The position numbers were made by a program, and so were the translations under genes. Shown here piece after piece: positions 1-62,727 of a stretch of DNA of 62,727 nt. The notes beneath the pieces were generated by a model. It ran no database searches. It saw only the letters and a list, made by a program, of their open reading frames with translations, and was not told the origin of the DNA. Each line of letters opens with the position of its first letter. Position 1 is the stretch's first letter. Source of the stretch: Candidatus Methanosuratincola sp. (lineage in GTDB: Archaea; Thermoproteota; Methanomethylicia; Methanomethylicales; Methanomethylicaceae); contig JBBFLR010000008.1 in assembly GCA_037478935.1 (NCBI GenBank), positions 1 to 62,727 on the forward strand, written 5' to 3'.

Positions 1-80
1 GGGCGAGGTTAAGCCCTCCCTTCATATCATACAGGGAGAGGATCTTGAAGTACCTCCAGGAGGAGATCACTGCGCTCTAG
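1..80 (+). CDS. C-terminal end of an upstream gene (partial)
   Basis: An open frame enters from the left edge (first full codon at base 3) and stops at TAG 78-80. It encodes about 25 residues ending in EEITAL. Codon choice (agg, gag, atc, ctc) matches the neighbours. The next gene starts ten bases after the stop, so the two are probably co-transcribed. The fragment is too short to assign a family. Confidence 0.55.
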   Translation, partial: ARLSPPFISYRERILKYLQEEITAL

Positions 81-89
81 GTGTTACTA

Positions 90-644
90 ATGGAAATGGA
101 TGGGTACGATCTATACGAGGCACTGATCTCAGCGGCAATGGAGTCAAACGAGAAGTTTGCAGAGATGCTGAGGTCTGTCATTAAAAGGAAAGGTCTTACC
201 GTCAGGGACCTAAGCGCAGGCTCGGGAGTCCCGATCAGCACACTAAACAAGATGCTCTCGGAAGAGCGAGACATCCGCCTGTCCACCTTTAGAGAAGTGA
301 TCAAGTATCTGGTAGCGAAGAGCATGGAGATTGAGGGGGACATCACCGTTGGGATAATCGCTGCCCGCCCCTCCCTCAATGCTTTATCAAAGCACCAGCT
401 CCCAATTAGAGGCAAAAAAGTAATCGTCAAGGAATACCCTGCAAACAATCTCGAAGAAGCTATCATTTGTGCAATAAAGGCCGAGCGCGACAGGGTGCAG
501 GGGCTAGTCTGCGCCTCAATAGTTGCCACAACGGTGGAGAAGTTTGTGAGGGTTCCGATAGTCACCATCAAGGTCGAGGAGTCGAACATAATCGAATCGC
601 TGAACTTGCTTGTCGACAAGATACTCTCGACCGAAACTGTGTAA
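90..644 (+). CDS. HTH (XRE-like) regulator with a PrpR-N-like C-terminal domain, upstream of mcrB
   Basis: 184-residue predicted transcriptional regulator. Residues about 20-75 read as a helix-turn-helix (GLTVRDLSAGSGVPISTLNK). The C-terminal half, with repeated beta-alpha units such as VGIIAARPS and VPIVTIKVEE, resembles the ligand-sensing PrpR N-terminal fold. ATG 90 is chosen over GTG 81 because GGTG at 80-83 then sits six bases upstream as the ribosome site. It is co-directional with mcrBGA and ends 132 bases before mcrB, so control of the mcr operon is an attractive but unproven role. The HTH is clear; the sensor-domain call is by resemblance. Confidence 0.72.
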   Translation: MEMDGYDLYEALISAAMESNEKFAEMLRSVIKRKGLTVRDLSAGSGVPISTLNKMLSEERDIRLSTFREVIKYLVAKSMEIEGDITVGIIAARPSLNALSKHQLPIRGKKVIVKEYPANNLEEAIICAIKAERDRVQGLVCASIVATTVEKFVRVPIVTIKVEESNIIESLNLLVDKILSTETV

Positions 645-717
645 CACAAGCGATTCAAATATAACCTGTTGTTATTGTAGCCTTTTTAAGCCAACATTAT
701 TACTGTGTTTAGGCAAG

Positions 718-772
718 GCTTTAATATTCCATACATCTTTAAAATACACGCAACAAAACTGAAAGAGAGGAG
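718..772 (+). promoter_or_regulatory. Probable mcrBGA promoter and ribosome-binding site
   Basis: Two TATA-like elements lie ahead of mcrB: CTTTAATATT at 719-728 and CTTTAAAATA at 737-746. Transcription from the first would start near 748 and from the second near 768. The ribosome site GAGAGGAG (765-772) lies four bases before ATG 777. The A+T-rich stretch contrasts with the GC-rich genes around it. Which TATA element is used cannot be told from sequence. Confidence 0.5.
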
Positions 773-776
773 TTCT

Positions 777-2111
777 ATGGCGAAATATCCGGATAAAGTA
801 GATCTATACGACGATCGTGGCCGCGTTTTCGCCTCCAAGGTTCCCGTTGAAGCCCTAAGCCCACTGCGCAACCCAGCAATGCAGAAGATAATCTCCTATG
901 TGAAGCAGTGCGTCTCGGTGAATCTTGAGGGAATCGAAAAGGCCCTTGCGACCGGCGAAATTGGTGGCAAATGGTGCATAATCAGGGGCAGGTCCCTGAA
1001 GCTGGACCTGGTCAAGAATGCCGATAGCATCGCCGACAGCCTCAAGAGTTGCCTACAGGTGACCAAGGACGACGATACCGAGGTCAAGGTCCTCAAGGGT
1101 GGGAAGCACCTCCTTGTGAAGGTTCCAGCAAAGAGGCTGAATGCAGGCGTCGAGTACACCACGGGGTTCACAGCGACCGCCGCCGCGCTCTGCTGCACCA
1201 TTGTAGAAAACTTCAAGGTCAACCTATGGGACGCTGATCTGGTCCATGCGGCTGTCTGGGGCAGGTACCCGCAGACGATGGAACCGCTCGGCGGAAACGT
1301 GTCGTCACTATTGTCGGTTCCGCAACAGAATGAAGGTATGGGATACGCTCTTAGGAACGTTCCATGTGCGCACATCGCCCTTATCACGAAGAAGAATGCG
1401 ATGAACGCAGCAGCCCTTTCCTCGATACTCGAGCAGGCAGCAATGTTCGAGATGGGCGATGCGATAGGCAACTTCGAGAGGCTTCACCTCCTAGGGCTTG
1501 CCTACCAGGGTCTGAACGCCAATAACCTGGTCTATGACATTGTGAAGGAGAATTCAAAGACCGGCACCCTCGGCGATGTGGCGGTATCCACCGTCAAGAG
1601 GGCGATCGCTGACGGCGTCATCAAGCCGCTTGAGAAGAAGCCTTCTGGCTACACCGCATACACTACTAACGACCTCAACAAGTGGAACGCATACGCGGCA
1701 GCAGGCCTGCTTGCAGGCACAATGATCACCTGCGGCTCTGCCAGGTCGATGCAGCACTGCCCGTCCGTGTTCATATACTTCAACGACCTGATCGAGAGGG
1801 AGACCGGTCTGCCTGGCGTCGACTTCGGAAGGGTCGCAGGCACCGGCGTTGAAATGGCGTTCTTCAGCCACTCGATTTACGGCGGAGGAAACCCCGCGGT
1901 ATTCCACGGCAACCACATCGTGACGAGGCACAGCAAGGGATTCACGATACCCTGCGTGGCCGCAGCAGTCGCGCTCGACGCTGGCACGGTCATCTACACA
2001 CCTGAGAAGATCAGCGGCGTAGTCGGAGAGACGCTGAGCGAGGTGCCTGAGCTGAGGGAACCGCTGAGGTACGTGAATGAGGCAGCAGTTTCAATCCATG
2101 GAGGTATCTAA
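777..2111 (+). CDS. mcrB: Methyl-coenzyme M reductase subunit beta
   Basis: 444-residue beta subunit of MCR, which with the alpha and gamma subunits holds coenzyme F430 and makes methane plus CoM-S-S-CoB from methyl-CoM and CoB. The active-site segment is intact: [10 protein letters not shown] carries the catalytic tyrosine (Tyr367 in Methanothermobacter), and HIVTRHSKG lines the CoB channel. ATG 777 with GAGAGGAG is preferred to an upstream in-frame start at 705, whose extra 24 residues do not look like McrB. It heads the mcrBGA operon. Canonical methanogens carry mcrD and mcrC between mcrB and mcrG; here mcrG follows directly. Confidence 0.97.
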
Positions 2112-2112
2112 A

Positions 2113-2889
2113 ATGGTAGAGTACAAACCACAGTATTACCCTGGAAGCTCCAAGGTCGCTAAGAACAGGAAGAAGTACATGGATCCGTCCTACAAGCTGA
2201 GGAAGCTGAGGACGATCAGCGATGACGACTTGGTGAAGTTGATGGGACACAGGGTTCCGGGAGAGGCGTACAAGTCGGTTCACCCGCCACTTGAGGAGAT
2301 GGGCGAGCCGGCGTGCCCGATCAGGGAGCTCGTTGAACCAACACCAGGCGCCAAGGCTGGCGACAGGATCAGATACATCCAGTTCACCGACTCCGTGTAC
2401 TTCACCCCGCTGACTCCGTACATGAGGGCATGGATGGGCCACACCAGATACAGAGGAGTCGACATCGGCGTCCTCTCGGGGAGAGTTCCGCTCGAAGCAA
2501 GGGAGCGTGACCTTGAGAAGGTCGCGAAGGACTTGGTAGAGACCGAGATATTCGACCCCGCAAGGTGTGGGATCAGGGGTGCAACTGTCCACGGTCACTC
2601 TCTGAGGCTCGACGAGAATGGGATGATGTTCGACGCGCTCAGGAGATTCGTCTTCGATAAGAAGACAGGAGAGGTCGTCTACGTGAAGGATCAGATCGGT
2701 GTGCCTCTGGACAAGCCGATCTCAGTAGGCAAGCCGATAAAGGAAGAGGAGCTCAGGGAGATGACAAGCGAGTACAGAGTCGACGGCGTCCCGTTCAGGG
2801 AGGACAAGGAGATGATCGGATTCGTACAGCGACTGCACATGCTTAGGACGGAGGCTGGATTTGACCCGAACAAGGTGAAGGGGATCTAA
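2113..2889 (+). CDS. mcrG: Methyl-coenzyme M reductase subunit gamma
   Basis: 258-residue gamma subunit of MCR, normal length. Hallmarks include the [16 protein letters not shown] block, which contributes an arginine near the methyl-CoM pocket, and [21 protein letters not shown] 2113 lies one base after the mcrB stop; its ribosome site GGAGGT (2100-2105) is inside the last codons of mcrB, implying coupled translation. The start at 2113 gives the expected N-terminus [11 protein letters not shown]; an upstream in-frame start at 2077 would overlap mcrB. mcrA follows after 13 bases. Confidence 0.97.
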
Positions 2890-2902
2890 GGAGGAGATAT
2901 GA

Positions 2903-4573
2903 ATGGCAACTGAAAAGAGAATGTTCTTGGAAGCACTCCGGAAGAAGTTCAAGGAGTCGCCTGAAGAGAAGTATACAAAGTTCTACATATACGACGGATG
3001 GAAACAGTCAAAGAGAAAGCAGGAGTTCGTTGAGTGGGGGACTAAGCTGGCCAAGGAAAGGGGAATACCCTTCTACAACCCCGACATGCACCTCGGCGGT
3101 ATCCCCCTCGGACAGAGGGTGCTGATGCCTTACAAGCTATCGCAGACAGACATCTACTGCGAGGGTGACGACCTGCACTTCATAAACAACGCCGCAATGC
3201 AGCAGATGTGGCACGACATCAGGAGGACCGTGATAGTCGGCCTTGATGCCGCCCACATGGTTCTGCAGAAGCGGCTTGGGAAGGAAGTGACCCCAGAGAC
3301 GGTGAACCACTACCTAGAAGTCCTGAACCACGCGCTGCCCGGTGCTGCTGTAATCCAGGAGCACATGGTCGAGACCCACCCAGGGCTGGTATCCGACTCT
3401 TACGTAAAGGTCTTCACAGGAGACGACGAGCTGGCCGACGAGATCGACAAGCGCTTCCTCATAGACATCAACAAGGAGTTCCCAGCAGACCAGGCTGCAC
3501 AGCTGAAGGCTGCCGTGGGCAAGAGGATCTACCAGGTTCTCCGCATGCCAACGATAGTGGCAATGACCTGCGACGGAGGAACGATGTCGAGATGGTCTGC
3601 AATGCAGATCTCGATGTCAATGGTCAATGCCTATAAGCTGATGGCTGGAGAGGCCGCAATCGGCGAGTTCGCCTTTGCCGCTAAGCACGCCGAGGTCATC
3701 GAAATGGGTACCTTGATGCCGTGGAGGCGCGCGAGGGGCCCGAACGAGCCAGGCGGTGTGCCGCTCGGATACCTTGCAGACATGTGCCAGGCTTCGAGGG
3801 TGAAGCCCGAGGATCCGACGTGGGTGGCGCTTGAAGCCATCTCGATGGGTGCAGTGCTATACGACCAGTTCTGGTTCGGCAGCTACATGTCCGGAGGCGT
3901 AGGCTTCACGCAGTACGCGACCTGCACGTACACCGACAACATCCTCGACGACTTCTGCTACTACGGCGCAGACTATGTGAAGAAGAAGTACGGCGGTTTC
4001 GGAAAGGCGAAGCCGAGCTGGGACTTGATAAAGGACGTCGCGACCGAGGTGACCCTATACGGGCTCGAGCAGTACGAGCGCTTCCCGGCACTGATGGAGA
4101 CCCACTTCGGCGGCTCCCAGAGGGCTGCTGTGGTGGCCGCGGGCGCTGGTGTGGCAGTCTCATTAGCAACAGGAAACTGCACTGCTGGTATCAACGGCTG
4201 GTACATGAGCCAGCTTCTCCACAAGGAGGAGATGGGCAGGCTCGGCTTCTACGGCTACGACCAGCAGGACCAGTGCGGCTCTGCAAACAGCTTCTCGTAC
4301 AGGAGCGACGAGGGCCTTCCCTTCAACCTGAGGGGTGTGAACTATCCGAACTATGCACTGAACGTAGGGCACCAGTCGGCGCACACGGGCATTGTGCAGG
4401 CAGCACACAGCGGAAGGGGCGACGCGTGGACGACCAACCCGCTGATAAAGATCGCCTTCGCCGACAAGGACCTGAAGTTCGACTTCACGCACCCGAGGCT
4501 CTGCTTCGGCAAGGGCGCATTGAGGGAGTTTATGCCTGCGGGCGAGAGGTCCCTCATCATACCGAGCCGCTAA
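2903..4573 (+). CDS. mcrA: Methyl-coenzyme M reductase subunit alpha
   Basis: 556-residue catalytic subunit of MCR. The Ni ligand glutamine is Q152 in [13 protein letters not shown]. Positions that are modified in known MCRs are conserved: H262 (AKHAEVI, methyl-His), R276 ([13 protein letters not shown], methyl-Arg), Q406 ([10 protein letters not shown], methyl-Gln), G451 (GFYGYD, thioglycine), D456 and C458 (QDQCG). Active-site Y338 is in FTQYAT. These features fit a methane-type MCR rather than an alkane-type enzyme. Unusual details are Q454 where Leu is typical, and YATCTYTDN where classical enzymes have YATAAYTDN. The ribosome site AAGGAGGAG precedes ATG 2903. Last gene of the operon, followed by a poly-T tract. 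Confidence 0.98.
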
Positions 4574-4581
4574 GCGACCAA

Positions 4582-4612
4582 AAACCTTTTTTCTTTTTTT
4601 TATCTATTTTTC
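4582..4612 (+). terminator. Poly-T terminator after mcrA
   Basis: Several T-runs (the longest TTTTTTTT at about 4593-4600) begin nine bases after the mcrA stop. Archaeal transcription commonly ends on such oligo-T tracts without a hairpin. The next gene starts eleven bases later, so partial read-through is possible. Confidence 0.6.
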
Positions 4613-4622
4613 ATGGACCAAA

Positions 4623-5210
4623 ATGCCTTCATCTAAAGGAGCACTTTCTTTCTCCGGACTGGTAGACAGGCTTGTCTCCCTCTCTGCTATCCCTGAAGAC
4701 AAGGTGGAAGAGGCGTTCCCCGCCTCCATAAATTTTGCCAGGCACGTCGCGCGCCTCTTCAGGGAAGACAGGCTTTTCGACATCCTGCCCAGGCTGGAGA
4801 CCCAGCTCCAGATAGTGCGTCGGTTCTCCCCGCCAGTGAGGCCCGCGCTCGATCCATACACCTCGACCCAGATCGGGGTCTTCTCAAAGCTCTTCGATGA
4901 CTACGAGATCGGTCATTTTCTCGGTTATCCCGAATGCTGCATGCGATCCTTTGCAGAAGACATCAGGTACAGCATAGACGGAGATCACATCCGGGAGCTA
5001 GAGAGATCGGGAATGAAGGCCTTTGTGACGACCGCCGGCTTCATACCCTGCAGCGTATTCTGCAAGGAAGCACAGAACAGGGGTCTCTTATCATTTGTCG
5101 AGCCGAGTGAGATCGCTAACCTGCGTGCCATTGAGAAAGAAACCGCAGCAAAGTTACCGCACTTCCACCCCGAATACCGCGAACACTACTTTGAGATAAA
5201 GTCGCTTTGA
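4623..5210 (+). CDS. DUF483-like protein
   Basis: 195-residue protein of unknown function that I relate to the DUF483 family, known mostly from methanogens. The recognisable signature is GHFLGYPECCMRSFAED near residues 98-115, a paired cysteine after Tyr-Pro, with further cysteines in FIPCSVFCKEA that could bind a metal or form disulfides. No signal peptide or membrane segment. It sits directly behind the mcrA terminator on the same strand and overlaps the end of the convergent HAD gene by 25 bases. The position suggests a link to methanogenesis; no reaction can be named. Confidence 0.6.
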   Translation: MPSSKGALSFSGLVDRLVSLSAIPEDKVEEAFPASINFARHVARLFREDRLFDILPRLETQLQIVRRFSPPVRPALDPYTSTQIGVFSKLFDDYEIGHFLGYPECCMRSFAEDIRYSIDGDHIRELERSGMKAFVTTAGFIPCSVFCKEAQNRGLLSFVEPSEIANLRAIEKETAAKLPHFHPEYREHYFEIKSL

Positions 5211-5974
5211 TCCACCGGTCTGATCTCTAGGACTATCCTAGCGACCTCCGTCAGGGAATCGACGAAGTAATCGACCTCAGAGCATAGGTTCGCCTTCTGG
5301 AATTCGCCCTTCCGTCTGATAAGAACTGAGACGTCCGCCTCTCGCATTGCGATCAGGTCGTTTATGTCGTTGCCAACCATCACGACAGAGCCGTAGAAAC
5401 CGCGCAGCCTCCTTACAAGCTCCCTCTTCTCCTCCGGAGATGCGTCGAAAATCGCCGCGCGCCTCGGTATGTTAAGGAGATCTGCGCACTTAACGGTCAT
5501 CTCCTTGCAGTTTCCTGTGGCGAGGTAGACATCGGTACCGCTTTCCTGCATGTTTCTGACAGACTCTTTTACGTCTGGGTAGAGTTTACCTCCGAGCCCC
5601 ACAATGTCCGTTACCTCCCCCTCCTGATCGAGGACAACAGCCACGCATGCCCCAAGTTCAGAGGGGCAGTGCGTCAGTGCCTTCTCATACGTCCCACGTA
5701 TTCCTTCCAAAACCGCTTGGTCGAGCAGCCTAGACTTTTCAATAGGAGGATAGCTCTTCAACGCGCAACAGCTCACTTTCAGCCTCGCTTTGGTGATGTC
5801 CCCAGCGATTATGTCTTGGATTTTCCCCCTCAGGTTTACAAGAACCCCTCCCTTTTCCACCACATAGTTGAGTGTGCTTATGTGGTAGAACCACTTCCCT
5901 TCCTTGATATTGTACACTACTCTGCATGGATCTATTATCGTGCCCGACTTGTCCAGTACGACTGCCTTTCTCAA
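5186..5974 (-). CDS. HAD-superfamily hydrolase, methanogenesis neighbourhood
   Basis: 262-residue haloacid-dehalogenase-like hydrolase. Motif I is LDKSGTI near the N-terminus; in this variant the second Asp is replaced by Ser, as in P-type ATPase-like and some phosphatase HADs. Motif II is YLATGN and motif IV GNDINDL. A long insert (about residues 20-110) lies between motif I and the Rossmann core and holds several cysteines. TTG 5974 is the likely start, with GGTGA nine bases upstream at the stop of the preceding DUF2098-like gene, so the two form an operon. The substrate is unknown; C-terminal overlap with the DUF483-like gene is tail-to-tail. Confidence 0.75.
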   Translation of the reverse strand: MRKAVVLDKSGTIIDPCRVVYNIKEGKWFYHISTLNYVVEKGGVLVNLRGKIQDIIAGDITKARLKVSCCALKSYPPIEKSRLLDQAVLEGIRGTYEKALTHCPSELGACVAVVLDQEGEVTDIVGLGGKLYPDVKESVRNMQESGTDVYLATGNCKEMTVKCADLLNIPRRAAIFDASPEEKRELVRRLRGFYGSVVMVGNDINDLIAMREADVSVLIRRKGEFQKANLCSEVDYFVDSLTEVARIVLEIRPVDQSDFISK

Positions 5975-5983
5975 ATGCGGCCA

Positions 5984-6283
5984 TCACCCTGCGCCGCTGC
6001 AGCTCCCGCTGGTGTCTATCGTCATGTCTCCGCCCTTTAGCTGTTCTTCGCTGACCTCTGCCCCTTCCTCCTTCGCCCTAGCCCTTTCCTCTTTAAAAAT
6101 CTTCCTTGGCTCTTCTGCAACCGCCGCTTCCTCGGTTAGCTCAAGGACATTTTCGTCGTAAAGAAGGCCCGTAGAGTCCAGCTCAGCCCAAATCTTGCCG
6201 TCCATCTCGACAATTTTAGTGATGTGGCCCCTTGTCCCAGTCTTCTCGTATACTACGGCGTCCCCTTCCTTGAATCTCAACAC
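5984..6283 (-). CDS. DUF2098-like small protein
   Basis: About 99 residues from GTG 6283 (TTG 6280 is nearly as good; a G-rich ribosome site lies just upstream). The N-terminal half (FKEGDAVVYEKTGTRGHITK then DSTGLLYDENVLEL) looks like a small beta-barrel of the DUF2098 type reported from methanogens. The C-terminal half is a charged helix and ends in SCSGAG. It is the first gene of a two-gene operon with the HAD hydrolase and diverges from marker 2 over an A+T-rich promoter region. No function is known. Confidence 0.6.
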   Translation of the reverse strand: MLRFKEGDAVVYEKTGTRGHITKIVEMDGKIWAELDSTGLLYDENVLELTEEAAVAEEPRKIFKEERARAKEEGAEVSEEQLKGGDMTIDTSGSCSGAG

Positions 6284-6348
6284 CCTTCCCCCGCAAAACT
6301 TTATTATATATTGATCTCTCCTCTTTCCTATTAACCTGAGGGATCGGA

Positions 6349-7278
6349 TTGGAGAGCCTCTCGGAGATAATCGATGTCGCAAAGAACTTCAAGGGACTGA
6401 AGAGGAAAATCGAGATAGGGGAGATCACGGCGATACTTGGGGAGCACGAATACGACGATGCCGGATTCATAGATCTCGGAGACGTCAGCATCGTCGTGTC
6501 GACGGACGGAATAACTGAGGATCTCGTAAAGTCCGATCCGTGGTTTGCCGGATACTACTCCGTTCTTGTCAACGTCAACGACGTGGTCGTAAAAGGGGCT
6601 AGGCCGATGGGCTACGTCAATGTGATGTCTGGGACCAGGGAGAACAGGCGTAAGATGGCTGAGGGCATAAGGGCGGGGCTGGACAAGTACGGTCTCAAGC
6701 TCTTGAAGGGGCACACCCACCCAGACTCCTCTTACGAGGCAATCGATGCGGCTGTCGTCGGCATTGCCAGGCGCGTGGCTAAGGGAAACACTGCCCGTCC
6801 AGGCGACAACATCGTGATGGCGATCGACCTAGAGGGATCCTTCGGTGTAAAGGGGTGGGTGAAGTGTTTTGACAGCACGCTTAAAAAGGGGACCTCAGAG
6901 CTCAGAAAGATGATCGACTCAATTATATCTGCTGTGGAATCTGGCTCGGTCAAGGCATCGAGGGACATTAGCGCACCTGGCATCCTCGGCAGCTTGGCCA
7001 TGCTGTGCGAGGCTAGCTCGGTTGGGGCTGAGGTCGACGCAGACAAGATACCGCGGCCTGGGGGGACTGGGATCTCGGAGTGGTTCATCTCCTATCCTGC
7101 AATGGGATTCATATTTGCCTCTGATGACGAGTCGCTGGTCTCGAAGCTCCGCGCCTCAGGCTTTTCAGCAGAGATCGTGGGGAAATTCAACGAAACAAAA
7201 AGGATATGTGTAAGGCTTGGTGGAGACCGTAGGTTGTTCATGGATCTCTCAAGGGAGTCCGTTTTTGGAACTCATTAG
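6349..7278 (+). CDS. Methanogenesis marker protein 2 (AIR synthase-related)
   Basis: 309-residue member of the PurM/SelD/ThiL-like ATP-binding superfamily, matching methanogenesis marker protein 2. Visible features are the N-terminal glycine-rich loop, VVSTDGITEDL (metal/nucleotide-binding aspartate), a LVNVNDVVVKGARPMGY block and a C-terminal GGTGISEWF segment. TTG 6349 is used, with GAGGG at 6338-6342 as ribosome site and TATTATATATTG around 6302-6313 as TATA element. The reaction is unknown; family membership suggests ATP-dependent phosphorylation or ligation in cofactor or MCR maturation. Its end overlaps the end of the convergent A2 gene by 30 bases. Confidence 0.85.
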   Translation: MESLSEIIDVAKNFKGLKRKIEIGEITAILGEHEYDDAGFIDLGDVSIVVSTDGITEDLVKSDPWFAGYYSVLVNVNDVVVKGARPMGYVNVMSGTRENRRKMAEGIRAGLDKYGLKLLKGHTHPDSSYEAIDAAVVGIARRVAKGNTARPGDNIVMAIDLEGSFGVKGWVKCFDSTLKKGTSELRKMIDSIISAVESGSVKASRDISAPGILGSLAMLCEASSVGAEVDADKIPRPGGTGISEWFISYPAMGFIFASDDESLVSKLRASGFSAEIVGKFNETKRICVRLGGDRRLFMDLSRESVFGTH

Positions 7279-8874
7279 CTCGTCTTTCTCCTCCGGGGTA
7301 AGCTCCTTTGCCACATCTGAGGGCTTGCCCCTGCCGACTACTTTGCCGTTCCTCATCAGTATGGCATCATCGCATGTGTTCTCCACGAACCCCATATCAT
7401 GAGAAATTATTACAAATGTCTGACCGAGCTCGTTCCTGGCGTTCTTTATCGACTTTGCAACGTCCTGCTGGGTTATCGGATCCATCGTGCCCGAGGGCTC
7501 ATCAAGGAGCACTATTATTGGCTCCTTTATCAGCACCTGCGCGAGGGCAACCCTGTGTCTTTCCCCCTCACTCAGCTCATCCGGGTACTTGGAGAGCGTC
7601 CTTTCAATAGTTGCCTCATCGAACCCCGCAGCTGTCAACACGCTCTGTGCCTTGAACCTGGCGAACTCGTCCGGAAGCTCAAGGCCTATTGCATCGGTCA
7701 GGTTCTCCTGCACCGTCCTGTGGGGGTAAAGTGCGTACTCTTGGTGCAGAAGCCCGATGAACGGCGTGGCCCTGCCTCTGCCCGTCGGTCCGGGCTCCAG
7801 CATGTTGACCCACTCATCGCCGATCTTTAGCTCGATTGTGCCTGATGTAGGCTGCGTCACGCCGACTATCGCCCTGGAGAGTGTGGTCTTGCCTGCGCCG
7901 CTCAGCCCTATTATCCCGAAGATCTCCCTCTCCCTCACCTCGAAAGTGACCCCATCCAGCGCCTTGACAACTCCCTTGTCTATGGAGAAGTAGTACTTCT
8001 TAAGATCTTTCACCCTCAGCACTACATCCCCAAGCTGGGGCGGCTTCGGGATCTCCTCCGGTACGAGCCTAGACAGGAACTTGGTGGCGACTTCATGGGG
8101 ATTCCCCATCAAACTAATCTTACCATCTTCGAGCAGCACTGCCTTTTCGCAGAGTTCTTCTATTGCGCCAGGGAGGTGCGAGGTGACTATGAGTGTGCTC
8201 TTTCCTGGCCCGGTCTCCCTCTTTATGATCCTGTGGATCATATCTGCATTGAGGGGATCCAGCGTCCCAGTGGGCTCGTCAGCCAGCAGTAGAAGAGGCT
8301 TTATCGCCAACTGCCTGCCCAGGACAACCCTCTGCTTCTCGCCGCCGCTCAGATCCCTTGCGGCATGCAGGAGCCTGTTTGCCAGACCGATGTCTTTGGC
8401 TATCTCAAGCGCCTTCTTGGTCGCGTCCTCTGAGGATACCTTGCTGAGTGCCTCGACTAGGTTCTCGTAGACTGTAAGGCTGCCGTAGAGTGCGAATGTT
8501 CTCTGGAACATGATCGCTATGCGCTGTCTCAGCCATTTGCTCTTGGGATCCTCGCCGTAAATGTCTACGTCCGCCATCTCCATCTCTTTTAGGCAGTGGG
8601 GACAGCAGTGTGGGCACCTCTTTTTTGCCCAACTTGGTCCCTCTACAGTCTGGCAGTGCTCGCACACCGCTACATGGAAGATTACGTGACCAGATTCCGG
8701 CTTGTACTCCCTTATGCCCTTCAGCATCGAGAGTAGCACAGTCTTCCCCGATCCGCTCTTCCCTATTACGCCGACCCTCTCTCCTTCATCTATGGTGAGG
8801 GAAACATTGTCCAATACTTTATTCCCGTTGAATGACTTTGATACATTCCTGATTTCTATGAAAGGAACGCCCAT
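7249..8874 (-). CDS. atwA: MCR activation component A2, ABC-type ATPase
   Basis: 541-residue protein with two ABC ATPase domains and no membrane segments. Domain 1 has Walker A GKSGSGKT, a signature LSGGEKQR and Walker B LLLADEP; domain 2 has GLSGAGKT, LSEGERHR and VLLDEP. Between Walker A and signature 1 there is a zinc-finger-like insert (VCEHC ... RCPHCCPHC), which is also typical of canonical component A2. A2 drives ATP-dependent reductive activation of F430 nickel to Ni(I) in MCR. It is a monocistronic gene on the minus strand with a TATA-like element near 8918-8930, convergent with marker 2. A second A2-like gene lies at 24383-26062. Confidence 0.92.
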   Translation of the reverse strand: MGVPFIEIRNVSKSFNGNKVLDNVSLTIDEGERVGVIGKSGSGKTVLLSMLKGIREYKPESGHVIFHVAVCEHCQTVEGPSWAKKRCPHCCPHCLKEMEMADVDIYGEDPKSKWLRQRIAIMFQRTFALYGSLTVYENLVEALSKVSSEDATKKALEIAKDIGLANRLLHAARDLSGGEKQRVVLGRQLAIKPLLLLADEPTGTLDPLNADMIHRIIKRETGPGKSTLIVTSHLPGAIEELCEKAVLLEDGKISLMGNPHEVATKFLSRLVPEEIPKPPQLGDVVLRVKDLKKYYFSIDKGVVKALDGVTFEVREREIFGIIGLSGAGKTTLSRAIVGVTQPTSGTIELKIGDEWVNMLEPGPTGRGRATPFIGLLHQEYALYPHRTVQENLTDAIGLELPDEFARFKAQSVLTAAGFDEATIERTLSKYPDELSEGERHRVALAQVLIKEPIIVLLDEPSGTMDPITQQDVAKSIKNARNELGQTFVIISHDMGFVENTCDDAILMRNGKVVGRGKPSDVAKELTPEEKDELMSSKNGLP

Positions 8875-9013
8875 TGTACCATTCTCCCTGAAGACAACTT
8901 ATTTTGAAAACCGATGTATTTATCTTTGTAGCTATTACGCAGTAATGCTTCACTGAGCGTTTTTACTATGATATTTCTTGCCACGTCCTCTCGCGGTGGA
9001 ATTCGAGAGCCGA

Positions 9014-9664
9014 TCATCGGTTCTGTGACTTCCCGACTCGTTCTAGGACTTTGATTGCATCCTCCCTCTTCAGGTCAACCCGCACCCCTTTTATCGGTTC
9101 GAGTATTTCCCCCGCCCTCTTGCTGCTGAGCCCTCTGTGAACCGCGCTCTGGAGTATCCTCGTGTAGTTTCTAAGCTGGAAGGGGACCTCCTTTGCGGCT
9201 GCGAGGATTAAGTCATGCTCCTCTTGGGCTATGATGCCTGAAACAAGTGCCTTCGCAAGAGTTGCCCTGATGTTCACGAGAGGCTCAGAGAGCGGCTTGA
9301 AGGACTCGGGGTGGAAAGCTAGGGCGACCTCATCATCAGACCTTATCTTTCCTGACTTGTACCACCCGTAAATCGTACCGACCCCGATCATGCCGTATAC
9401 ATCCAGCTCGGATGCCCTGAGCGCGCCCATGCTAGAGCCACCGAAGACCTTCACTCCGTCCTCTAACGCTTTTAGTATTTCTCGATGAGACACGGCAGCC
9501 TGCTGGTAGAAGACCCCGTCGATGAGGGCTATTGCCTCCGCTCCTGCCCCAGCGGCCCTGGCGATGTCTCCCCTGGCTGCAGGCGGCAGGTATTCCGCAT
9601 CACTTAGAACCCTCCGAGCCTCTTCCCATGGCAGGCTCGGTCCAAGGAATACGATCAATCTCAT
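9014..9664 (-). CDS. tfuA: TfuA-like protein, YcaO partner for McrA thioglycine
   Basis: 216-residue TfuA-family protein. With YcaO it installs the thioglycine of McrA in methanogens that have it, probably by supplying sulfur. The core GSSMGALRASEL and YGMIGVGTIYGWY are characteristic. ATG 9664 is preferred to GTG 9673 because the GTG is part of the ribosome site GGTG (9671-9674), six bases upstream. The gene follows ycaO by a short gap and is the last of the marker15-ycaO-tfuA unit. No poly-T terminator is obvious in the 139-base gap to the A2 promoter. Confidence 0.88.
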   Translation of the reverse strand: MRLIVFLGPSLPWEEARRVLSDAEYLPPAARGDIARAAGAGAEAIALIDGVFYQQAAVSHREILKALEDGVKVFGGSSMGALRASELDVYGMIGVGTIYGWYKSGKIRSDDEVALAFHPESFKPLSEPLVNIRATLAKALVSGIIAQEEHDLILAAAKEVPFQLRNYTRILQSAVHRGLSSKRAGEILEPIKGVRVDLKREDAIKVLERVGKSQNR

Positions 9665-9692
9665 CTCATGCACCGTTTACTAGCCTTGGAAG

Positions 9693-10916
9693 TCACACTC
9701 CACTATAGTACTGCGTTCCTGAATGCGCCGACAGTCTTCTCCCCGCCCTCTCCTTGTCCAACGCGTAGACCTCGAGTCCGGGGACTATAACCCTGACCGC
9801 CGGTATTCCTGTCTCCCCCCTAGTGAGGTCGACGACTATGACCTCTCTGAGTCCAGCATCCCTCAGCCTCTCTAGCGTATACCTGATGTCCTCTAGGAAA
9901 TCATCCCCCGAAAATGACCCCAGCTCGTCCAGGCCTACTCTTTCTGGGCTCGGGGAGAACCACTTCCTGTTTATCCTCTTCATTCTATCGTACCCAATCC
10001 TCCTCGCGAACTCGGCCTTGGCGGTGTCCTCCCTTGTCCCGTGGATGGTGGTCAGCCTGCTCTGGACCGCCTCTGTCAAAGCCCTCACCGCTGCTATCTC
10101 AGCCACAAGATGTGTCCCCACCCCGAGGGAGAGGAGCGCGGGATCCCTCGTCAGCTCGTCGTCGACGGCTACTGCCACCGTCGGGATCCTTAGATCCGAG
10201 GTTATGTCCTTCGCAAAGACCCCGATTCCTGCATTCTCTAGCTTTTCAAGTATCGACCTGACCATCGGACTGCCGCAATGGGCAAGGTCGAGGTCCCTCC
10301 CCTGCAGCCTCCCAGCTTCGAACAGGGACCATGCGTCCCTCTCAATCACCTCCATAAGCCCGTGCACAATCGCCTCCTCAACCGCATTTCCGACGGCGAG
10401 TCCGTTGGTGTTGGTCCGGAAGAGCTGATTGTGCCTGCTGTACGGGTGGAAGACCGCCTCTGCTGGGACGAGTATCGGTACGTTCCGCGTGAGCGAATGC
10501 CCTTCAACCCACTCTATCTCTTCTGAAAATTGGTACCTGCGGGGCAGTATCAGCATGTTTGGGTCAAGGGCTTCCCTTTCATAGGTGAGATCCCTGTATG
10601 AACCCCTCAGCAGCGTAAAACCCCTTGGCTCCGCTGAAAACCGCTCTATGCCCTCCATTATTGCCGAAACTTCCGCCTCCTCTTGGGAGTAGCCCTTGCC
10701 CGTGTAGATCGTTACAGCACCCTCTGAAGCCATCGGCCTTATCGAGGTGAAGATTGGTATCCCGATTCGGTCCAGCCCTGTGATCTCAGCAACCCTGGTT
10801 ATACCAGCCTTGTCCTTGACCCTGTTGACCAGCTCCAGCGTCTTAATCGGGGGGACCTCCCTGTGCGTCCCCGCTGTGTATCCCTTGGGAACCGATCTCA
10901 GGTTCATGTGCGGCAA
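9693..10916 (-). CDS. ycaO: YcaO-domain protein, methanogenesis marker 1
   Basis: 407-residue YcaO ATPase of the methanogenesis marker 1 type. YcaO proteins activate a peptide amide by O-phosphorylation; the methanogen form makes the thioamide at the thioglycine of McrA (G451 of this McrA). ATP/Mg motifs are visible in SAIMEGIERFSAEPRG (residues about 84-98) and VEEAIVHGLMEVIERDAW (about 175-192). TTG 10916 with an AAGGA element fits as start; the alternative is ATG 10907. It lies 21 bases after marker 15 and 28 bases before tfuA in one operon. Identity is secure from its motifs and its TfuA partner. Confidence 0.92.
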   Translation of the reverse strand: MPHMNLRSVPKGYTAGTHREVPPIKTLELVNRVKDKAGITRVAEITGLDRIGIPIFTSIRPMASEGAVTIYTGKGYSQEEAEVSAIMEGIERFSAEPRGFTLLRGSYRDLTYEREALDPNMLILPRRYQFSEEIEWVEGHSLTRNVPILVPAEAVFHPYSRHNQLFRTNTNGLAVGNAVEEAIVHGLMEVIERDAWSLFEAGRLQGRDLDLAHCGSPMVRSILEKLENAGIGVFAKDITSDLRIPTVAVAVDDELTRDPALLSLGVGTHLVAEIAAVRALTEAVQSRLTTIHGTREDTAKAEFARRIGYDRMKRINRKWFSPSPERVGLDELGSFSGDDFLEDIRYTLERLRDAGLREVIVVDLTRGETGIPAVRVIVPGLEVYALDKERAGRRLSAHSGTQYYSGV

Positions 10917-10937
10917 ACCCGTCCTTACTTACAATGC

Positions 10938-12179
10938 CTATCTTCTGGTCTCCTCGAGCTCTTTCATCCCGGATACCATCACAGCTGCGCCGACGCACCC
11001 TATCAGATTAGGCTTTTCAGGGACTATCATCTCCACGCTGAGTATCTCGGAGAGCGCCTTGACCAGCCCCTTGACAAGCGCGGTCGATCCGACCTGAATT
11101 ATCGGGTACCTGATGTCTATCTCCTGGAGCTGCTGCTCAAATACCTGCTCGGCCACGCTGTGGCACGCAGCTGCCGCCGCATCCTCCGGCTTTGCCCCTC
11201 CTGCAAGACCCGCGACAAGGTCTTGAAGCCCGAAGACAATGCAATAAGCATTCATTGGCACTGCCTTCCAGTCTCCTTTCATCGCGAGGTCCCCGAACTG
11301 CTCTATCGGAACGCCGAGCCTTTTCGCCGTGGTTTCGAGGAACCTCCCTGAGGCGCCTGCGCAGACCCCTCCGACGGTGAAGCTGTCAGGGATGCTGTCA
11401 TAAAGCGTTACCGCCTTGTTGTCCATGCCTCCTATGTCTATGACAGTGGCGTCCCCCCTCTGCTTGTCGGTCAGGAACAGCGCCCCTTTGGAGCATGTCG
11501 AGACCTCCTCCATTGCGAGCTGTGCCTTGTATTTCTCCTTAAGTATGGTTCTTCCGTAGCCGGTCACCCCGATCCCCTCAATCCTGCTCTCATCTATTCC
11601 CGCCTCCTTGAGCGCTTGGTTCAGTGCCGTCATACCCGAGTCGAGGACACTGGTGGTGGGGACCCATCCGTGCCCTATGATCTCGTTGTCCTTCATAACA
11701 ACGGCCTTTGTCGTCGTGGAACCAGAGTCGATTCCGGCAGTTATCCCCTCCTGCTTCATCCTTGCGAAGAGAGGCTTCTTGTCTATGATGTTCACCAGAG
11801 CCTCCATGCGCAGTAGCAGCGCCCCTGCTTTCGTCCTCTCCGTGAATGAATAGGTCACTACTGGGATCTTTGTCTGGCTCTGGATATACCTCCTGACTAC
11901 ACTCCTCACCAGTGCGCCCTCAGCACACCTGAAGCAGGTCGCGATGAAGACACCATCTGCGTCGACCCTCCCCTCCACTATGGCCTTCGCCCTTGCCATC
12001 ATGACCCTCAGGCCCGGGCTTGCCACATGGAAACCGAGCTCGTCCTCAACCGTCCTGATCTCCGATACATCCACCTCTGGCACGAATATCTGCCCGCCGA
12101 CGATCTTTGCTGCCTTTTCGATCTCTGCCTGAATCCCGCTGTACTCAGAGCCGCATGATATTTGCGCTATCCTGACCAT
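10938..12179 (-). CDS. Methanogenesis marker protein 15 (ASKHA / BcrA-HgdC-like activator)
   Basis: 413-residue protein. The C-terminal two thirds is an ASKHA ATPase like the activators of 2-hydroxyacyl-CoA dehydratase and benzoyl-CoA reductase: [14 protein letters not shown] binds phosphate, and cysteines in [12 protein letters not shown] and NAYCIVFG correspond to the ligands of a subunit-bridging [4Fe-4S] cluster. An N-terminal extension of about 130 residues carries SCGSEYSG and [14 protein letters not shown]-driven low-potential electron transfer is the family mechanism; the target in methanogens is unknown. ATG 12179 has GGTGA five bases upstream. First gene of the ycaO-tfuA unit. Confidence 0.9.
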
Positions 12180-12281
12180 CTGCTTCACCAGTCTCTACAG
12201 ACATCCTTCGATATACCGTCTTCCTTGTCCAAAATAATACTTTCTGCTCGAGGGGGCAAACCCGACAAACCAAACCGAAGT

Positions 12282-13433
12282 CTACTTTATCCTTATCTCT
12301 ACGATGTCCCCGTCCTCGAGCACGTGGTCTGCCCCGACCTTCTCGGCATCATACTTTGCCGACGGGCCCCATATCCTGGCTATCTTGAAGTTTTTGTAGA
12401 GGTGTGAATGGACCACCTTCGCCACATCGATGACCCTCGCGCCCCGCCTCATCACTATGGGTTTCTTCGCGGGCTCCCCGCCCACCTCCTTGGTGTAGAC
12501 TCTGATTATTCCGAGCATCCTGAAGATCTCACCGCCGAGGTTACCTAGTCCCGCGCCAGTACGCGCCGAGACCCCGATAGCCTCCCTCCCAGTCAGCTTT
12601 GTGAATTCTTGCACTGCTCCCGGATAAACATCCACCTTGTTTATGAGTATTATTGAGGGCTTGTAGCTCTTTGTATGCTCCAGCGCGCCCAGAATGTCCT
12701 CCTTCCCTGCGTCGCCCCATATCCTGACGATCGCATTCCTGACACCCGCTTCCTTCAGGATCTTGTCGATCTCCTCCACCCTACAGGCGATCCTTCCGGT
12801 GCATGCTATCTGTATCCCGCCGCCAGTGGTCCTCTCGATCTCTATCTTCCTCGCGGCCCTGTCGGTAGTTATCCCTGCCATCCCAAGCTCTCTGATTATT
12901 GTGGCGTACTGGTTAACCGGATCCGACCCGTCCAAAACGATCGCCAGTCCATCCGCATTCCTTATCACGCTCATAAGCTGTGATCCCCAAGAGAGACCAT
13001 AGCTCGCCCCCTCAAAAATCGCCGGCGTGTCAACCAGCTGGAACTGGAGGTCTTCAAACCCAAGCATCCCGGGCACCGGTTCTCTGGTGGTGAACTGGTG
13101 GTCGCCAACTTCGACCTTCGCATTCGTAGTGGATGCGATTATGCTGCTCTTGCCAACGCCAGTCGTCCCGACAAGAACGACCTGGGCGGCCCCTTCCTTC
13201 TTGACCGAGAAACCCCCACCACCGCTGCCTGACTTCCTTTTTTTTTGCTCCTCGAGTTCCTCCTTGAGTTCAGCAAGGCGCCTCCTCAGGTACCTCCTCA
13301 TCTTTTCATTGCCCTTGTGTTCTGGGATCGATGAGATGAATTCTTGGAGGTACCTTATCTTCTCAGGCAGCGTCTTAGCCTCAATATATCTCCTCTCTGC
13401 GGCCCTTGCCTGGGGAGGTAGGTTTGCGGGCAA
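12282..13433 (-). CDS. DRG-family GTPase with TGS domain
   Basis: 383-residue developmentally-regulated GTP-binding (DRG) family protein, a ribosome-associated GTPase conserved in archaea and eukaryotes. An N-terminal basic helical region (1-75) with a Gly/Ser linker precedes the G domain: VLVGTTGVGKSS (G1), DTPAI (G3), NKVD (G4) and VSARTG (G5). A TGS domain closes the protein, ending DHVLEDGDIVEIRIK. TTG 13433 has GGTG six bases upstream. It reads toward marker 15, with 102 bases between that probably hold a separate promoter. Confidence 0.9.
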   Translation of the reverse strand: MPANLPPQARAAERRYIEAKTLPEKIRYLQEFISSIPEHKGNEKMRRYLRRRLAELKEELEEQKKRKSGSGGGGFSVKKEGAAQVVLVGTTGVGKSSIIASTTNAKVEVGDHQFTTREPVPGMLGFEDLQFQLVDTPAIFEGASYGLSWGSQLMSVIRNADGLAIVLDGSDPVNQYATIIRELGMAGITTDRAARKIEIERTTGGGIQIACTGRIACRVEEIDKILKEAGVRNAIVRIWGDAGKEDILGALEHTKSYKPSIILINKVDVYPGAVQEFTKLTGREAIGVSARTGAGLGNLGGEIFRMLGIIRVYTKEVGGEPAKKPIVMRRGARVIDVAKVVHSHLYKNFKIARIWGPSAKYDAEKVGADHVLEDGDIVEIRIK

Positions 13434-13492
13434 TTACTACACCGTTTCCCAAGACTCTACCTTTTCCTTTCTGGATATAATAAATGTATACC

Positions 13493-14455
13493 TCACTTAT
13501 GCGCCTTCCTGGCTGCGACTAGCCTTGCAACTCTCACAATCCTGTCCGCCAGCCTGAGCGCATTCTTCTCGAAGAAATAGGCATTCGGCTCGATCCCTAC
13601 TCCGCCCATATCAACAATCACATCGACCCACCCTCTGTTTTCAGTGAATGCGCTCTCTGCAAATTCAAAGAGCTCCTCCTCGCCCTTCTGCAGCGGCGTC
13701 CGATCGAATAGGGCGCAGACGAACCCCATCTTATTTATCACCTCTGCTACATCCTCGTTGTAAGCCGTGTTTATGACCGACCTTACTTCGGGGTTCACCC
13801 TCATTACCCTCAATAGGAGCTTAGCCAGGTGGTTCGAGACACCGAATTCCGGATCCATCAGGGACATGACCTTGCCCCTTATCTTGACCAGCCTTCCCGG
13901 GATCCCGGCCACATCGGATATGCCTTTTGCGTTCTTCAGTGCCATGACCATGTTGGATAGAACCTGAGGCTCCAGTTCAACGAACTCGGGGGTGTTCTCG
14001 ATCATCGAGACCGCAACGGTTAGGTCGCTCAGCGTCGCCCTCCTCATGTCTGAGAGGTCTGTTAGGCTCATGTGCAGCTGCATGCAAATGTTGCATCTCT
14101 CCTCCTCCAGTTCCGGGATCCTGGTTTTATGAGCGTGGCATATGGTCCCTCCCCGCCTGAGGTTCAGGCAGATCTCACAGATGTTGTTGATCATGTCTGC
14201 GTTCGAGAACCGCTTCATTGTGATCTCGGAAGCGAGGCTCTTGGCTATCTCCCGCAGCTCCTTCAGCGAGAACGGCTCTGTTGATGCATCCGTCAGTTGC
14301 TGGGTCAGGTACCCGCTTACCGCTGCCTGTGTAACGCCTAACTTCTTCGCTATCTTTGTCTGGGTGTAGGCGTGGTTTTCAGCTAGCTCCTTAGCGACCA
14401 GAGTCCTCAGAATCGGGAGCAACTCCTTCACAGTGAGCTCGCAGGGGGGGTTCAA
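13493..14455 (-). CDS. thiR: ThiN-domain transcriptional regulator of thiamine genes
   Basis: 320-residue regulator. The N-terminus is a helix-turn-helix (YTQTKIAKKLGVTQAAVSGY). A middle segment has a four-cysteine knuckle (CEIC ... CNIC, with TICHAHK between) that could bind a metal. The C-terminal domain (about 145-315) is ThiN-like but lacks a ThiD part, the architecture of the archaeal thiamine repressor ThiR, in which ThiN senses thiamine phosphates. It is divergent from thiDN across an 81-base region. TTG 14455 has GGTG six bases upstream, and that GGTG is also one arm of an inverted repeat. Confidence 0.82.
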   Translation of the reverse strand: MNPPCELTVKELLPILRTLVAKELAENHAYTQTKIAKKLGVTQAAVSGYLTQQLTDASTEPFSLKELREIAKSLASEITMKRFSNADMINNICEICLNLRRGGTICHAHKTRIPELEEERCNICMQLHMSLTDLSDMRRATLSDLTVAVSMIENTPEFVELEPQVLSNMVMALKNAKGISDVAGIPGRLVKIRGKVMSLMDPEFGVSNHLAKLLLRVMRVNPEVRSVINTAYNEDVAEVINKMGFVCALFDRTPLQKGEEELFEFAESAFTENRGWVDVIVDMGGVGIEPNAYFFEKNALRLADRIVRVARLVAARKAHK

Positions 14456-14460
14456 GTTTC

Positions 14461-14477
14461 ACACCATAAATCGGTGT
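14461..14477. promoter_or_regulatory. Candidate ThiR operator between thiR and thiDN
   Basis: ACACC and GGTGT form a perfect 5-base inverted repeat separated by seven bases. It lies between the divergent thiR and thiDN starts, ahead of TATA-like elements around 14486-14507 that serve thiDN. The left arm doubles as the thiR ribosome site on the minus strand. Position and symmetry fit an autoregulatory operator, but a 5-base repeat can occur by chance. Confidence 0.35.
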
Positions 14478-14536
14478 ATTCATGAATTATATATACTACT
14501 TATAAACCCCTTCATATAAAATTATTGAGGGTAAGT

Positions 14537-15931
14537 ATGACAAAAATAAGTCCAACCCCTGTTGTGCTGACGATTGCCGGCTCCGACTCGGGCGGAGGTG
14601 CAGGAATCCAGGCGGATCTGAAGACCTTTGCAGCACTGGGCGTTCACGGCACTTCAGCAATCACAACGGTGACCGCCCAGGACACGACCGGAGTCTCTGC
14701 CGTACACGAGATCCCGCCGGAAACGGTGAGGTTGCAGATAGACGCAGTCGTCAGGGATATGGGCGTGATGTTTGCAAAGACAGGGATGCTCTCAAGCTCC
14801 CCGATAATCTCTGAGGTATCCAAAGCTATAGCTGAGTATGGGCTGAAGGCAGTAGTCGACCCTGTGATGGTTGCGAAGTCAGGTGCCCCCCTCCTCAGGA
14901 AAGAAGCAGTCGCATCCTTAAAGGAGCAGCTCATACCTCTGGCTCATGTCCTCACCCCGAATGTCGAGGAGGCGTCAGCCCTCACAAAAATGGAGATCTC
15001 GTCTATTGAAGATGTGTTGAGAGCCGGGGATCTGCTGCTGGACATGGGTGCTCGTCATGTGGTCATCAAGGGCGGGCACCTTCCCGGTGAGCCGGTCGAC
15101 ACGCTCTTCTCAAGGGGTAGCCCCCCGGTGTTTTACATGGGAGAGAGGATCCCCTCGAAGACCACGCATGGCACTGGATGCACATTCTCGGCGGCGATCG
15201 CATCCTACTTGGCGCTCGGTAACTCCGTTGCGGACGCAGTGGGCATGGCAAAGCGGTTCGTACGTAACGCAATACTCTATGGCTTAGAGGTGGGGAAGGG
15301 TGTCGGTCCGGTGAACCCGATCTCAAACCTCGAGGTCGATGCCGAGAAGTTCAGAGTCGTCGCCTCCGTTACTGATGCATTATGTCTGCTCGAGTCCTCT
15401 GAATATGCACCGCTGCTGTCGCCAGAATGCCAGATCAACCTGGCAATGTCCCTCCCTTTGAGATATGCTTTAGGGGTGGCGTCCGTATGCGGCATCCCTG
15501 GCAGGATCTCAAACGCGGGCGGGCGGCTCAAGCCCGCCTCCTCCCCTGCTTTTGGGGGGTCCAGGCATGTTGCCAGTGCAATCCTTTCTGCGATGCGGTA
15601 TGATCCTGAAATGCGGTCTGCGATGAATATCCGATACTCTGAAGAGATGCTGGGAGTCCTAAAGGAGTTGGGGTATTCGCACTCCTCGTATGACCGTACC
15701 AAAGAGCCTCCAGAAGTCAAGGCATCGGAGGGCGCCTCCGTCCCCTGGGGGATCCAGGAGGCAATAAAAGCACATGGGGGGATCCCTGACGTTATCTACC
15801 ACACAGGTGACTGGGGGAAGGAGCCGATGATGCTGATATTCGGAAGGGATGCGGTTGAAGTGGCCACGAAGGCCATCCGGATTGCTAGAAGGCTCTCACA
15901 ACCCCTCAGTGCTGGAACTCCCTCAGGCTAG
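14537..15931 (+). CDS. thiDN: Bifunctional HMP-P kinase / thiamine-phosphate synthase (ThiD-ThiN)
   Basis: 464-residue fusion. Residues 1-260 are ThiD, phosphorylating hydroxymethylpyrimidine and its phosphate: [18 protein letters not shown] binds substrate and [15 protein letters not shown] is the anion-hole/catalytic segment. Residues about 275-455 are ThiN, the archaeal thiamine-phosphate synthase type, with [19 protein letters not shown] and [12 protein letters not shown] 14537 with GAGGGT upstream is preferred to TTG 14525. A strong TATA region lies just upstream, giving a short leader. The 3' end overlaps the convergent PD-(D/E)XK gene by 26 bases. Regulation by the adjacent ThiR is likely. 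Confidence 0.93.
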
Positions 15932-16427
15932 CCAGCTTGACTTCCTTGGCATCGAAGATGCCGCACCTCGCCTCCTCGATAAACTGATTCAACTTGAAGA
16001 CCGGGACTACGAAAACACCGGCATGCTCCGTGACCGCTTCCTGGTGGAGCGTCACGATCACCGGGATAATGGACGCCCTTCCCCACCCTGATGCGTCGGG
16101 GAAAACCTGTGTCAGCTGTCCATCAAAGTGGTCTGCCCTTTGGCGCTGCCTTGCAGCCGCATCCCTTATGCTGCTCGACTTGCCTGCCCTGACCCCCCAG
16201 TGCTTACAGTCCACAAGCATGACGCGCGGTCTCTGGAATGCGGCGACGTCTATCTCATATCTCTTCTTCTCTGAACTGAACCTGACATTCCTCCGCACCG
16301 CGAACCCGTTCTCTGAGAATATTTCTGCGGCGAACCCCTCAAAGTCCCTCCAGCAGAGTCCCTCAACTAAACTCCCCGCCGGGGCGCCTCTTTCCAATTT
16401 TTCTACGATCGCCTTGAGCAGGCTCAT
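15906..16427 (-). CDS. Mrr-like / PD-(D/E)XK nuclease-fold protein
   Basis: 173 residues. RYEIDVAAF followed by VMLVDCKHW gives the (E)xD ... (D)xK catalytic pattern of restriction-endonuclease-like folds, preceded by WRDFEGFAAEIFSENGF, typical of Mrr-type domains. No methylase or specificity gene is near, so a solitary DNA-repair, RNA or housekeeping nuclease is more likely than a restriction system. It follows nadE by 13 bases on the same strand and is probably co-transcribed with it. Confidence 0.7.
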   Translation of the reverse strand: MSLLKAIVEKLERGAPAGSLVEGLCWRDFEGFAAEIFSENGFAVRRNVRFSSEKKRYEIDVAAFQRPRVMLVDCKHWGVRAGKSSSIRDAAARQRQRADHFDGQLTQVFPDASGWGRASIIPVIVTLHQEAVTEHAGVFVVPVFKLNQFIEEARCGIFDAKEVKLASLREFQH

Positions 16428-16440
16428 TCGTTACGCGCCC

Positions 16441-17271
16441 TCAACCGCTGGTAATGCCGCCGCGCCCCGTTGAAGAAGGGGTGATCTTTGGCACAGGGGG
16501 CATCCTCCTCTTGTGGGCGCTCTCCCTGACCATCCTTACAACCTTCTCTACCTTTGCCGCGTAGTTTGGACCGAGGTCCCTCGCCACATCTTCCTTGCTC
16601 ATTCTCAGATCCAGGAAACGGTAAAGGATCAGGTCTATGTCTTCGTAGCTGATGCCCAGCTCACTTTCCGCCGTCTGCCCCTTCCAGAGCCTCGGGGAAC
16701 TCTCCTTCTCTATTATCTTCCGAGGGATCCCCAAATGCCTCGCCAGCTCCCTGACCTGGGTCTTGTAAAGGCAGCCGAGAGGGAGGAGATCTGCTCCTCC
16801 GTCTCCATACTTGGTGAAGTATCCGATCATGAGTTCGCTCTTATCCCCGCTCCCTATTACGATCCTCCCTTCCGAATTTGCCACGTAATACAGGATCGTC
16901 ATCCTCAGCCTCGCCCTCACGTTCCCCTCTGCCACCTTGTCCTTGGACTTACCCCCCGCCGAGGCCAGCTCTGTAACGAGCTTGGATGCCTGGGTGATGT
17001 CGATGGTCCTGTACCTTATACCAAGGCTTTCAGCCATCGCCTTAGCATCCTTGACATCCTCGTCCGGGGTGGCCGCGGAGTCAGGCATCACGAGACCCAG
17101 GACCTTTTCCCTGCCGAGCCCCCTCACTGAGAGGGCCGCCGCAACCGAAGAGTCGATCCCGCCGCTCAGCCCAACCACGGCGCCCCTCTTGCCGACCCTG
17201 GCTCTTATGAAGTCACATATCTTGGAGGCCACAAGTTCGGCGTCAAAATAAGCAATGCAGCCTGAAGGCAT
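16441..17271 (-). CDS. nadE: NH3-dependent NAD+ synthetase
   Basis: 276-residue NAD synthetase that amidates nicotinic-acid adenine dinucleotide with ATP. The PP-loop VVGLSGGIDSSVAAAL is at residues 31-46, GSGDKSELMIGYFTKYGDGGADLLPL is the classic substrate-binding block (only its core need be noted), and SPRLWKGQTAESELG follows. It lacks the glutaminase domain, so it uses ammonia. The promoter is probably the A+T-rich stretch 17290-17320. A small C-terminal tail beyond the family core is Gly/Ser-rich. Confidence 0.95.
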   Translation of the reverse strand: MPSGCIAYFDAELVASKICDFIRARVGKRGAVVGLSGGIDSSVAAALSVRGLGREKVLGLVMPDSAATPDEDVKDAKAMAESLGIRYRTIDITQASKLVTELASAGGKSKDKVAEGNVRARLRMTILYYVANSEGRIVIGSGDKSELMIGYFTKYGDGGADLLPLGCLYKTQVRELARHLGIPRKIIEKESSPRLWKGQTAESELGISYEDIDLILYRFLDLRMSKEDVARDLGPNYAAKVEKVVRMVRESAHKRRMPPVPKITPSSTGRGGITSG

Positions 17272-17362
17272 ACTTTACCATTCCAAGGGATAGTTCTACC
17301 TCAATATATAAAAGCTTAAATCGAGGCAGGTTTCCTTAATTGAAGCAAAGGGGCGCATGATC

Positions 17363-17656
17363 ATGTCAAAGGATCAGGCAATTGGTGCAGGAATACTGGC
17401 AACATCGGTAGTCCTGATTGTGGTTTACCTCTGGTGGCTTTTCTTCTCAGAGTGGTCTTGGTGGGCAATAGTGCTGCCCGTCTTAATGATGGTCCTGGCA
17501 GTCCTCGGCATCGCAGGTTGGATCGGCTATACTATGGCGACAACCCCTCCCCCTAAGCCTCTGGAGGAGATACCCGAGCTCTCCGATGTGACCGGGGGGA
17601 AGGAAGCGGGGACATCTGAGTCAAAGCCTACCGAAGAGAAGAAGGAAGGAAGCTAA
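17363..17656 (+). CDS. Small membrane protein, unknown function
   Basis: 97 residues with two hydrophobic segments (about 7-28 and 34-57) and a charged Pro/Glu/Lys-rich tail, predicted to lie in the cytoplasm. ATG 17363 is chosen over ATG 17357 because the AAGGGG element (17348-17353) is then nine bases away. It precedes tpiA on the same strand and may be co-transcribed. No family was recognised. Confidence 0.65.
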   Translation: MSKDQAIGAGILATSVVLIVVYLWWLFFSEWSWWAIVLPVLMMVLAVLGIAGWIGYTMATTPPPKPLEEIPELSDVTGGKEAGTSESKPTEEKKEGS

Positions 17657-17706
17657 CCAGAAACATTTTCAATTTTTTGACAATTTTAGACAAAGAGGGG
17701 TTTTAT

Positions 17707-18390
17707 TTGAGGGTTGGTTTTCCGATTATACTCGTGAATTTCAAGACCTACAGGGAATCGATGGGACTCAAGGGCCTTGAATTGGCCAAGGCTGCGGAGC
17801 GGGCATCTGGCGAAACTGGAGTCTGCATAGCCGTTGCGCCGCAGACGCCAGACCTCTTTAGAATAACCAGTAGCGTCGCGATTCCTGTTTTCTCGCAGCA
17901 CGTGGATCCCGAGGAGCCTGGCGCCCACACCGGGAGCGTGACACCCGAGTCGCTCAAGGAGGCAGGGGTCTCCGGGACAATTCTGAACCATTCCGAGCGG
18001 AGGCTCAGGATAGACCTCATAGAGGAGGCCGTAAGGCGGTGCTCCTCCTTGGGGCTTTTGACGTGTGTCTGCGCCAATACCCCGTTGGCTGGCAGGGCCG
18101 TAGCCAGCTTCTGCCCGGAGATGGTGGCGGTAGAACCCCCGGAGCTGATTGGGAGCGGCGTGTCGGTCTCCAAAGCCCGACCGGAGGTGGTTAGCGGAAC
18201 CGTGCGGCTGATAAAGGAGGTTTCGAGTGGCGTGCATGTGCTTTGCGGGGCTGGAATCACCTCAGGAGAGGACGTCTCGGCTGCAATAAAGCTCGGCGCC
18301 GAGGGAGTGCTGGTCGCCTCTGGGGTCGTGAAGGCCAAAGAGCCTCTGAAGGCACTAATGGATCTCGCGGAGCATTCCATACCAAGTTGA
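17707..18390 (+). CDS. tpiA: Triosephosphate isomerase (archaeal type)
   Basis: 227-residue short archaeal triosephosphate isomerase interconverting dihydroxyacetone phosphate and glyceraldehyde 3-phosphate. Catalytic residues are visible: Lys in NFKTY, His in LNHSERR and Glu in VAVEPPELIG; the phosphate-binding glycine loop is VLCGAGITSGED. TTG 17707 with GAGGGG six bases upstream is the best start; an in-frame TTG at 17677 would add an unlike N-terminus. It ends just before a run of T and A that separates it from the convergent secreted-protein gene. Confidence 0.92.
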   Translation: MRVGFPIILVNFKTYRESMGLKGLELAKAAERASGETGVCIAVAPQTPDLFRITSSVAIPVFSQHVDPEEPGAHTGSVTPESLKEAGVSGTILNHSERRLRIDLIEEAVRRCSSLGLLTCVCANTPLAGRAVASFCPEMVAVEPPELIGSGVSVSKARPEVVSGTVRLIKEVSSGVHVLCGAGITSGEDVSAAIKLGAEGVLVASGVVKAKEPLKALMDLAEHSIPS

Positions 18391-18409
18391 GTAAAAAGGC
18401 GATTTAAGC

Positions 18410-18430
18410 TATTTTTTTAAAAAAAAAGAA
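18410..18430. terminator. Bidirectional T/A-tract terminator
   Basis: T-run followed by A-run (about 18412-18428) between the convergent tpiA and small secreted-protein genes. It offers oligo-T on both strands and so can end both transcripts. Confidence 0.55.
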
Positions 18431-18451
18431 AAGAAAGGGTGCTTGCCCTTA

Positions 18452-18805
18452 TCATTTCCCATATCCGATGCAATTCTGGTTTCTCAGTTGAAGCATTTCC
18501 CTCAGTGGGAAGATAAAGCTCTGACATTCTGGGTCACTTGAGCCCGCATCCGCATGAATCATCTCTCTTTCCTGGACTCTGAGCTGAGCCCTCTCTTGGG
18601 TCATACATGCCCCGGAGTCGGCAGGACTGGACCCTGGGCATTCTCTGTCTTTCAGCTGTTCTCTGTCTTGTTTCTGTATAGGGTTGTGGATGGGTAAGGC
18701 CTTCTGGTTCTCAAAGAGATCTCCATTCGAAGCTGCTAGGGTTGAGGCTATCGGTATCGCTGCAATCAGCAGCGCCGCCAACAAGAATATTGCCGTTTTC
18801 TTCAT
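18452..18805 (-). CDS. Small secreted protein, unknown function
   Basis: 117 residues beginning with a clear signal peptide (MKKTAIFLLAALLIAAIP followed by a small-residue cleavage region near residue 24). The mature part is hydrophilic, with a Gln/Arg/Glu-rich segment (KQDREQLKDRE, RAQLRVQEREM) and five scattered cysteines that could form disulfides. ATG 18805 has GGTGA five bases upstream, favouring it over an in-frame start at 18841. No family recognised. Probably exported by the Sec route. Confidence 0.65.
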   Translation of the reverse strand: MKKTAIFLLAALLIAAIPIASTLAASNGDLFENQKALPIHNPIQKQDREQLKDRECPGSSPADSGACMTQERAQLRVQEREMIHADAGSSDPECQSFIFPLREMLQLRNQNCIGYGK

Positions 18806-18894
18806 TTTATTCACCGTTAGACCCTCCACTGCACGGTTCATATTGATTTCCCAAGATGTTTACCGAGTTTATACCAAATTTATCCCAAACCCGC

Positions 18895-19335
18895 TCACTT
18901 CAGGCTGATGTAAACTAGGATCAGGAGTGCCGCACAGCTGAAGAGTTCAGGTATCATTGCGAACGGCCCAAGCCCGAAGCCGCCGAAGCCGAGGGCACTG
19001 TGGAGCAGCGGGTTTGAAGTGAGGGCATACGAGAACAGCACCAGGGAGACTATGACGAGCGAGAGGGAAAACTCGGACCTGATCCTCCTGTATGTGTCAA
19101 GGTAGATCCCCATCAGCAGAGCCGAGAGGAACATGTTTACAAACGAGAGCACCGCCTGAATTGAGTAGTATACCTCCATGTCCCGGCCCTCGTGCCGCAT
19201 CTGCATGCTCCCTCCTTCCTGGTCTCCTGCCGGATCAAAAGCCCCTGCGACAGAGAAAGATGGCTGCGCGATCATACCAAAGGCCAGTAACAATGAAATG
19301 ATGACAAATACGCATTCTCTTAGTCTCATACTCAA
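18895..19335 (-). CDS. Membrane protein paired with a winged-helix regulator
   Basis: 146 residues. A signal-like hydrophobic N-terminus (about 8-30), a short polar loop with HEGRDMEVYY, and three further membrane spans (about 58-78, 88-110, 122-145). It overlaps the stop codon of the upstream HTH gene by four bases, so the two are translated together. HTH plus small membrane-protein pairs of this form recur in archaea, but their role is unknown. Confidence 0.65.
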   Translation of the reverse strand: MSMRLRECVFVIISLLLAFGMIAQPSFSVAGAFDPAGDQEGGSMQMRHEGRDMEVYYSIQAVLSFVNMFLSALLMGIYLDTYRRIRSEFSLSLVIVSLVLFSYALTSNPLLHSALGFGGFGLGPFAMIPELFSCAALLILVYISLK

Positions 19336-19661
19336 TACTTCATCCTCCCGCTTCTCTTTTTACCCGTTTTCCCAATTTTCTCCCAGATCTCCTCGAAGAC
19401 TTGGTAGTTGTTTTCCAGTTCCGAACTGAGGAAATAGGTTACTCCGTAACCTTCGCCGACTGCAGCCAGCAGCCCATTCTTCAAGAGCACATCCAAGTGG
19501 TGCCTCACGTTCTTGTATTCCATCTCTAGCGCTTCGGAAAGCATATTCGCGTTCTTGGGCATCTCCTTCAACGACTCGATTATGCGCCCCCGGGATTCTC
19601 CTCCGCGTGTACCTGCTATCAGCCAGTAGAGGAGACGCTTGAGAGACGCATTCTGTTGCAT
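19332..19661 (-). CDS. Winged-helix transcriptional regulator (ArsR-like)
   Basis: 109 residues. RGRIIESLKEMPKNANMLSE and YKNVRHHLDVLLKNGLL form a winged helix of the type in which the recognition helix precedes a beta hairpin (VGEGYGVTYFLS). A basic tail KTGKKRSGRMKY follows. It is the first gene of a two-gene unit with a membrane protein and diverges from trpB2; the 126-base intergenic region holds TATA elements for both. Confidence 0.75.
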   Translation of the reverse strand: MQQNASLKRLLYWLIAGTRGGESRGRIIESLKEMPKNANMLSEALEMEYKNVRHHLDVLLKNGLLAAVGEGYGVTYFLSSELENNYQVFEEIWEKIGKTGKKRSGRMKY

Positions 19662-19787
19662 AGTGCTTCATTCTATTTCTGTAGTGGTGCCGATAAAACT
19701 TCTTGCTGATTATTGTGTATAAAATTATGCATAAAAGCTTAAATATGGTTACTGTTATCCAAGTAAAAACATTGGTGAAAAAAATGG

Positions 19788-21140
19788 GTGACCGTTTTTG
19801 GCGAGAGTCTTAGGATAGATCTCCCAGTTGATGAAATACCGAAATACTGGTACAATATCGTCCCGGATCTCCCGGAGCCGTGTCCGCCCCCGCTCGATCC
19901 AAAAACAATGAAGCCTGCGGGTTTGGACTCATTGTGGTTCTTCCCCAAGAGCTTGATCGAGCAGGAGATCTCTCAAGAGCGATATATTCCAATCCCCGAC
20001 GAGGTCAGGGAGACATATGTCAGGATGGCTAGGCCGACGCCGTTGATAAGGGCGAAGCGGCTTGAGGAATACCTTGGTACGCCCGCGGAGATTTATTACA
20101 AGTACGAGGGGATCTCCCCTGTGGGGAGCCACAAGGGTAATACTGCCATTGCACAGGCCTACTACAACAAGAAAGACGGGGTGGAGCGTCTCGTCACAGA
20201 GACTGGGGCTGGTCAATGGGGCACAGCTCTGTCGCTGGCGTGCGCGATGTTCGACATGAAGTGCACAGTCTTCATGACGAGGGCGTCCCATGATCAGAAG
20301 CCGTATAGGAGGATTCTGATGGAGCTATACGGATCGGAAGTATATGCCTCGCCGAGTAACATGACCGAGTTCGGGCGCAAGATCCTTTCAGAAACCCCGA
20401 ACCATCCGGGAAGCCTTGGTGTAGCAATCAGCGAAGCGATCGAAACTGTGAGGAATGACCCGAAATCCAAGTACTCGTTGGGCTCAGTGACGAACTTCGT
20501 CCTCCTGCACCAGACTATCATAGGCCAAGAGGCAATGAAACAACTGGAGATCATAGACCGAAAGCCCGATTATGTTATCGGATGCGTCGGCGGAGGCAGC
20601 AATTATGCTGGCCTCGCCTACCCGTTTGTGAGGGAAAAGTTCGCAGGCAAGCTCGACGCAGCGTTCTTCGCTGTTGAACCTGAAGCAGTACCGTCCTTCA
20701 CACGTGGGGTTTACGCCTATGACTACGGCGACACCGCGGGCATGACGCCGCTCTTCCCTATGTACACCGTGGGGCACACCTTCGTGACGCCACCAATCCA
20801 CGCGGGTGGGTTGAGATACCACGGGAAGGCATATTCGATGAGCGTCCTCGTGAAGAACTCGATAATAAAACCTGTAGCCGTCAAGCAACGCGAAGTCTTT
20901 GATGCTGCGAAGATCTTCTCCAGATGTGAGGGCATAGTTCCTGCACCCGAGAGCGCCCATGCACTCCTGCAGGCAATAAAGATCGCAAAGACATGTAAGG
21001 AGAGGAAGGTAATACTCTTCAACATGAGCGGTCACGGCCTTTTGGACCTGGGCGGCTATGCAGAATACCTCAGCGGCAGGATCATCAACTGCGACGCTGT
21101 CTCTATAAACTACGACACCATTCCTATGAAAATCTCTTAA
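19788..21140 (+). CDS. trpB2: Tryptophan synthase beta chain, TrpB2 type
   Basis: 450-residue PLP enzyme of the long TrpB2 group. The PLP lysine is in [13 protein letters not shown] and the phosphate-binding glycine cluster is [11 protein letters not shown]. The N-terminal extension with [10 protein letters not shown] is diagnostic of TrpB2. TrpB2 condenses indole or a related nucleophile with serine; some family members work without TrpA, and no trpA or other trp gene is nearby. GTG 19788 is the only suitable start after an in-frame stop at 19776. TATA-like AGCTTAAATA at about 19736-19745 predicts a short leader. Poly-T at 21152-21158 follows. Confidence 0.92.
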
Positions 21141-21160
21141 CTTATTTTATCTTTTTTTAG
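21141..21160 (+). terminator. Poly-T terminator after trpB2
   Basis: TTATTTTATC then TTTTTTT at 21152-21158, beginning directly at the trpB2 stop. It fits an archaeal oligo-T terminator. Confidence 0.5.
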
Positions 21161-21283
21161 GTTATCCCCCAAACGCAAATGTCTGTTTTTTCAAGGATCT
21201 CCTCACGCATTTGTAGTTGTGTACAGATATAAGGAGATGGACGTCAGCGCGCGAAAAAACAAACGCGTTCGGGGGTACTTTTC

Positions 21284-21796
21284 TCAGCTCACGCTGACTT
21301 TCGTGACAGTCGGGATGGTTAGCAGCTTCGAGATGACCTCGCCCGGAACCTTGGTGTCGGTGATTATCATCAACTTCGGATCCGGGTTGAGCTCCGGATC
21401 CTCTGCAAGTATCTGCCTGATCGATATTCCTGCCTCTGAGATGTATTTTGTGACATGGAATATCACACCGACAGCATCTGACTTTGCCCTGACTTCGACA
21501 ACCCCGTATCCTAGGGCAGGGGCTATCTCTTTCAGAAAGCTTCCTGCTGGCTTTATTCCTGAAAAGATCCTCTTCATCAGCGGATCCTTCATTATCTCCT
21601 CCACAGTCTGCCTGACAACCCTCCTGTCCACGCCAGCAGCCCTCGAAAGGTCAGCGTCTGAGATCTCCACATTGCCGCAGACGATTCTGCCGGCCTCATT
21701 GATGCTGAATCCGAGTTCGACCATGAGCCTGGCTACCTTCAGTTTCGCAGGTGCGCCTTCAAAGAAATTTGTGATCGACTTCCACAATAGGATCAC
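21284..21796 (-). CDS. HTH plus ACT-domain protein (COG1707-like)
   Basis: 170 residues. The first 95 residues include a helix-turn-helix-like stretch (ISDADLSRAAGVDRRVVRQT). The rest is an ACT regulatory domain: GVVEVRAKSDAVGVIFHV, EAGISIRQILAED and LMIITDTKVPGEVISKL. ACT domains bind small ligands, often amino acids, so an amino-acid-responsive regulator is likely. GTG 21796 is used. Being convergent with trpB2 is suggestive but not evidence of trp control. Confidence 0.75.
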   Translation of the reverse strand: MILLWKSITNFFEGAPAKLKVARLMVELGFSINEAGRIVCGNVEISDADLSRAAGVDRRVVRQTVEEIMKDPLMKRIFSGIKPAGSFLKEIAPALGYGVVEVRAKSDAVGVIFHVTKYISEAGISIRQILAEDPELNPDPKLMIITDTKVPGEVISKLLTIPTVTKVSVS

Positions 21797-21962
21797 TCTG
21801 TATAATTATGATCATGAATGCTTATATCAGTTTAGAGCATTGTCGCCCTCCAATTCCTGCATGGTTGCCTGATGCAGTTCGCACTTAGTTGATTTGCTGA
21901 AAAAAGCAGAGCGGTTTCTGAAGGATTAATGCCCATGAACTAGTGCCTGCGGATCGAAGCCT

Positions 21963-22508
21963 CTATTCTTCTATACCAATCAGGACAGTCCCCAGGTCGC
22001 GGCACTCCGTGTCTATCCCCATCCTGCTTTTCAGGAACAGGTCTGCCGGGGGAGAGGGGCTCCCGACCACCGCCTTTTTGCCGAGGATCTCCCCCAATTC
22101 GAGCGGCAATATCTGCACCATCGTCTCGTCCCTCCTGTCCTTGAAGAGCCTCATCTTGTCCCTGTAGAAGACCAGAGTCCCTGCGACTATGTTCCCCTCG
22201 CACTTGAGCCTCTCGAGCCTCGCCTCTTCATTCACGTCCTCTCCTATCACTTCTTCCCCGCAAACTATCTTTATGTATGACGACTGGGGCCACTTGAAGC
22301 ACCTGTCAGTGGCACAGGCAAAGACCCTCCCCTTCTTGAGCGCCTCCCTTACGCCTATGTTTATCCCCCTACAAAGGCCCATCAGGACGCCCTTTTCAGC
22401 CTGCTCTTCGAGCCTCAAGACCTCTGACTTCTCCTCCTCTGTCAGCTCCTTTACGCAAATTACTCCTTCTATCCCCTTAAGCGCTCTTACAAAGTCATCT
22501 TCTGACAT
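21963..22508 (-). CDS. Unknown Cys-rich protein in the MCR-activation operon
   Basis: 181 residues, soluble, no family recognised. It contains seven cysteines, among them GLCRG, FACATDRCFKW, IVCGEE, LKCEGN and TECRDLG, spread over the middle and end, plus a Gly/Pro segment VGSPSPPADLF. The start ATG 22508 overlaps the end of the corrinoid-activator gene by 14 bases, so it is the last gene of the marker3-marker6-marker17-marker7-A2-like-activator operon. The context implies a role in reductive activation or metal-cofactor care; the cysteines allow metal or Fe-S binding. Both are inference. Confidence 0.6.
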   Translation of the reverse strand: MSEDDFVRALKGIEGVICVKELTEEEKSEVLRLEEQAEKGVLMGLCRGINIGVREALKKGRVFACATDRCFKWPQSSYIKIVCGEEVIGEDVNEEARLERLKCEGNIVAGTLVFYRDKMRLFKDRRDETMVQILPLELGEILGKKAVVGSPSPPADLFLKSRMGIDTECRDLGTVLIGIEE

Positions 22509-24393
22509 AGCGCCTTACCATCCTCGGTGCCCTCACCTCTTCCATGGTCTCAGGGAAGTCCTCCAGCTTACTATTCGGCATGTACATCGCGTTGATGTAC
22601 TCTTCTTCAAAGATCGGCTGTGCCGCAAGTTCTATATATTTTACCTTCGAGGCCACCATCTGGGCTTCGTGCCTCACCTCGAGCGACTTAAGGCAGAGCC
22701 TCGCACCCGATCCGGCTGTGTTGCCGGTGAATGATATTTTTTCAAGGGGTAGCTCCGGTATCATCCCGATTATCCTTGCGTTCTTAGGGTCAATGTAGTT
22801 GCCGAAAGCCCCTGCTATTATTATTTCAGCGAGGTCCCCCCTGTTTAGCCCCCCTTTCCTGACCAGTGTCATGAATCCTGCATAGATTGCTGCCTTGGCC
22901 TTCTGTATCTCCCTGATGTCGTCCTGGGTAATGACTATGTCCTCCTTGCCTGTCTCGGTCTCCTCCTTGGGGACGAGGACGAACTCCCTCCCCCCCTCCC
23001 CGTCCCGGACACTATTGCCCGCCTGCTGGATCCTACCCGATGTGTCTATCAATCCTACCTTAAGCATCTCGGCGACAGCGTCGATCATGCCCGAGCCGCA
23101 TATCCCCCGCGGCTTCTTGTCATCAATCGTCTTATAGGATGCCCTAAAGTCGGAGTCTATCCACACCTTCTCTATGGCGCCGCTTGCAGCCCTCATACCG
23201 CACCTTATGTGCGCCCCCTCAAAAGCGGGACCAGACGCAGTCGAGCACGCCAATATGCCCGTCTTGCTTCCTAGCATCACCTCTGTGTTGGTTCCCACGT
23301 CCATCAGAAGCGTCAGCCTCTCCTTCTCGTGCAGCCTTGATGCCAGGATGTCTGCTATCGCATCTGCGCCCACAAAGCCTGCTACGTTCGGGAGTAGGTG
23401 CACATTGCCTGCTGGGTTGATTGCAACGCCTGTGTCTCTTGCCTTGCTGTCGCTGGATCTGCCGACACCCGCAGCATAGGGTGCAAGCCCAAGGCTCTTC
23501 ACGTCAACTCCTGCGAAGAGGTGGTGCATTGCCGTGTTGCCCACGAGCACCGCCTCGTACACCTCATCCCTGCTGATCTCAGCCCCGGCGATGCCCTCTT
23601 CCAGTAGGGCGTTTATACCTTCAACTATTGCGCTGCGTATCTCCTCAAGGTGCCCCTTCCCCTGCGACGCATAATTGATCCTGGATATCACGTCCTCGCC
23701 GAATTTTATCTGGGGGTTCATCGTTCCGTCTGCATAGACTATCGTGCCGTCATTCAAGTCAACAATGAATGCCGCGAGTTTTGTAGTGCCTATGTCTACC
23801 GCCAGTCCGTACTTCCTTGCGGTGGTGTCCCCCTTCTCTAGCCCAATGACCTCCTTCCTCCCAAGGACTACGGCGGTCACCTTCCACCCCGCATCTCTGA
23901 GTATTCTAGGCATTTCCCTGGCTACAGTCGTGTCTATCGTGAGGTCCGGGTACCCTTTTCCCGAGAGGCTGGCCATTAACCTTTCATCGTCGGCAGTCGG
24001 ATCCTCGAGGGACGGTGGACAAAGCTCGAGGTAGACCTTGTCCACGTTGCTCATGATCTGCACAGGGGGCTCCTTCCCCATGATCACAAGCCTCTGCTTG
24101 CCGACTCTGCTCTGATCCGGCACCCTAATCATAACGTTGCCCTCGACGTAAGCCTGGCAGGCAAGCCTGTAATTCCCGTCCAACTTCTCTTTGGGGAGCC
24201 TCTTCTTTTCATGTTCCGTCAGCGGCGAAACCTTTCCCTCTATCACCTCTACGAGGCACTTCCCGCAGTAGCCCTTTCCTCCGCATATTGCCGCCAGATC
24301 AACCTCCCCCTTGAGGGCAGCCGACATCAGGGTCGTCCTCTCAGGGACCCTGCACCTCTTCCCTTCCGGCAGGAATACAACTTCAAATTCCAC
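22495..24393 (-). CDS. Reductive activator of corrinoid proteins (2Fe-2S / ASKHA, DUF4445 type)
   Basis: 632 residues. The N-terminus is a plant-type [2Fe-2S] ferredoxin with ligands C37, C43, C46 (CGGKGYCGKC) and C79. After a linker, the large domain is an ASKHA ATPase beginning YGLAVDIGTTKLAAF, with a second phosphate motif MDVGTNTEVMLG. Such proteins use ATP and a low-potential electron to return inactive Co(II) corrinoid methyltransferase proteins to Co(I). GTG 24393 has GGAGGAGA six bases upstream and overlaps the preceding A2-like gene by 11 bases. Unlike methanogen RamA it carries its cluster at the N-terminus. Confidence 0.88.
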   Translation of the reverse strand: MEFEVVFLPEGKRCRVPERTTLMSAALKGEVDLAAICGGKGYCGKCLVEVIEGKVSPLTEHEKKRLPKEKLDGNYRLACQAYVEGNVMIRVPDQSRVGKQRLVIMGKEPPVQIMSNVDKVYLELCPPSLEDPTADDERLMASLSGKGYPDLTIDTTVAREMPRILRDAGWKVTAVVLGRKEVIGLEKGDTTARKYGLAVDIGTTKLAAFIVDLNDGTIVYADGTMNPQIKFGEDVISRINYASQGKGHLEEIRSAIVEGINALLEEGIAGAEISRDEVYEAVLVGNTAMHHLFAGVDVKSLGLAPYAAGVGRSSDSKARDTGVAINPAGNVHLLPNVAGFVGADAIADILASRLHEKERLTLLMDVGTNTEVMLGSKTGILACSTASGPAFEGAHIRCGMRAASGAIEKVWIDSDFRASYKTIDDKKPRGICGSGMIDAVAEMLKVGLIDTSGRIQQAGNSVRDGEGGREFVLVPKEETETGKEDIVITQDDIREIQKAKAAIYAGFMTLVRKGGLNRGDLAEIIIAGAFGNYIDPKNARIIGMIPELPLEKISFTGNTAGSGARLCLKSLEVRHEAQMVASKVKYIELAAQPIFEEEYINAMYMPNSKLEDFPETMEEVRAPRMVRRYVRR

Positions 24394-26062
24394 GCTCTAT
24401 CTCCTCCAAGAACTTCCTCAATACCGAGGACGGATCCCCGTCCATCACCACTTTACCATCCAGCATCAGTACCACTCTGTCAGAAACCTCCTCAAGGAGG
24501 TCAAGCTGGTGGCTGACAAGTACTATTGCAGGCCTTAGCTTCTTCTTTACCATCTTCAACGAGTTCGCAACTAGTCTCAGGGTTATTGGGTCCAGGTCGC
24601 CGAAGGGCTCGTCGAGGATGAGCACCTTTGGGTTGGAGACCAGTGAGAGGGCAAGGGCCACCCTTATCTTCTCGCCCCCGCTCAGCTCGTAGACGCTGCG
24701 GTCGAGGATCTCGGGCCCCAGTCCTACGGCATGCAGTACAGCAAGCGCCACATCCCTTGCCTTTTCCGGATCTTTCGATCTGAACAGCTCCCTCAGCAGT
24801 TCATTGCTTATCCCCATCTCGCTCAGCTTTGCCTTCATCTCGCCCTCAGGGAGCTCTGATACTCTGCTAAGTGCATCCACTACCTCTTCCGAGAGCCCCG
24901 CCCTCTTCCCCTTCCTAAGAGCAGCTTCGAGCAGGCCATAGTCCTTGAGCCCAAGCTTTGCCGCAAAGAGATCAAGGACCTTGGCGAAGTGAGGCAGGTC
25001 GAACTCCTGATGCATTATGCCGATACGCCTCCTGGCGAGCATGTTTCTCCTGCCGAGCTTCCCGAGGACAACCCACTCCCCCTTGTAAGTTATCCTTACC
25101 TCACCCCTGTCTGGCATTTCGAGACCGGAGAGCATTCTTAGTACGACCGTCTTGCCCGCACCTGAAGGGCCGACTATGCCTGTTATCTCGCCCCTCCTGA
25201 ATTCAAGGTTAGTCTCGGCCATCTCGAAGACCAGTCCATAAGGTATGAGCTTGTACGTCTTGCAGGCTCCCTCCATCCTCAGCACTGTAGGGCCCTCTAT
25301 CCTGGTCTTGTCGATCGGCTCCTCGATCCCAGATAGGAACCTTGTCAATACTTCTCCGGTCCGCCCGTCCTCTGCGATCTTCCCCCCCTCGATCAGGATG
25401 GTCCTCTCCGAGAGCGATCTGTGCGTTTGGGGGTTGTGGGACGCGAAGAGGATCGCGATCCCCAGCTCCCTGTTTGCCCGCTTCAGGGCATCCAGGAGCG
25501 CTTCCCTGGTTGCAGGGCAAGTCATTGTGCCGGGCTCGTCCAGCAGCAAGAGCTTGGGCTTTCTGGCTATCTGCCTGGCAATTATCAGCCTCTGCTTTTC
25601 CCCACCGCTGAGGACTTCGGACCAGAGCCCCGCCCTCTTGCCAAGCCCAACTACATCGAGTATCTCCATCGCCCTCTCTTGGTACTCCTTGTACTCGCCC
25701 TCTGCTTCGGGGATTGTCTCATCGAAGCCGTCGGAATACCTCAATGCCCTTATCACGTTGTCTAATGCACTGTCGGGCCAAAGCCCGAAGCTCCTCTGTA
25801 GCTGGATTGCCGTCTTCCGCTGGAGCTCAAGCACATCCCCCTTCGGTGAGTCGGGAGTTATCCTGACACCATCAAAGTTCACCGATCCCTTGTCAAAGCT
25901 TTCCACCCCCCTGATTACCCTCAGGAGCGTACTCTTGCCTGCGCCGCTTCTGCCCACGATCCCGACCACTTCTGCCTCTCCTACTGAAAAAGAAACCCCG
26001 TCCAGGGCGACAATCCCCCTTTCGGGATATTTCTTTGTGAGACCCTCTACTTCAAGCAACAA
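24383..26062 (-). CDS. Second component A2-like ABC ATPase
   Basis: 559 residues, two soluble ABC ATPase domains. Domain 1: GRSGAGKSTLL, LSGGEKQRLIIARQ, LLLLDEPGT; domain 2: GPSGAGKTVVL, LSGGEKIRVALAL, VLILDEP. It is a paralogue of the A2 gene at 7249-8874 but has no Cys-X2-Cys insert in domain 1, and domain 2 has an extra helical stretch of about 80 residues before its signature. The start is TTG 26062. It sits between marker 7 and the corrinoid activator in one operon. It may power MCR activation, corrinoid activation, or both; sequence alone does not decide. Confidence 0.85.
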   Translation of the reverse strand: MLLEVEGLTKKYPERGIVALDGVSFSVGEAEVVGIVGRSGAGKSTLLRVIRGVESFDKGSVNFDGVRITPDSPKGDVLELQRKTAIQLQRSFGLWPDSALDNVIRALRYSDGFDETIPEAEGEYKEYQERAMEILDVVGLGKRAGLWSEVLSGGEKQRLIIARQIARKPKLLLLDEPGTMTCPATREALLDALKRANRELGIAILFASHNPQTHRSLSERTILIEGGKIAEDGRTGEVLTRFLSGIEEPIDKTRIEGPTVLRMEGACKTYKLIPYGLVFEMAETNLEFRRGEITGIVGPSGAGKTVVLRMLSGLEMPDRGEVRITYKGEWVVLGKLGRRNMLARRRIGIMHQEFDLPHFAKVLDLFAAKLGLKDYGLLEAALRKGKRAGLSEEVVDALSRVSELPEGEMKAKLSEMGISNELLRELFRSKDPEKARDVALAVLHAVGLGPEILDRSVYELSGGEKIRVALALSLVSNPKVLILDEPFGDLDPITLRLVANSLKMVKKKLRPAIVLVSHQLDLLEEVSDRVVLMLDGKVVMDGDPSSVLRKFLEEIERGI

Positions 26063-26078
26063 ACTGCATTTGCCCCCT

Positions 26079-26981
26079 TCAAAACATTGACTTCGGAAGA
26101 ACTTTCACGAGGATGTAGTTCCTCATCAGCGATCTCTTTATCACCGCAAAATCAGACAGCTTCTTGCCTCCAATACTTATATTGCCTATCTTGTCCTTGT
26201 AGTCATCGTAAGGCAGCTTAACCCTCACGCCGTCAATCTTGAGTGTGACTGGATTCGGGGACAGCGCTTCTGTGGACTCGGGCACCTGCCTCTCAACCTC
26301 TGCCTTTACAATGATCGGGTCAACGATGAGAGGATCCAGATCCATCTCCCTCCTCCTCTGCTCGACTACCTCGCCAGCGACCCTCGAGACCTCCCTCAGT
26401 TTCTCGATCGACTCCCCCGTCCTTGCCCTCTCGGGGTATCTCCCTATGCCCCCAACATAGGCCTCGGCCCCGGGGATGCTTTTCATGACAGGGCCGCCCG
26501 TCACTATCACCGGCACTTCGATCTCCGCGAAGAGCTTTGTCTTCTTCATAAGGCACCTTTCAAAGTTACCGAGTGTGAATACCGCAATGTCGTGTTCCTC
26601 TACGAGCTCCTTCTCCTTTATCGTTGTGTGCACTATCTTCTGCCCCACCCCCCTCGAGAGCCCTATTATATTCGTCTTTGCCCCGTGCCTCCTTAAGTTC
26701 TCTGCAATGTCGCACGCCGGGTGTGGGAGGTGGTGCCTCGAGAGTGTCGGTGCGACGACCGCTATCTCGGTGCCTATAAGTGGGGCAGGGGTCAGCTTAC
26801 CCTTCAGCTCTGAAACTATCCCTGAGATCCGTCCGAGCTCCTCCTCAGGGACAGCCAAGTTCATTATGAGATCGAGTCCAACCACCGTCTTCTGGACTAG
26901 AAAACCGCCCACGTCCTCAAGGAACTCGAGTATCCTTTCGTGCTTATACAGTCCACCTTCGAATAGGAGGTACTTAAGCAT
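26079..26981 (-). CDS. Methanogenesis marker protein 7
   Basis: 300-residue protein matching methanogenesis marker 7. Recognisable blocks are GGLYKHERILEFLEDVGG at the N-terminus, TLSRHHLPHPACDIAENLRR, and AVFTLGNFERCLMKK followed by VIVTGGP. As I recall, structural work on a Methanococcus MCR-activation complex found marker 7 together with McrC, markers 3 and 17, and A2, carrying complex Fe-S clusters; the Cys in PACD and ERCL are candidate ligands here. ATG 26981 has GGAGGA eight bases upstream and overlaps the marker 17 stop by eight bases. Confidence 0.88.
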   Translation of the reverse strand: MLKYLLFEGGLYKHERILEFLEDVGGFLVQKTVVGLDLIMNLAVPEEELGRISGIVSELKGKLTPAPLIGTEIAVVAPTLSRHHLPHPACDIAENLRRHGAKTNIIGLSRGVGQKIVHTTIKEKELVEEHDIAVFTLGNFERCLMKKTKLFAEIEVPVIVTGGPVMKSIPGAEAYVGGIGRYPERARTGESIEKLREVSRVAGEVVEQRRREMDLDPLIVDPIIVKAEVERQVPESTEALSPNPVTLKIDGVRVKLPYDDYKDKIGNISIGGKKLSDFAVIKRSLMRNYILVKVLPKSMF

Positions 26982-27540
26982 GGGTGTTCTCCTCCAGCCT
27001 CCTGGCGAGCTCTCTCCAGTCTTCCCTTATCGGATCTTCCGAGGCGATTATCGCTATCATGCCTTTCTTTTTTGTTGAACTCCTTACCCTGAATCCTTCT
27101 GGAATGATCCTGGTCGCAAGCTCGTTTATTCTGGAATCGAGGTCGTACCCTTTCTCGCTGAGGCCTATCCCCTTTACCTCTTCAGGGTCAGCACCCGAAA
27201 CAAATATCTCGAGCCTGCCAATCTGCTCGACCCTGTCTCTACCGTATTTCGACCATAGCGCCTTTAGCGCATCCCCAAGGAAGATCTCGCTGCTCAGGGT
27301 TATTCTAATCCCGTTCTTTCTAGAGTCTATGTAGGATGCATCGCCCAAAGTCTTCTTGCCAGTGACTTCCTTGTACCTTATGACTATTATAAAGAGGGGT
27401 TCCTCTACCCTTATCAGCATTTCAATGGAATCGATGCTACCTCCTAGCCCGAGGTCCTCGACGCTCTTCTCTGCTATGTACTTGTACTGCTGTCCGCCCA
27501 GCTCGTCTGATGAATCCACGAATATCCTAATCTTTCCCAC
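26974..27540 (-). CDS. Methanogenesis marker protein 17
   Basis: 188 residues matching methanogenesis marker 17: an N-terminal beta-rich part (KIRIFVDSSDELGGQQYKYI), a middle GDALKALWSKYGRDRVEQIGRLEI and a C-terminal IPEGFRVRSSTKKKGMI. No cysteines, so it probably acts as a structural partner in the MCR-activation complex rather than a cluster carrier. GTG 27540 lies 14 bases inside the end of marker 6. Part of the overlapping minus-strand operon. Confidence 0.87.
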   Translation of the reverse strand: MGKIRIFVDSSDELGGQQYKYIAEKSVEDLGLGGSIDSIEMLIRVEEPLFIIVIRYKEVTGKKTLGDASYIDSRKNGIRITLSSEIFLGDALKALWSKYGRDRVEQIGRLEIFVSGADPEEVKGIGLSEKGYDLDSRINELATRIIPEGFRVRSSTKKKGMIAIIASEDPIREDWRELARRLEENTHA

Positions 27541-27946
27541 CCTCTTCCTCGATAACCTTTCTCAGCTTCTCCACCCCGAGCTTCGTCTTCGGAGTCTCTG
27601 CGGGGATCTCCTCCACCCCCCCTTGGAGCGCCTTTGAAACGTTCTTCAGAACCTCCCGCTCGGAGCTCAGCATGTGGTATCCCGGCCTTGGGCCTCCGCC
27701 CCTCTTAGCCCTACAGATCCTCTCATCGCCGATCCTGTACCCACGCTGCTTGTAGAACACCTTTTTCGGATCCATTGCCCTCATCTCCTCAAGGGCGGCT
27801 CTTACCTTATCCTCTTCCCCCTCCACAAGAAGGCCATAGCATGTCTCCTTATAGTCTATCCCGCCCATCTGGGCCGCTCTCTCGGCGAGCATGGAGGGTG
27901 TCAGACTGGAATCCGGGGAAAGGACTACAATGAATGTCTTGATCAT
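27527..27946 (-). CDS. Methanogenesis marker protein 6
   Basis: 139 residues. SPDSSLTPSMLAERAAQMGG, YKETCYGLLVEGEED and RIGDERICRAKRGGGPRPGYH identify the methanogenesis marker 6 family. Its biochemical role is unknown. ATG 27946 overlaps the marker 3 stop (ATGA), so translation is coupled. Charged C-terminal tail. Number assigned from memory of the family; it belongs in any case to the methanogen-specific marker set. Confidence 0.82.
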   Translation of the reverse strand: MIKTFIVVLSPDSSLTPSMLAERAAQMGGIDYKETCYGLLVEGEEDKVRAALEEMRAMDPKKVFYKQRGYRIGDERICRAKRGGGPRPGYHMLSSEREVLKNVSKALQGGVEEIPAETPKTKLGVEKLRKVIEEEGGKD

Positions 27947-29478
27947 CCTCTCAGCTCCTGGACATACAGCTCTTCGCCCTCCTTAAGTCTCATGAGCAGG
28001 CCCAGATCCCCCTTCACCTCTCCGATAAGATTCGTCCCATCAAAGCTCTCAGCAGTAGGCCCGAAGCTCTCGCTTTCCTTGATCCTGATCCCTATCATGC
28101 CTGCGAACTTCTTCACAGTATTGGTAACTCCCAGCGCTCCGGCCGCTACCTTCCCGGCTGGCGTGTTCTCGGGCGTGAGTCCTTTTGCAATATCCTCATT
28201 TCCCTTGAAAAGGATCATCTCCATCTTAGGTGTCGCGAAGTAGACTTTCAATTTCCCGAATGCCTTCCGCTCAAGCCCTGTGACTGCCCTGAAGTACCTC
28301 ACCGAGTTCGGGGCTTCTTTCTCATAGAGCCTGATCCTGAGGATATTCTCCATGCTTATCACTTTGCACCTGACCACTCCCTTCTTGTAAATCTCTAGCA
28401 GGTTCTGCGGCTCATGCTCTACGATAATTCCCCGCTGAGGATCTGCGGGTGCCGATTCGGTTTCCATCTTGACGCCCATTGCGTCCAAGGCGAGTCTTGC
28501 CTCAGAGACTCTCTTCCCGAGGATCTCGATCCTCGGAGGCCTGACAAATACTGCGAGGCGGTCCCCCTCTTTTGCCAGGTCCACGAGTTCGATCCCTTCG
28601 ATAACCGTCCCGACGATGGTATGAGATTGAGCCAGAGGTGCATCCTTCTTGTAGATATATGCTGCCCCAACATTCTCTCCAGAATTCCTTATTGTGAAGC
28701 TGCTTCTCTTTCTCTCACTGAGCTTCTCAACCGGCAGGGAGAGTACTCTTTTCTCATTGCAGCAGATGTAACTGCTAGTCTCTGACGAGATCTTGATGAC
28801 GCCTTCCTGTAAAACGTTATACGCCTGCTCTCCGCAGACCGGGGAGTCGTAGTCGAGCTGTACCCCGACTTCGGTGAAGACCCTGTCCCCCTCTTCGAGG
28901 ACCGTCTCCGCCTCCCCCTTGAGCAGCGACTTTGCCAACTCCCTCGTCTCGAATACTGGTTTAATCGTGAGGATCTTGTCACCCATCTTGAGCAGTCCGA
29001 CCAAGTGCCTCCCATAGACCACCCTCCCTAGGACAGGGCATCCCTTTGGTGGGTAATAGGAGGCCGAATGCGGTCGCCTGGAGAAGACCAGAAGCGTATT
29101 CTCCTTGCTGAGTCCTGACAGACTCAGCGTCACTTCGTATCTGCCGAGAGTGACGGGTTCAAGTGAGGGCTGCGCGTCAAACATGGTCGAACCAAAAACG
29201 ACCGCATCCTTTGTGGCCCACCTCACCCCTGCACCCTCGTATCCATTGTAGGACCTCCTCCATCTCTCGAGGAGATCCCCGCATTCTACCTTTATTACCA
29301 TCCGGCCCTTAGTAGTCTCTATTTCAAAAAGGTCTGTCTCGATACTCTCCTCCTCAACCTCCTTCTTGACTGCGATTATGCACCCCTCTTTGACACTTAT
29401 ACCCAACCTTTCAAGCATCACTCCTAGGCGCTCTCCTTCATTCGCCTCGTACTCCTTTCCGTTGACAAAGATTCTCAA
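27943..29478 (-). CDS. Methanogenesis marker protein 3
   Basis: 511 residues from TTG 29478 (GAGAGG is the ribosome site); GTG 29502 is an alternative that would be nearly leaderless. The N-terminus RIFVNGKEYEANEGERLG is a ubiquitin-like beta-grasp domain. Later segments include LLVFSRRPHSASYYPPKGCP, a four-Cys region (VCGEQAYN, SYICCNEKRV) and a cyclophilin-like barrel with YFRAVTGLERKAFG near the C-terminus. Marker 3 belongs to the UPF0288 group and, as I recall, is a subunit of the MCR-activation complex. It heads the seven-gene minus-strand operon and diverges from mcrD. Confidence 0.88.
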   Translation of the reverse strand: MRIFVNGKEYEANEGERLGVMLERLGISVKEGCIIAVKKEVEEESIETDLFEIETTKGRMVIKVECGDLLERWRRSYNGYEGAGVRWATKDAVVFGSTMFDAQPSLEPVTLGRYEVTLSLSGLSKENTLLVFSRRPHSASYYPPKGCPVLGRVVYGRHLVGLLKMGDKILTIKPVFETRELAKSLLKGEAETVLEEGDRVFTEVGVQLDYDSPVCGEQAYNVLQEGVIKISSETSSYICCNEKRVLSLPVEKLSERKRSSFTIRNSGENVGAAYIYKKDAPLAQSHTIVGTVIEGIELVDLAKEGDRLAVFVRPPRIEILGKRVSEARLALDAMGVKMETESAPADPQRGIIVEHEPQNLLEIYKKGVVRCKVISMENILRIRLYEKEAPNSVRYFRAVTGLERKAFGKLKVYFATPKMEMILFKGNEDIAKGLTPENTPAGKVAAGALGVTNTVKKFAGMIGIRIKESESFGPTAESFDGTNLIGEVKGDLGLLMRLKEGEELYVQELRG

Positions 29479-29502
29479 GGGGCCCCTCTCCAGCGATAGC
29501 AC

Positions 29503-29546
29503 TACATTATTAAATCCCTGATTAATTTATAGGTTAGTGATCCGGC
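29503..29546. promoter_or_regulatory. Divergent promoter between marker 3 and mcrD
   Basis: Only 44 bases separate the outermost marker 3 start from ATG 29547 of mcrD. TATTAAATC (about 29509-29517) fits the rightward promoter and CTATAAATTAAT (minus strand, about 29522-29533) the leftward one. Overlapping back-to-back TATA elements mean the two halves of the MCR maturation island are probably controlled together. Confidence 0.5.
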
Positions 29547-29873
29547 ATGTCTCAGCAAGCTCAATTCAGGGAAATTGAAGTCATGCCAAGGCGGCTGATC
29601 GGCGACAAGAAGGCAAAGGATTTGGTCGCGATAATACGCGAGACTGAGGGAGTCGAAGAGGTTCTGACCCACGGACCTAGATTTTCCGGAGGAGGGCGCC
29701 TTACAGGCAGGTTCATAATTGTAGTGAAGACTGGATTCACACCTGAAGAAATCATCGAAAAGATCAGGCCTGTATGCGACCAGACCATGCCTTACGGCTA
29801 CGACGTCCGAGTGGGGCAGTTCACCAAGCCGAGGCCGACCGTCAAGGACTACCTCCGTGGTTTAGAAAGGTGA
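29547..29873 (+). CDS. mcrD: MCR operon protein D (McrD)
   Basis: 108 residues. EIEVMPRRLIGDKKAKDL at the start, VLTHGPRFS in the middle and PYGYDVRVGQFTKPRPTVKDYL at the end are McrD hallmarks. McrD binds the MCR apo-enzyme or an assembly intermediate and is not part of the mature catalyst. It is shorter than McrD of classical methanogens, missing part of the central loop. In those organisms the gene sits between mcrB and mcrG; here it is some 25 kb from mcrA and heads the mcrD-mcrC-marker5-HTH unit. Confidence 0.9.
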   Translation: MSQQAQFREIEVMPRRLIGDKKAKDLVAIIRETEGVEEVLTHGPRFSGGGRLTGRFIIVVKTGFTPEEIIEKIRPVCDQTMPYGYDVRVGQFTKPRPTVKDYLRGLER

Positions 29874-29878
29874 ACCGA

Positions 29879-30538
29879 TTGCAGGACTCGATTGGCAGGG
29901 ACGTGCAGATAGTCGACTGCAGGGAGTCGATGGGCATCGGAGAGGGGGGAGGCCTGGCCCAGCGTGGGACCATCTCAGAATCCGAGAGCTTCGAGGTGGT
30001 GGCAATTGCAATGTCGCCCTCGAAGCGGCACATAACAAAGCCGATCTGTGAGATAACATATGGCCTCAGAGAGCAGGGGATAAGGACAAGCGTACTGGTG
30101 CTCGAGTCCGGGTCTGGCGTCCCTCCGGACTCACCTTACGGGGGTGCGCCCGGAGGGTCGATGGCCGGCATTAACGAAAAGGAGGTCTTCCAGATAAGGC
30201 GTTTCAAGCTTGCCCTCATCCACCTCGGAGGCATCAGCGGCCACGTGGTTCACAAGGCAAAGTCATTTCTGCGATATGTAGACATACCTGCAATAATCGT
30301 GTGCGAGGCCCCTGTGGACTACGAGGACTTTGCAAAGGTCGGGATAATAACTAGGCTGGTGCGCCCCCCTCCTGGCAAGGTCGAATGTGCCGGGGTAATT
30401 GTTGACTTGGTCACCGGCGTTGTCCGGGGCGTCAGCTGCCCAAGGGACAAGCTGAATGAGATAGTGATAAAAGTGAAGTTCTGGTTGAGCAAGATAGACA
30501 GCAGAGAAGTGATCCTCGGGAGGAATAGTGTTGGCTAA
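29879..30538 (+). CDS. mcrC: MCR activation protein C (McrC)
   Basis: 219 residues. VDCRESMGIGEGGGLAQRGT, MSPSKRHITKPICEITYGLR and GVVRGVSCPRDKL identify McrC, a component of the ATP-dependent MCR-activation complex. Candidate cluster ligands are the Cys in VDCRES, PICEIT, IVCEAP and VSCPRD. TTG 29879 is chosen because GGTGA (29869-29873, including the mcrD stop) is five bases upstream; GTG 29870 is then part of the ribosome site. The gene overlaps marker 5 by eight bases. Confidence 0.93.
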   Translation: MQDSIGRDVQIVDCRESMGIGEGGGLAQRGTISESESFEVVAIAMSPSKRHITKPICEITYGLREQGIRTSVLVLESGSGVPPDSPYGGAPGGSMAGINEKEVFQIRRFKLALIHLGGISGHVVHKAKSFLRYVDIPAIIVCEAPVDYEDFAKVGIITRLVRPPPGKVECAGVIVDLVTGVVRGVSCPRDKLNEIVIKVKFWLSKIDSREVILGRNSVG

Positions 30539-30995
30539 AGTGTTCATATTCCCGCCCAACAGTCTTATCCTGTACGATCTGGTGACTCGTGAGGGGCATA
30601 CCCCTCTAGGTCTCGGCGAAGAGGTTGCAAAGAACCTTTCGAAGCCAGAGATAGATTCGCCACCGATGAACATCACCCCAGACTTCCCTAGGAGGGGGCT
30701 GAAGTACGCTGCAATAGAGGTTCCGTCAGGGGTGAGGGGGCGCCTGGCATTGATCGGCCCGCTCATAGAGGAGGCCGATGCAGCGATCGTGGTGGAAGAT
30801 CCGGAGGCCCTGTTTGGCTGTGCCAGCTGCGGCAGGACAAACGAGTTCATCCGGTACATACTGAAGCGCAAGGCAATACCCGTTGTTGTGGTTCCTTACC
30901 CGCGCACGGAGGACGACGCAAGGACGATGGTTTCAAAGATAAGGTCATTCCTCAGATCTCTCGGTGATAAGAATGGTGTGCCTAGTGGTTCCTGA
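30531..30995 (+). CDS. Methanogenesis marker protein 5
   Basis: 154 residues. FIFPPNSLILYDLVTREGH, PEIDSPPMNITPDFPRRGLK and VPSGVRGRLALIGPLIEEAD are near-diagnostic of marker 5; a cysteine pair lies in LFGCASCGRTNEF. The function is unknown. TTG 30531 has GGGAGG seven bases upstream; GTG 30528 is the alternative. It overlaps mcrC upstream and the HTH gene downstream, so all four genes of the unit are translationally coupled. Confidence 0.88.
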   Translation: MAKVFIFPPNSLILYDLVTREGHTPLGLGEEVAKNLSKPEIDSPPMNITPDFPRRGLKYAAIEVPSGVRGRLALIGPLIEEADAAIVVEDPEALFGCASCGRTNEFIRYILKRKAIPVVVVPYPRTEDDARTMVSKIRSFLRSLGDKNGVPSGS

Positions 30996-31476
30996 CGAAA
31001 AACTTGCTGCGGTCTGCAGCGCCCTGATTGACGATAAGTCTCGGGAAGTACTCCTGTCCCTTAAGAAGGGTCCGCTGACGATGGATCGGATGTCGGAGGC
31101 GCTCTTGATAAGCAAGAAGGACGCATCAGACCGGCTGGAAAAGTTAGTTAACGCAAAACTGGTCAGACGGATCCCAGGGAAAGGGGAGAGCTCTGACCTA
31201 TACGCGCTAGAGTTCTCGATCGAGGTCGGGGACGGGAAGGAATCCGTGCTGGCAGAAGAACTGTACCAAGTCATGGCAGAGTCCTTCTACTCTTTCTTGG
31301 ACAGGAACTCCGAGAAGGTATCGGACCTCTGCGACGAACTCGGAGCCTCGCTCGGTAGGGCAGTTGAGCAGATCTTCCTGAGCGCAATCGCGAAGATCAT
31401 TAATGACCTGCAGAGCGAGATGCTTGAGGAGGACAAGCGGCTGAGCGTTCATCTGGGCGGCGGGTCGCCTACCTGA
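30973..31476 (+). CDS. Winged-helix regulator-like protein in the mcrDC unit
   Basis: 167 residues. Residues 15-75 form a winged helix (ALIDDKSREVLLSL, GPLTMDRMSEALLISKKDAS, RLEKLVNAKLVRRI). The remaining 90 residues are helical and acidic, perhaps for dimerisation. ATG 30973 has GGTGA (30963-30967) five bases upstream and overlaps marker 5 by 23 bases. Co-translation with mcrD, mcrC and marker 5 makes it a candidate regulator of MCR maturation genes. Its end overlaps the next convergent gene by eight bases. Confidence 0.7.
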   Translation: MVCLVVPDEKLAAVCSALIDDKSREVLLSLKKGPLTMDRMSEALLISKKDASDRLEKLVNAKLVRRIPGKGESSDLYALEFSIEVGDGKESVLAEELYQVMAESFYSFLDRNSEKVSDLCDELGASLGRAVEQIFLSAIAKIINDLQSEMLEEDKRLSVHLGGGSPT

Positions 31477-31750
31477 ACCTATCCAACATCTCGGTCATCT
31501 TTTTCACTATGAATTCATGGGCTCTCTCGAGGTTCTCTTTGCTTCCGACTAACGCCCACGCGAGCGGCGCCGCCTCATTTTCCCCTATCCCTGGGACGAT
31601 TACTTCTTTCTCCGTCAGCTCGACCCCGAACCTGTTGACCGCCTCCGCAATCACAGAATAAGGCGTCCCTGCTGGGATCGGCATATAGTATTGCTTTTCT
31701 TCCTTGATCTCAGGGCCCTTATCGCGCTGATCCTGGTCATCTTTTTCCAT
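31469..31750 (-). CDS. Small conserved-looking protein, unknown function
   Basis: 93 residues with a charged N-terminus and a compact domain MPIPAGTPYSVIAEAVNRFG ... TEKEVIVPGIGENEAAPLAW followed by a C-terminal helix. No cysteines, no membrane segment. Lies downstream of the HD phosphohydrolase on the same strand (23-base gap). No family recognised. Confidence 0.55.
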   Translation of the reverse strand: MEKDDQDQRDKGPEIKEEKQYYMPIPAGTPYSVIAEAVNRFGVELTEKEVIVPGIGENEAAPLAWALVGSKENLERAHEFIVKKMTEMLDRFR

Positions 31751-31773
31751 ATTTATCAGAACTCCCGTTGAAT

Positions 31774-32349
31774 TTATCTACCTTTCGATAGAAGGATCTC
31801 CTTTAAGAGGATGCTTAGTCCTTCCTCGTGCATCTCATCTATCATATCCTGCGCTTCTTTTTTGCAGGATTCAATTATATCGCCGACAGGGAATCCCATC
31901 CTCATATATGCCTCCGCCTGCAGGAGCGTGGCTAAAAGATCTGCGATCTTGACTATCTTTGCTTCTGCAGTCTCCCTCTCCGAATACTCCTGGAAGAGCT
32001 CTGCTAGCCTGCCGCCGTCAGTACCATCGAAGATCCCCTTGATTATTTCGGTTTCGATCCCTTCCTTGAGCTCCTTCCCCAGCCTCTCAGTCAGCACCCT
32101 GGGAATGTCCCCTGAGACCGCCTCCCCCAAGTCGTGTATGATTCCCATGAGGAGCATTCTCTCACGATCCAGATGCAGTGCGCTGCAGCTGGCTGATATA
32201 TAGCCTAGTATCGCTGTGACCATGAATGTGTGCTCCGCAACCGTTTCGGCTTCATCCCTCGGTACCCCCCTTTGGATCCAGCCTGTCCTTGGCATATTCC
32301 TGAGCACTGCAGCCGCCCTAGCAAGCTTCTCGAAACCCAATCTAACCAC
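31774..32349 (-). CDS. HD-domain phosphohydrolase (YfbR / COG1896-like)
   Basis: 191 residues. Metal ligands of the HD fold are visible: His in TVAEHTFMV, His-Asp in GIIHDLGEAVSGD and Asp in VKIADLLATLL. The family includes 5'-nucleotidases acting on deoxynucleoside monophosphates; nucleotide clean-up is the likely role. GTG 32349 is used, TTG 32340 is possible. It diverges from the ferredoxin gene. Confidence 0.8.
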   Translation of the reverse strand: MVRLGFEKLARAAAVLRNMPRTGWIQRGVPRDEAETVAEHTFMVTAILGYISASCSALHLDRERMLLMGIIHDLGEAVSGDIPRVLTERLGKELKEGIETEIIKGIFDGTDGGRLAELFQEYSERETAEAKIVKIADLLATLLQAEAYMRMGFPVGDIIESCKKEAQDMIDEMHEEGLSILLKEILLSKGR

Positions 32350-32410
32350 GACGAATACTGGACGTCAATTCTATATAACCAATCCGCCCCCTAGTTTGTA
32401 GGTGTGTTTC

Positions 32411-32593
32411 TTGACAAAGGTACCGCGGGTTGACAGGAATCTGTGCATCGGCTGCGGCAACTGTACGATCGTCTGTCCTGATGTTTTTGGGCTTGATCAG
32501 GAGGGCAAGTCACACGTGATCAACGAGGCAGGGAGATGCGATCTTGAGTATGCGGCATCTTCGTGTCCGGTCGGCGCGATCTCGCTAGTATGA
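32411..32593 (+). CDS. Single-cluster [4Fe-4S] ferredoxin
   Basis: 60 residues from TTG 32411 (GGTG six bases upstream; GTG 32402 alternative). LCIGCGNCTIVCPDVF supplies the Cys-X2-Cys-X2-Cys-X3-Cys-Pro motif and SCPVGAISL the distal Cys-Pro. A small soluble electron carrier for low-potential reactions such as those fed by methanogenic enzymes. Its 3' end overlaps the convergent HMG-CoA reductase gene by nine bases. Confidence 0.88.
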   Translation: MTKVPRVDRNLCIGCGNCTIVCPDVFGLDQEGKSHVINEAGRCDLEYAASSCPVGAISLV

Positions 32594-33868
32594 GCTCCTT
32601 TCCCTCATTTCCTCCAGCATTTCCTTCGCTCTCGAGACCCTGACGTTGCCCTCGGCGACCATAGCGCTGGCCACCCTTTCGATCTCCTCCCCAACCGCAC
32701 CTGCCATGATCGCGACATTCCTGGAATGGAGCCGCATGTGCCCCTTCTGGATGCCCTCGCTCACAAGTGCCCTCAAGGCTGCAAAATTTTGTCCGAGCCC
32801 GACCGAACACGCCACCTCTGCGAGCTCATTCGCGCTCTCCGCTCCAATTATCTTCAGTGCGGTCTGAGCCACAGGGTGGACCTTTGTCGCACCGCCGACG
32901 ATGCCTAGCGCCAGCGGAAGCTCAAGCTCCCCCACGAGGTTCCCTTCCTCGTCCCTATACCACTTTGATAACGGCAGATACCTGCCGGATATCGCAGCGT
33001 AGGCATGGGCCCCGGCTTCGACTGCCCTCGAGTCATTTCCTGTTGCTATCGCAACCGCTGTAATTCCGTTCATTATCCCCTTGTTGTGCGTCGCCGCACG
33101 GTACGGATCGGCGCAGGCAAAGTCATACGCCGCTAATATTCCTTCGATGACCTCTTCCCCTAAGGACTCCCGCCTGAATACAACGCTGGATCGCGACATC
33201 CTTTCAGTAGTAAGGTTTGAAAGTATCCTGAGAAGGGCTCTGCCCCCTGTGAGATCCTCCAACTTCGGAGCGATACCTTCCACAACGGTGTTGACCACGT
33301 TTGCCCCCATCGCATCCCTGCAGTCTACATAAAACTCGGCGACGAGCATTCTCCTGGGCTCTTCGAACACCTTGACCTTCAGGTCGACCACTCCGCCCCC
33401 GATCTTCGGCAATGATCCCGCAAATCCGTTCGCCTCCTCTATCAGCTCAGCCTTGGCCGAAATTATTCTCTGGGCGGATGAAGCCAGATCGCAGAGTCCG
33501 ATGATTTGGATCTGCCCCCGGACCACTGGACTTGTACTGCTCGCCTTGAAACCCTCAGGGAGGGAGAGTTTGGCTGCATGGCTGGCGGCCGCTATTACTG
33601 ATGCCTCCTCGGTTGCCATTGGCACAAGATAGTCCTTGCCGTTCACCCTAAAGTTTGTGGCAACCCCAAGCGGGAGCTGGAAGACCCCTATCACGTTCTC
33701 GACCATGATGTTCGCGCGTTCGACTGACAGCCCTTCCTTAAGCCTCTGGATGTCCTCCTCCCCGAGCCCCGCGCTCCTCCTCAGTATCTCGATCCTCTCG
33801 TCAATACTCTTCCTATAGAAGCCGCTGAAAGTACCGCTATCTTTCAATGAAGATTGGCACCTCAACAC
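32585..33868 (-). CDS. hmgA: HMG-CoA reductase, class II type
   Basis: 427 residues, reducing HMG-CoA to mevalonate for archaeal isoprenoid lipids. DCRDAMGANVVNTVVEG, ATHNKGIMNGITAVAIATGNDSR (only the core is quoted: NKGIMNGITAVA) and ALGIVGGATKVHP are typical of class II enzymes, the bacterial-like class also present in Archaeoglobus and Thermoplasma lineages. Most archaea carry class I. Start GTG 33868 overlaps the glycosyltransferase stop by seven bases, so it is third in a coiled-coil-protein/glycosyltransferase/HMGR operon. Confidence 0.9.
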   Translation of the reverse strand: MLRCQSSLKDSGTFSGFYRKSIDERIEILRRSAGLGEEDIQRLKEGLSVERANIMVENVIGVFQLPLGVATNFRVNGKDYLVPMATEEASVIAAASHAAKLSLPEGFKASSTSPVVRGQIQIIGLCDLASSAQRIISAKAELIEEANGFAGSLPKIGGGVVDLKVKVFEEPRRMLVAEFYVDCRDAMGANVVNTVVEGIAPKLEDLTGGRALLRILSNLTTERMSRSSVVFRRESLGEEVIEGILAAYDFACADPYRAATHNKGIMNGITAVAIATGNDSRAVEAGAHAYAAISGRYLPLSKWYRDEEGNLVGELELPLALGIVGGATKVHPVAQTALKIIGAESANELAEVACSVGLGQNFAALRALVSEGIQKGHMRLHSRNVAIMAGAVGEEIERVASAMVAEGNVRVSRAKEMLEEMRERSSY

Positions 33869-35118
33869 CTGAATTTGAGAAGCCTGCTATAAAGTCCTAT
33901 ATGATCTTCTGCTCCCCTCTTTGAGGAGAAGTATCTTTCAAAGATGGCCTTGCTATTCCTTCCCATCTCTTCAGCCAGTTCGCCGTTCTTAAGGATGTGC
34001 CGGATTGCGTCTGCGAGTGATCTTGGGTCGTTGGGATTGACGAGGTAGCCATTAACTCCTGGCCATATTTGGGACGGTATTCCACCGACCGCTGTCCCGA
34101 TAACAGGCTTTCCGAACGCCATCCCCTCTGTGATCGCCAGACCAAAGCCTTCGTGGACGGAGGGCAATACAACGAGGTCGCATTCACTGTAGGCAGCCAT
34201 AAGCGTGTCCCTGTCGACTGCTCCCGCAAAGATCACCCTGTCCGCGTAAACATCGTTTTTTGCCTTCTCCTTGAGCTCCTTGCCGTAGCTTTCCTTGTCC
34301 TTGACCTTGAGTACATCCTTGCTGAATGATCCATTTCCGATAAAAACTAGCCTGTAATCGAGATCCAGCATAGCTGCCGCGTCGAGGAGTGTGCCCTGTC
34401 CCTTAAATCTGTCCATCCTCGCCACGCAGATGATAAGCTTTTCGTCGTTCCTTATGCCGAACTTCTCCCTGAACTTGGTTTTTGGCTGTTCGACATCTAT
34501 GAACGGCGGGATGACGCTGACCTTGTTGAACGGAAGCCCGGACTTTATCGCTGCGCTCGCATACCCCTTTGTCGAAAATATGGCGCTTGAGGTGTTTTTC
34601 ATAAACTCTACCATTGCCCCCCTCCAGGCGGGGTGCACCTCCTCCGTGAACGGGATGTGCCAGGTAAAGACGAGAGGCCAGTTGTTTACGCCAAGAAGGT
34701 TCAGGCAAGGTAGCAGTTGGAAGTCGTGCACATGGACCACGTCTGGCTGCTCGAGATCCGCGGCTTCTGAGATCGCCCTTTGGAAGGATTCGTTGACCTT
34801 CAGATACTCGTTGTAACCGTAGAGGTGCTTGTTGTAGAGCATGTCAACTGGAGCTTCCCTGTTGTGGAAGACCTTGAGTATGATCTCCTTGAATTTCGAA
34901 TAGCCCCGCAGGATATCATGGTCGAACTCCCCCTCTGGGGGTACCCTATACACTTTGAATCCCATTATCTCTTCCTTACTTTTTCCCTTCGGCGGTTTCA
35001 TATTCACGAATACAACATCATGGTTGGCTTCCTTCAGCTTCCTTCCAAGCCACATCAGATAATATGAAACCCCGCCGGTGCTGGGCAGGAAGGACTGACT
35101 TGCATACAGGATCCTCAT
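33862..35118 (-). CDS. GT4-family glycosyltransferase
   Basis: 418 residues with a GT-B fold: N-terminal FLPSTGGVSYYLMWLGRKL, a linker, and the C-terminal nucleotide-sugar site VARMDRFKGQGTLLDAA then HEGFGLAITEGMAFGKPVIG (E-X7-E pair). No signal peptide. The acceptor is unknown; glycolipid or protein glycosylation, or a trehalose-synthase-like reaction, are possible. ATG 35118 overlaps the stop of the coiled-coil gene (ATGA). Confidence 0.88.
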   Translation of the reverse strand: MRILYASQSFLPSTGGVSYYLMWLGRKLKEANHDVVFVNMKPPKGKSKEEIMGFKVYRVPPEGEFDHDILRGYSKFKEIILKVFHNREAPVDMLYNKHLYGYNEYLKVNESFQRAISEAADLEQPDVVHVHDFQLLPCLNLLGVNNWPLVFTWHIPFTEEVHPAWRGAMVEFMKNTSSAIFSTKGYASAAIKSGLPFNKVSVIPPFIDVEQPKTKFREKFGIRNDEKLIICVARMDRFKGQGTLLDAAAMLDLDYRLVFIGNGSFSKDVLKVKDKESYGKELKEKAKNDVYADRVIFAGAVDRDTLMAAYSECDLVVLPSVHEGFGLAITEGMAFGKPVIGTAVGGIPSQIWPGVNGYLVNPNDPRSLADAIRHILKNGELAEEMGRNSKAIFERYFSSKRGAEDHIGLYSRLLKFRC

Positions 35119-36758
35119 TTCGCCTCAACCGCCCTGATGTATGAGAGCTGGAAGTCATTTATGACCCTCATGGATCTGAGGGACTCCGCGGCCGAGATTA
35201 TCCTACTCCGGTTTTCGAGTGATAAGATGTTGAAACTCTCCTTTGCTTTGAACAGCAGCAGCGAAAGCGCATCCCAGTCCGCCAGCAGGTGCTCGAGCCC
35301 TCCCCTTACAAGGCACGTACCTCCGGACTTAATTATCTTCCCTCCCTCCGCTATGTGAATCTGCGGTTCAATGATCCTGAATTCCCCCTCGATCGAGTAG
35401 ACATAGAAAGGTATATGCAGCGTCTCCAGTTCCCACCCTGCGTCACCCTCGTCTTGGAGAGTGAGTGATTCTACTGCCTTGAGATCCTCTTTTGCCTTGG
35501 CTAGCAAGAACTGGAGTCTTCGGAGCTCTCTGCTATGCTCAGCTCTTTCTTGCCTCTCTTTGGCCTTTATTTCGGTCAGCCTCCGCTCCTTCTCCTCTGT
35601 TAATTCCATCAACTCTTTCACCAGGTTCTCGCGCCTTCCCACGAAACAGGCGCGGACTTTGTTGATCTCCTCCTCCTCCTTTGACGGCAGGAGGCTTTCC
35701 TTTTCGTTTAGGGTCACCAGCTGCCTGTCAAGCCCGTTCAAATTCTCGGTGAGGGTGCTGATCTCCCCCGAGACCTGGTTGAATTTTGAGATGCAGCTTT
35801 CGAGCTCTCTCTTGAGATTGTCGAGATGCCTCCTGAACTTCTCAGAACTGATTATATTCTCGTTGATCATCTTAGGTCCATTCCCGTGGGAATCCAGTCT
35901 CTGCCTCTCCTCGCGGAGCCTTTCGAGCCTCAGGTTCAAAGAAGAGATCTTGCTGGAAAGTTCATTCTTGAGCGAGACCAGTTTTGCCTTTTCGCCTTCC
36001 AGCTCGGAAATTCTCTCCGCAGCCTTCTTCCTTAACTCCTCGATCTCAGCCTTCTGCCTTCTAATCGATTCAAGCTTCTTACTAAAATTCGTCTTTAGCT
36101 CCCTGATCATCTTCATCTCGCTGTACGTTTCAAGCCCCTCTATCTCGGCACTCTTCAACGAAATCCTTTTGTCAAAGTCCTCTTGCAGCGATTTTTGCTC
36201 CTCGATCAGTCCAAGTAGAACTTTATTGCATTGCTCATTTAGCTCAGAAATTTGGGCTTCAATCCCCTTGACAGTCTCTAGGTTCGTGTCATAGGCCCTT
36301 TTCACCTCGGCCGCTACCTTTCTGGCATCTTCCTTTGAAATTTTAGGGGCGAGCGCTAACCCGTTACGTATTTCTTCTACCTCTGACGCCATCTCATACC
36401 ACTCCCCGAGCCAGTTGCACAAATCGGTTCCGAAGACTGGCCGGAAGACAGTCTTTGAGTCCAATACCCTTCCATCTGCAAGGCTGTCTTCATTGAAGTG
36501 GTTCTCCAGAATGCCCATCCCATCTACCGCTATTATCTTGCCTTCGCATCTGACAAGGTAAAACGGATAATAAATCCTGAAGATGAAGTCGACTTTCTTC
36601 CTCTCCTCCCTCAAGAGCTTGAGCACACTCTTCCACCTCTTCCTCAGAGAGTCCGATGCTTCTAGTATTGCAATCACATCGTACTGATCTGGAGAAAGCG
36701 CTCTGCTCGTTCCATCTTTGAGTCTTACATAGGCGAAATTCATCGTTAAGATCGGCAT
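35115..36758 (-). CDS. Long coiled-coil protein, unknown function
   Basis: About 547 residues. An N-terminal globular domain (1-165; FAYVRLKDGTSRALSPDQYD, FIFRIYYPFYLVRCEGK) and a C-terminal globular domain (455-545; YVYSIEGEFRIIEPQIHIAEGG) flank about 280 residues of heptad-rich Glu/Lys/Leu coiled coil broken once near HGNGP. The ends look able to pair across the coil. ATG 36758 is given; GTG 36767 is as likely because TATA-like TTTAAAAG lies about 30 bases upstream and suggests a leaderless start. First gene of a three-gene operon with a glycosyltransferase and HMG-CoA reductase. Confidence 0.75.
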   Translation of the reverse strand: MPILTMNFAYVRLKDGTSRALSPDQYDVIAILEASDSLRKRWKSVLKLLREERKKVDFIFRIYYPFYLVRCEGKIIAVDGMGILENHFNEDSLADGRVLDSKTVFRPVFGTDLCNWLGEWYEMASEVEEIRNGLALAPKISKEDARKVAAEVKRAYDTNLETVKGIEAQISELNEQCNKVLLGLIEEQKSLQEDFDKRISLKSAEIEGLETYSEMKMIRELKTNFSKKLESIRRQKAEIEELRKKAAERISELEGEKAKLVSLKNELSSKISSLNLRLERLREERQRLDSHGNGPKMINENIISSEKFRRHLDNLKRELESCISKFNQVSGEISTLTENLNGLDRQLVTLNEKESLLPSKEEEEINKVRACFVGRRENLVKELMELTEEKERRLTEIKAKERQERAEHSRELRRLQFLLAKAKEDLKAVESLTLQDEGDAGWELETLHIPFYVYSIEGEFRIIEPQIHIAEGGKIIKSGGTCLVRGGLEHLLADWDALSLLLFKAKESFNILSLENRSRIISAAESLRSMRVINDFQLSYIRAVEAK

Positions 36759-37011
36759 CACCCCCACACGGTATCTATCTATCAGGCTTTTTTACTTTTA
36801 AACCCAATTCTAAGCAGTTGGCGGAGCTGGAACAACCCAAGGAATATCTCCTCGCCTTCCGACCATCAATTCGCCTGCAAAGGTGTCGCTTGCAATAAGT
36901 GGTGTATGATATAAAATCTATGCGCTGAAACGAGATTTCTGCGGTTTGAAAGCTTGGCTTTACGCAACACTTTTAAAGAGGTGGCAATTTCTATTGCGTG
37001 GGTATTTGGAT

Positions 37012-37158
37012 ATGGCGACCTACCTCTGCGAGAAGTGCGGAAAGACAATTGAAAGCAACGAGCTCATGGGTCTCCCAGGGATCAGGTGCCCTGTGTGCGG
37101 CCACAGGATCCTCTACAAGTCTAGGTCTCCAATCATCAGGGAGATAAAGGCGCGCTGA
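37012..37158 (+). CDS. rpoP: DNA-directed RNA polymerase subunit P (Rpb12)
   Basis: 48 residues from ATG 37012. MATYLCEKCGK and IRCPVCGHRILYKSR give the four zinc cysteines and basic tail of archaeal RpoP/Rpb12. An in-frame upstream extension to 36946 is not RpoP-like. TATA-like CTTTTAAAG (about 36970-36978) is placed correctly for a short leader. It is a monocistronic gene; the ribosomal L37Ae gene often beside rpoP is absent here. Confidence 0.92.
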   Translation: MATYLCEKCGKTIESNELMGLPGIRCPVCGHRILYKSRSPIIREIKAR

Positions 37159-37163
37159 CTTAT

Positions 37164-38054
37164 TTAGTGCCGTGCCTGTTTTATCATTGTACAGATCTCG
37201 AAGATCATCTTGGATGCCAGGATGGCCGTCCTTCCATTGTCATAATGTGGCACGACCTCGACTAGGTCAAACCCCACAACCCTTTCGTCTATGGTCTCAG
37301 CCAGGATATCGAGGAGCAGGCTCGGAGCGATCCCTTCAGGCTCTGGGTTTCCGACCCCAGGCGCATAAGCTGGATCAATCACATCCATATCAATACTGAT
37401 GTATATTTTGTCACTGTTCTTGAGTTGCTCCTTAAGCCACAAAGATGAGGAGTTGACGCCTTCTCTCAACAAGTCCCCTGAGGTGATGTACCTTATTCCG
37501 TTATCCTTGACCCATCGGACCTCTTCCCCAAAAGTCGCTCTCACACCGCAGAGGATGACCCTGTCCTTTCCTTCTTCTTCTATGATGCGCCTCATCACGC
37601 ATGCATGGGAAAGCTTATTTGACAAGTATTCGTCTCGGAGGTCGAAGTGTGCATCAAAGGAGACGAATGTACAGTCCTTCAAGGCCTTCGCGGCGCCCAG
37701 TGTGACAAGGTGCTCGCCTCCCAACATCACAGGCACTTTCCTCGTCGAGTTTATGTCCTCGATCGTGTCTGAAACCCTCCTGATCGTCTCAGAAGCGTCT
37801 CCGTACACTACTGAGACGTTGCCCAGATCGTGGACCTTCACATCCTCAAAATCGATGCCCGTCCTCCAGGACCAAGTCTCGATATTAGCCGACGCCTCTC
37901 TTATCGCGTCGGGGCCGAACCTAGAACCTGGTCTGAAGCTGGATGTGCAATCGAAGGGGACTCCAAACAGTGCAAAATCTGCATCTGCGTATTCCCTCTT
38001 GAAACCTCCAAAATAAACGGGCTGGGCGTCTAGGTAGAATGGAGTGTCGGTCAT
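37164..38054 (-). CDS. speB: Agmatinase / ureohydrolase family protein
   Basis: 296 residues from ATG 38054 (AGGTCG upstream; an in-frame start at 38087 is less likely). The binuclear Mn ligands are all visible: GGEHLVT, SFDAHFDLRDEY and SIDMDVIDPAYAPGVG. Agmatinase makes putrescine and urea; archaeal relatives also include enzymes of unknown substrate, so the symbol is provisional. Ends five bases from rpoP (convergent). A second, divergent member of the superfamily is at 50728-51768. Confidence 0.85.
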   Translation of the reverse strand: MTDTPFYLDAQPVYFGGFKREYADADFALFGVPFDCTSSFRPGSRFGPDAIREASANIETWSWRTGIDFEDVKVHDLGNVSVVYGDASETIRRVSDTIEDINSTRKVPVMLGGEHLVTLGAAKALKDCTFVSFDAHFDLRDEYLSNKLSHACVMRRIIEEEGKDRVILCGVRATFGEEVRWVKDNGIRYITSGDLLREGVNSSSLWLKEQLKNSDKIYISIDMDVIDPAYAPGVGNPEPEGIAPSLLLDILAETIDERVVGFDLVEVVPHYDNGRTAILASKMIFEICTMIKQARH

Positions 38055-38217
38055 TCTTAATCGACCTCTGTTTTTTATCCAAGGCAACTATCCTATGCCC
38101 TAGTGCGGTCTTATATATACTCAACTGGGCAGGCAAAATATTATACCTCTTTTTGGGGCATGAATATGCATATATTCCTGTAAACGGTCAATCTGACTGA
38201 CTCGCGAGGGCGTTCCA

Positions 38218-39924
38218 ATGGACAAATACGATAAAATAGTTGAACTGGGCAGGAGGAGGGGTTTCTTCTGGCCTTCTTCCGAGATTTATGGCGGTGTCGC
38301 AGGCTTTCTGGACTTCGGCCCAATGGGTGCGATGCTCAAACGCAACATCGAGAGGCGCTGGAGGGAGGTTTTCATACACCGGCACCATGGCCTGGTCTAT
38401 GAAATTGAGACACCTGTGATAATGCCCGCCAAAGTATTCGAGGCATCAGGGCATGTTGAGAATTTTACCGACGTAATCGTGGAGTGTATGAGGTGCCACA
38501 AGAGATTCAGGGCGGATCACCTCATACTTGAGCAGGTCGGCGAGGTTAAGGGAATAGAAGGGATGACGACTGAGGAGCTCGATGCCCTGATATCGGAAAA
38601 GAACGTGAGGTGCTCTGATTGCCAGGGCCAGCTGAGCAAGATCTCGAGGTTCAACCTTCTCTTCAGGACCAATATTGGCCCTTACACCGAGAATGTCGCC
38701 TACCTGAGGCCTGAGGCTGCACAAGGCATGTTTGTCAATTTCAAGGGAATTTTCAACTCAATGAGGGAACGCCTTCCCATGGGGTTGGCGCAGATAGGTA
38801 AGGTGGCGAGGAACGAGATCTCGCCGAGACAGGGCCCTATAAGGCTACGGGAGTTCACAATAATGGAGGTCGAGTTCTTCTTCGACCCAAGATCCCCTGA
38901 ATGCTCCCTAATAGATGAAGTGGCGGACGTGAAGCTGAGGCTCCTCACCGAGGAAATGGTGGCTTCCAAGGCATCGGAACCAATAGTGGTTTCTGTCTCC
39001 GAGGCACTCAATGAAGGCTATATCAAGACCGAGTGGCTCGCCTATTTCATGGCACTCTCGACGAAGTTCATCTCCGAGCTCGGCGCACCTGTGGAGTCGC
39101 AGATGTTCATCGGAAAGCCCCCAGAAGAGCGGGCACACTACTCTGCCCAAACCTTCGATCAGCTGGTCAAGCTTGAGCGATGGGGTTGGGTGGAGGTCTC
39201 GGGACACGCTTATCGGACTGACTACGACCTCTCACGCCACATGCAGCACAGCGGCCAGGACATGTCCGTCTTCAGGAAGTTCGATGCCCCTAGGAGAGTG
39301 AAGGTGCTTTCCGCTAAGCCCAAGGTAGATGCAATAAGTGCGGATCACGGGAAGAATACGGGCAGGGTGCTCTCTCTAATAAAGGGTACAGATGCTTCAT
39401 CGCTTCGGTCGAAGCTTTCCTCAGGCCCTGTTGAGATCGAAGGGTTGCTGATCAAGTCAGAATACGTCGAGTTCTTCGAGAAGGAAGAGCTGCAGACCGG
39501 TGAGCGATTTATTCCGCACGTAGCGGAACCTTCCTTCGGTGCTGATAGACTGACTTACCTCGCGCTCGAGTGCGCTTACTCCGAGCGTGAAGACAGGGTC
39601 GTGCTTAGGCTACCCCCCTCTATTGCGCCGGTCTACGTCTCGGTCTTCCCGCTTGTCAACCGTGACGGGATAAGGGAGAAGGCATACTGCATATACCGCA
39701 GCCTGAAAGAAGCAGGTCTGATTGCCGAATTCGACGACTCCGGATCGATCGGCAGGCGCTACGCAAGGGCAGACGAGATAGGATGCCCGTTCGCGGTAAC
39801 TGTTGATTATCAGAGCCTCCAGGACGACACTGTAACACTCAGGCTCCGGGATACATGGGAGCAGCGGAGGATCCCTTCAGGTGAGCTCAAGGGCTTCCTT
39901 CAGGAATTCCTCTCAATGCGTTAG
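38218..39924 (+). CDS. glyS: Glycyl-tRNA synthetase (archaeal/eukaryotic type)
   Basis: 568-residue class II synthetase charging tRNA-Gly. Class II motif 2 is seen around ARNEISPRQGPIRLREFT and motif 3 near AEPSFGADRLTYLAL. A zinc-binding insert has CMRC and CSDC. The C-terminal anticodon-binding domain begins near PPSIAPVYVSVFPLV. ATG 38218 follows a GAGGGCG ribosome site, and TATA-like CATATATTCC (about 38166) lies upstream. Confidence 0.96.
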   Translation: MDKYDKIVELGRRRGFFWPSSEIYGGVAGFLDFGPMGAMLKRNIERRWREVFIHRHHGLVYEIETPVIMPAKVFEASGHVENFTDVIVECMRCHKRFRADHLILEQVGEVKGIEGMTTEELDALISEKNVRCSDCQGQLSKISRFNLLFRTNIGPYTENVAYLRPEAAQGMFVNFKGIFNSMRERLPMGLAQIGKVARNEISPRQGPIRLREFTIMEVEFFFDPRSPECSLIDEVADVKLRLLTEEMVASKASEPIVVSVSEALNEGYIKTEWLAYFMALSTKFISELGAPVESQMFIGKPPEERAHYSAQTFDQLVKLERWGWVEVSGHAYRTDYDLSRHMQHSGQDMSVFRKFDAPRRVKVLSAKPKVDAISADHGKNTGRVLSLIKGTDASSLRSKLSSGPVEIEGLLIKSEYVEFFEKEELQTGERFIPHVAEPSFGADRLTYLALECAYSEREDRVVLRLPPSIAPVYVSVFPLVNRDGIREKAYCIYRSLKEAGLIAEFDDSGSIGRRYARADEIGCPFAVTVDYQSLQDDTVTLRLRDTWEQRRIPSGELKGFLQEFLSMR

Positions 39925-39969
39925 CCTTAAAATGGTATTGAATCATATCCTTCCTTTGGTGGTGACAGC

Positions 39970-40230
39970 ATGTCAAAGCTTCCTGAAAAACGCCTCCGTC
40001 TGAGGAGAAGGGATGACACAGACAAGGGGATAGGTAAACTGAACCCATCGACGATGAAATACCTCCAGATAAGCGAAAAATTCGAGGTTGTCGTTGCTGG
40101 GAAAAAGAAGATGGAGCTTAGGGTTCTCCCCTTCCCTGACATTCCTGAAAACGAAGTCTGGGTCAACACAGAGGAAATGCGGGTACAGGGTCTGGCCGAC
40201 AACTCGATAGCAACCATCAGAAGGATCTAA
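39970..40230 (+). CDS. Small archaeal protein, unknown function
   Basis: 86 residues from ATG 39970, with GGTGGTGA immediately upstream as ribosome site. A basic N-terminus (KRLRLRRRD) precedes a beta-rich core (KYLQISEKFEVVVAGKKK, VWVNTEEMRVQGLADNSIAT) reminiscent of small beta-barrels. Follows glyS by 45 bases on the same strand. No family recognised with confidence. Confidence 0.6.
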   Translation: MSKLPEKRLRLRRRDDTDKGIGKLNPSTMKYLQISEKFEVVVAGKKKMELRVLPFPDIPENEVWVNTEEMRVQGLADNSIATIRRI

Positions 40231-40238
40231 ATGGTTAT

Positions 40239-41150
40239 TCACCTTTTCATTTTTGCATAAGATGAAGCCTTAATCCCCGCAAGCGCACCCTGGCCAGCAG
40301 CCAAGATCACTTGGTGTGTCTTTCCGGTGCAATCGCCTGCTGCAAAAACTCCGGCTATGTTAGTTTCCGTTTCTTCGTTGGTCTTTATGAACCCCTTATC
40401 GTCTACTTCTATCCCTGCCTTCTTAAGGATCTCGACCGTAGGGACCGAGCCTATAGCTATGAACACTCCGTCCACCAGCAGTTTTTCCCTAATCCCTGCC
40501 CTCTCAATCATAATTCCTTCTAACTTCTCTTTGCCCAGCAATTCCACGATTTTCACGCCTGCGAGAGGCTCGATCCCGCTCTCTTTGATCTTTGCCAGAT
40601 AGTTATCCTCGGCGGTTATCCCCTCCCCTCCGACAAGCCAAATTATCCTTCCGGCGAGGGATGAGAGGTAAAGGAGGTCGCTTGCAGCCTCGTTACCTCC
40701 GCCGATCACCGCCACGCGCTTGTTCCTGAAGAAAAATCCGTCACAGGTGGCGCAGTATGAAACGCCCCTCCCGAGGAGCTTCTCCTCCCCCGGTATCTGC
40801 AACTTCTTCTGCCTTAGCCCCGTGGCAATGATCAGTGACTTGGAAATGTAGTGTTCGTTGGAGGTAACGACTTCCTTGGTCTCCCCCGCGATTTTGATTT
40901 CTTTAGCACCTTCTCCTGGTCTAATCGTTGATCCGAACTTCTCGGCTTGTCTTGCAAACCTGGCTATCAGGTCCGTCCCAGAGATCCCTTCTGGGAACCC
41001 CGGATAGTTGTCGATCATATGGGCATATGTGGCCCTGCCGCCTATTACCCCCTCCTCCAGTACGATCGTTCTGAGCCCCTGTCTTGAAGAATAGATCGCA
41101 GCCGAGAGCCCGGCAGGACCTGCGCCAATAATAAGCACGTCGCACTCCAT
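40239..41150 (-). CDS. trxB: Thioredoxin reductase-like flavoprotein
   Basis: 303 residues. FAD motif LIIGAGPAGLSAAIY at the N-terminus, redox pair CATC (about residue 135), GGGNEAASDLLYL pyridine-nucleotide-type loop, and AAGDCTGKTHQVILAAGQG at the end. The stretch following the second dinucleotide fold is IIWLVGGEGITAED, lacking the His-Arg-Arg signature that selects NADPH in classical enzymes; a different reductant, possibly F420H2 as in some methanogens, is plausible. ATG 41150 has GGTG six bases upstream; GTG 41165 is therefore rejected as start. Confidence 0.88.
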   Translation of the reverse strand: MECDVLIIGAGPAGLSAAIYSSRQGLRTIVLEEGVIGGRATYAHMIDNYPGFPEGISGTDLIARFARQAEKFGSTIRPGEGAKEIKIAGETKEVVTSNEHYISKSLIIATGLRQKKLQIPGEEKLLGRGVSYCATCDGFFFRNKRVAVIGGGNEAASDLLYLSSLAGRIIWLVGGEGITAEDNYLAKIKESGIEPLAGVKIVELLGKEKLEGIMIERAGIREKLLVDGVFIAIGSVPTVEILKKAGIEVDDKGFIKTNEETETNIAGVFAAGDCTGKTHQVILAAGQGALAGIKASSYAKMKR

Positions 41151-41382
41151 TCTTTGCACCTTCACAAGAGTCTAGATCCCGACTATAGATTGTGTCTTTA
41201 GCCTAAAATCTCTTCCCAATTGAACTTCCTTTTTCACTAATGCATTGCACGGTTTAATTAGACAGTATCACCGGAATAATATTTTTTCGTGATGTTTTAG
41301 TATTATTATTTAATTAGGCGCTTTTATAACTAAAACTTTATTAAAGACTTTGCCTTCCTTTAGCGCGTCCTTTAGGAGATGT

Positions 41383-42060
41383 TTGACTTTGACCTATCAA
41401 AAAGAGCTTAGCGATCTCGAGAACAAAGCCTACCGAAAGTCGCTTGATCTCCTTGCCGACCACGCAAGGAAAGTTCAGGATGTTGTAAGATCCTTGGTGT
41501 TAATGATAGACGATTATGCTTCATCGAGGGGAAACATAGAAGAATACTACGAGACGGTCTCCAGACAAGAGGAGGAAGCAGACGAGATAAAGATGGAGCT
41601 GATCGATACGCTGACAAAGTCGGCCCCCGGCCTCCTTTACAGGGAGGACTTTCTGAGGCTAATGTTCAATGTTGAGAAGATCGCCGAATTCGCCCAGACA
41701 ATTTCAAGGCTCATACTCAACCTCTCCAAGAACAACATCAGAGTAGATCCGGCGATTGCAGAGGGGCTGATCTCGCTTGCCAACGAGTCCTTGTCTGCAT
41801 ATGAAAAACTCAGGAATTGTATCTTGGCATTGGCTATGAATCCAATCTATGCGTTGAAGCTGGTTGGTGATGTCCACTCGGCGGAAAACAAGGTCGACCT
41901 GATGCAGCAGGATCTCGATCTCCGGATCATAATGAACGTAAAGGACCAGGGCTTTATGCTGATCTGCAGAGACTTAGTTGCCAATCTCGAGCATATGGTA
42001 GACACCATGAGGGACGCGTCAGACGACGTCAGGGTGTTGGCTCTGCACCGCGTTCTCTGA
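41383..42060 (+). CDS. PhoU-like (DUF47) helical protein
   Basis: 225 residues, entirely helical, with acidic metal-binding-type signatures YYETVSRQEEEADEIKMEL and VHSAENKVDLMQQDLDLRI, as in DUF47/PhoU proteins that regulate phosphate uptake. TTG 41383 (AGGAG four bases upstream) or TTG 41389 are the likely starts; an upstream in-frame start at 41350 has no ribosome site. No phosphate transporter gene is adjacent. TATA-like CTTTTATAAC lies around 41321-41330. Confidence 0.8.
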   Translation: MTLTYQKELSDLENKAYRKSLDLLADHARKVQDVVRSLVLMIDDYASSRGNIEEYYETVSRQEEEADEIKMELIDTLTKSAPGLLYREDFLRLMFNVEKIAEFAQTISRLILNLSKNNIRVDPAIAEGLISLANESLSAYEKLRNCILALAMNPIYALKLVGDVHSAENKVDLMQQDLDLRIIMNVKDQGFMLICRDLVANLEHMVDTMRDASDDVRVLALHRVL

Positions 42061-42066
42061 GCCCAA

Positions 42067-42150
42067 TCAGACCTCCGTTTTCCTCTTGGCATCAGGGGGA
42101 AGGTAAATCCTCAACACCTCGCCCGAGATCGAAACTGTGGGTATAGTCAA
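42067..42150 (-). CDS. Tiny candidate ORF (27 residues)
   Basis: TTG 42150 to TGA 42067 reads a peptide with the core ISGEVLRIYLPPDAKRK. The codons used match genuine genes nearby. A TTTAAC/GTTAAA element around 42189-42194 could start a short-leader mRNA. There is no ribosome site before the TTG. It might instead be the remnant C-terminus of a lost gene. Confidence 0.25.
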   Translation of the reverse strand: MTIPTVSISGEVLRIYLPPDAKRKTEV

Positions 42151-42235
42151 ATCTCAATACGCTGGGCAACACAAATGGAAGGGCGTCCTTTAACCCTGGG
42201 TGCCGCCCTCGCGTTCAGTACCTTCCAGCCTAGGG

Positions 42236-42298
42236 CTAAAAGAAAATGATGCAGAGCAGACCCGCCGCAATTACAAGGGCTGTCATCTGCATATCCAT
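42236..42298 (-). CDS. Candidate 20-residue membrane micropeptide
   Basis: ATG 42298 to TAG 42236 encodes a peptide with acidic start MDMQMT followed by 14 almost entirely hydrophobic residues (ALVIAAGLLCIIFF), long enough for a short membrane insertion. GGTGA (complement of 42308-42312) lies nine bases upstream, the ribosome site preferred in this window. A TATA-like element at 42415-42425 (minus strand) could transcribe it after a leader of about 90 bases. Confidence 0.35.
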   Translation of the reverse strand: MDMQMTALVIAAGLLCIIFF

Positions 42299-42475
42299 TG
42301 ACTTTTATCACCTAGGCGGCCTCAAAGTCTTCGAAACCTTAGGTGGGCTTGAGCGATGTGTCTAGCCCCATAAGTGTTGTGATGCTTGCCCTCAACTTGA
42401 CCCTTCTCTGACAAACTTTATAATTGGTGGTCTGATATACTCTAAAAAAGCTGTCTTCATTTCTGGTGCACTGCG

Positions 42476-43030
42476 ATGGCACACTCCCTGCCAGTGGCGA
42501 CAATAATCGGCTCCCGGATCATAGTTCTGTCAAAACCCTTGGGAGCAAAGCTCTACAAAGAGGGTTTTTTTGGAAAGCCGGTAAACATCCACAAGCCAAA
42601 GGACACGGAAGTCGACGCACCACTCGAGCTATCCCTATTCGAAGCGAACTACCTCCTAGAGAAAGGTCGGATATCGGTCGAGTCGGGCGGTCGTTTGGTC
42701 TCACAAGAGGAGCTGGTTGCGTTCTCAAGGGAAAATTTCAGGCTTTTCGACGAGCTCTACGCTGTTTACAAGGACTTGCGTGAGAAGGGGTATGTCGTAA
42801 GGCCTGGCATGAAGTTCGGATCTGATTTCGCAGTGTACGAGTACGGCCCAGGCATCGACCATGCCCCTTTTGTTATACATGTGCTCCCGAGCTCGGCAGA
42901 AGTCGATCCGATCGAGATCGTCAGGGCAGGACGCCTTTCACATACCGTGAGGAAGAAGTTCATACTTGCAACTCTGGACAAGTCTAGAGGCAAGGTGCTG
43001 TACTTTATGTTCATGTGGTGGAAGGCCTAG
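42476..43030 (+). CDS. endA: tRNA-splicing endonuclease
   Basis: 184 residues, the short alpha-type subunit that works as a homotetramer, cutting bulge-helix-bulge introns in pre-tRNA. The catalytic triad is visible: Tyr in FAVYEYGPG, His in APFVIHVLP and Lys in VRKKFILATL. ATG 42476 has GGTG seven bases upstream. No neighbours suggest an operon. Confidence 0.94.
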   Translation: MAHSLPVATIIGSRIIVLSKPLGAKLYKEGFFGKPVNIHKPKDTEVDAPLELSLFEANYLLEKGRISVESGGRLVSQEELVAFSRENFRLFDELYAVYKDLREKGYVVRPGMKFGSDFAVYEYGPGIDHAPFVIHVLPSSAEVDPIEIVRAGRLSHTVRKKFILATLDKSRGKVLYFMFMWWKA

Positions 43031-43060
43031 TTATGCTTGCTCCAAAGGCTGGCGGCAGGG

Positions 43061-44314
43061 TCACTCCGTACCTTCACTCCATCCCCTTACATAGGCCTCC
43101 TGTTCCTTGGTCATCGTGTCGATTCTCACTCCCATTGTCTCCAGCTTGAGCCTGGCTACCTCTCTGTCGATCTCTTTGGGCACGTCGTATACGTCTGGTT
43201 TTAGGCTCCCCCCTTCTTTGACTATGAACTCAACGGAAAGTGCCTGATTGGCAAAGCTCATGTCCATCACCTCGCTCGGGTGCCCCTCTGCTGCAGCAAG
43301 GTTGACGAGCCTCCCCTCCGCCAAGAGGTAGATCTTTCTACCGTCCTTCATCAGGTACTCATCGACATTCTGCCTGAGGCGCCTAGTCTCAGTGGCCTCC
43401 TCACCAAGCGCACAGGTGTCTATCTCCACATTGAAGTGCCCTGTATTCGCCAGTATTGCCCCATTCTTCATTATCCTTAGGTGTTCCCTCCTGATCACAC
43501 TTTTATTGCCTGTTGCGGTGACGAATATGTCCCCTATCTTGGCGGCTTCGTCCATGGGCATCACGTCGAACCCGTCCATCAATGCCTTGAGCGCCTTCAT
43601 CGGGTCAACCTCTGTGACGATAACCTTGGCTCCCATCCCTCTTGCCCTGTTGGCTAGCCCCCTGCCACAGTGGCCGTAGCCTGCGACTACAAAATTCTTT
43701 CCGGCGAGCAGGACATTTGTGGCCCTCATAATCCCATCAAGTGTGCTCTGCCCCGTCCCATAGACGTTATCAAAGTCCCACTTCGTCTCAGCATTGTTCA
43801 CCGCTATTACTGGGTACCTCAGCACCCCGTTTGCCGCCATCGCCTTCAGCCTTACGACTCCGGTGGTGGTCTCTTCCGTCCCCCCGATTACCCTTGAGAT
43901 CCGGCCCTCTCCGGAGTGGAGAATTGTGACGAGATCCGCACCGTCGTCCATCGTTATCCTGGGCTCGGTCTTGAGCACTTCCTTCAGGCAACCGTAGTAC
44001 TCTTCCCTCGTCTGCCCCCTCCAGGCGAAGACCATTACGCCCTCATCCGCCAGTGCTGCCGCCACCTCGTCCTGAGTCGAGAGCGGGTTTGACCCTGCAA
44101 GTGCAACCTTGGCCCCTCCCTCGACGAGAGCCCTGATCAGGACTCCGGTTTCCTTCGTTACATGCAGGCAAGCAGCGATCGTCACACCTCTGAGCGGTTT
44201 TTCTTCAGAGAACCTTCTCCTTATGCTCATCAGGACAGGCATGTGGTCCTCTGCCCATCTGAGGAGGCTCCTTCCGCTCCCTGCAAGTCCATGATCCTTG
44301 ACCTTTGACTCCAA
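43061..44314 (-). CDS. ahcY: S-adenosylhomocysteine hydrolase (or SIH-type homologue)
   Basis: 417 residues. [20 protein letters not shown] and [21 protein letters not shown] (NAD-binding) are typical, and the C-terminal Lys/Tyr tail is short as in archaeal enzymes. It removes S-adenosylhomocysteine left by methyltransferases; in some methanogens the homologue acts on S-inosylhomocysteine instead, which cannot be excluded. TTG 44314 is used. Confidence 0.94.
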
Positions 44315-44378
44315 GATCTACACATCCAAGCTTGATGGCAATAAAGCCTCGAAGATATATAAAAAGTATAAGCCGCTC

Positions 44379-45065
44379 TCAGGGTGATAGCCTTTGCAGA
44401 ACTTTCATGTCAAGTTTGACCCTCTGGAACTCTGTTACTGGGATCTTTAACCTTGCCTCCTCCGCAGTCGTGTATTTGACAGGCAACCCCTTCTCGATCC
44501 ACCTCTCTCTTATCGCCGACTCGAGCTCCGGGTCTTCTATATTTGGGCTGAAGATCTTTTTCACAAGCTCGAGAAGCTCTGCTTTTCGAATCCATTCGCT
44601 AGGGGGGACTGTGTGGGTGTCGTCATAAGCTTGGTGAACCTCTACCGAGTCCAGCCTCTCGCCAGCCAGGTCCATATAGTTCCCCTTAGAAAGGGCTTTT
44701 GTGATGTAAATATAATGGAGGAACTCATGCACTGCGCACGCCCTGAGCACGTCCTCACGTGAGAGTATCACGAAGGGCACAGAGAAGACTACGCAAGGCT
44801 GGATCTCCCCCCGGTACTCCATCAACCTACACGATGCGTATATGACGGCGCCAGAGAAGGTCGACGAGGGATACCTGATTATCGTGAGGACAGGCTCAAA
44901 GAATACGGGCGGGTATTGCAACCCCGATGCCTCTTCAGTCTCACGCAGTGCTTTCTCAACCAAAGGTATTCTCTCGAAGAAGGAGGTGAACTCCTCTTTG
45001 CCTATTATCCCCTTCTCGCTGTATTCGTAAACCTTGTCGAAGCTCATCCTCCTTTCGAGAGACAT
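44379..45065 (-). CDS. HExxH-motif putative metallopeptidase
   Basis: 228 residues. RACAVHEFLHYIYITKAL contains HEFLH, an HExxH zinc motif preceded by small hydrophobic residues, and an acidic YDDTHTVPP segment further on could give a third ligand. No signal peptide. The gene follows the M42 peptidase by nine bases on the same strand. Peptidase activity is inferred from one motif only. Confidence 0.6.
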   Translation of the reverse strand: MSLERRMSFDKVYEYSEKGIIGKEEFTSFFERIPLVEKALRETEEASGLQYPPVFFEPVLTIIRYPSSTFSGAVIYASCRLMEYRGEIQPCVVFSVPFVILSREDVLRACAVHEFLHYIYITKALSKGNYMDLAGERLDSVEVHQAYDDTHTVPPSEWIRKAELLELVKKIFSPNIEDPELESAIRERWIEKGLPVKYTTAEEARLKIPVTEFQRVKLDMKVLQRLSP

Positions 45066-45074
45066 TTTAGAGCA

Positions 45075-46121
45075 CTAGAACGGTGTTTTGCTTTCCATTG
45101 TCTTTATGAGAAGCTCGACACAGCTGTCAAGGTCTTTCTTCGATACTACCTCGCTGAAGCTGTGGACATACCTGGAAGGGATAGATATACATGCCGATGG
45201 GATGCCTGACTGCGACATCTGGATTGCTGCAGCATCCGTAGTGCCCCCTTCTAGAACTTCGAGCTGGTACGGTATTCCGCTGGCCTCTGCTAGCTCCATC
45301 AGCCATCCCCTGACAAGCGGGTTTGCGATCATCCCTCCGCCGAGCGAGTCCTTCCGTCCATCTGCTACAACTATCGTCGGGCCCTTGCCGAGCTTCACAG
45401 GTGCGTCCTGTTCAGAGAGCTCTGGGTGGTCTCCGGAGATGGTGGTGTCGATCGCAATTCCGATGTCTGGTTTCACTGCGTTGGCGCTCATTGTTGCACC
45501 TCTGAGTCCTACCTCCTCCTGGACCGTGAATACTGCAACGATCTTGTTCTTCGGCTTTGCCTTCTTCAGGGCCTCTATGAGCACATAACAGCCTGCCCTG
45601 TCATCCATTGCTTTCCCAACGACAAGCTCGTTCTCAAGCTCGGTCATCCCCCTGATTAAGGTAATCGGCGTGCCCACCCTGATCCCATATCCCTCAAGCT
45701 GTTCTCTAGTCGCACCCGTGTCTATGAACATCTTGTCGTAGGTCACTAGCTGCTTCCTCTCCTCGTCTTTCATCACATGGATTGCTTTACAGCCAATAAC
45801 CCCATGCACCTCCTTTTTCATCCCATGGATAAGCACCCTCTGGGCGGGCAGGATCTGGTCGGCAATGCCCCCGAGCTTGGCGAACCTGATGAACCCCTTT
45901 TCATCAATGTGCTTTACGATCAGCCCGATCTCGTCTGTGTGGGCTGCGACCATCAGTGTTCGCTCGCCGTTCCCCTTCTCGGCAAAGAGGTTCCCGAATC
46001 TGTCCTCGTAGACTTTCGCTCCGGATCCTTGGAGCTCTTCCTTGATCACGGATGCTACCCCGTACTCTGAACCTGTAACGCCGTGGGCTTCACTCAACCT
46101 GCGCAACAATTCTAGGTTCAC
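45075..46121 (-). CDS. M42-family aminopeptidase (tetrahedral, TET-like)
   Basis: 348 residues. Metal and catalytic residues are in MVAAHTDEIG, GKAMDDRAGCY and TVQEEVGLRGAT, with SQSGIPSACISIPSRYVH near the C-terminus supplying the last ligand. M42 enzymes form dodecamers that trim short peptides after proteasomal cleavage. GTG 46121 is used. A TATA-like AAGTTAAAAAT in the upstream gap gives it its own promoter. Confidence 0.92.
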   Translation of the reverse strand: MNLELLRRLSEAHGVTGSEYGVASVIKEELQGSGAKVYEDRFGNLFAEKGNGERTLMVAAHTDEIGLIVKHIDEKGFIRFAKLGGIADQILPAQRVLIHGMKKEVHGVIGCKAIHVMKDEERKQLVTYDKMFIDTGATREQLEGYGIRVGTPITLIRGMTELENELVVGKAMDDRAGCYVLIEALKKAKPKNKIVAVFTVQEEVGLRGATMSANAVKPDIGIAIDTTISGDHPELSEQDAPVKLGKGPTIVVADGRKDSLGGGMIANPLVRGWLMELAEASGIPYQLEVLEGGTTDAAAIQMSQSGIPSACISIPSRYVHSFSEVVSKKDLDSCVELLIKTMESKTPF

Positions 46122-46238
46122 TTCTCTTCCCTTCCCTTGCCCTACCTGATCATGCGCCGCATTTTTAACTTATTCGGCGGAATCACCCTTCTCCCTAAAG
46201 GGGAGGGGGTAGTTCATATTCCCCTTCCAGTCAGGTTC

Positions 46239-47648
46239 TCATGCCCCTTCCTGTCCCTCGATCTTGACCTCGATCTCTTCCTCTCCTATCTTTATCCTGA
46301 ACCACTTGACCTCCTTCCTCTTTGCCTGCTCATTAGAGCTGAATGACTTTAAATCACCCTTGAAGAATGCAAGTGCAAGCTGCGGGAAGAGCAGGTATGT
46401 CAGCAGATCCTCCTCCTTCTTTGCTAGGCGCTTGGCATCCTCAGGGACATCCTTCAAGGTCGGCAGCCTTGGCGGATCCGCCTTTTTCACTAATTCCACA
46501 AGCTGTCTGCTTATCTCTCCGGGGGGTCTCCCATAGAATCCCCTCACATAGTCCTCCAGTTCCTTTATTACAGGCTCGTACCTCTTACCGGTTATGACGT
46601 TCATCACCGCCTGGGTGCCGACGATCTGGCTCATAGGGGTCACGAGTGGCGGGTAGCCTAGGTCCCTCCTGACTAGCGGCACTTCGCTCAGGACAGCGTC
46701 CATCTTTGATAGCGCGTTGTACTCTTTGAGCTGGTAAACCAGGTTCGATATCATCCCGCCCGGTATCTGGTGCCTGAGCGCCCTCGGGTCAATCCTGTCG
46801 GTCATCTCCGAACAATAACCCCTGTAGTTCTCCCGTATCTTTTCGAAGTAGTCCGCACAGTCGTTAATGAGCTCTATATTTAGGTGCGACAGCATGTTCG
46901 TGCCGCGGAAGACCTCGTATATGGTCTCGATGGCCGGCTGCGATGCGCCGAACGCGAACGGGAACAGTGCAGTGTCGATGTACTCGGCGCCTGCCTCGAT
47001 ACCCTTCAGGTACGCAAGCGAAGCTAGCCCGCAAGTATAATGGCAATGGAGGGCTACGGGAAGCCCTGTCTCCTTCCTGATCCCCTTGACTATGTCATAT
47101 GCCGGTCTTGGGGCCAGCAGCCCTGCCATGTCCTTTATCCTGATTGCATCGACGCCGAGCTCGCTTATTTGTCTCGCCACGTCGATGAAGTAGTCCACGG
47201 TGTGTATCGGGCTCGTCGTATACACCACATCGCCGTGGACTGTGGCTCCTATCTGCTTGGCTACCTTTACGGCGATCCTGAGATTCTCGACGTCGTTCAG
47301 GGCGTCGAAGATCCTGAACACATCCACCCCGTTCTCGTATGCCTTCTTCACAAATGCCTCAATGACGTCCTCGGAGTAGTGCCTGTACCCAACGAGGTTC
47401 TTGCCCCTTAGGAGCATCACAACGTTAGTCTTCTTCAGTCCCCTCTTAATCCTGCGGAGCCTCTCCCAAGGATCCTCATTTAGGTACCTTATGCAGGAGT
47501 CGAATGTCGCCCCTCCCCACGCCTCCAGGCCGTAAAAGCCTATCTCGTCCATCTTCTCCACTACTGGGGCAATATCTTCAATCTTGAGGCGGGTGGCGAA
47601 TAGCGATTGCTGTGCGTCGCGGAGGGTAGTGTCAATCACGTTGAGCAA
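46239..47648 (-). CDS. pycB: Pyruvate/oxaloacetate carboxyltransferase subunit (PycB/OadA-like), without biotin domain
   Basis: 469 residues from TTG 47648 (GGTG six bases upstream; GTG 47657 is part of it). NVIDTTLRDAQQSL, a HMGL-type TIM barrel with RIFDALNDV, PVALHCHYTCGLA and the carboxylase-conserved C-terminal barrel extension identify the family. The protein stops after a KIGEEEIEVKIEG strand, where homologues continue into the biotinyl lysine (MKM) domain. A separate biotin carrier must act in trans, or the enzyme is incomplete. No biotin carboxylase gene is near. Confidence 0.88.
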   Translation of the reverse strand: MLNVIDTTLRDAQQSLFATRLKIEDIAPVVEKMDEIGFYGLEAWGGATFDSCIRYLNEDPWERLRRIKRGLKKTNVVMLLRGKNLVGYRHYSEDVIEAFVKKAYENGVDVFRIFDALNDVENLRIAVKVAKQIGATVHGDVVYTTSPIHTVDYFIDVARQISELGVDAIRIKDMAGLLAPRPAYDIVKGIRKETGLPVALHCHYTCGLASLAYLKGIEAGAEYIDTALFPFAFGASQPAIETIYEVFRGTNMLSHLNIELINDCADYFEKIRENYRGYCSEMTDRIDPRALRHQIPGGMISNLVYQLKEYNALSKMDAVLSEVPLVRRDLGYPPLVTPMSQIVGTQAVMNVITGKRYEPVIKELEDYVRGFYGRPPGEISRQLVELVKKADPPRLPTLKDVPEDAKRLAKKEEDLLTYLLFPQLALAFFKGDLKSFSSNEQAKRKEVKWFRIKIGEEEIEVKIEGQEGA

Positions 47649-47810
47649 TCCGAACACCTAAAACTACAATTAAGGCACATATTTCCATTTAAAAAGGTAT
47701 TGTTTAACTTTGTAAAGTTGTTAAAACAAAAAATCTTTGGGGGATTTATCGTCATTTTCCGCGCATATGTAGTCTATTAATCAGTGTATAGCCCTTTTTT
47801 AGAAGTGAGT

Positions 47811-47860
47811 TAAATCTTATATATGCCTATGCTCATTCTTTAAGCAGTTTTCGAAGGTGG
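47811..47860 (+). promoter_or_regulatory. Promoter and ribosome site of the glcD-hdrD operon
   Basis: CTTATATATG at 47816-47825 is a strong TATA-like box, predicting transcription from about 47846. The ribosome site AAGGTGG (47854-47860) is four bases before ATG 47865. The 207 bases upstream are A+T rich. Confidence 0.6.
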
Positions 47861-47864
47861 AAAA

Positions 47865-49325
47865 ATGGCTAGAGGAAACAACGAAATACTTGCAAATCTG
47901 GAACAGATAGTTGGTCCAGAGTATGTGAGCAATGAAGAAGCCGACCTGCAGCCATACACTTGGGACATGACTTGGGCCGAACCAAGGATGCCTGACTATG
48001 TCGTCATGCCAAAGACTGTGACAGAGATACAGCGCGTACTGCGACTCGCAAACCACCGCAAGATACCGGTGGTTCCATACTGCAACGGCACAAACATCGG
48101 CGGCCTCTGTGTACCAGAGGAAGGCGGAATAATAATGGATCTCAAGAAGATGGATCGGATCCTTAAGATCGACCCAGAGACATGCTACGCCGTCATCGAA
48201 CCAGGTGTAAGCCATGCAGCTTTCTCGGCTGCTCTAAAAGCAACAAACCCGCAGTGGAAGGGGGAAGAGTTCAGCAAGGGATTCGAATTCGGTTGGGGTG
48301 TCCACCCGCCGTCAGCCTCCGTATTGGCAATGGCAATTAACCACGGTATCGGTCATCTCAACGGAAGGCTCGGGATCAACAGCCAGCTGATGAGCAGCAT
48401 GGAGGTAGTCCTTCCGACAGGCGAAGTCGCAAAAATCGGTTCATGCGCCTATTCGGACTCATGGCACTCGTTCCTGCCGCTGCCCCGCATGGACGGTCTC
48501 TTCACCGGATGGCTTGGGACAACGGGCATCGTGACAAAGCTGGGTGTCTGGATCTTCCCGATCCGCCCGTACAGGGACGTCCTGACGGTCGCGGCTGCAA
48601 GTGCAGAGGACATTACCAAGTACATGGTCAGGTGGCGCCACTACTCGCTCTGCGACGAAGTCACAGCAGTAAGCTGGTGGCTCGCCCAGATACCAATCGT
48701 CTTCCCGTACAGCCCGAAGCCTGCCGACGCCCCAGAGTTCTTCAGCTACACCGTGATATCCGGCTGGAGCGAGGAGGAGCTCGCCTACAAGAGGAAGATG
48801 TGGCAGGAGGTTGTTGCAAAGGAGAAGGCAAAGGGTACGAAACTCATCGACTTCGAATACCCGCCGGAGGCTAAGAAGGGAAGGACAGAACTGCCGAGCA
48901 GGATCGTGGGTTCGACCAAGAACTATTCCAAGTCCTGCGGTGGTGGAATCGCATGGCCTGGCACCTTCGCGCCGTGCAAGAGCTGGCCAATCCTCTACGA
49001 GAAGTGGAAGGAGATCTACATCAGGCACGGTCTGTCTCCTGCGACAAGGTTCACCGACTACCAGGGTGCGCACTACGGAATGCTCAGGTGCATGACGCCA
49101 TTCAACAAGCGCGACCCTGCCTCAGTCCAGGCTGCGAGGGACGCTATGGTCGAATGCGTCAGGGCAGGGCTCCCGGAGGGTATGCTGCCTTACAAGCCGC
49201 CAGTTGAGTACCAGAACGAGCTCAACGCAGTCGCTGATGCTGGCTACCTGTACCTGATGACCAAGATCAAGGATATGCTTGATCCAAACAACATAATGAA
49301 CCCGGGTAAGCTGGGTATCCGTTAA
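47865..49325 (+). CDS. FAD-linked oxidoreductase (GlcD-like), HdrD partner
   Basis: 486-residue flavoprotein of the vanillyl-alcohol-oxidase/p-cresol-methylhydroxylase group to which GlcD and D-lactate dehydrogenase belong. PCMH-type FAD domain: VPYCNGTNIGGL ... GGIIMDLKKMDRIL ... YAVIEPGVSHAAF; the C-terminal signature is DPNNIMNPGKLG. The real substrate is unknown. Codon use is strongly biased as in mcr, which suggests high expression. It is 13 bases ahead of hdrD in the same operon; such GlcD-HdrD pairs are described in Methanomethylicia and are thought to take part in heterodisulfide reduction. Confidence 0.88.
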   Translation: MARGNNEILANLEQIVGPEYVSNEEADLQPYTWDMTWAEPRMPDYVVMPKTVTEIQRVLRLANHRKIPVVPYCNGTNIGGLCVPEEGGIIMDLKKMDRILKIDPETCYAVIEPGVSHAAFSAALKATNPQWKGEEFSKGFEFGWGVHPPSASVLAMAINHGIGHLNGRLGINSQLMSSMEVVLPTGEVAKIGSCAYSDSWHSFLPLPRMDGLFTGWLGTTGIVTKLGVWIFPIRPYRDVLTVAAASAEDITKYMVRWRHYSLCDEVTAVSWWLAQIPIVFPYSPKPADAPEFFSYTVISGWSEEELAYKRKMWQEVVAKEKAKGTKLIDFEYPPEAKKGRTELPSRIVGSTKNYSKSCGGGIAWPGTFAPCKSWPILYEKWKEIYIRHGLSPATRFTDYQGAHYGMLRCMTPFNKRDPASVQAARDAMVECVRAGLPEGMLPYKPPVEYQNELNAVADAGYLYLMTKIKDMLDPNNIMNPGKLGIR

Positions 49326-49338
49326 GGAGGCGAAAGAG

Positions 49339-50580
49339 ATGTCCCACCTACTTAGGAACAAGGAACTGAAAGAGCTTGGAAAGATATACGACTGGGTCTC
49401 GATGTGCACGCACTGCGGCAACTGCAAGTACGGCTACGAATATGGCCCAAAAGCAAACTTTGCAGCCATGCTGTGCGTCCAGGGAGACAAATTCAACTTC
49501 GACTCCTACAGGGGAAGCAGGGGCAAGGTCTCGCTTGCGAGGTCGCTGCTCCACAACCGCATCGGCTGGTCCGACAAGGTCGCGCATGTGCTCTTCACAT
49601 GCACTTCGTGCGGTGCATGCCAGCAGATGTGCGAGACTGACATCAAGCCGTGGATACTGAGGATGTTCGAGACTCTGAGGTACGAAGCCTGGAAGCAGAA
49701 CGTAGCCATACCCGAGAACATCAAGGCGTGGAGCTCGACCATAGGGACGCTCTACAACCCGTACAAGGAGCCGCACGAGAAGAGGCTCGACTGGCTGCCG
49801 AGCGATGTTAGGTCATCCCTGCCGAATAAGGCTGAGTACATCTACTTTGCTGGGTGCACCGCCTCGTACAGGCGCAAGCAGATCGCAAGGGCGACCGTCA
49901 GCCTTCTCCAGAAGCTAAAGGTCGACTTTACCGTCGTCGAGGACGAGTGGTGCTGCGCATCGCCTCTCCTGAGGACTGGTCAGTACGACCTCGCTGCGAA
50001 GTTCGTGGAGCACAACAAAGCACTCCCTGAGAAGTACGGCGCCTCTACATTCATCACGACCTGCTCCGGTTGCTACAGGACGCTTGGAAGGGACTACACA
50101 ATGGACGCGCCAGAGGGATACGCTGACAAGTACGGCAAGATGACAGGGGTCAAGGTGCTGCACACCACACACCTGCTCGAGGAGATGCTCAATAAGGGCG
50201 AGATCGAATTCACCGGCAGCTTTGACAAGAAGGTCACCTACCACGACCCGTGCCACCTTGGGAGACACGCTGAGGTATACGAGACCCCTAGGAATGTCCT
50301 CAAGGCAGTCCCAGGCCTGCAGCTCGTCGAGATGTACAGGAACCGCAAGTTCTCGTACTGCTGCGGTGCAGGCGGCGGTGTGAGGGGTGGATTCGCTGAC
50401 TATTCACTCGAGACGGCAGGAAAGCGCGTCAAGGAAGCTGAGGCGACCGGTGCTGAGCTTGTGACTAGCGCATGCCCGTTCTGCTACACCAACCTTGCGG
50501 ACGCGATCGAGCTCAACAAGTCCCCGCTCAAGATGGAGGACATTGTTGAAATAATTGAGCCGATCGTGAAGAGGAAGTAA
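49339..50580 (+). CDS. hdrD: Heterodisulfide reductase subunit D-like (CCG-domain) protein
   Basis: 413-residue soluble protein. Ferredoxin-like N-terminus with C23, C26, C29 (MCTHCGNC) and C88, C91, C94, C98 (CTSCGACQQMC); the expected fourth ligand of the first motif is Tyr33. Two CCG modules follow (EWCCASP ... TCSGC; SYCCGAGGG ... ACPFC), the type that binds the noncubane cluster in HdrB/HdrD for CoM-S-S-CoB reduction. The first has CCA in place of CCG but keeps all its cysteines. A GGAGG ribosome site precedes ATG 49339. No membrane anchor (HdrE) is encoded here. Glycolate/lactate-oxidase Fe-S subunits are an alternative. Confidence 0.85.
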   Translation: MSHLLRNKELKELGKIYDWVSMCTHCGNCKYGYEYGPKANFAAMLCVQGDKFNFDSYRGSRGKVSLARSLLHNRIGWSDKVAHVLFTCTSCGACQQMCETDIKPWILRMFETLRYEAWKQNVAIPENIKAWSSTIGTLYNPYKEPHEKRLDWLPSDVRSSLPNKAEYIYFAGCTASYRRKQIARATVSLLQKLKVDFTVVEDEWCCASPLLRTGQYDLAAKFVEHNKALPEKYGASTFITTCSGCYRTLGRDYTMDAPEGYADKYGKMTGVKVLHTTHLLEEMLNKGEIEFTGSFDKKVTYHDPCHLGRHAEVYETPRNVLKAVPGLQLVEMYRNRKFSYCCGAGGGVRGGFADYSLETAGKRVKEAEATGAELVTSACPFCYTNLADAIELNKSPLKMEDIVEIIEPIVKRK

Positions 50581-50591
50581 GCAATCGGCAT

Positions 50592-50619
50592 CCTTCCTTT
50601 TTCTTTTTCCTTTTTATTC
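50592..50619 (+). terminator. Poly-T terminator after hdrD
   Basis: A series of T-runs broken by C (CTTTTTC, CTTTTTATT) from eleven bases after the hdrD stop. It resembles the terminator after mcrA. Confidence 0.55.
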
Positions 50620-50727
50620 TGTCAGGCGGGAGCTTCCTTCCGAAAGGGTGGGTTAGTTCGCTCTTCTGTACCTGCTTTCTGCGTCCTAACCAAAATTTAA
50701 AAAAAGAGGGCTTCTTATCTCCGACCT

Positions 50728-51768
50728 ATGGATCTTTGCTTCATCAATGGTCCGCTCGATCCAGACGAAAGGGAATCGAGCGTATCGCGCAAATTGGAAA
50801 TGATCCGAAAGTCGTACTCGGGCTTGCTATACAGGGATCCCTATGACGGCATCGCGAGGGAGCTTGGGTGCAAAAGTAAAATCGAGAAAGAGCTGAAGCT
50901 TGAGGTAGAGCCTTGGCTCCTGCCCGCCCCCCCTGCATCGATGTCCTTCATGCTTACCGTGGAGAACTTTGTGGCTTTCATAGACTCCAATGGCTGTCTT
51001 GAGTATGCCAGGAAGGTCGGCAGGCTAGTCGAGGACGGGCTGCCCGCCGTTCCTGTGATGTTTGGCGTTGATCACTCGCTGACAGGGGGTGCAATTGAGG
51101 CACTTTCCAAGGAGATTGGTGGAGAATCGATGCGAGTGATAGTCTTTGACAGTCACTTCGACTTCATACTCCCCAGCATCAGGTGCGGGCTGATACAGTA
51201 CGATCTGGAGACGAACCCCGAGACGAAGTTCTCGCCTACCGACCCTTTCATATTCAACAGACCTGACAGCTATAACGCGGACTCCTTCCTCTACTACATC
51301 TTGGAGAAGATCCCGCACGAAAACATATTCGTAGTGGGAGTCTCGGATTACCCTCCAAAGGCCGCTCAGGAAATAGACGATGACCGAGTAAAGAGGTACG
51401 TCGAGTTTTACAAGGGTCTAGAGGATTCGGGCGTACACATAATCACGAAGGAGAGGATCCAGCGGAACCTTGGCGAGGTCAAAGAGGCACTATCAAGCAC
51501 TTCCCTGCCCTATACCTACCTTTCTGTGGATGTGGATGTGTGCTCAAATACCTCGATCAGGGGGGCACGGTTCTTGGACTACTATGGCATAGACCACTCG
51601 GACCTCTACGGGCTCGTCGCCTCCATAAGGAAATCATTGAAATCCTCTAAGCCCGTGGGGTTGGACTTTATGGAATTCGACATATACAACGCCGGGAGCG
51701 TACGATCCGGAAAAACAGATAGGACTTACCAGATAGTCGCAGAGGCCATGGGAAGGCTCGTTTGGTAG
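50728..51768 (+). CDS. Divergent arginase/agmatinase-fold protein
   Basis: 346 residues. The ureohydrolase metal pattern is intact in altered dress: GVDHSLTGG (for GGDHS), VFDSHFDF (D-X-H-X-D) and LSVDVDVCSN (D-X-D). The N-terminal 80 residues and a loop around LETNPETKFSPTDPFIFNRP are unlike agmatinase, and the Asp-Pro that usually follows the D-X-D is missing. Guanidino-compound hydrolysis is possible, but not assured. Promoter AAAATTTAAAAAAA (about 50692-50705) sits just before ATG 50728 and predicts a nearly leaderless mRNA. It follows the GlcD/HdrD operon. Confidence 0.72.
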   Translation: MDLCFINGPLDPDERESSVSRKLEMIRKSYSGLLYRDPYDGIARELGCKSKIEKELKLEVEPWLLPAPPASMSFMLTVENFVAFIDSNGCLEYARKVGRLVEDGLPAVPVMFGVDHSLTGGAIEALSKEIGGESMRVIVFDSHFDFILPSIRCGLIQYDLETNPETKFSPTDPFIFNRPDSYNADSFLYYILEKIPHENIFVVGVSDYPPKAAQEIDDDRVKRYVEFYKGLEDSGVHIITKERIQRNLGEVKEALSSTSLPYTYLSVDVDVCSNTSIRGARFLDYYGIDHSDLYGLVASIRKSLKSSKPVGLDFMEFDIYNAGSVRSGKTDRTYQIVAEAMGRLVW

Positions 51769-51836
51769 CGGCCCTGACCGAACCCATAGTTATGCTAATA
51801 TCCAAGGTTCCCCTTAATATTAAAGGGGGTATATTA

Positions 51837-52646
51837 TTGAATTTAGCGTTGCAGATAGGGGGAATATTTGAGTCCATAAATACGCTAATCGTCGCTTTCG
51901 TAGTCTTGGTTATAATCGTCTGGATCCTCTCTTCATCTATCAAGATCGTCAAGGAGTACGAACGGGCAGTTATATTCAGGCTGGGGAGGCTCTTGGGGGC
52001 GAAGGGACCCGGACTCTTCCTGATCATCCCGTTCGTTGATGCCTTCAGGAAGGTCGACCTGAGGGTGCTGACATTCGACGTCCCAAAGCAGGTCGTTATC
52101 ACAAGGGACAACATCACAATAAGCGTGGATGCCGTTGTGTACTATAGGGTATTTGATCCGAACAAGGCGATAACCCAGGTGGAGAACTATGTCCTCTCGA
52201 CAAACCTCTTGGCTCAGACCATGCTGAGGGATGTGCTCGGACAGGTCGAGCTCGATGAGATATTGGCTAGGCGTGAGGAGTTGAACAAGAGGCTGCAGCA
52301 ATCACTGGACTTAGCTACAGACCCTTGGGGAATAAAAGTCACGGCCGTTGTGATAAAGGACGTCACGATCCCGGAGAGCCTCCAGCGGGCAATCGCTAAG
52401 CAGGCGGAGGCGGAGCGCGAGAGGCGGTCGAGGATAATCATAGCCGAGGGCGAGCAGCAGGCTGCGCAGAAGATGTTCGAAGCTGCAGAGTTTTATAATA
52501 GGGCTCCAATTGCTATGAAGCTCAGAGAGTTCCAAATGATAACCGAGGTCGCAAGGGAGAAGAACTTGATAGTCATCTCAAGCTCTGCGTCTAGCGACAT
52601 AGGCAGCATAGCTGGGATCGCTAAGGCAGTACAGGAGAGGAAATGA
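51837..52646 (+). CDS. Stomatin-like SPFH-domain membrane protein
   Basis: About 269 residues from TTG 51837 (a G-rich ribosome site, GGGGG, about eight bases upstream); TTG 51762 is the longest alternative. One N-terminal membrane span (IVAFVVLVIIVWIL) is followed by an SPFH domain (YERAVIFRLGRL, GPGLFLIIPFVD, DNITISVDAVVYYRV) and an oligomerising helix (EAERERRSRIIIAEGEQQ). It forms a stomatin/NfeD pair with the next gene, as in Pyrococcus p-stomatin, where the partner protease cleaves the stomatin. Confidence 0.9.
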   Translation: MNLALQIGGIFESINTLIVAFVVLVIIVWILSSSIKIVKEYERAVIFRLGRLLGAKGPGLFLIIPFVDAFRKVDLRVLTFDVPKQVVITRDNITISVDAVVYYRVFDPNKAITQVENYVLSTNLLAQTMLRDVLGQVELDEILARREELNKRLQQSLDLATDPWGIKVTAVVIKDVTIPESLQRAIAKQAEAERERRSRIIIAEGEQQAAQKMFEAAEFYNRAPIAMKLREFQMITEVAREKNLIVISSSASSDIGSIAGIAKAVQERK

Positions 52647-52656
52647 TCTTCAGTAG

Positions 52657-53979
52657 GTGGTTAGAATAAGCCGTTATACTTGGTCCCTGACATTTTTACT
52701 TTTTCTATTCATCCTCGGCGCTTCGTCCGGCAACACAGTTACAGCTGCCCCGAAGGTGCTCCAAGTTCCGATTACGGGGACGATCACAATAGCACACGCT
52801 GACGCCTTTGCGGACGCGCTCGATATTGCATTGGGGGGTGGGTACAGTGCAGTTATGGTTGTGCTGTCGACCCCTGGGGGGAGTGTTGACGCAATGCTAA
52901 TGATAATTGAGCGGATAGACAACTCGCCTATCCCGGTTATTGCCTACGTCTACCCCGCAGGGACAACTGCGTGGTCGGCGGGGACATACATCCTGATGGC
53001 TTCCCATATTGCAGCAATGGCCCCGAACACGGTAATCGGGTCTTGCCAGCCGATATCGTATTCGCCTCTTGGAAGCACCCCTGTCGAAGATGACAAGATT
53101 ATAAACGCTCTGGTCGCAGTGATGTCAACACACGCTGAGTCTAGGAACAGGAACGTCACACTCGCCCGGGATTTTGTCATAAAGAATACCAACGTCAACG
53201 ACTTCGAGGCGCAGGAGTACGGCGTAATAGAGTACCGCATGGATAGTGTAGCCAGGCTCCTCGAGGAGATTGACGGTAGTGCAGTTACCACTGCATCAGG
53301 AACGGTTACCATGGACACCCGAGGCGCATCAGTAGAGGTCTATTCGATGAGGCCAAGGGAAGCCTTGCTAAACGCAATATCTGACCCAACGGTCTCGAGC
53401 ATACTCTTCCTAGTTGGGCTTTTCGCTTTGATTTATGGCTTTTCTGCCCCTGGCCACGGCGGCGAGATACTCGGCGGAATCGCAATCCTCATTGCCCTCA
53501 TCGGGATGGGCTTCGATGTCAACATCGTCTCTGCAGTAATGATGGTTGTTGGGGCGATACTCCTGATATACGAGCTCGCAACTCCGGGGTTCGGCGTCCT
53601 GGGGATCAGCGGCGTGATAATACTGACATTCGGTGCGTTATTCCTTGTCCCCTTCAGCCCGGAAAAATGGGCCGTCTCCGGGGACTGGTACTCTACATTC
53701 ACCTATATCATTGTAGCCCTAGGGGTCTGCATCGCCGCTCTCTTCCTTTTTGCAGCGATAAAGGTACTGCAAGTCAGGCGCAGGCCTCCGATCATTGGCA
53801 CCGTTATGGGCGACATCGTAATACCGACGGAGAATGCCAGGCCGGGTGAAGTGATCTTTGTGACGTACAGAGGGGAATACTGGCAGGCGAAATCCGCTGC
53901 AGGGATCGTCGCGGGGAAGAAGTACAGGATAGCCGGCAAGGAAGGTGCTGTGCTAGTCCTCGAGGAGTCCAATCCCTGA
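52657..53979 (+). CDS. NfeD-type membrane serine protease, stomatin partner
   Basis: 440 residues. Signal peptide or anchor (1-31), a ClpP-like serine protease domain (35-220) with STPGGSVDAML and the serine in AGTTAWSAGTYILMA, then four to five membrane spans (about 240-345) and a soluble NfeD beta-barrel at the C-terminus (RGEYWQAKSAAGI). It cleaves membrane proteins such as stomatin and acts in the cytoplasmic membrane. GTG 52657 starts 10 bases after the stomatin stop. Confidence 0.9.
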   Translation: MVRISRYTWSLTFLLFLFILGASSGNTVTAAPKVLQVPITGTITIAHADAFADALDIALGGGYSAVMVVLSTPGGSVDAMLMIIERIDNSPIPVIAYVYPAGTTAWSAGTYILMASHIAAMAPNTVIGSCQPISYSPLGSTPVEDDKIINALVAVMSTHAESRNRNVTLARDFVIKNTNVNDFEAQEYGVIEYRMDSVARLLEEIDGSAVTTASGTVTMDTRGASVEVYSMRPREALLNAISDPTVSSILFLVGLFALIYGFSAPGHGGEILGGIAILIALIGMGFDVNIVSAVMMVVGAILLIYELATPGFGVLGISGVIILTFGALFLVPFSPEKWAVSGDWYSTFTYIIVALGVCIAALFLFAAIKVLQVRRRPPIIGTVMGDIVIPTENARPGEVIFVTYRGEYWQAKSAAGIVAGKKYRIAGKEGAVLVLEESNP

Positions 53980-54081
53980 CCCCCTCTGCCCATCCTTTCT
54001 CTGCATTTTCGTCTGCCTCGAGCGCAACGCCCTCCGACAGGGTTAAAAAATCAGACAGGTCTAGTGTATTAGGGATGCTTT

Positions 54082-54834
54082 TTGAAGCCAAATGAAGTTT
54101 CAATATACGCGCTTGAGAAGGTAGAAGGTGGGAATTCGGTCCTCCTGTGCGGCCTTCCAGATGTTGGGCTTGTCGGAATAATCTCAGTGTCACACATCAT
54201 CAAGGAGCTCGGCATGAAGGAGGTTGGATACATCGACTCAGAGCTCTTCCCTCCGCTTGTTGTCTTCCACCAAGGGGAGCCGACATACCCGATCAGGATA
54301 TTCAGGAAGGACAATCTATTGGCAGTGTTCTCCGAGACCGCCCTTCCTCCAGAATCGCTCTACCCCCTTACCCGCCTCATTGTGAATTGGTCGAAGGAGA
54401 AGGGGCTCTCAATGGTAGTCTCGCTGGGAGGGATTGGCGTACCAAACCGGATAGACATCGATGAGCCGAAGGTTTACGGCGCCTCCTCCTCCCAAAAGCT
54501 TAGGGATATGATCCTGCAGAAAGGAGTGAGCCTTATGGAGGAGGGGTTCTTGGTAGGGCCTTATGGGCTTATAGCCAAGCACTCCAAGTCCCTAGACGTC
54601 CCCAACCTGATACTCTTGGCTGAATCCTTCCCGAACTACCCTGACCCTGGTGCGGCGGCAAGCGCATTAGAGGCGCTGAAAAAATTCGTGCCGATATCCG
54701 TGGACATAAAATCGCTCAAAGACCGGTCTGACGAGATAAGGATGAATGCGAGGGAGCTCATGCGTAAGACCGCTGAGAACATGCAGAGGATGGGCAAGTC
54801 CCAAGAGTATGAACTGCCGCTCATGTATGTATAG
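54082..54834 (+). CDS. PAC2-family protein (proteasome assembly chaperone-like)
   Basis: 250 residues. The PAC2 core is clear: LLCGLPDVGLVGIISVSHII, GYIDSELFPP, VVSLGGIGVPNR and the C-terminal LAESFPNYPDPGAAASALEAL, followed by a charged helix. Archaeal relatives (PbaA/PbaB) assist proteasome assembly. TTG 54082 has AGGGA six bases upstream and TATA-like GTTAAAAAAT near 54040. It overlaps the Hsp20 gene by eight bases. Confidence 0.86.
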   Translation: MKPNEVSIYALEKVEGGNSVLLCGLPDVGLVGIISVSHIIKELGMKEVGYIDSELFPPLVVFHQGEPTYPIRIFRKDNLLAVFSETALPPESLYPLTRLIVNWSKEKGLSMVVSLGGIGVPNRIDIDEPKVYGASSSQKLRDMILQKGVSLMEEGFLVGPYGLIAKHSKSLDVPNLILLAESFPNYPDPGAAASALEALKKFVPISVDIKSLKDRSDEIRMNARELMRKTAENMQRMGKSQEYELPLMYV

Positions 54835-55225
54835 GAGGTGCGACAAGCTGTTTCCGGCAGATTATTTCGACATCCCGGCGCGCCTGCGCGGATATATGGA
54901 CGGTTGCCTTGAACCCCTGACCGAGATACAGGAGACCGATAACGAGCTGATAGTAAGGGTCGATATGCCGTGCGTCAGGAGCAAAGACGAGATCACCGTG
55001 AACTTGACCGAGGAGACCGTGAGCATTGAGGCAAAGATGGAGAAGGCGGTGCAGTACGAGCGGTGGGGTACGTTCCAGAGGGGCGTACGTTTCTTCAAGT
55101 ACTCGAAGACCTTCACACTGCCGACAAAGATAGACCCTGAGCGGGCCAAGGCCAGGTTCGTCAAGAACGTCTTGGAGCTCCGCCTTCCGAAGAAGGGGAG
55201 GGTCTTCAAAATAGAGATCCAATAG
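54827..55225 (+). CDS. Small heat-shock protein (Hsp20)
   Basis: About 132 residues. An alpha-crystallin domain covers VRVDMPCVRSKDEITVNL to LELRLPKKGRVFKIEI. The start is uncertain: ATG 54827 overlaps the end of the PAC2 gene, whereas an AGGAGG at 54833-54838 would fit a later non-ATG start. A holdase preventing aggregation. The C-terminal I-X-I-like motif FKIEI is present. Confidence 0.82.
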   Translation: MYRRCDKLFPADYFDIPARLRGYMDGCLEPLTEIQETDNELIVRVDMPCVRSKDEITVNLTEETVSIEAKMEKAVQYERWGTFQRGVRFFKYSKTFTLPTKIDPERAKARFVKNVLELRLPKKGRVFKIEIQ

Positions 55226-55230
55226 GCGCC

Positions 55231-56334
55231 TCAAAAGAGGCCGTCAAGGCGCTTCATTGCACCCTTTATTATCTCGATGCTGTCGCAGAACTCCTCGACA
55301 GAGACGTTCTCCATCGGCGTATGGTCCAACTTGGAGTTGCCGGGTCCATACACCACCGAATGCGTACCTGATGCCCTGACAAAGTCATTGACATCGCTTG
55401 TGCCGCTCTTCCTGAGGAGCCTTCCTTCCCTGCCGCCGACCTCCCTTATCGACTCGAGGAAAGCTCTGACAAGCGGCGAATCCGAATCCTCCTCGAACGG
55501 CTCGTTCTCGTCCTTGAACTCGACGGATATCTCTGCCTTCTCTCTCCCCTTCTTAAAATCCTCAACGAGTAGTTGGATTCTGTCCTTAAGCAGCTTGGAG
55601 GACATGCCTGGCGGGACTCTGACGTCTGCCGTGACCTCACAGATGCCTGGGACGGTGTTGTCCTGTGTCCCCCCGCGGAAGATCGTGACGCACAGGGACG
55701 GCGACTTGAAAGGCTCCTCCCCTCCTCCCTCCCATTCTCCGTCAACGCTCCTTAGCTTGTCCACGAGGTCTGCACCTATGTAAACCGCATTTTCGAAGAA
55801 CCTCGGGGCGCTTGCGTGCCCGGGCGAAGTCCGGATGGTGACGGTGAATACCAGCCTGCCCTTGTATCCGACTGTGACACCGTAGGTTCCGCTGGGCTCC
55901 CCGAAGATCGCAAAGTCGAACTCCTCGTCGAGATTGGAGATGTAATGCCTCATCCCTCTGCTCTTTCCTTCTTCGTCCACGACTGCTAGCGCAACCACCT
56001 CGCCCTTACCGCCATCTTCGATATACCGCTTCCCTGCGCAGATCAGGGCTGCCAGGGGTGATTTTGCATCCACCGCCCCCCTTCCGAATACCACCTTGCC
56101 CCTCCTCTTGACCTCCAGGAAGCCTTCTACAGTGTCCATGTGCCCGCAGAGGAGGAACTTCGGCCTCCCTGACCCAATTCTGCCCTCGACGTTGCCGACG
56201 CCGTCGACCCTTACCCTGTACCCTAGCTTTTCCATCTCCTCCGCCAGGAACCTGCCGATCTCCCCTTCCTGACCGCTCGGGCTGTATATCTCCAGCATCC
56301 GCAGGAGGAGCCTCTCCGGATAGCCCTCTTCCAT
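55231..56334 (-). CDS. lysK: [LysW]-lysine/ornithine hydrolase
   Basis: 367 residues, M20-family deacylase releasing lysine (or ornithine) from the LysW carrier as the last pathway step. Zinc-binding residues are in LLCGHMDTVEG, VDEEGKSRGMRH and IFGEPSG; GTSDVNDFV and GPGNSKLDHTP lie near the C-terminus. ATG 56334 begins one base after the lysJ stop; in-frame start 56364 would overlap lysJ further. Last gene of lysXYZJK. Confidence 0.9.
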   Translation of the reverse strand: MEEGYPERLLLRMLEIYSPSGQEGEIGRFLAEEMEKLGYRVRVDGVGNVEGRIGSGRPKFLLCGHMDTVEGFLEVKRRGKVVFGRGAVDAKSPLAALICAGKRYIEDGGKGEVVALAVVDEEGKSRGMRHYISNLDEEFDFAIFGEPSGTYGVTVGYKGRLVFTVTIRTSPGHASAPRFFENAVYIGADLVDKLRSVDGEWEGGGEEPFKSPSLCVTIFRGGTQDNTVPGICEVTADVRVPPGMSSKLLKDRIQLLVEDFKKGREKAEISVEFKDENEPFEEDSDSPLVRAFLESIREVGGREGRLLRKSGTSDVNDFVRASGTHSVVYGPGNSKLDHTPMENVSVEEFCDSIEIIKGAMKRLDGLF

Positions 56335-56335
56335 C

Positions 56336-57511
56336 TTATGCACCCTTTCTTTTCCTCTCTTCATCCAGCACCGCGCCAGATATTGTATCGACCACTTTCT
56401 TGGCGTCTTCCTTGCCCAAGACCAGCGGAGGCAGGAGCCTCAGGACCGTCTTTCCGGCCTCTAGGGCTATGACCCCTTTCTCAAGACAGCGGAGTATTAT
56501 CCCCATCGTCTCGAAGCGCATGTCCACCCCGATCATAAGCCCGAGCCCACGTACCTCCCTCACCATTGTGCTCCCGATGCTGGAGAGCCCCTTCTTCAGT
56601 TCGTTTCCTATCTCCCTCGCATTCTCGACTAGCCCATCCTCAATTAACGCATCAATGGCTGCCGCGCAGGCTGCGCAGGCAAGCGGGTTACCTCCAAATG
56701 TGTTTGAATGCTCGCCCCTCTTGAGCGATGCCATTATGTCTTCCCTTGCAAATGTCGCGGCTATCGGCACGCCTCCGCCTAGGGCCTTGCTGGAGCAAAG
56801 GATGTCCGGCTTGACCCCGAAGTGCTGGTGAGCCCAGATCTTCCCCGTCCTCCCGAAGCCGCTCTGGACCTCGTCTAGGACGAGGAGTATCCCCTTCTCG
56901 TCGCATATCTCCCTCAGCTCCCTGAGGTACTCCTCGGGTGGAACGTTAATGCCGCCCTCGCCTTGGACCGGCTCGACGAAGACTGCTGCGGTATCCTGAT
57001 CGATGAGATCCCTTACCTTTTCGGCTTTCCCGTAAGGCGCGAACTTGACCCCGTCCAGGAGCGGCATGAAGGGCTCCCTGTACTTCGAAGCCCATGTGAG
57101 CGACAGGGCCCCCATTGTCTTCCCGTGGTAGGCGTTGACTGCGGCAATGAAGCCCTTCTTCTTTGTGAACCTCCTAGACAGCTTTATTGCAGCTTCCACC
57201 GCCTCGGCCCCTGTGCTGGAGAGGAAGACCCTGTCCGTTCCCTCCGGTCTTATCTTATGTAGCCTCGAGAGGCACTCCTCCCTGGCGTCGTTATAAAATG
57301 ATCCGTGGCAGGTCAGGAGCCTGGAGGCCTGCCTGTTTATGGCTTCCACAACCTTCGGGTGGCAGTGTCCTAGTAGAGCAACCCCGTATCCGCAGCTGCA
57401 GTCTATATACTCCTTGCCGTTGCTGTCCCAGACTCTCGCGCCCCTGCCCCTAACAAGCGTGACCGGCCTCTTCCAGAAGGTGTCCGCAAGGAAAGTGTCC
57501 TCGAAGGTCAT
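56336..57511 (-). CDS. lysJ: [LysW]-aminoadipate/glutamate semialdehyde aminotransferase
   Basis: 391-residue class III PLP aminotransferase. The PLP lysine is in [11 protein letters not shown], Asp in [13 protein letters not shown], and substrate-binding elements are in [19 protein letters not shown]. It transfers an amino group onto the carrier-bound semialdehyde. Start ATG 57511 overlaps the lysZ stop (four bases). Confidence 0.92.
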
Positions 57512-58329
57512 AGCGAGATCACTGTGCCCCTGTTCCCTTCTAGGGCGGATGTAACCGGCCTCTCGGCAAATCCTGATGTTATTATCGCCTTCTTGACTCC
57601 GCCCTTCACCGCGTCTACGGCTGCATGGATCTTGGTGCTCATGCCGGGGCCGATCTTTTCGAGCAGACCCTCCACCTCCAGGGCCGCTATCTTCCTGACC
57701 ACGTTATTCCCTTCCAAGACGCCCTCGACGTCGGTAAGGTAAACCACTGCATCTGCCTGGATCGCCTTCGCCACACTTGCCGTGGTCCTGTCCCCGTCTA
57801 CGTTCAGGGGCTCAAACTCAAGACCCATGGCAAGCGGGGATATCACCGGCACATAGCCGCCGGACAGGAGCGCCTCTATCAGTGCGCTGTTGACATAAGA
57901 GATCTTGCCCGTGTAGCCCCCCTCGATGGCCCTCTTCCTCCCCTGCTCGTCGACTATGACCAACCTCTTCTTCCTCTCAGCCCTCAGGAGCCCGCCGTCG
58001 AACCCGGAGAGCCCAACCGCGTTTATCCCGAACTGCTGGAAGACTCCGACGATCTTGGTGTTTATCATGCCTGCCATAACCATTGCATAGATCTCTGCCG
58101 TCTCCCTGTCGGTGTACCTGCTCTTGAAGCCCTCAGGCGACACGACGAAGACTTGCTCCTTTCCAAGTTTCTTCGCGAAATCGGTCACTATGTCGCCACC
58201 GCCGTGGACGACTACCACCCCGCCCTTCTTTGAGAGCGCGCATAGGTCCTCGAGGAGGGGCCTGTTCAGCTCCTCTCCCTTGATCAGGTCCCCCCCGATC
58301 TTCACGGTGACCCTGTTGCCTGTGCTCAT
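57508..58329 (-). CDS. lysZ: [LysW]-aminoadipate/glutamate kinase
   Basis: 273-residue amino-acid kinase. VKIGGDLIKGEEL and VVVHGGGDIV form the nucleotide and substrate loops, VYLTDVEGVLEGNN and STKIHAAVDAVKGGVKKAII the C-lobe. It phosphorylates the carrier-bound gamma/delta carboxyl. The N-terminus overlaps the lysY end by four bases. Confidence 0.92.
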   Translation of the reverse strand: MSTGNRVTVKIGGDLIKGEELNRPLLEDLCALSKKGGVVVVHGGGDIVTDFAKKLGKEQVFVVSPEGFKSRYTDRETAEIYAMVMAGMINTKIVGVFQQFGINAVGLSGFDGGLLRAERKKRLVIVDEQGRKRAIEGGYTGKISYVNSALIEALLSGGYVPVISPLAMGLEFEPLNVDGDRTTASVAKAIQADAVVYLTDVEGVLEGNNVVRKIAALEVEGLLEKIGPGMSTKIHAAVDAVKGGVKKAIITSGFAERPVTSALEGNRGTVISL

Positions 58330-59378
58330 ACAGGCCTCACCCCTGGCCGGTCGATTCCCGTTCGCTCGTCCACTCCTATCATTATGTTGAAGTTCTGGAT
58401 TGCCTGCCCTGCCGCCCCCTTGATCAGGTTGTCAATGGCGCCGAACGTAATCATCCTGTTTGTGTGTGGATCGAGCTCGAAACCAACGTCGCAGAAGTTC
58501 GACCCCACCACGTTCTTCGGGTCGGGGAGCATGTGCAAACCGCGCTGGTCCTTTACAATCCTCACGAACGGCTCTTTCTGGTACATCTCCCTGTAGATCT
58601 TCCAGAGCTCTTGGTTCGTCACCTGTCTTGTGAGGAACGAGTGACCCGTAGCCATTATGCCCCTGACCATGTCCACAGCATGGGGGGTGAGCGCTATCTT
58701 TACCTCGCCTCCCGCCAGCGGGGCCAGCTCCTGCTCGATCTCCGCGGTGTGCCTGTGCATCGATGGCTTGTAGGGCCTCACCAACCCGGAGTGCTCCGGG
58801 TGGTGGCTTGCGATGCTAACGGAGGTGCCTGCGCCTGAGGAGCCTATCTTGGCGTCAACAACCACCCTGTTCTTCTCGACCGCCCCTGTCTTTATCGCTG
58901 GCGCGACGCTCAGTATGCTGGCAGTCGCTATGCAGCCTGGGTTGGCGACCAGCTTCGCCCCCTTGATCTCCTCCCGGTGGAATTCCGGAAGCCCGTACAC
59001 CGCAAGATCTAGCAGCTCGGGGAAAGGGTGCTCCCAACCGTACCACTTGGGGTAGTCTTCCTTCTTGAGCCTGAAGTCGGCGCTAAGGTCAATCACCCTG
59101 ACTCCAGACTCGAGCAGCCTCTTCGCCGCCGGAGCCGAAGAGCCGTGCGGCAATGCAAGGAAGACGAACTCGCACTCCGCTGCCACCTTCTCCAGGTCCG
59201 GCTCCACGAATTTCAGTTCCGTCTTTTTCCTGAGCTGTGGGTGTACCCTGAACACCGGCTCGCCCGCATTCTCCCTCGATGTGGCGATCTTGATTTCGAC
59301 CTCCGGGTGGTCGACGAGGAGCCTCAGCAGCTCCCCCCCGGTGTATCCTGAAGCCCCAACTATGCCTATTGATCTCAT
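58326..59378 (-). CDS. lysY: [LysW]-aminoadipyl/glutamyl phosphate reductase
   Basis: 350 residues. NADPH-binding GIVGASGYTGGELLRL, catalytic Cys in VANPGCIATASIL and the histidine in PYKPSMHRHTAEI are as in ArgC/LysY. It reduces the acyl phosphate to semialdehyde on LysW. Start ATG overlaps the lysX stop by four bases. Confidence 0.92.
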   Translation of the reverse strand: MRSIGIVGASGYTGGELLRLLVDHPEVEIKIATSRENAGEPVFRVHPQLRKKTELKFVEPDLEKVAAECEFVFLALPHGSSAPAAKRLLESGVRVIDLSADFRLKKEDYPKWYGWEHPFPELLDLAVYGLPEFHREEIKGAKLVANPGCIATASILSVAPAIKTGAVEKNRVVVDAKIGSSGAGTSVSIASHHPEHSGLVRPYKPSMHRHTAEIEQELAPLAGGEVKIALTPHAVDMVRGIMATGHSFLTRQVTNQELWKIYREMYQKEPFVRIVKDQRGLHMLPDPKNVVGSNFCDVGFELDPHTNRMITFGAIDNLIKGAAGQAIQNFNIMIGVDERTGIDRPGVRPV

Positions 59379-60229
59379 CTCTTTGCCTCCCTGATCGCAT
59401 AATCAACAATCATTCCGGGTATGTCGATACCTGTAGCCGGTACAGTGTTCTTAAACTCGACGGTGCTGTTTATCTCGTGCACAACGAGCCTGCCGTCGTC
59501 TTCCATCATGTCCACCCCGAAAACCCCGCCTCCGACTGCGGCTGCTGCCTTGAGAGCCAGCTCCCTTATCTCCGGGGTTATCGGGCAGTTCTCGACCTTC
59601 CCCCCTCGGGCGGTATTCGTCCTCCAGTCATCGCTGTTGTTCACTCTGTATATTGCAACCGGGACTTCCTCGCCTATCACGAAGACCCTGAGGTCCCTTG
59701 GAGGCCTTTTTACCATCTCCTGTGCATAATAGATCTGGTATAGCGGGAACATCATCTCCCGGTGCTCGAGCGCCACGGTTGCGGCCGTCTTGTCCTTCAG
59801 GAGCGAGACCAGCCTCCCCCAGCTCCCGACCACCGGCTTGAGTATTGCTGGGTACCCAATGTTCTCCAGCGCCTCAATTGTCGCCTCTGGCGTGAATGCC
59901 AGGCAGGTCCTTGGTGTCGGTATCCCTGCCCTCTTGAAAGTGATCGTGTTCAGTACCTTGTTCCCACAGAGCTCGGAGGTCTGGTACCTGTTTATCACCC
60001 TGACGCCGTAGCTCTCGAGAGCAGCTGTGGCATGGAGCCCGCGGAAGTGGCTTACGCATCTCTGGATGACGACATCCCCCAGCCAGTCTGGCTTGTCCTT
60101 TGAAGTGAGGTCGAAGTAGACCTTCTCAGCACTGACCAAGCTAAAGTCCACTCCTCTCTTCACGCACGTTTCGTGGAGTGCTTTTTCTTCCCAGCGCATG
60201 TGGTCGTACATTATATTGAGCTTAGCCAT
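59375..60229 (-). CDS. lysX: LysW-aminoadipate/glutamate ligase (LysX type)
   Basis: 284-residue ATP-grasp ligase coupling aminoadipate or glutamate to the C-terminus of the LysW carrier. AILKPVVGSWGRLVSLL binds ATP; GVFGVDMMEDDGRLVVHEIN gives the Mg ligands and NSTVEFKNTV the substrate loop. Whether it prefers aminoadipate (lysine), glutamate (arginine) or both cannot be judged here. lysW itself is not in this window. First gene of the lysXYZJK operon. Confidence 0.92.
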   Translation of the reverse strand: MAKLNIMYDHMRWEEKALHETCVKRGVDFSLVSAEKVYFDLTSKDKPDWLGDVVIQRCVSHFRGLHATAALESYGVRVINRYQTSELCGNKVLNTITFKRAGIPTPRTCLAFTPEATIEALENIGYPAILKPVVGSWGRLVSLLKDKTAATVALEHREMMFPLYQIYYAQEMVKRPPRDLRVFVIGEEVPVAIYRVNNSDDWRTNTARGGKVENCPITPEIRELALKAAAAVGGGVFGVDMMEDDGRLVVHEINSTVEFKNTVPATGIDIPGMIVDYAIREAKR

Positions 60230-60254
60230 CTCTATCGTAACCTCAGACGAGTAG

Positions 60255-60336
60255 ATTCGAAAGGCGAAGTTATTTAAGCATTTCGATAATTGTTTTTGGT
60301 GAAGAATTTTCGTTTTTAGAACTTATAAATTCGAAA
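60255..60336 (-). promoter_or_regulatory. lysX promoter region with two ATTCGAAA repeats
   Basis: ATTCGAAA occurs exactly at 60255-60262 and 60329-60336, with related TTTCGAT (60281-60287) and TTTTCGT between. GCTTAAATAAC on the minus strand (about 60269-60279) is a TATA-like box that the sites bracket. Lrp-type LysM proteins act on lys promoters in Sulfolobus, and the gene for one lies immediately upstream, so these are plausible operator sites. Confidence 0.4.
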
Positions 60337-60337
60337 A

Positions 60338-60763
60338 TCAAACCCAAGAACGGAGGACTATCATCGAGTTTGTTTTTGTTAACCCCTCTATCTTCCTAAC
60401 CTCATCTATGTTCTTGTTGACCTCCTGCATTGAAGCTCCAGATATCAGTGCGACTATGTCGACCTCTCCCGCGACCTCTAGGACGAGATCTACCCCTTCA
60501 ATCTTCTTTATCTGCTGTGCGACAAGGGGGTTTGGCCTTGCGGGCTGGACTGAGACTAGTATTATCGCCTTGACCTTCTCCCCTGTTTCGATATCAACCG
60601 TAAACCTCTTTATCACGCCTTCTTGCTGGAGCCTCTCCACCCTTTTCCTAACTGCAGCCTCAGAGAGGCCTACATCCTCAGCGATCTTTGTAAATGCCAA
60701 CCTGGAGTTTTCCCTCAGGAGGGCAAGTATCTTTCTGTCTACCTCGTCTATATTATGCATCAT
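60338..60763 (-). CDS. lysM: Lrp/AsnC-family regulator, LysM-like
   Basis: 141 residues from ATG 60763 (GAAGGG upstream); longer in-frame starts reach back to 60934 without family resemblance. Residues 1-55 form the HTH (FTKIAEDVGLSEAAVRKRVER) and the rest is a RAM/ACT-like ligand-binding domain (KAIILVSVQPARPNP, EVAGEVDIVALISGASM). Its position ahead of lysX points to control of lysine/arginine synthesis by amino-acid sensing. Confidence 0.88.
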   Translation of the reverse strand: MMHNIDEVDRKILALLRENSRLAFTKIAEDVGLSEAAVRKRVERLQQEGVIKRFTVDIETGEKVKAIILVSVQPARPNPLVAQQIKKIEGVDLVLEVAGEVDIVALISGASMQEVNKNIDEVRKIEGLTKTNSMIVLRSWV

Positions 60764-60874
60764 TATACCCTTCCTTGTACCGTGCCGATGAACAGCTCTC
60801 GTTGCTTCTGCGCACTCTGTCTTCAATATGCTGCTAATCAAATATCTCCTTTTTGATGCTCGAGCCAAAAGATA

Positions 60875-62428
60875 ATGGTGGCAGTAAAGACGGCAAAAAA
60901 CAAATATTCTTATGCTGATAGATTCATCGGGCAAGGTGCCTTATGTTGCTTGGAGATGGATCTTTTGGAATACCCTAACGCGGGCGGCACCGCCGCCCAC
61001 ACTTGGAGTCGGACCTCTACTATTGAGATCCAGATCGATCCCGCCCAGATTGAGCCCTTGGTTGTTTACGTCATGGGAGTGCTCGAGCGGAACCCCTACC
61101 TGAGCCAGCTCACAAAGTCACCTGAGCCGAACGGCGTGCTTCTGCAGTACAGGCTCATTGCTACCGACGGGAGCATCCTTGATGTTGCTGCCAGGTTCAC
61201 CCCCGAAAGGATATACCTGTTCTATGCCCCTTACCCCCCCTCCTCGGTCAGCGAAAAGGACCTCTTGGGCCTAGACATGGAGTTCGAGACAATAGTTCGC
61301 ACATACTTCCAGGAACAGAGCAGCTCGTCCCTCTACCTGGTCTTCTCTCCAAAGATGAACATTGTGCCGCGTGCAAAGGAAAAGGGTATAAAGAAAATAC
61401 TCGCGTCCGTCGTCTTCGGCAACATGCTTTACCTGTTCATGATAATCCTACTCTTCGGCATTGTGCTCTACCAGTTCTTCTTGGAGTACACGCCTCTTCT
61501 CTTGGTGGCGATGCAGTTCATAATCGTCTTCTTCGCGAACAGCCTAATCGCCGCCAGGGGAGAATTCGAGATCACCCCTGATAACCACTCGATCCACATT
61601 GCAGAGCTGCGCATGAAGCGGAACGAATTCGACCAGGTCATGAAGATCTGCCTCCCAAAGATCTCCGAAATAAAGAAGAGGATATATGACTCAACGCTTG
61701 CTGTGGGCATGCCACTTGAGGAGGGAGTTGTAGTAAAGGCGCTCAATGAATATGGTGCCGTCTGCACCCCACAGGTGGTTAAGATAAAGACCGTGAATAT
61801 TTACAACATAATCAGGGATCTCGCGCGCCGCTTCGGATTCCAAGAGCCGCGGACCACCCTTCTGAACGTTCTGCCCCCAAATGCTGCTGCCACAGGCGTT
61901 TCCCCAAGGCGCGCCACCGTCCTCATAACGACTGGACTGATAGCGACTATGGAGGAGCCTGAAATCAGGGCTGTTCTGGCCCACGAGTTCAGCCACATCA
62001 GGGCAAGGGACCCTCTGGTATTGCTCAGCCTAGCAACTACCGAGTACTTGACCAGGGTCTACCTGATGTGGCCTCTCCTCCTCCAATTCGGGCTAATAAT
62101 TGACTTGGCATATCTCTTCCTATCCTTCACGCTGCTGTTCTTCGTGGCAAAGTTCTTGGAGGCTAGGGCAGATCTCGACGCTGCTGTCGTCACCGGCAAC
62201 CCCCGCCTACTCGCTTCTTCCCTGAGAAAGCTCGGCCTCTGGAAGTACCAGTCGCGGGTCTTTGAGTTCGTAAATGCAGGGGAGTGGCTGAAATGGGACC
62301 CCCATCCCCCCTTATACTACCGCATAAGGACCCTCGAGTCCCTTGATCCTTCGAGTGTGAGGCACACCTTTATCGAGGCAATAAAAGGTTGCATCAAAGG
62401 GTTCGTTAACTCGCTGAGGGGCAGGTGA
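60875..62428 (+). CDS. M48-family (HtpX-like) membrane metallopeptidase
   Basis: 517 residues at most; the true start may be later, for example ATG 60956, because the first 27 residues look non-conserved. An N-terminal soluble domain of about 160 residues is followed by two membrane spans (about 185-235), the zinc motif VLAHEFSHIRARDPL, two more spans, and FLEARADLDAAVV with the third zinc ligand. It acts in membrane-protein quality control. The N-terminal domain is larger than in bacterial HtpX and is unknown. Confidence 0.85.
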   Translation: MVAVKTAKNKYSYADRFIGQGALCCLEMDLLEYPNAGGTAAHTWSRTSTIEIQIDPAQIEPLVVYVMGVLERNPYLSQLTKSPEPNGVLLQYRLIATDGSILDVAARFTPERIYLFYAPYPPSSVSEKDLLGLDMEFETIVRTYFQEQSSSSLYLVFSPKMNIVPRAKEKGIKKILASVVFGNMLYLFMIILLFGIVLYQFFLEYTPLLLVAMQFIIVFFANSLIAARGEFEITPDNHSIHIAELRMKRNEFDQVMKICLPKISEIKKRIYDSTLAVGMPLEEGVVVKALNEYGAVCTPQVVKIKTVNIYNIIRDLARRFGFQEPRTTLLNVLPPNAAATGVSPRRATVLITTGLIATMEEPEIRAVLAHEFSHIRARDPLVLLSLATTEYLTRVYLMWPLLLQFGLIIDLAYLFLSFTLLFFVAKFLEARADLDAAVVTGNPRLLASSLRKLGLWKYQSRVFEFVNAGEWLKWDPHPPLYYRIRTLESLDPSSVRHTFIEAIKGCIKGFVNSLRGR

Positions 62429-62453
62429 CCAGGAACAGCACAACCTTTTCCAC

Positions 62454-62727
62454 TTATATTTCGGAAACCCGGAGTTTTCTCCTCAGAGAGATGTAAACCG
62501 CGGCGGACGCCGTCAGGCCTATGGATACCACTAAGATCGGACCGAGGAACGGCGCCGCAGGAGAGTCGGGGATTGCCTCCGATATCCTGTCGCTGTAGGT
62601 CTTAAGATAATTGTTCGTAGTATTCGCCTCACCATCGACATTCGGCTGCGATGTTTGGAGATCCAGAGGGCCATAACCGTATGCCGTCCTATTTTCTGCA
62701 ATATTGAGGGCTAACAGCGGCACATAT
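62454..62727 (-). CDS. C-terminal end of a membrane-anchored secreted protein (partial)
   Basis: The frame is open to the right edge, so only the last 90 or so residues are present. A polar, Asn/Thr-rich stretch (NVDGEANTTNNYLKTYSD, likely outside the cell) is followed by a single membrane anchor (FLGPILVVSIGLTASAAVYI) and a basic tail (RRKLRVSEI), the pattern of an archaeal surface protein. It is convergent with the M48 peptidase. Confidence 0.65.
   Translation of the reverse strand, partial: YVPLLALNIAENRTAYGYGPLDLQTSQPNVDGEANTTNNYLKTYSDRISEAIPDSPAAPFLGPILVVSIGLTASAAVYISLRRKLRVSEI

Follow-up and report, generated by a model that had tools for sequence, protein, structure and literature searches.

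Within the 62,727-nt window analysed here, which spans contig JBBFLR010000008.1 of Candidatus Methanosuratincola sp., a row of MCR activation genes runs into a gene for a predicted ATP-dependent corrinoid activator (RACo), and this arrangement is best explained, with a probability of roughly two in three, as an operon, specific to the lineage, that combines nickel with cobalt reactivation and in which each activator serves its own target. The initial annotation had proposed that one operon serves both metals, a fair inference since the operon RACo is the only RACo_C_ter match in 12 of the 23 genomes of the order Methanomethylicales, where it occurs beside one to seven corrinoid-domain matches. 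The arrangement suggests that the cell repairs its nickel and cobalt proteins together; a low-potential electron supply common to both, which the initial annotation also put forward, is hypothetical. As read from gene content and models, Methanomethylicales and their kin would have acquired, at the 3′ end of an Mmp3-6-17-7 row with its ATPase (A2b), two genes for corrinoid reactivation, which encode RACo and a small protein with a predicted nitroreductase fold. Starting at the divergent promoter, a single transcript of leaderless type would then deliver both a nickel team (Mmp3, Mmp17 and Mmp7, joined by McrC, which the opposite unit encodes, and by A2, whose gene is 18 kb distant, with probable help from A2b) and a cobalt team, in which RACo would return the corrinoid proteins of methyltransferases from Co(II) to Co(I). 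Methanogenesis in these cells uses methyl groups and H2, so that both cofactors lose their active states, Ni(I) and Co(I), on oxidation, and both have to be reset before methane forms.

Layout of the divergent units

The sequence bears out the layout of seven minus-strand genes that diverge from an McrD-McrC-Mmp5-HTH unit. The minus-strand genes are Mmp3, an MCR-associated protein (27943–29502; TIGR03268, 481 bits, cut-off 234; match to 8s7v_J, E 6e-77), methanogenesis marker Mmp6 (27527–27946; TIGR03272, 129.2 bits, cut-off 125.95), Mmp17 (26974–27540; TIGR03291, 128 bits, cut-off 67; match to 8s7v_G, E 2.5e-15), Mmp7 (26079–26981; TIGR03274, 394 bits, cut-off 349), the double-ABC ATPase A2b (24383–26062), RACo of the 2Fe-2S type (22495–24393) and a 181-aa protein next to RACo (21963–22508). 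On the plus strand lie a short McrD with a weak match (29547–29873; TIGR03260, 55 bits, below the cut-off of 100), McrC with a TTG start of our choice (29879–30538; TIGR03264, 285 bits, cut-off 213.5), Mmp5 (30528–30995; TIGR03271, 208 bits, cut-off 140) and an ArsR-type HTH protein that is a candidate regulator (30964–31476; PF01022, 24.5 bits, cut-off 22). The HTH gene is seen in 10 of 21 order loci among the best 80 of 276 relatives, several of these loci ending early on the HTH side.

All seven minus-strand genes had been described as overlapping, which holds for five junctions (Mmp3/Mmp6 by 4 nt, Mmp6/Mmp17 by 14 nt, Mmp17/Mmp7 by 8 nt, ATPase/RACo by 11 nt and RACo/181-aa gene by 14 nt) and fails at Mmp7, which is separated from the ATPase by 16 nt; McrD and McrC are 5 nt apart. 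The divergent spacing of about 44–70 bases is likewise recovered: the intergenic region (29503–29546) measures 44 nt when Mmp3 takes its GTG start, and 44–70 nt, depending on the start chosen, in five Methanosuratincola-like loci (L063, L064, L065, L067 and L068), across which its sequence is near-identical. It contains TATA-like sequences in both directions that, as judged by eye, may act as promoters. Homologues of McrC, Mmp7, Mmp17 and Mmp3 are all present, and the FeS ligand residues of McrC and Mmp7 are in place: the reported McrC ligands C12, H49, C55 and H118 are all found in the alignment to 8s7v_I, onto which we mapped the native residue numbers, and the Mmp7 ligands H84, C90 and C143 (numbering from section 8 of PMC12176620) are invariant among 11 aligned rows.

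ATPase, corrinoid activator and small protein

The operon ATPase had been equated with the A2 component of the solved MCR activation complex, which is not borne out. The actual A2 (AtwA) is encoded outside the operon on the minus strand (7249–8874; TIGR03269, 727 bits, cut-off 517) and carries the four-cysteine Zn loop, whereas the operon ATPase reaches 316 bits against the cut-off of 517.1, is devoid of the loop and falls on a separate branch (support 100/100), so that its identification as A2 is ruled out. The N-terminal Zn-binding loop of A2 is described as conserved in the part of PMC12176620 that deals with it, and in our alignments the CxxC..CxxC loop is present in 21/21 true A2 rows and deleted in 17/17 A2b rows, as well as in a further 12/12 A2b rows. 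The operon protein thus appears, by sequence, to be an old AtwA paralogue without the Zn loop. A2b-like proteins are found at E 1e-60 in 17 of 25 other genomes, and because A2b also occurs in Methanobacteriaceae, Methanocaldococcaceae, Methanosarcinales/ANME, Hadesarchaea and Bathyarchaeota BA2 genomes, a lineage-specific origin is ruled out. Within the class, both ATPases track MCR almost perfectly: A2b is encoded in 27 and A2 in 26 of the 28 Mmp7-bearing genomes, and each in 0 of the 12 others. The relevant parts of PMC3087415 and PMC3226654 note a second AtwA-like gene (AtwA1/AtwA2) in methanogens and give it no separate role; we infer that this paralogue is A2b. Mcr archaea of several lineages have two A2-type ATPases, with and without the Zn loop, and the renaming matters for this reason.

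The RACo product aligns with 3zyy_X over residues 2–615 (E 1.9e-124), including the 2Fe-2S cysteines and ASKHA motifs, and its Fer2, linker, middle and C-terminal ASKHA domains are recognised above cut-off by four Pfam profiles (PF14574, PF17651, PF17650 and PF00111). It is neither AcsV (NF040756, 510 bits, under the cut-off of 800) nor RamA (TIGR04270, 153 bits against a cut-off of 500), having an N-terminal 2Fe-2S rather than C-terminal 4Fe-4S domains; a separate, true RamA (783 bits) adjoins MtaABC-like genes in the window's genome. Another ASKHA-type activase, Mmp15, is encoded outside the operon on the minus strand (10938–12188; TIGR03286, 652 bits, cut-off 456).

Across 40 class genomes RACo tracks corrinoid proteins more closely than MCR. 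RACo and the corrinoid domain PF02607 occur together in 30 genomes, RACo only in 2, the corrinoid domain only in 0 and neither in 8, as against 26, 6, 2 and 6, respectively, for RACo and Mmp7, counts that were compared by Fisher tests on genomes that are not independent. The discriminating set consists of the 17 class genomes outside the order: the nine with RACo include seven with a corrinoid domain and three with Mmp7, and the eight without it include none and two, respectively. The two RACo-bearing class genomes in which no PF02607 match was found are G007 (45% complete) and G039 (95%). A second PF14574 protein is present in 11 order genomes, so the operon RACo is not their sole activator. 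Outside the order's operon, an MtaC-like neighbour accompanies RACo in 5 of the 11 loci examined (L199, L201, L202, L207 and L208) and is absent from the other six. The prediction that the operon RACo carries out ATP-dependent reduction of Co(II) to Co(I) is supported by the co-occurrence of RACo with corrinoid proteins across the class genomes. In a tree of 47 rows, the operon RACos do not form one side of a branch, two changes being needed, and some branches are long; the operon copy of G009 and the stand-alone copy of G036 take an unresolved position beside the rest. The tree fits descent within the class with one relocation, without proving either.

At E 0.01 neither Pfam nor NCBIfam has a match for the 181-aa protein, and the PDB gives no sequence match. 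Two structure models (pLDDT 90.7 and 91.1) align with FMN nitroreductase-type folds at VIA Z values that reach 6.9 and 8.2, and Foldseek returns a best E of 6e-3 and probabilities of up to 0.98, with no hit below 1e-3 for either model and spurious top hits for the first (e.g. beta-galactosidase); a nitroreductase-like fold is predicted on this basis. BluB, CblC and QueG are proteins of corrinoid handling. The earlier label of a Cys protein is misleading, as the 15 aligned rows share no conserved CxxC motif; C45 and C82 (numbered on a 180-residue query without the start Met) are near-invariant, each missing from one row, and an FeS protein is ruled out because the cysteines are not kept as a motif. 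Relatives lie beside RamA-MtaABC in four loci (L209, L210, L211 and L236), and in G029 and G030 the gene has left the operon and adjoins a divergent corrinoid gene. Outside the order, no RACo, RamA or MtaC neighbour was found in 15/15 loci of the family, which contain unrelated genes. Neither the 181-aa protein nor its RamA-side relative has a match in the plasmid records searched. A role in corrinoid reactivation would fit the neighbourhoods with RamA-MtaABC or a corrinoid gene.

Conservation of the gene order and alternative readings

The translational coupling of MCR activation genes to a corrinoid activator is kept across the order. In 22 of 23 order genomes, RACo shares its strand with Mmp7 and is no more than 4 kb from it, which points to more than chance; in the remaining one (G022) both genes are at contig ends. 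Among the best 80 of 276 relatives, RACo directly follows A2b in 20 of the 21 named loci, the 21st contig stopping inside A2b. The ATPase and RACo genes share exactly 11 nt in 14 of 20 loci, and those of RACo and the 181-aa protein share exactly 14 nt in 15 of 18; the choice of the start closest to that of the window gene makes equal values more likely. The survey of gene order proposed with the initial annotation thus comes out in favour within the window's order and against beyond it: no RACo or RamA is near Mmp7 in the 59 loci from other archaea (same 80 relatives; many with <10 kb on one side), a set in which no record was recognised as Methanomassiliicoccales, Korarchaeia or Methanofastidiosales, so that these methyl-reducing lineages fall outside it, and the row is absent from five Mcr-bearing genomes of family f9 of the same class, in which the Mcr cluster is rearranged and RACo lies elsewhere. 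A search of titles and abstracts, with subscription papers on the group outside its scope, returned no paper on RACo in an MCR activation row. Taken as a whole, the initial observation is partly confirmed and its interpretation partly supported.

Slow rearrangement may be enough to account for the gene order by itself, since flanking genes are also partly kept: of the 12 flanking window genes tested, 9 turn up in nine or more of the 21 loci among the best 80 of 276 relatives, and several of these loci are cut short by contig ends; an ACT-domain gene is present in 15 and another gene in 16 of the 21. This makes synteny inertia a real rival, according to which one event in the order's ancestor placed RACo behind A2b, a single origin being enough for the whole order, and co-transcription is incidental, small genomes rearranging slowly and overlapping frames being costly to separate. 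We consider this unlikely, although still deserving of weight, as RACo is never separated in the 22 testable order genomes, yet the small protein has moved in G029 and G030; the ACT gene is missing beside the row in two loci (L079 and L080) while RACo stays; and family f9 has rearranged its Mcr cluster. An artefact of a chimeric metagenome contig was also considered, because identity to Ca. Methanosuratincola subterraneus breaks sharply from ~100% to 70–90% at about position 23,250, inside RACo, so that the window's contig may be recombinant or chimeric. As the source of the gene order a chimera is refuted, and its likelihood is close to nil: the same order recurs across 22 order genomes and on 20 named contigs, and a single open frame encodes RACo.

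The remaining alternatives extend the function of RACo to nickel. RACo, or RACo with A2b, may feed electrons to MCR activation, its 2Fe-2S domain being the low-potential donor to FeSIII at Mmp7/Mmp17, so that one ATP-driven reductase would serve both Ni and Co. The tight coupling to the Mmp genes throughout the order agrees with such a function, as do the passages of PMC12176620 that leave the donor and further factors open and draw a comparison with corrinoid systems. The closer tracking of corrinoid proteins by RACo argues against it, together with the two genomes G034 (67% complete) and G035 (72%), which encode Mmp7 and A2 (A2b in one) and have no RACo match, the 59 other loci above and the control M. 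jannaschii, in which Mmp7 is present and no PF14574 match is found; we regard it as improbable. A bolder form, to which we give very little credence, makes RACo a dual-metal activator whose ATP-gated 2Fe-2S domain passes electrons to Co(II) corrinoid proteins and, via the Mmp7/Mmp17 surface cluster, to the MCR activation complex, with A2b as the ATPase coupling both and the nitroreductase-fold protein as a flavin or corrinoid shuttle between the two. If true, a single low-potential machine would activate all the metal centres on which methyl-reducing methanogenesis depends in the order. The joint operon with separate targets remains our preferred reading.

Comparison with known systems

All five homologues of the M. 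maripaludis MCR activation complex (McrC, Mmp7, Mmp17, Mmp3 and A2, as given in the parts of PMC12176620 concerned) are encoded in the window; here the A2 gene lies outside the operon, which carries A2b, RACo and the small protein instead. Section 10 of that paper leaves open which physiological electron donor and which helper factors MCR activation requires, and neither RamA nor RACo occurs in its sections 8 and 10 and the further passages considered. The translationally coupled corrinoid activator is a concrete candidate for assays in vitro, and the lineage in which the genes are coupled lends itself to the question of common regulation of Ni(I) and Co(I) repair. The A2-Mmp3-6-5-15-17-7 cluster of Methanosarcinales/ANME has Mmp3, Mmp6, Mmp17 and Mmp7 in the same relative order as the window, in which, however, Mmp5 has joined McrDC, Mmp15 (kept between Mmp5 and Mmp17 in other Mcr archaea) lies elsewhere, A2 is replaced by A2b at the other end, and RACo and the small protein are added. 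Carboxydothermus RACo (3zyy) and AcsV match the window RACo over the full length with shared 2Fe-2S and ASKHA domains; the window RACo is encoded with MCR genes and not with CODH/ACS. RamA of methylotrophic methanogens belongs to the same activator superfamily and probably does the same job as the window RACo.

Gene row and operon ATPase

All eleven genes that the initial annotation had placed in two divergent units are recovered in place by gene and family or domain matches. The minus-strand unit (21963-29502) runs Mmp3, Mmp6, Mmp17, Mmp7, a double-ABC ATPase, RACo and a 181-aa protein, and the plus-strand unit (29547-31476) runs McrD, McrC, Mmp5 and an ArsR-type HTH protein. The 44 nt between them carry TATA-like sequences in both directions and are almost identical in five congeneric loci. 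FeS-cluster residues of McrC and Mmp7 are retained on comparison with the solved complex, and Mmp7 is 95% identical to three Ca. Methanosuratincola records, which assigns the organism to this genus. McrD (29547-29873) is short at 108 aa and scores 55 bits to TIGR03260 (cut-off 100); the match covers only the second half of the protein. In 10 of 21 loci of the order, several of which are cut short on that side, the HTH gene (30964-31476), which overlaps Mmp5, accompanies the plus unit; its product is a candidate for redox control of the two units together. McrB, McrA, an Mmp2-like protein, Mmp1 with its TfuA partner and Mmp15 lie elsewhere in the window.

The operon ATPase (A2b, 24383-26062) was considered as the A2 of the activation complex, an assignment we reject, as it reaches 316 bits against a cut-off of 517, lacks the Zn loop and falls on a separate branch; the true A2 is encoded at 7249-8874 (727 bits). 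In a 38-protein alignment all 21 A2 rows carry the four-cysteine Zn loop and all 17 operon-type rows have it deleted, and a branch of 100/100 splits the two groups. A2b occurs in 27 of the 28 class genomes with Mmp7 and in none of the 12 without it, and lies between McrA and McrD in family f9 (L214-L216). Of 25 other genomes, 17 encode a protein that reaches E 1e-60 to A2b; in each of the 12 checked among these 17 it has no Zn loop, and its score against A2b is about double that against A2. These phyletic counts and the f9 position indicate, at the level of sequence, that A2b belongs with MCR and is old. It accompanies MCR within the class as well as in other Mcr archaea (L214-L216, L240-L251), and the ‘paralog of AtwA’ mentioned in PMC3226654 is probably this protein.

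Operon RACo and its probable target

The operon activator (22495-24393, minus strand) is a complete RACo by domain matches and by its match to 3zyy, and scores under the cut-offs of both AcsV and RamA. Across the 40 class genomes, which are related and so do not give independent Fisher tests, RACo and the corrinoid domain PF02607 occur together in 30, RACo alone in 2, the corrinoid domain alone in 0 and neither in 8; for RACo and Mmp7 the corresponding numbers are 26, 6, 2 and 6. Of 11 RACo loci outside the operon, 5 have an MtaC-like gene next to the activator. The operon copy is the sole such protein found in 12 of the 23 genomes of the order, each with 1-7 corrinoid-domain matches. Given its domain make-up, this co-occurrence and these neighbours, we hold that it would reactivate corrinoid proteins from within an MCR operon; an electron supply shared with MCR activation would be a hypothetical step beyond this. 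The second activator in the window's own genome is a true RamA (783 bits) adjoining MtaA-, MtaB- and MtaC-like genes. Genome G010 encodes three PF14574 proteins. Besides the operon copy and a RamA it has an extra RACo (C18, L208), which adjoins an MtaC-like gene and groups in the tree with copies from another family, f19.

A sharp break in identity to Ca. Methanosuratincola subterraneus (G023) falls inside RACo at ~23,250. Identity is about 99-100% over most of 76-23,250 (92-97% at 16,500-18,500) and 68-90% in short bins beyond, up to 32,986; a comparable break occurs in the RamA locus (L210, ~10,000-11,000). The break may stem from a chimeric assembly or from recombination between species that recently affected the Mcr island.

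The 181-aa protein

The last protein of the minus unit has no family match and no PDB sequence match. Its profile matches in 23/23 genomes of the order, and the gene adjoins RACo in 21 (cut by the contig end in G021). In G029 and G030 the gene lies outside the operon, adjoining a divergent corrinoid gene (PF02607 28 bits, cut-off 23), with a LigD primase-polymerase-like gene on its other side (L232 7506-9761; L233). A relative adjoins RamA and MtaABC-like genes in L209, L210, L211 and L236; in this block the relative is separated from a CobW GTPase by a 334-aa protein that matches nothing in Pfam or NCBIfam (L210 5798-6802; also the other three loci). Among distant relatives outside the class, a corrinoid neighbour is absent in 15/15 loci.

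For two AlphaFold models from different lead sequences (pLDDT 90.7 and 91.1), the best VIA matches are folds of the nitroreductase type (Z 6.9 and Z 8.2), and for the Z 8.2 model all 50 matches listed apparently belong to the nitroreductase superfamily by title. Foldseek gave no useful match for the first model; with the second it found iodotyrosine deiodinase (E 6e-3). The nitroreductase fold is common to several corrinoid-handling proteins (BluB, CblC, QueG); among the VIA matches listed, BluB scores Z about 6-7 and QueG about 3. The protein may plausibly act with a corrinoid or a flavin.

Conservation of the coupling

Of the 40 class genomes, 28 have Mmp7 and 32 have RACo_C_ter proteins. 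In 22 of the 23 genomes of the order RACo and Mmp7 share a strand and are no more than 4 kb apart; in the exception (G022) each gene is at a contig end. RACo directly follows A2b in 20 of 21 named loci, the remaining contig stopping inside A2b. The A2b-RACo overlap is 11 nt in 14/20 loci and the RACo-181-aa overlap 14 nt in 15/18, with start codons chosen nearest those of the window, which favours equal values. These 21 loci and 59 from other archaea are the best 80 of 276 relatives; in the 59, many with less than 10 kb on one side, no RACo or RamA was found near Mmp7. Among the five f9 genomes with Mmp7, RACo is distant or on another contig in three and has no match in two (67% and 72% complete). 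Conservation of the gene order therefore holds order-wide but extends neither to the 59 loci of other archaea nor to f9, and in these sequences the coupling of RACo to the MCR-activation row is conserved and confined to one order.

Such conservation could simply reflect inertia of gene order, and the flanks are indeed partly kept: an ACT-domain gene stands next to the row in 15 of 21 loci, and others of the 12 flanking genes tested were found in 5 to 16. RACo, however, was never separated in 22 genomes of the order, whereas the 181-aa gene moved out, and family f9 keeps RACo apart; because of this we favour a functional coupling over an inertial one by about two to one. The parts of this system were already known; their arrangement is new.
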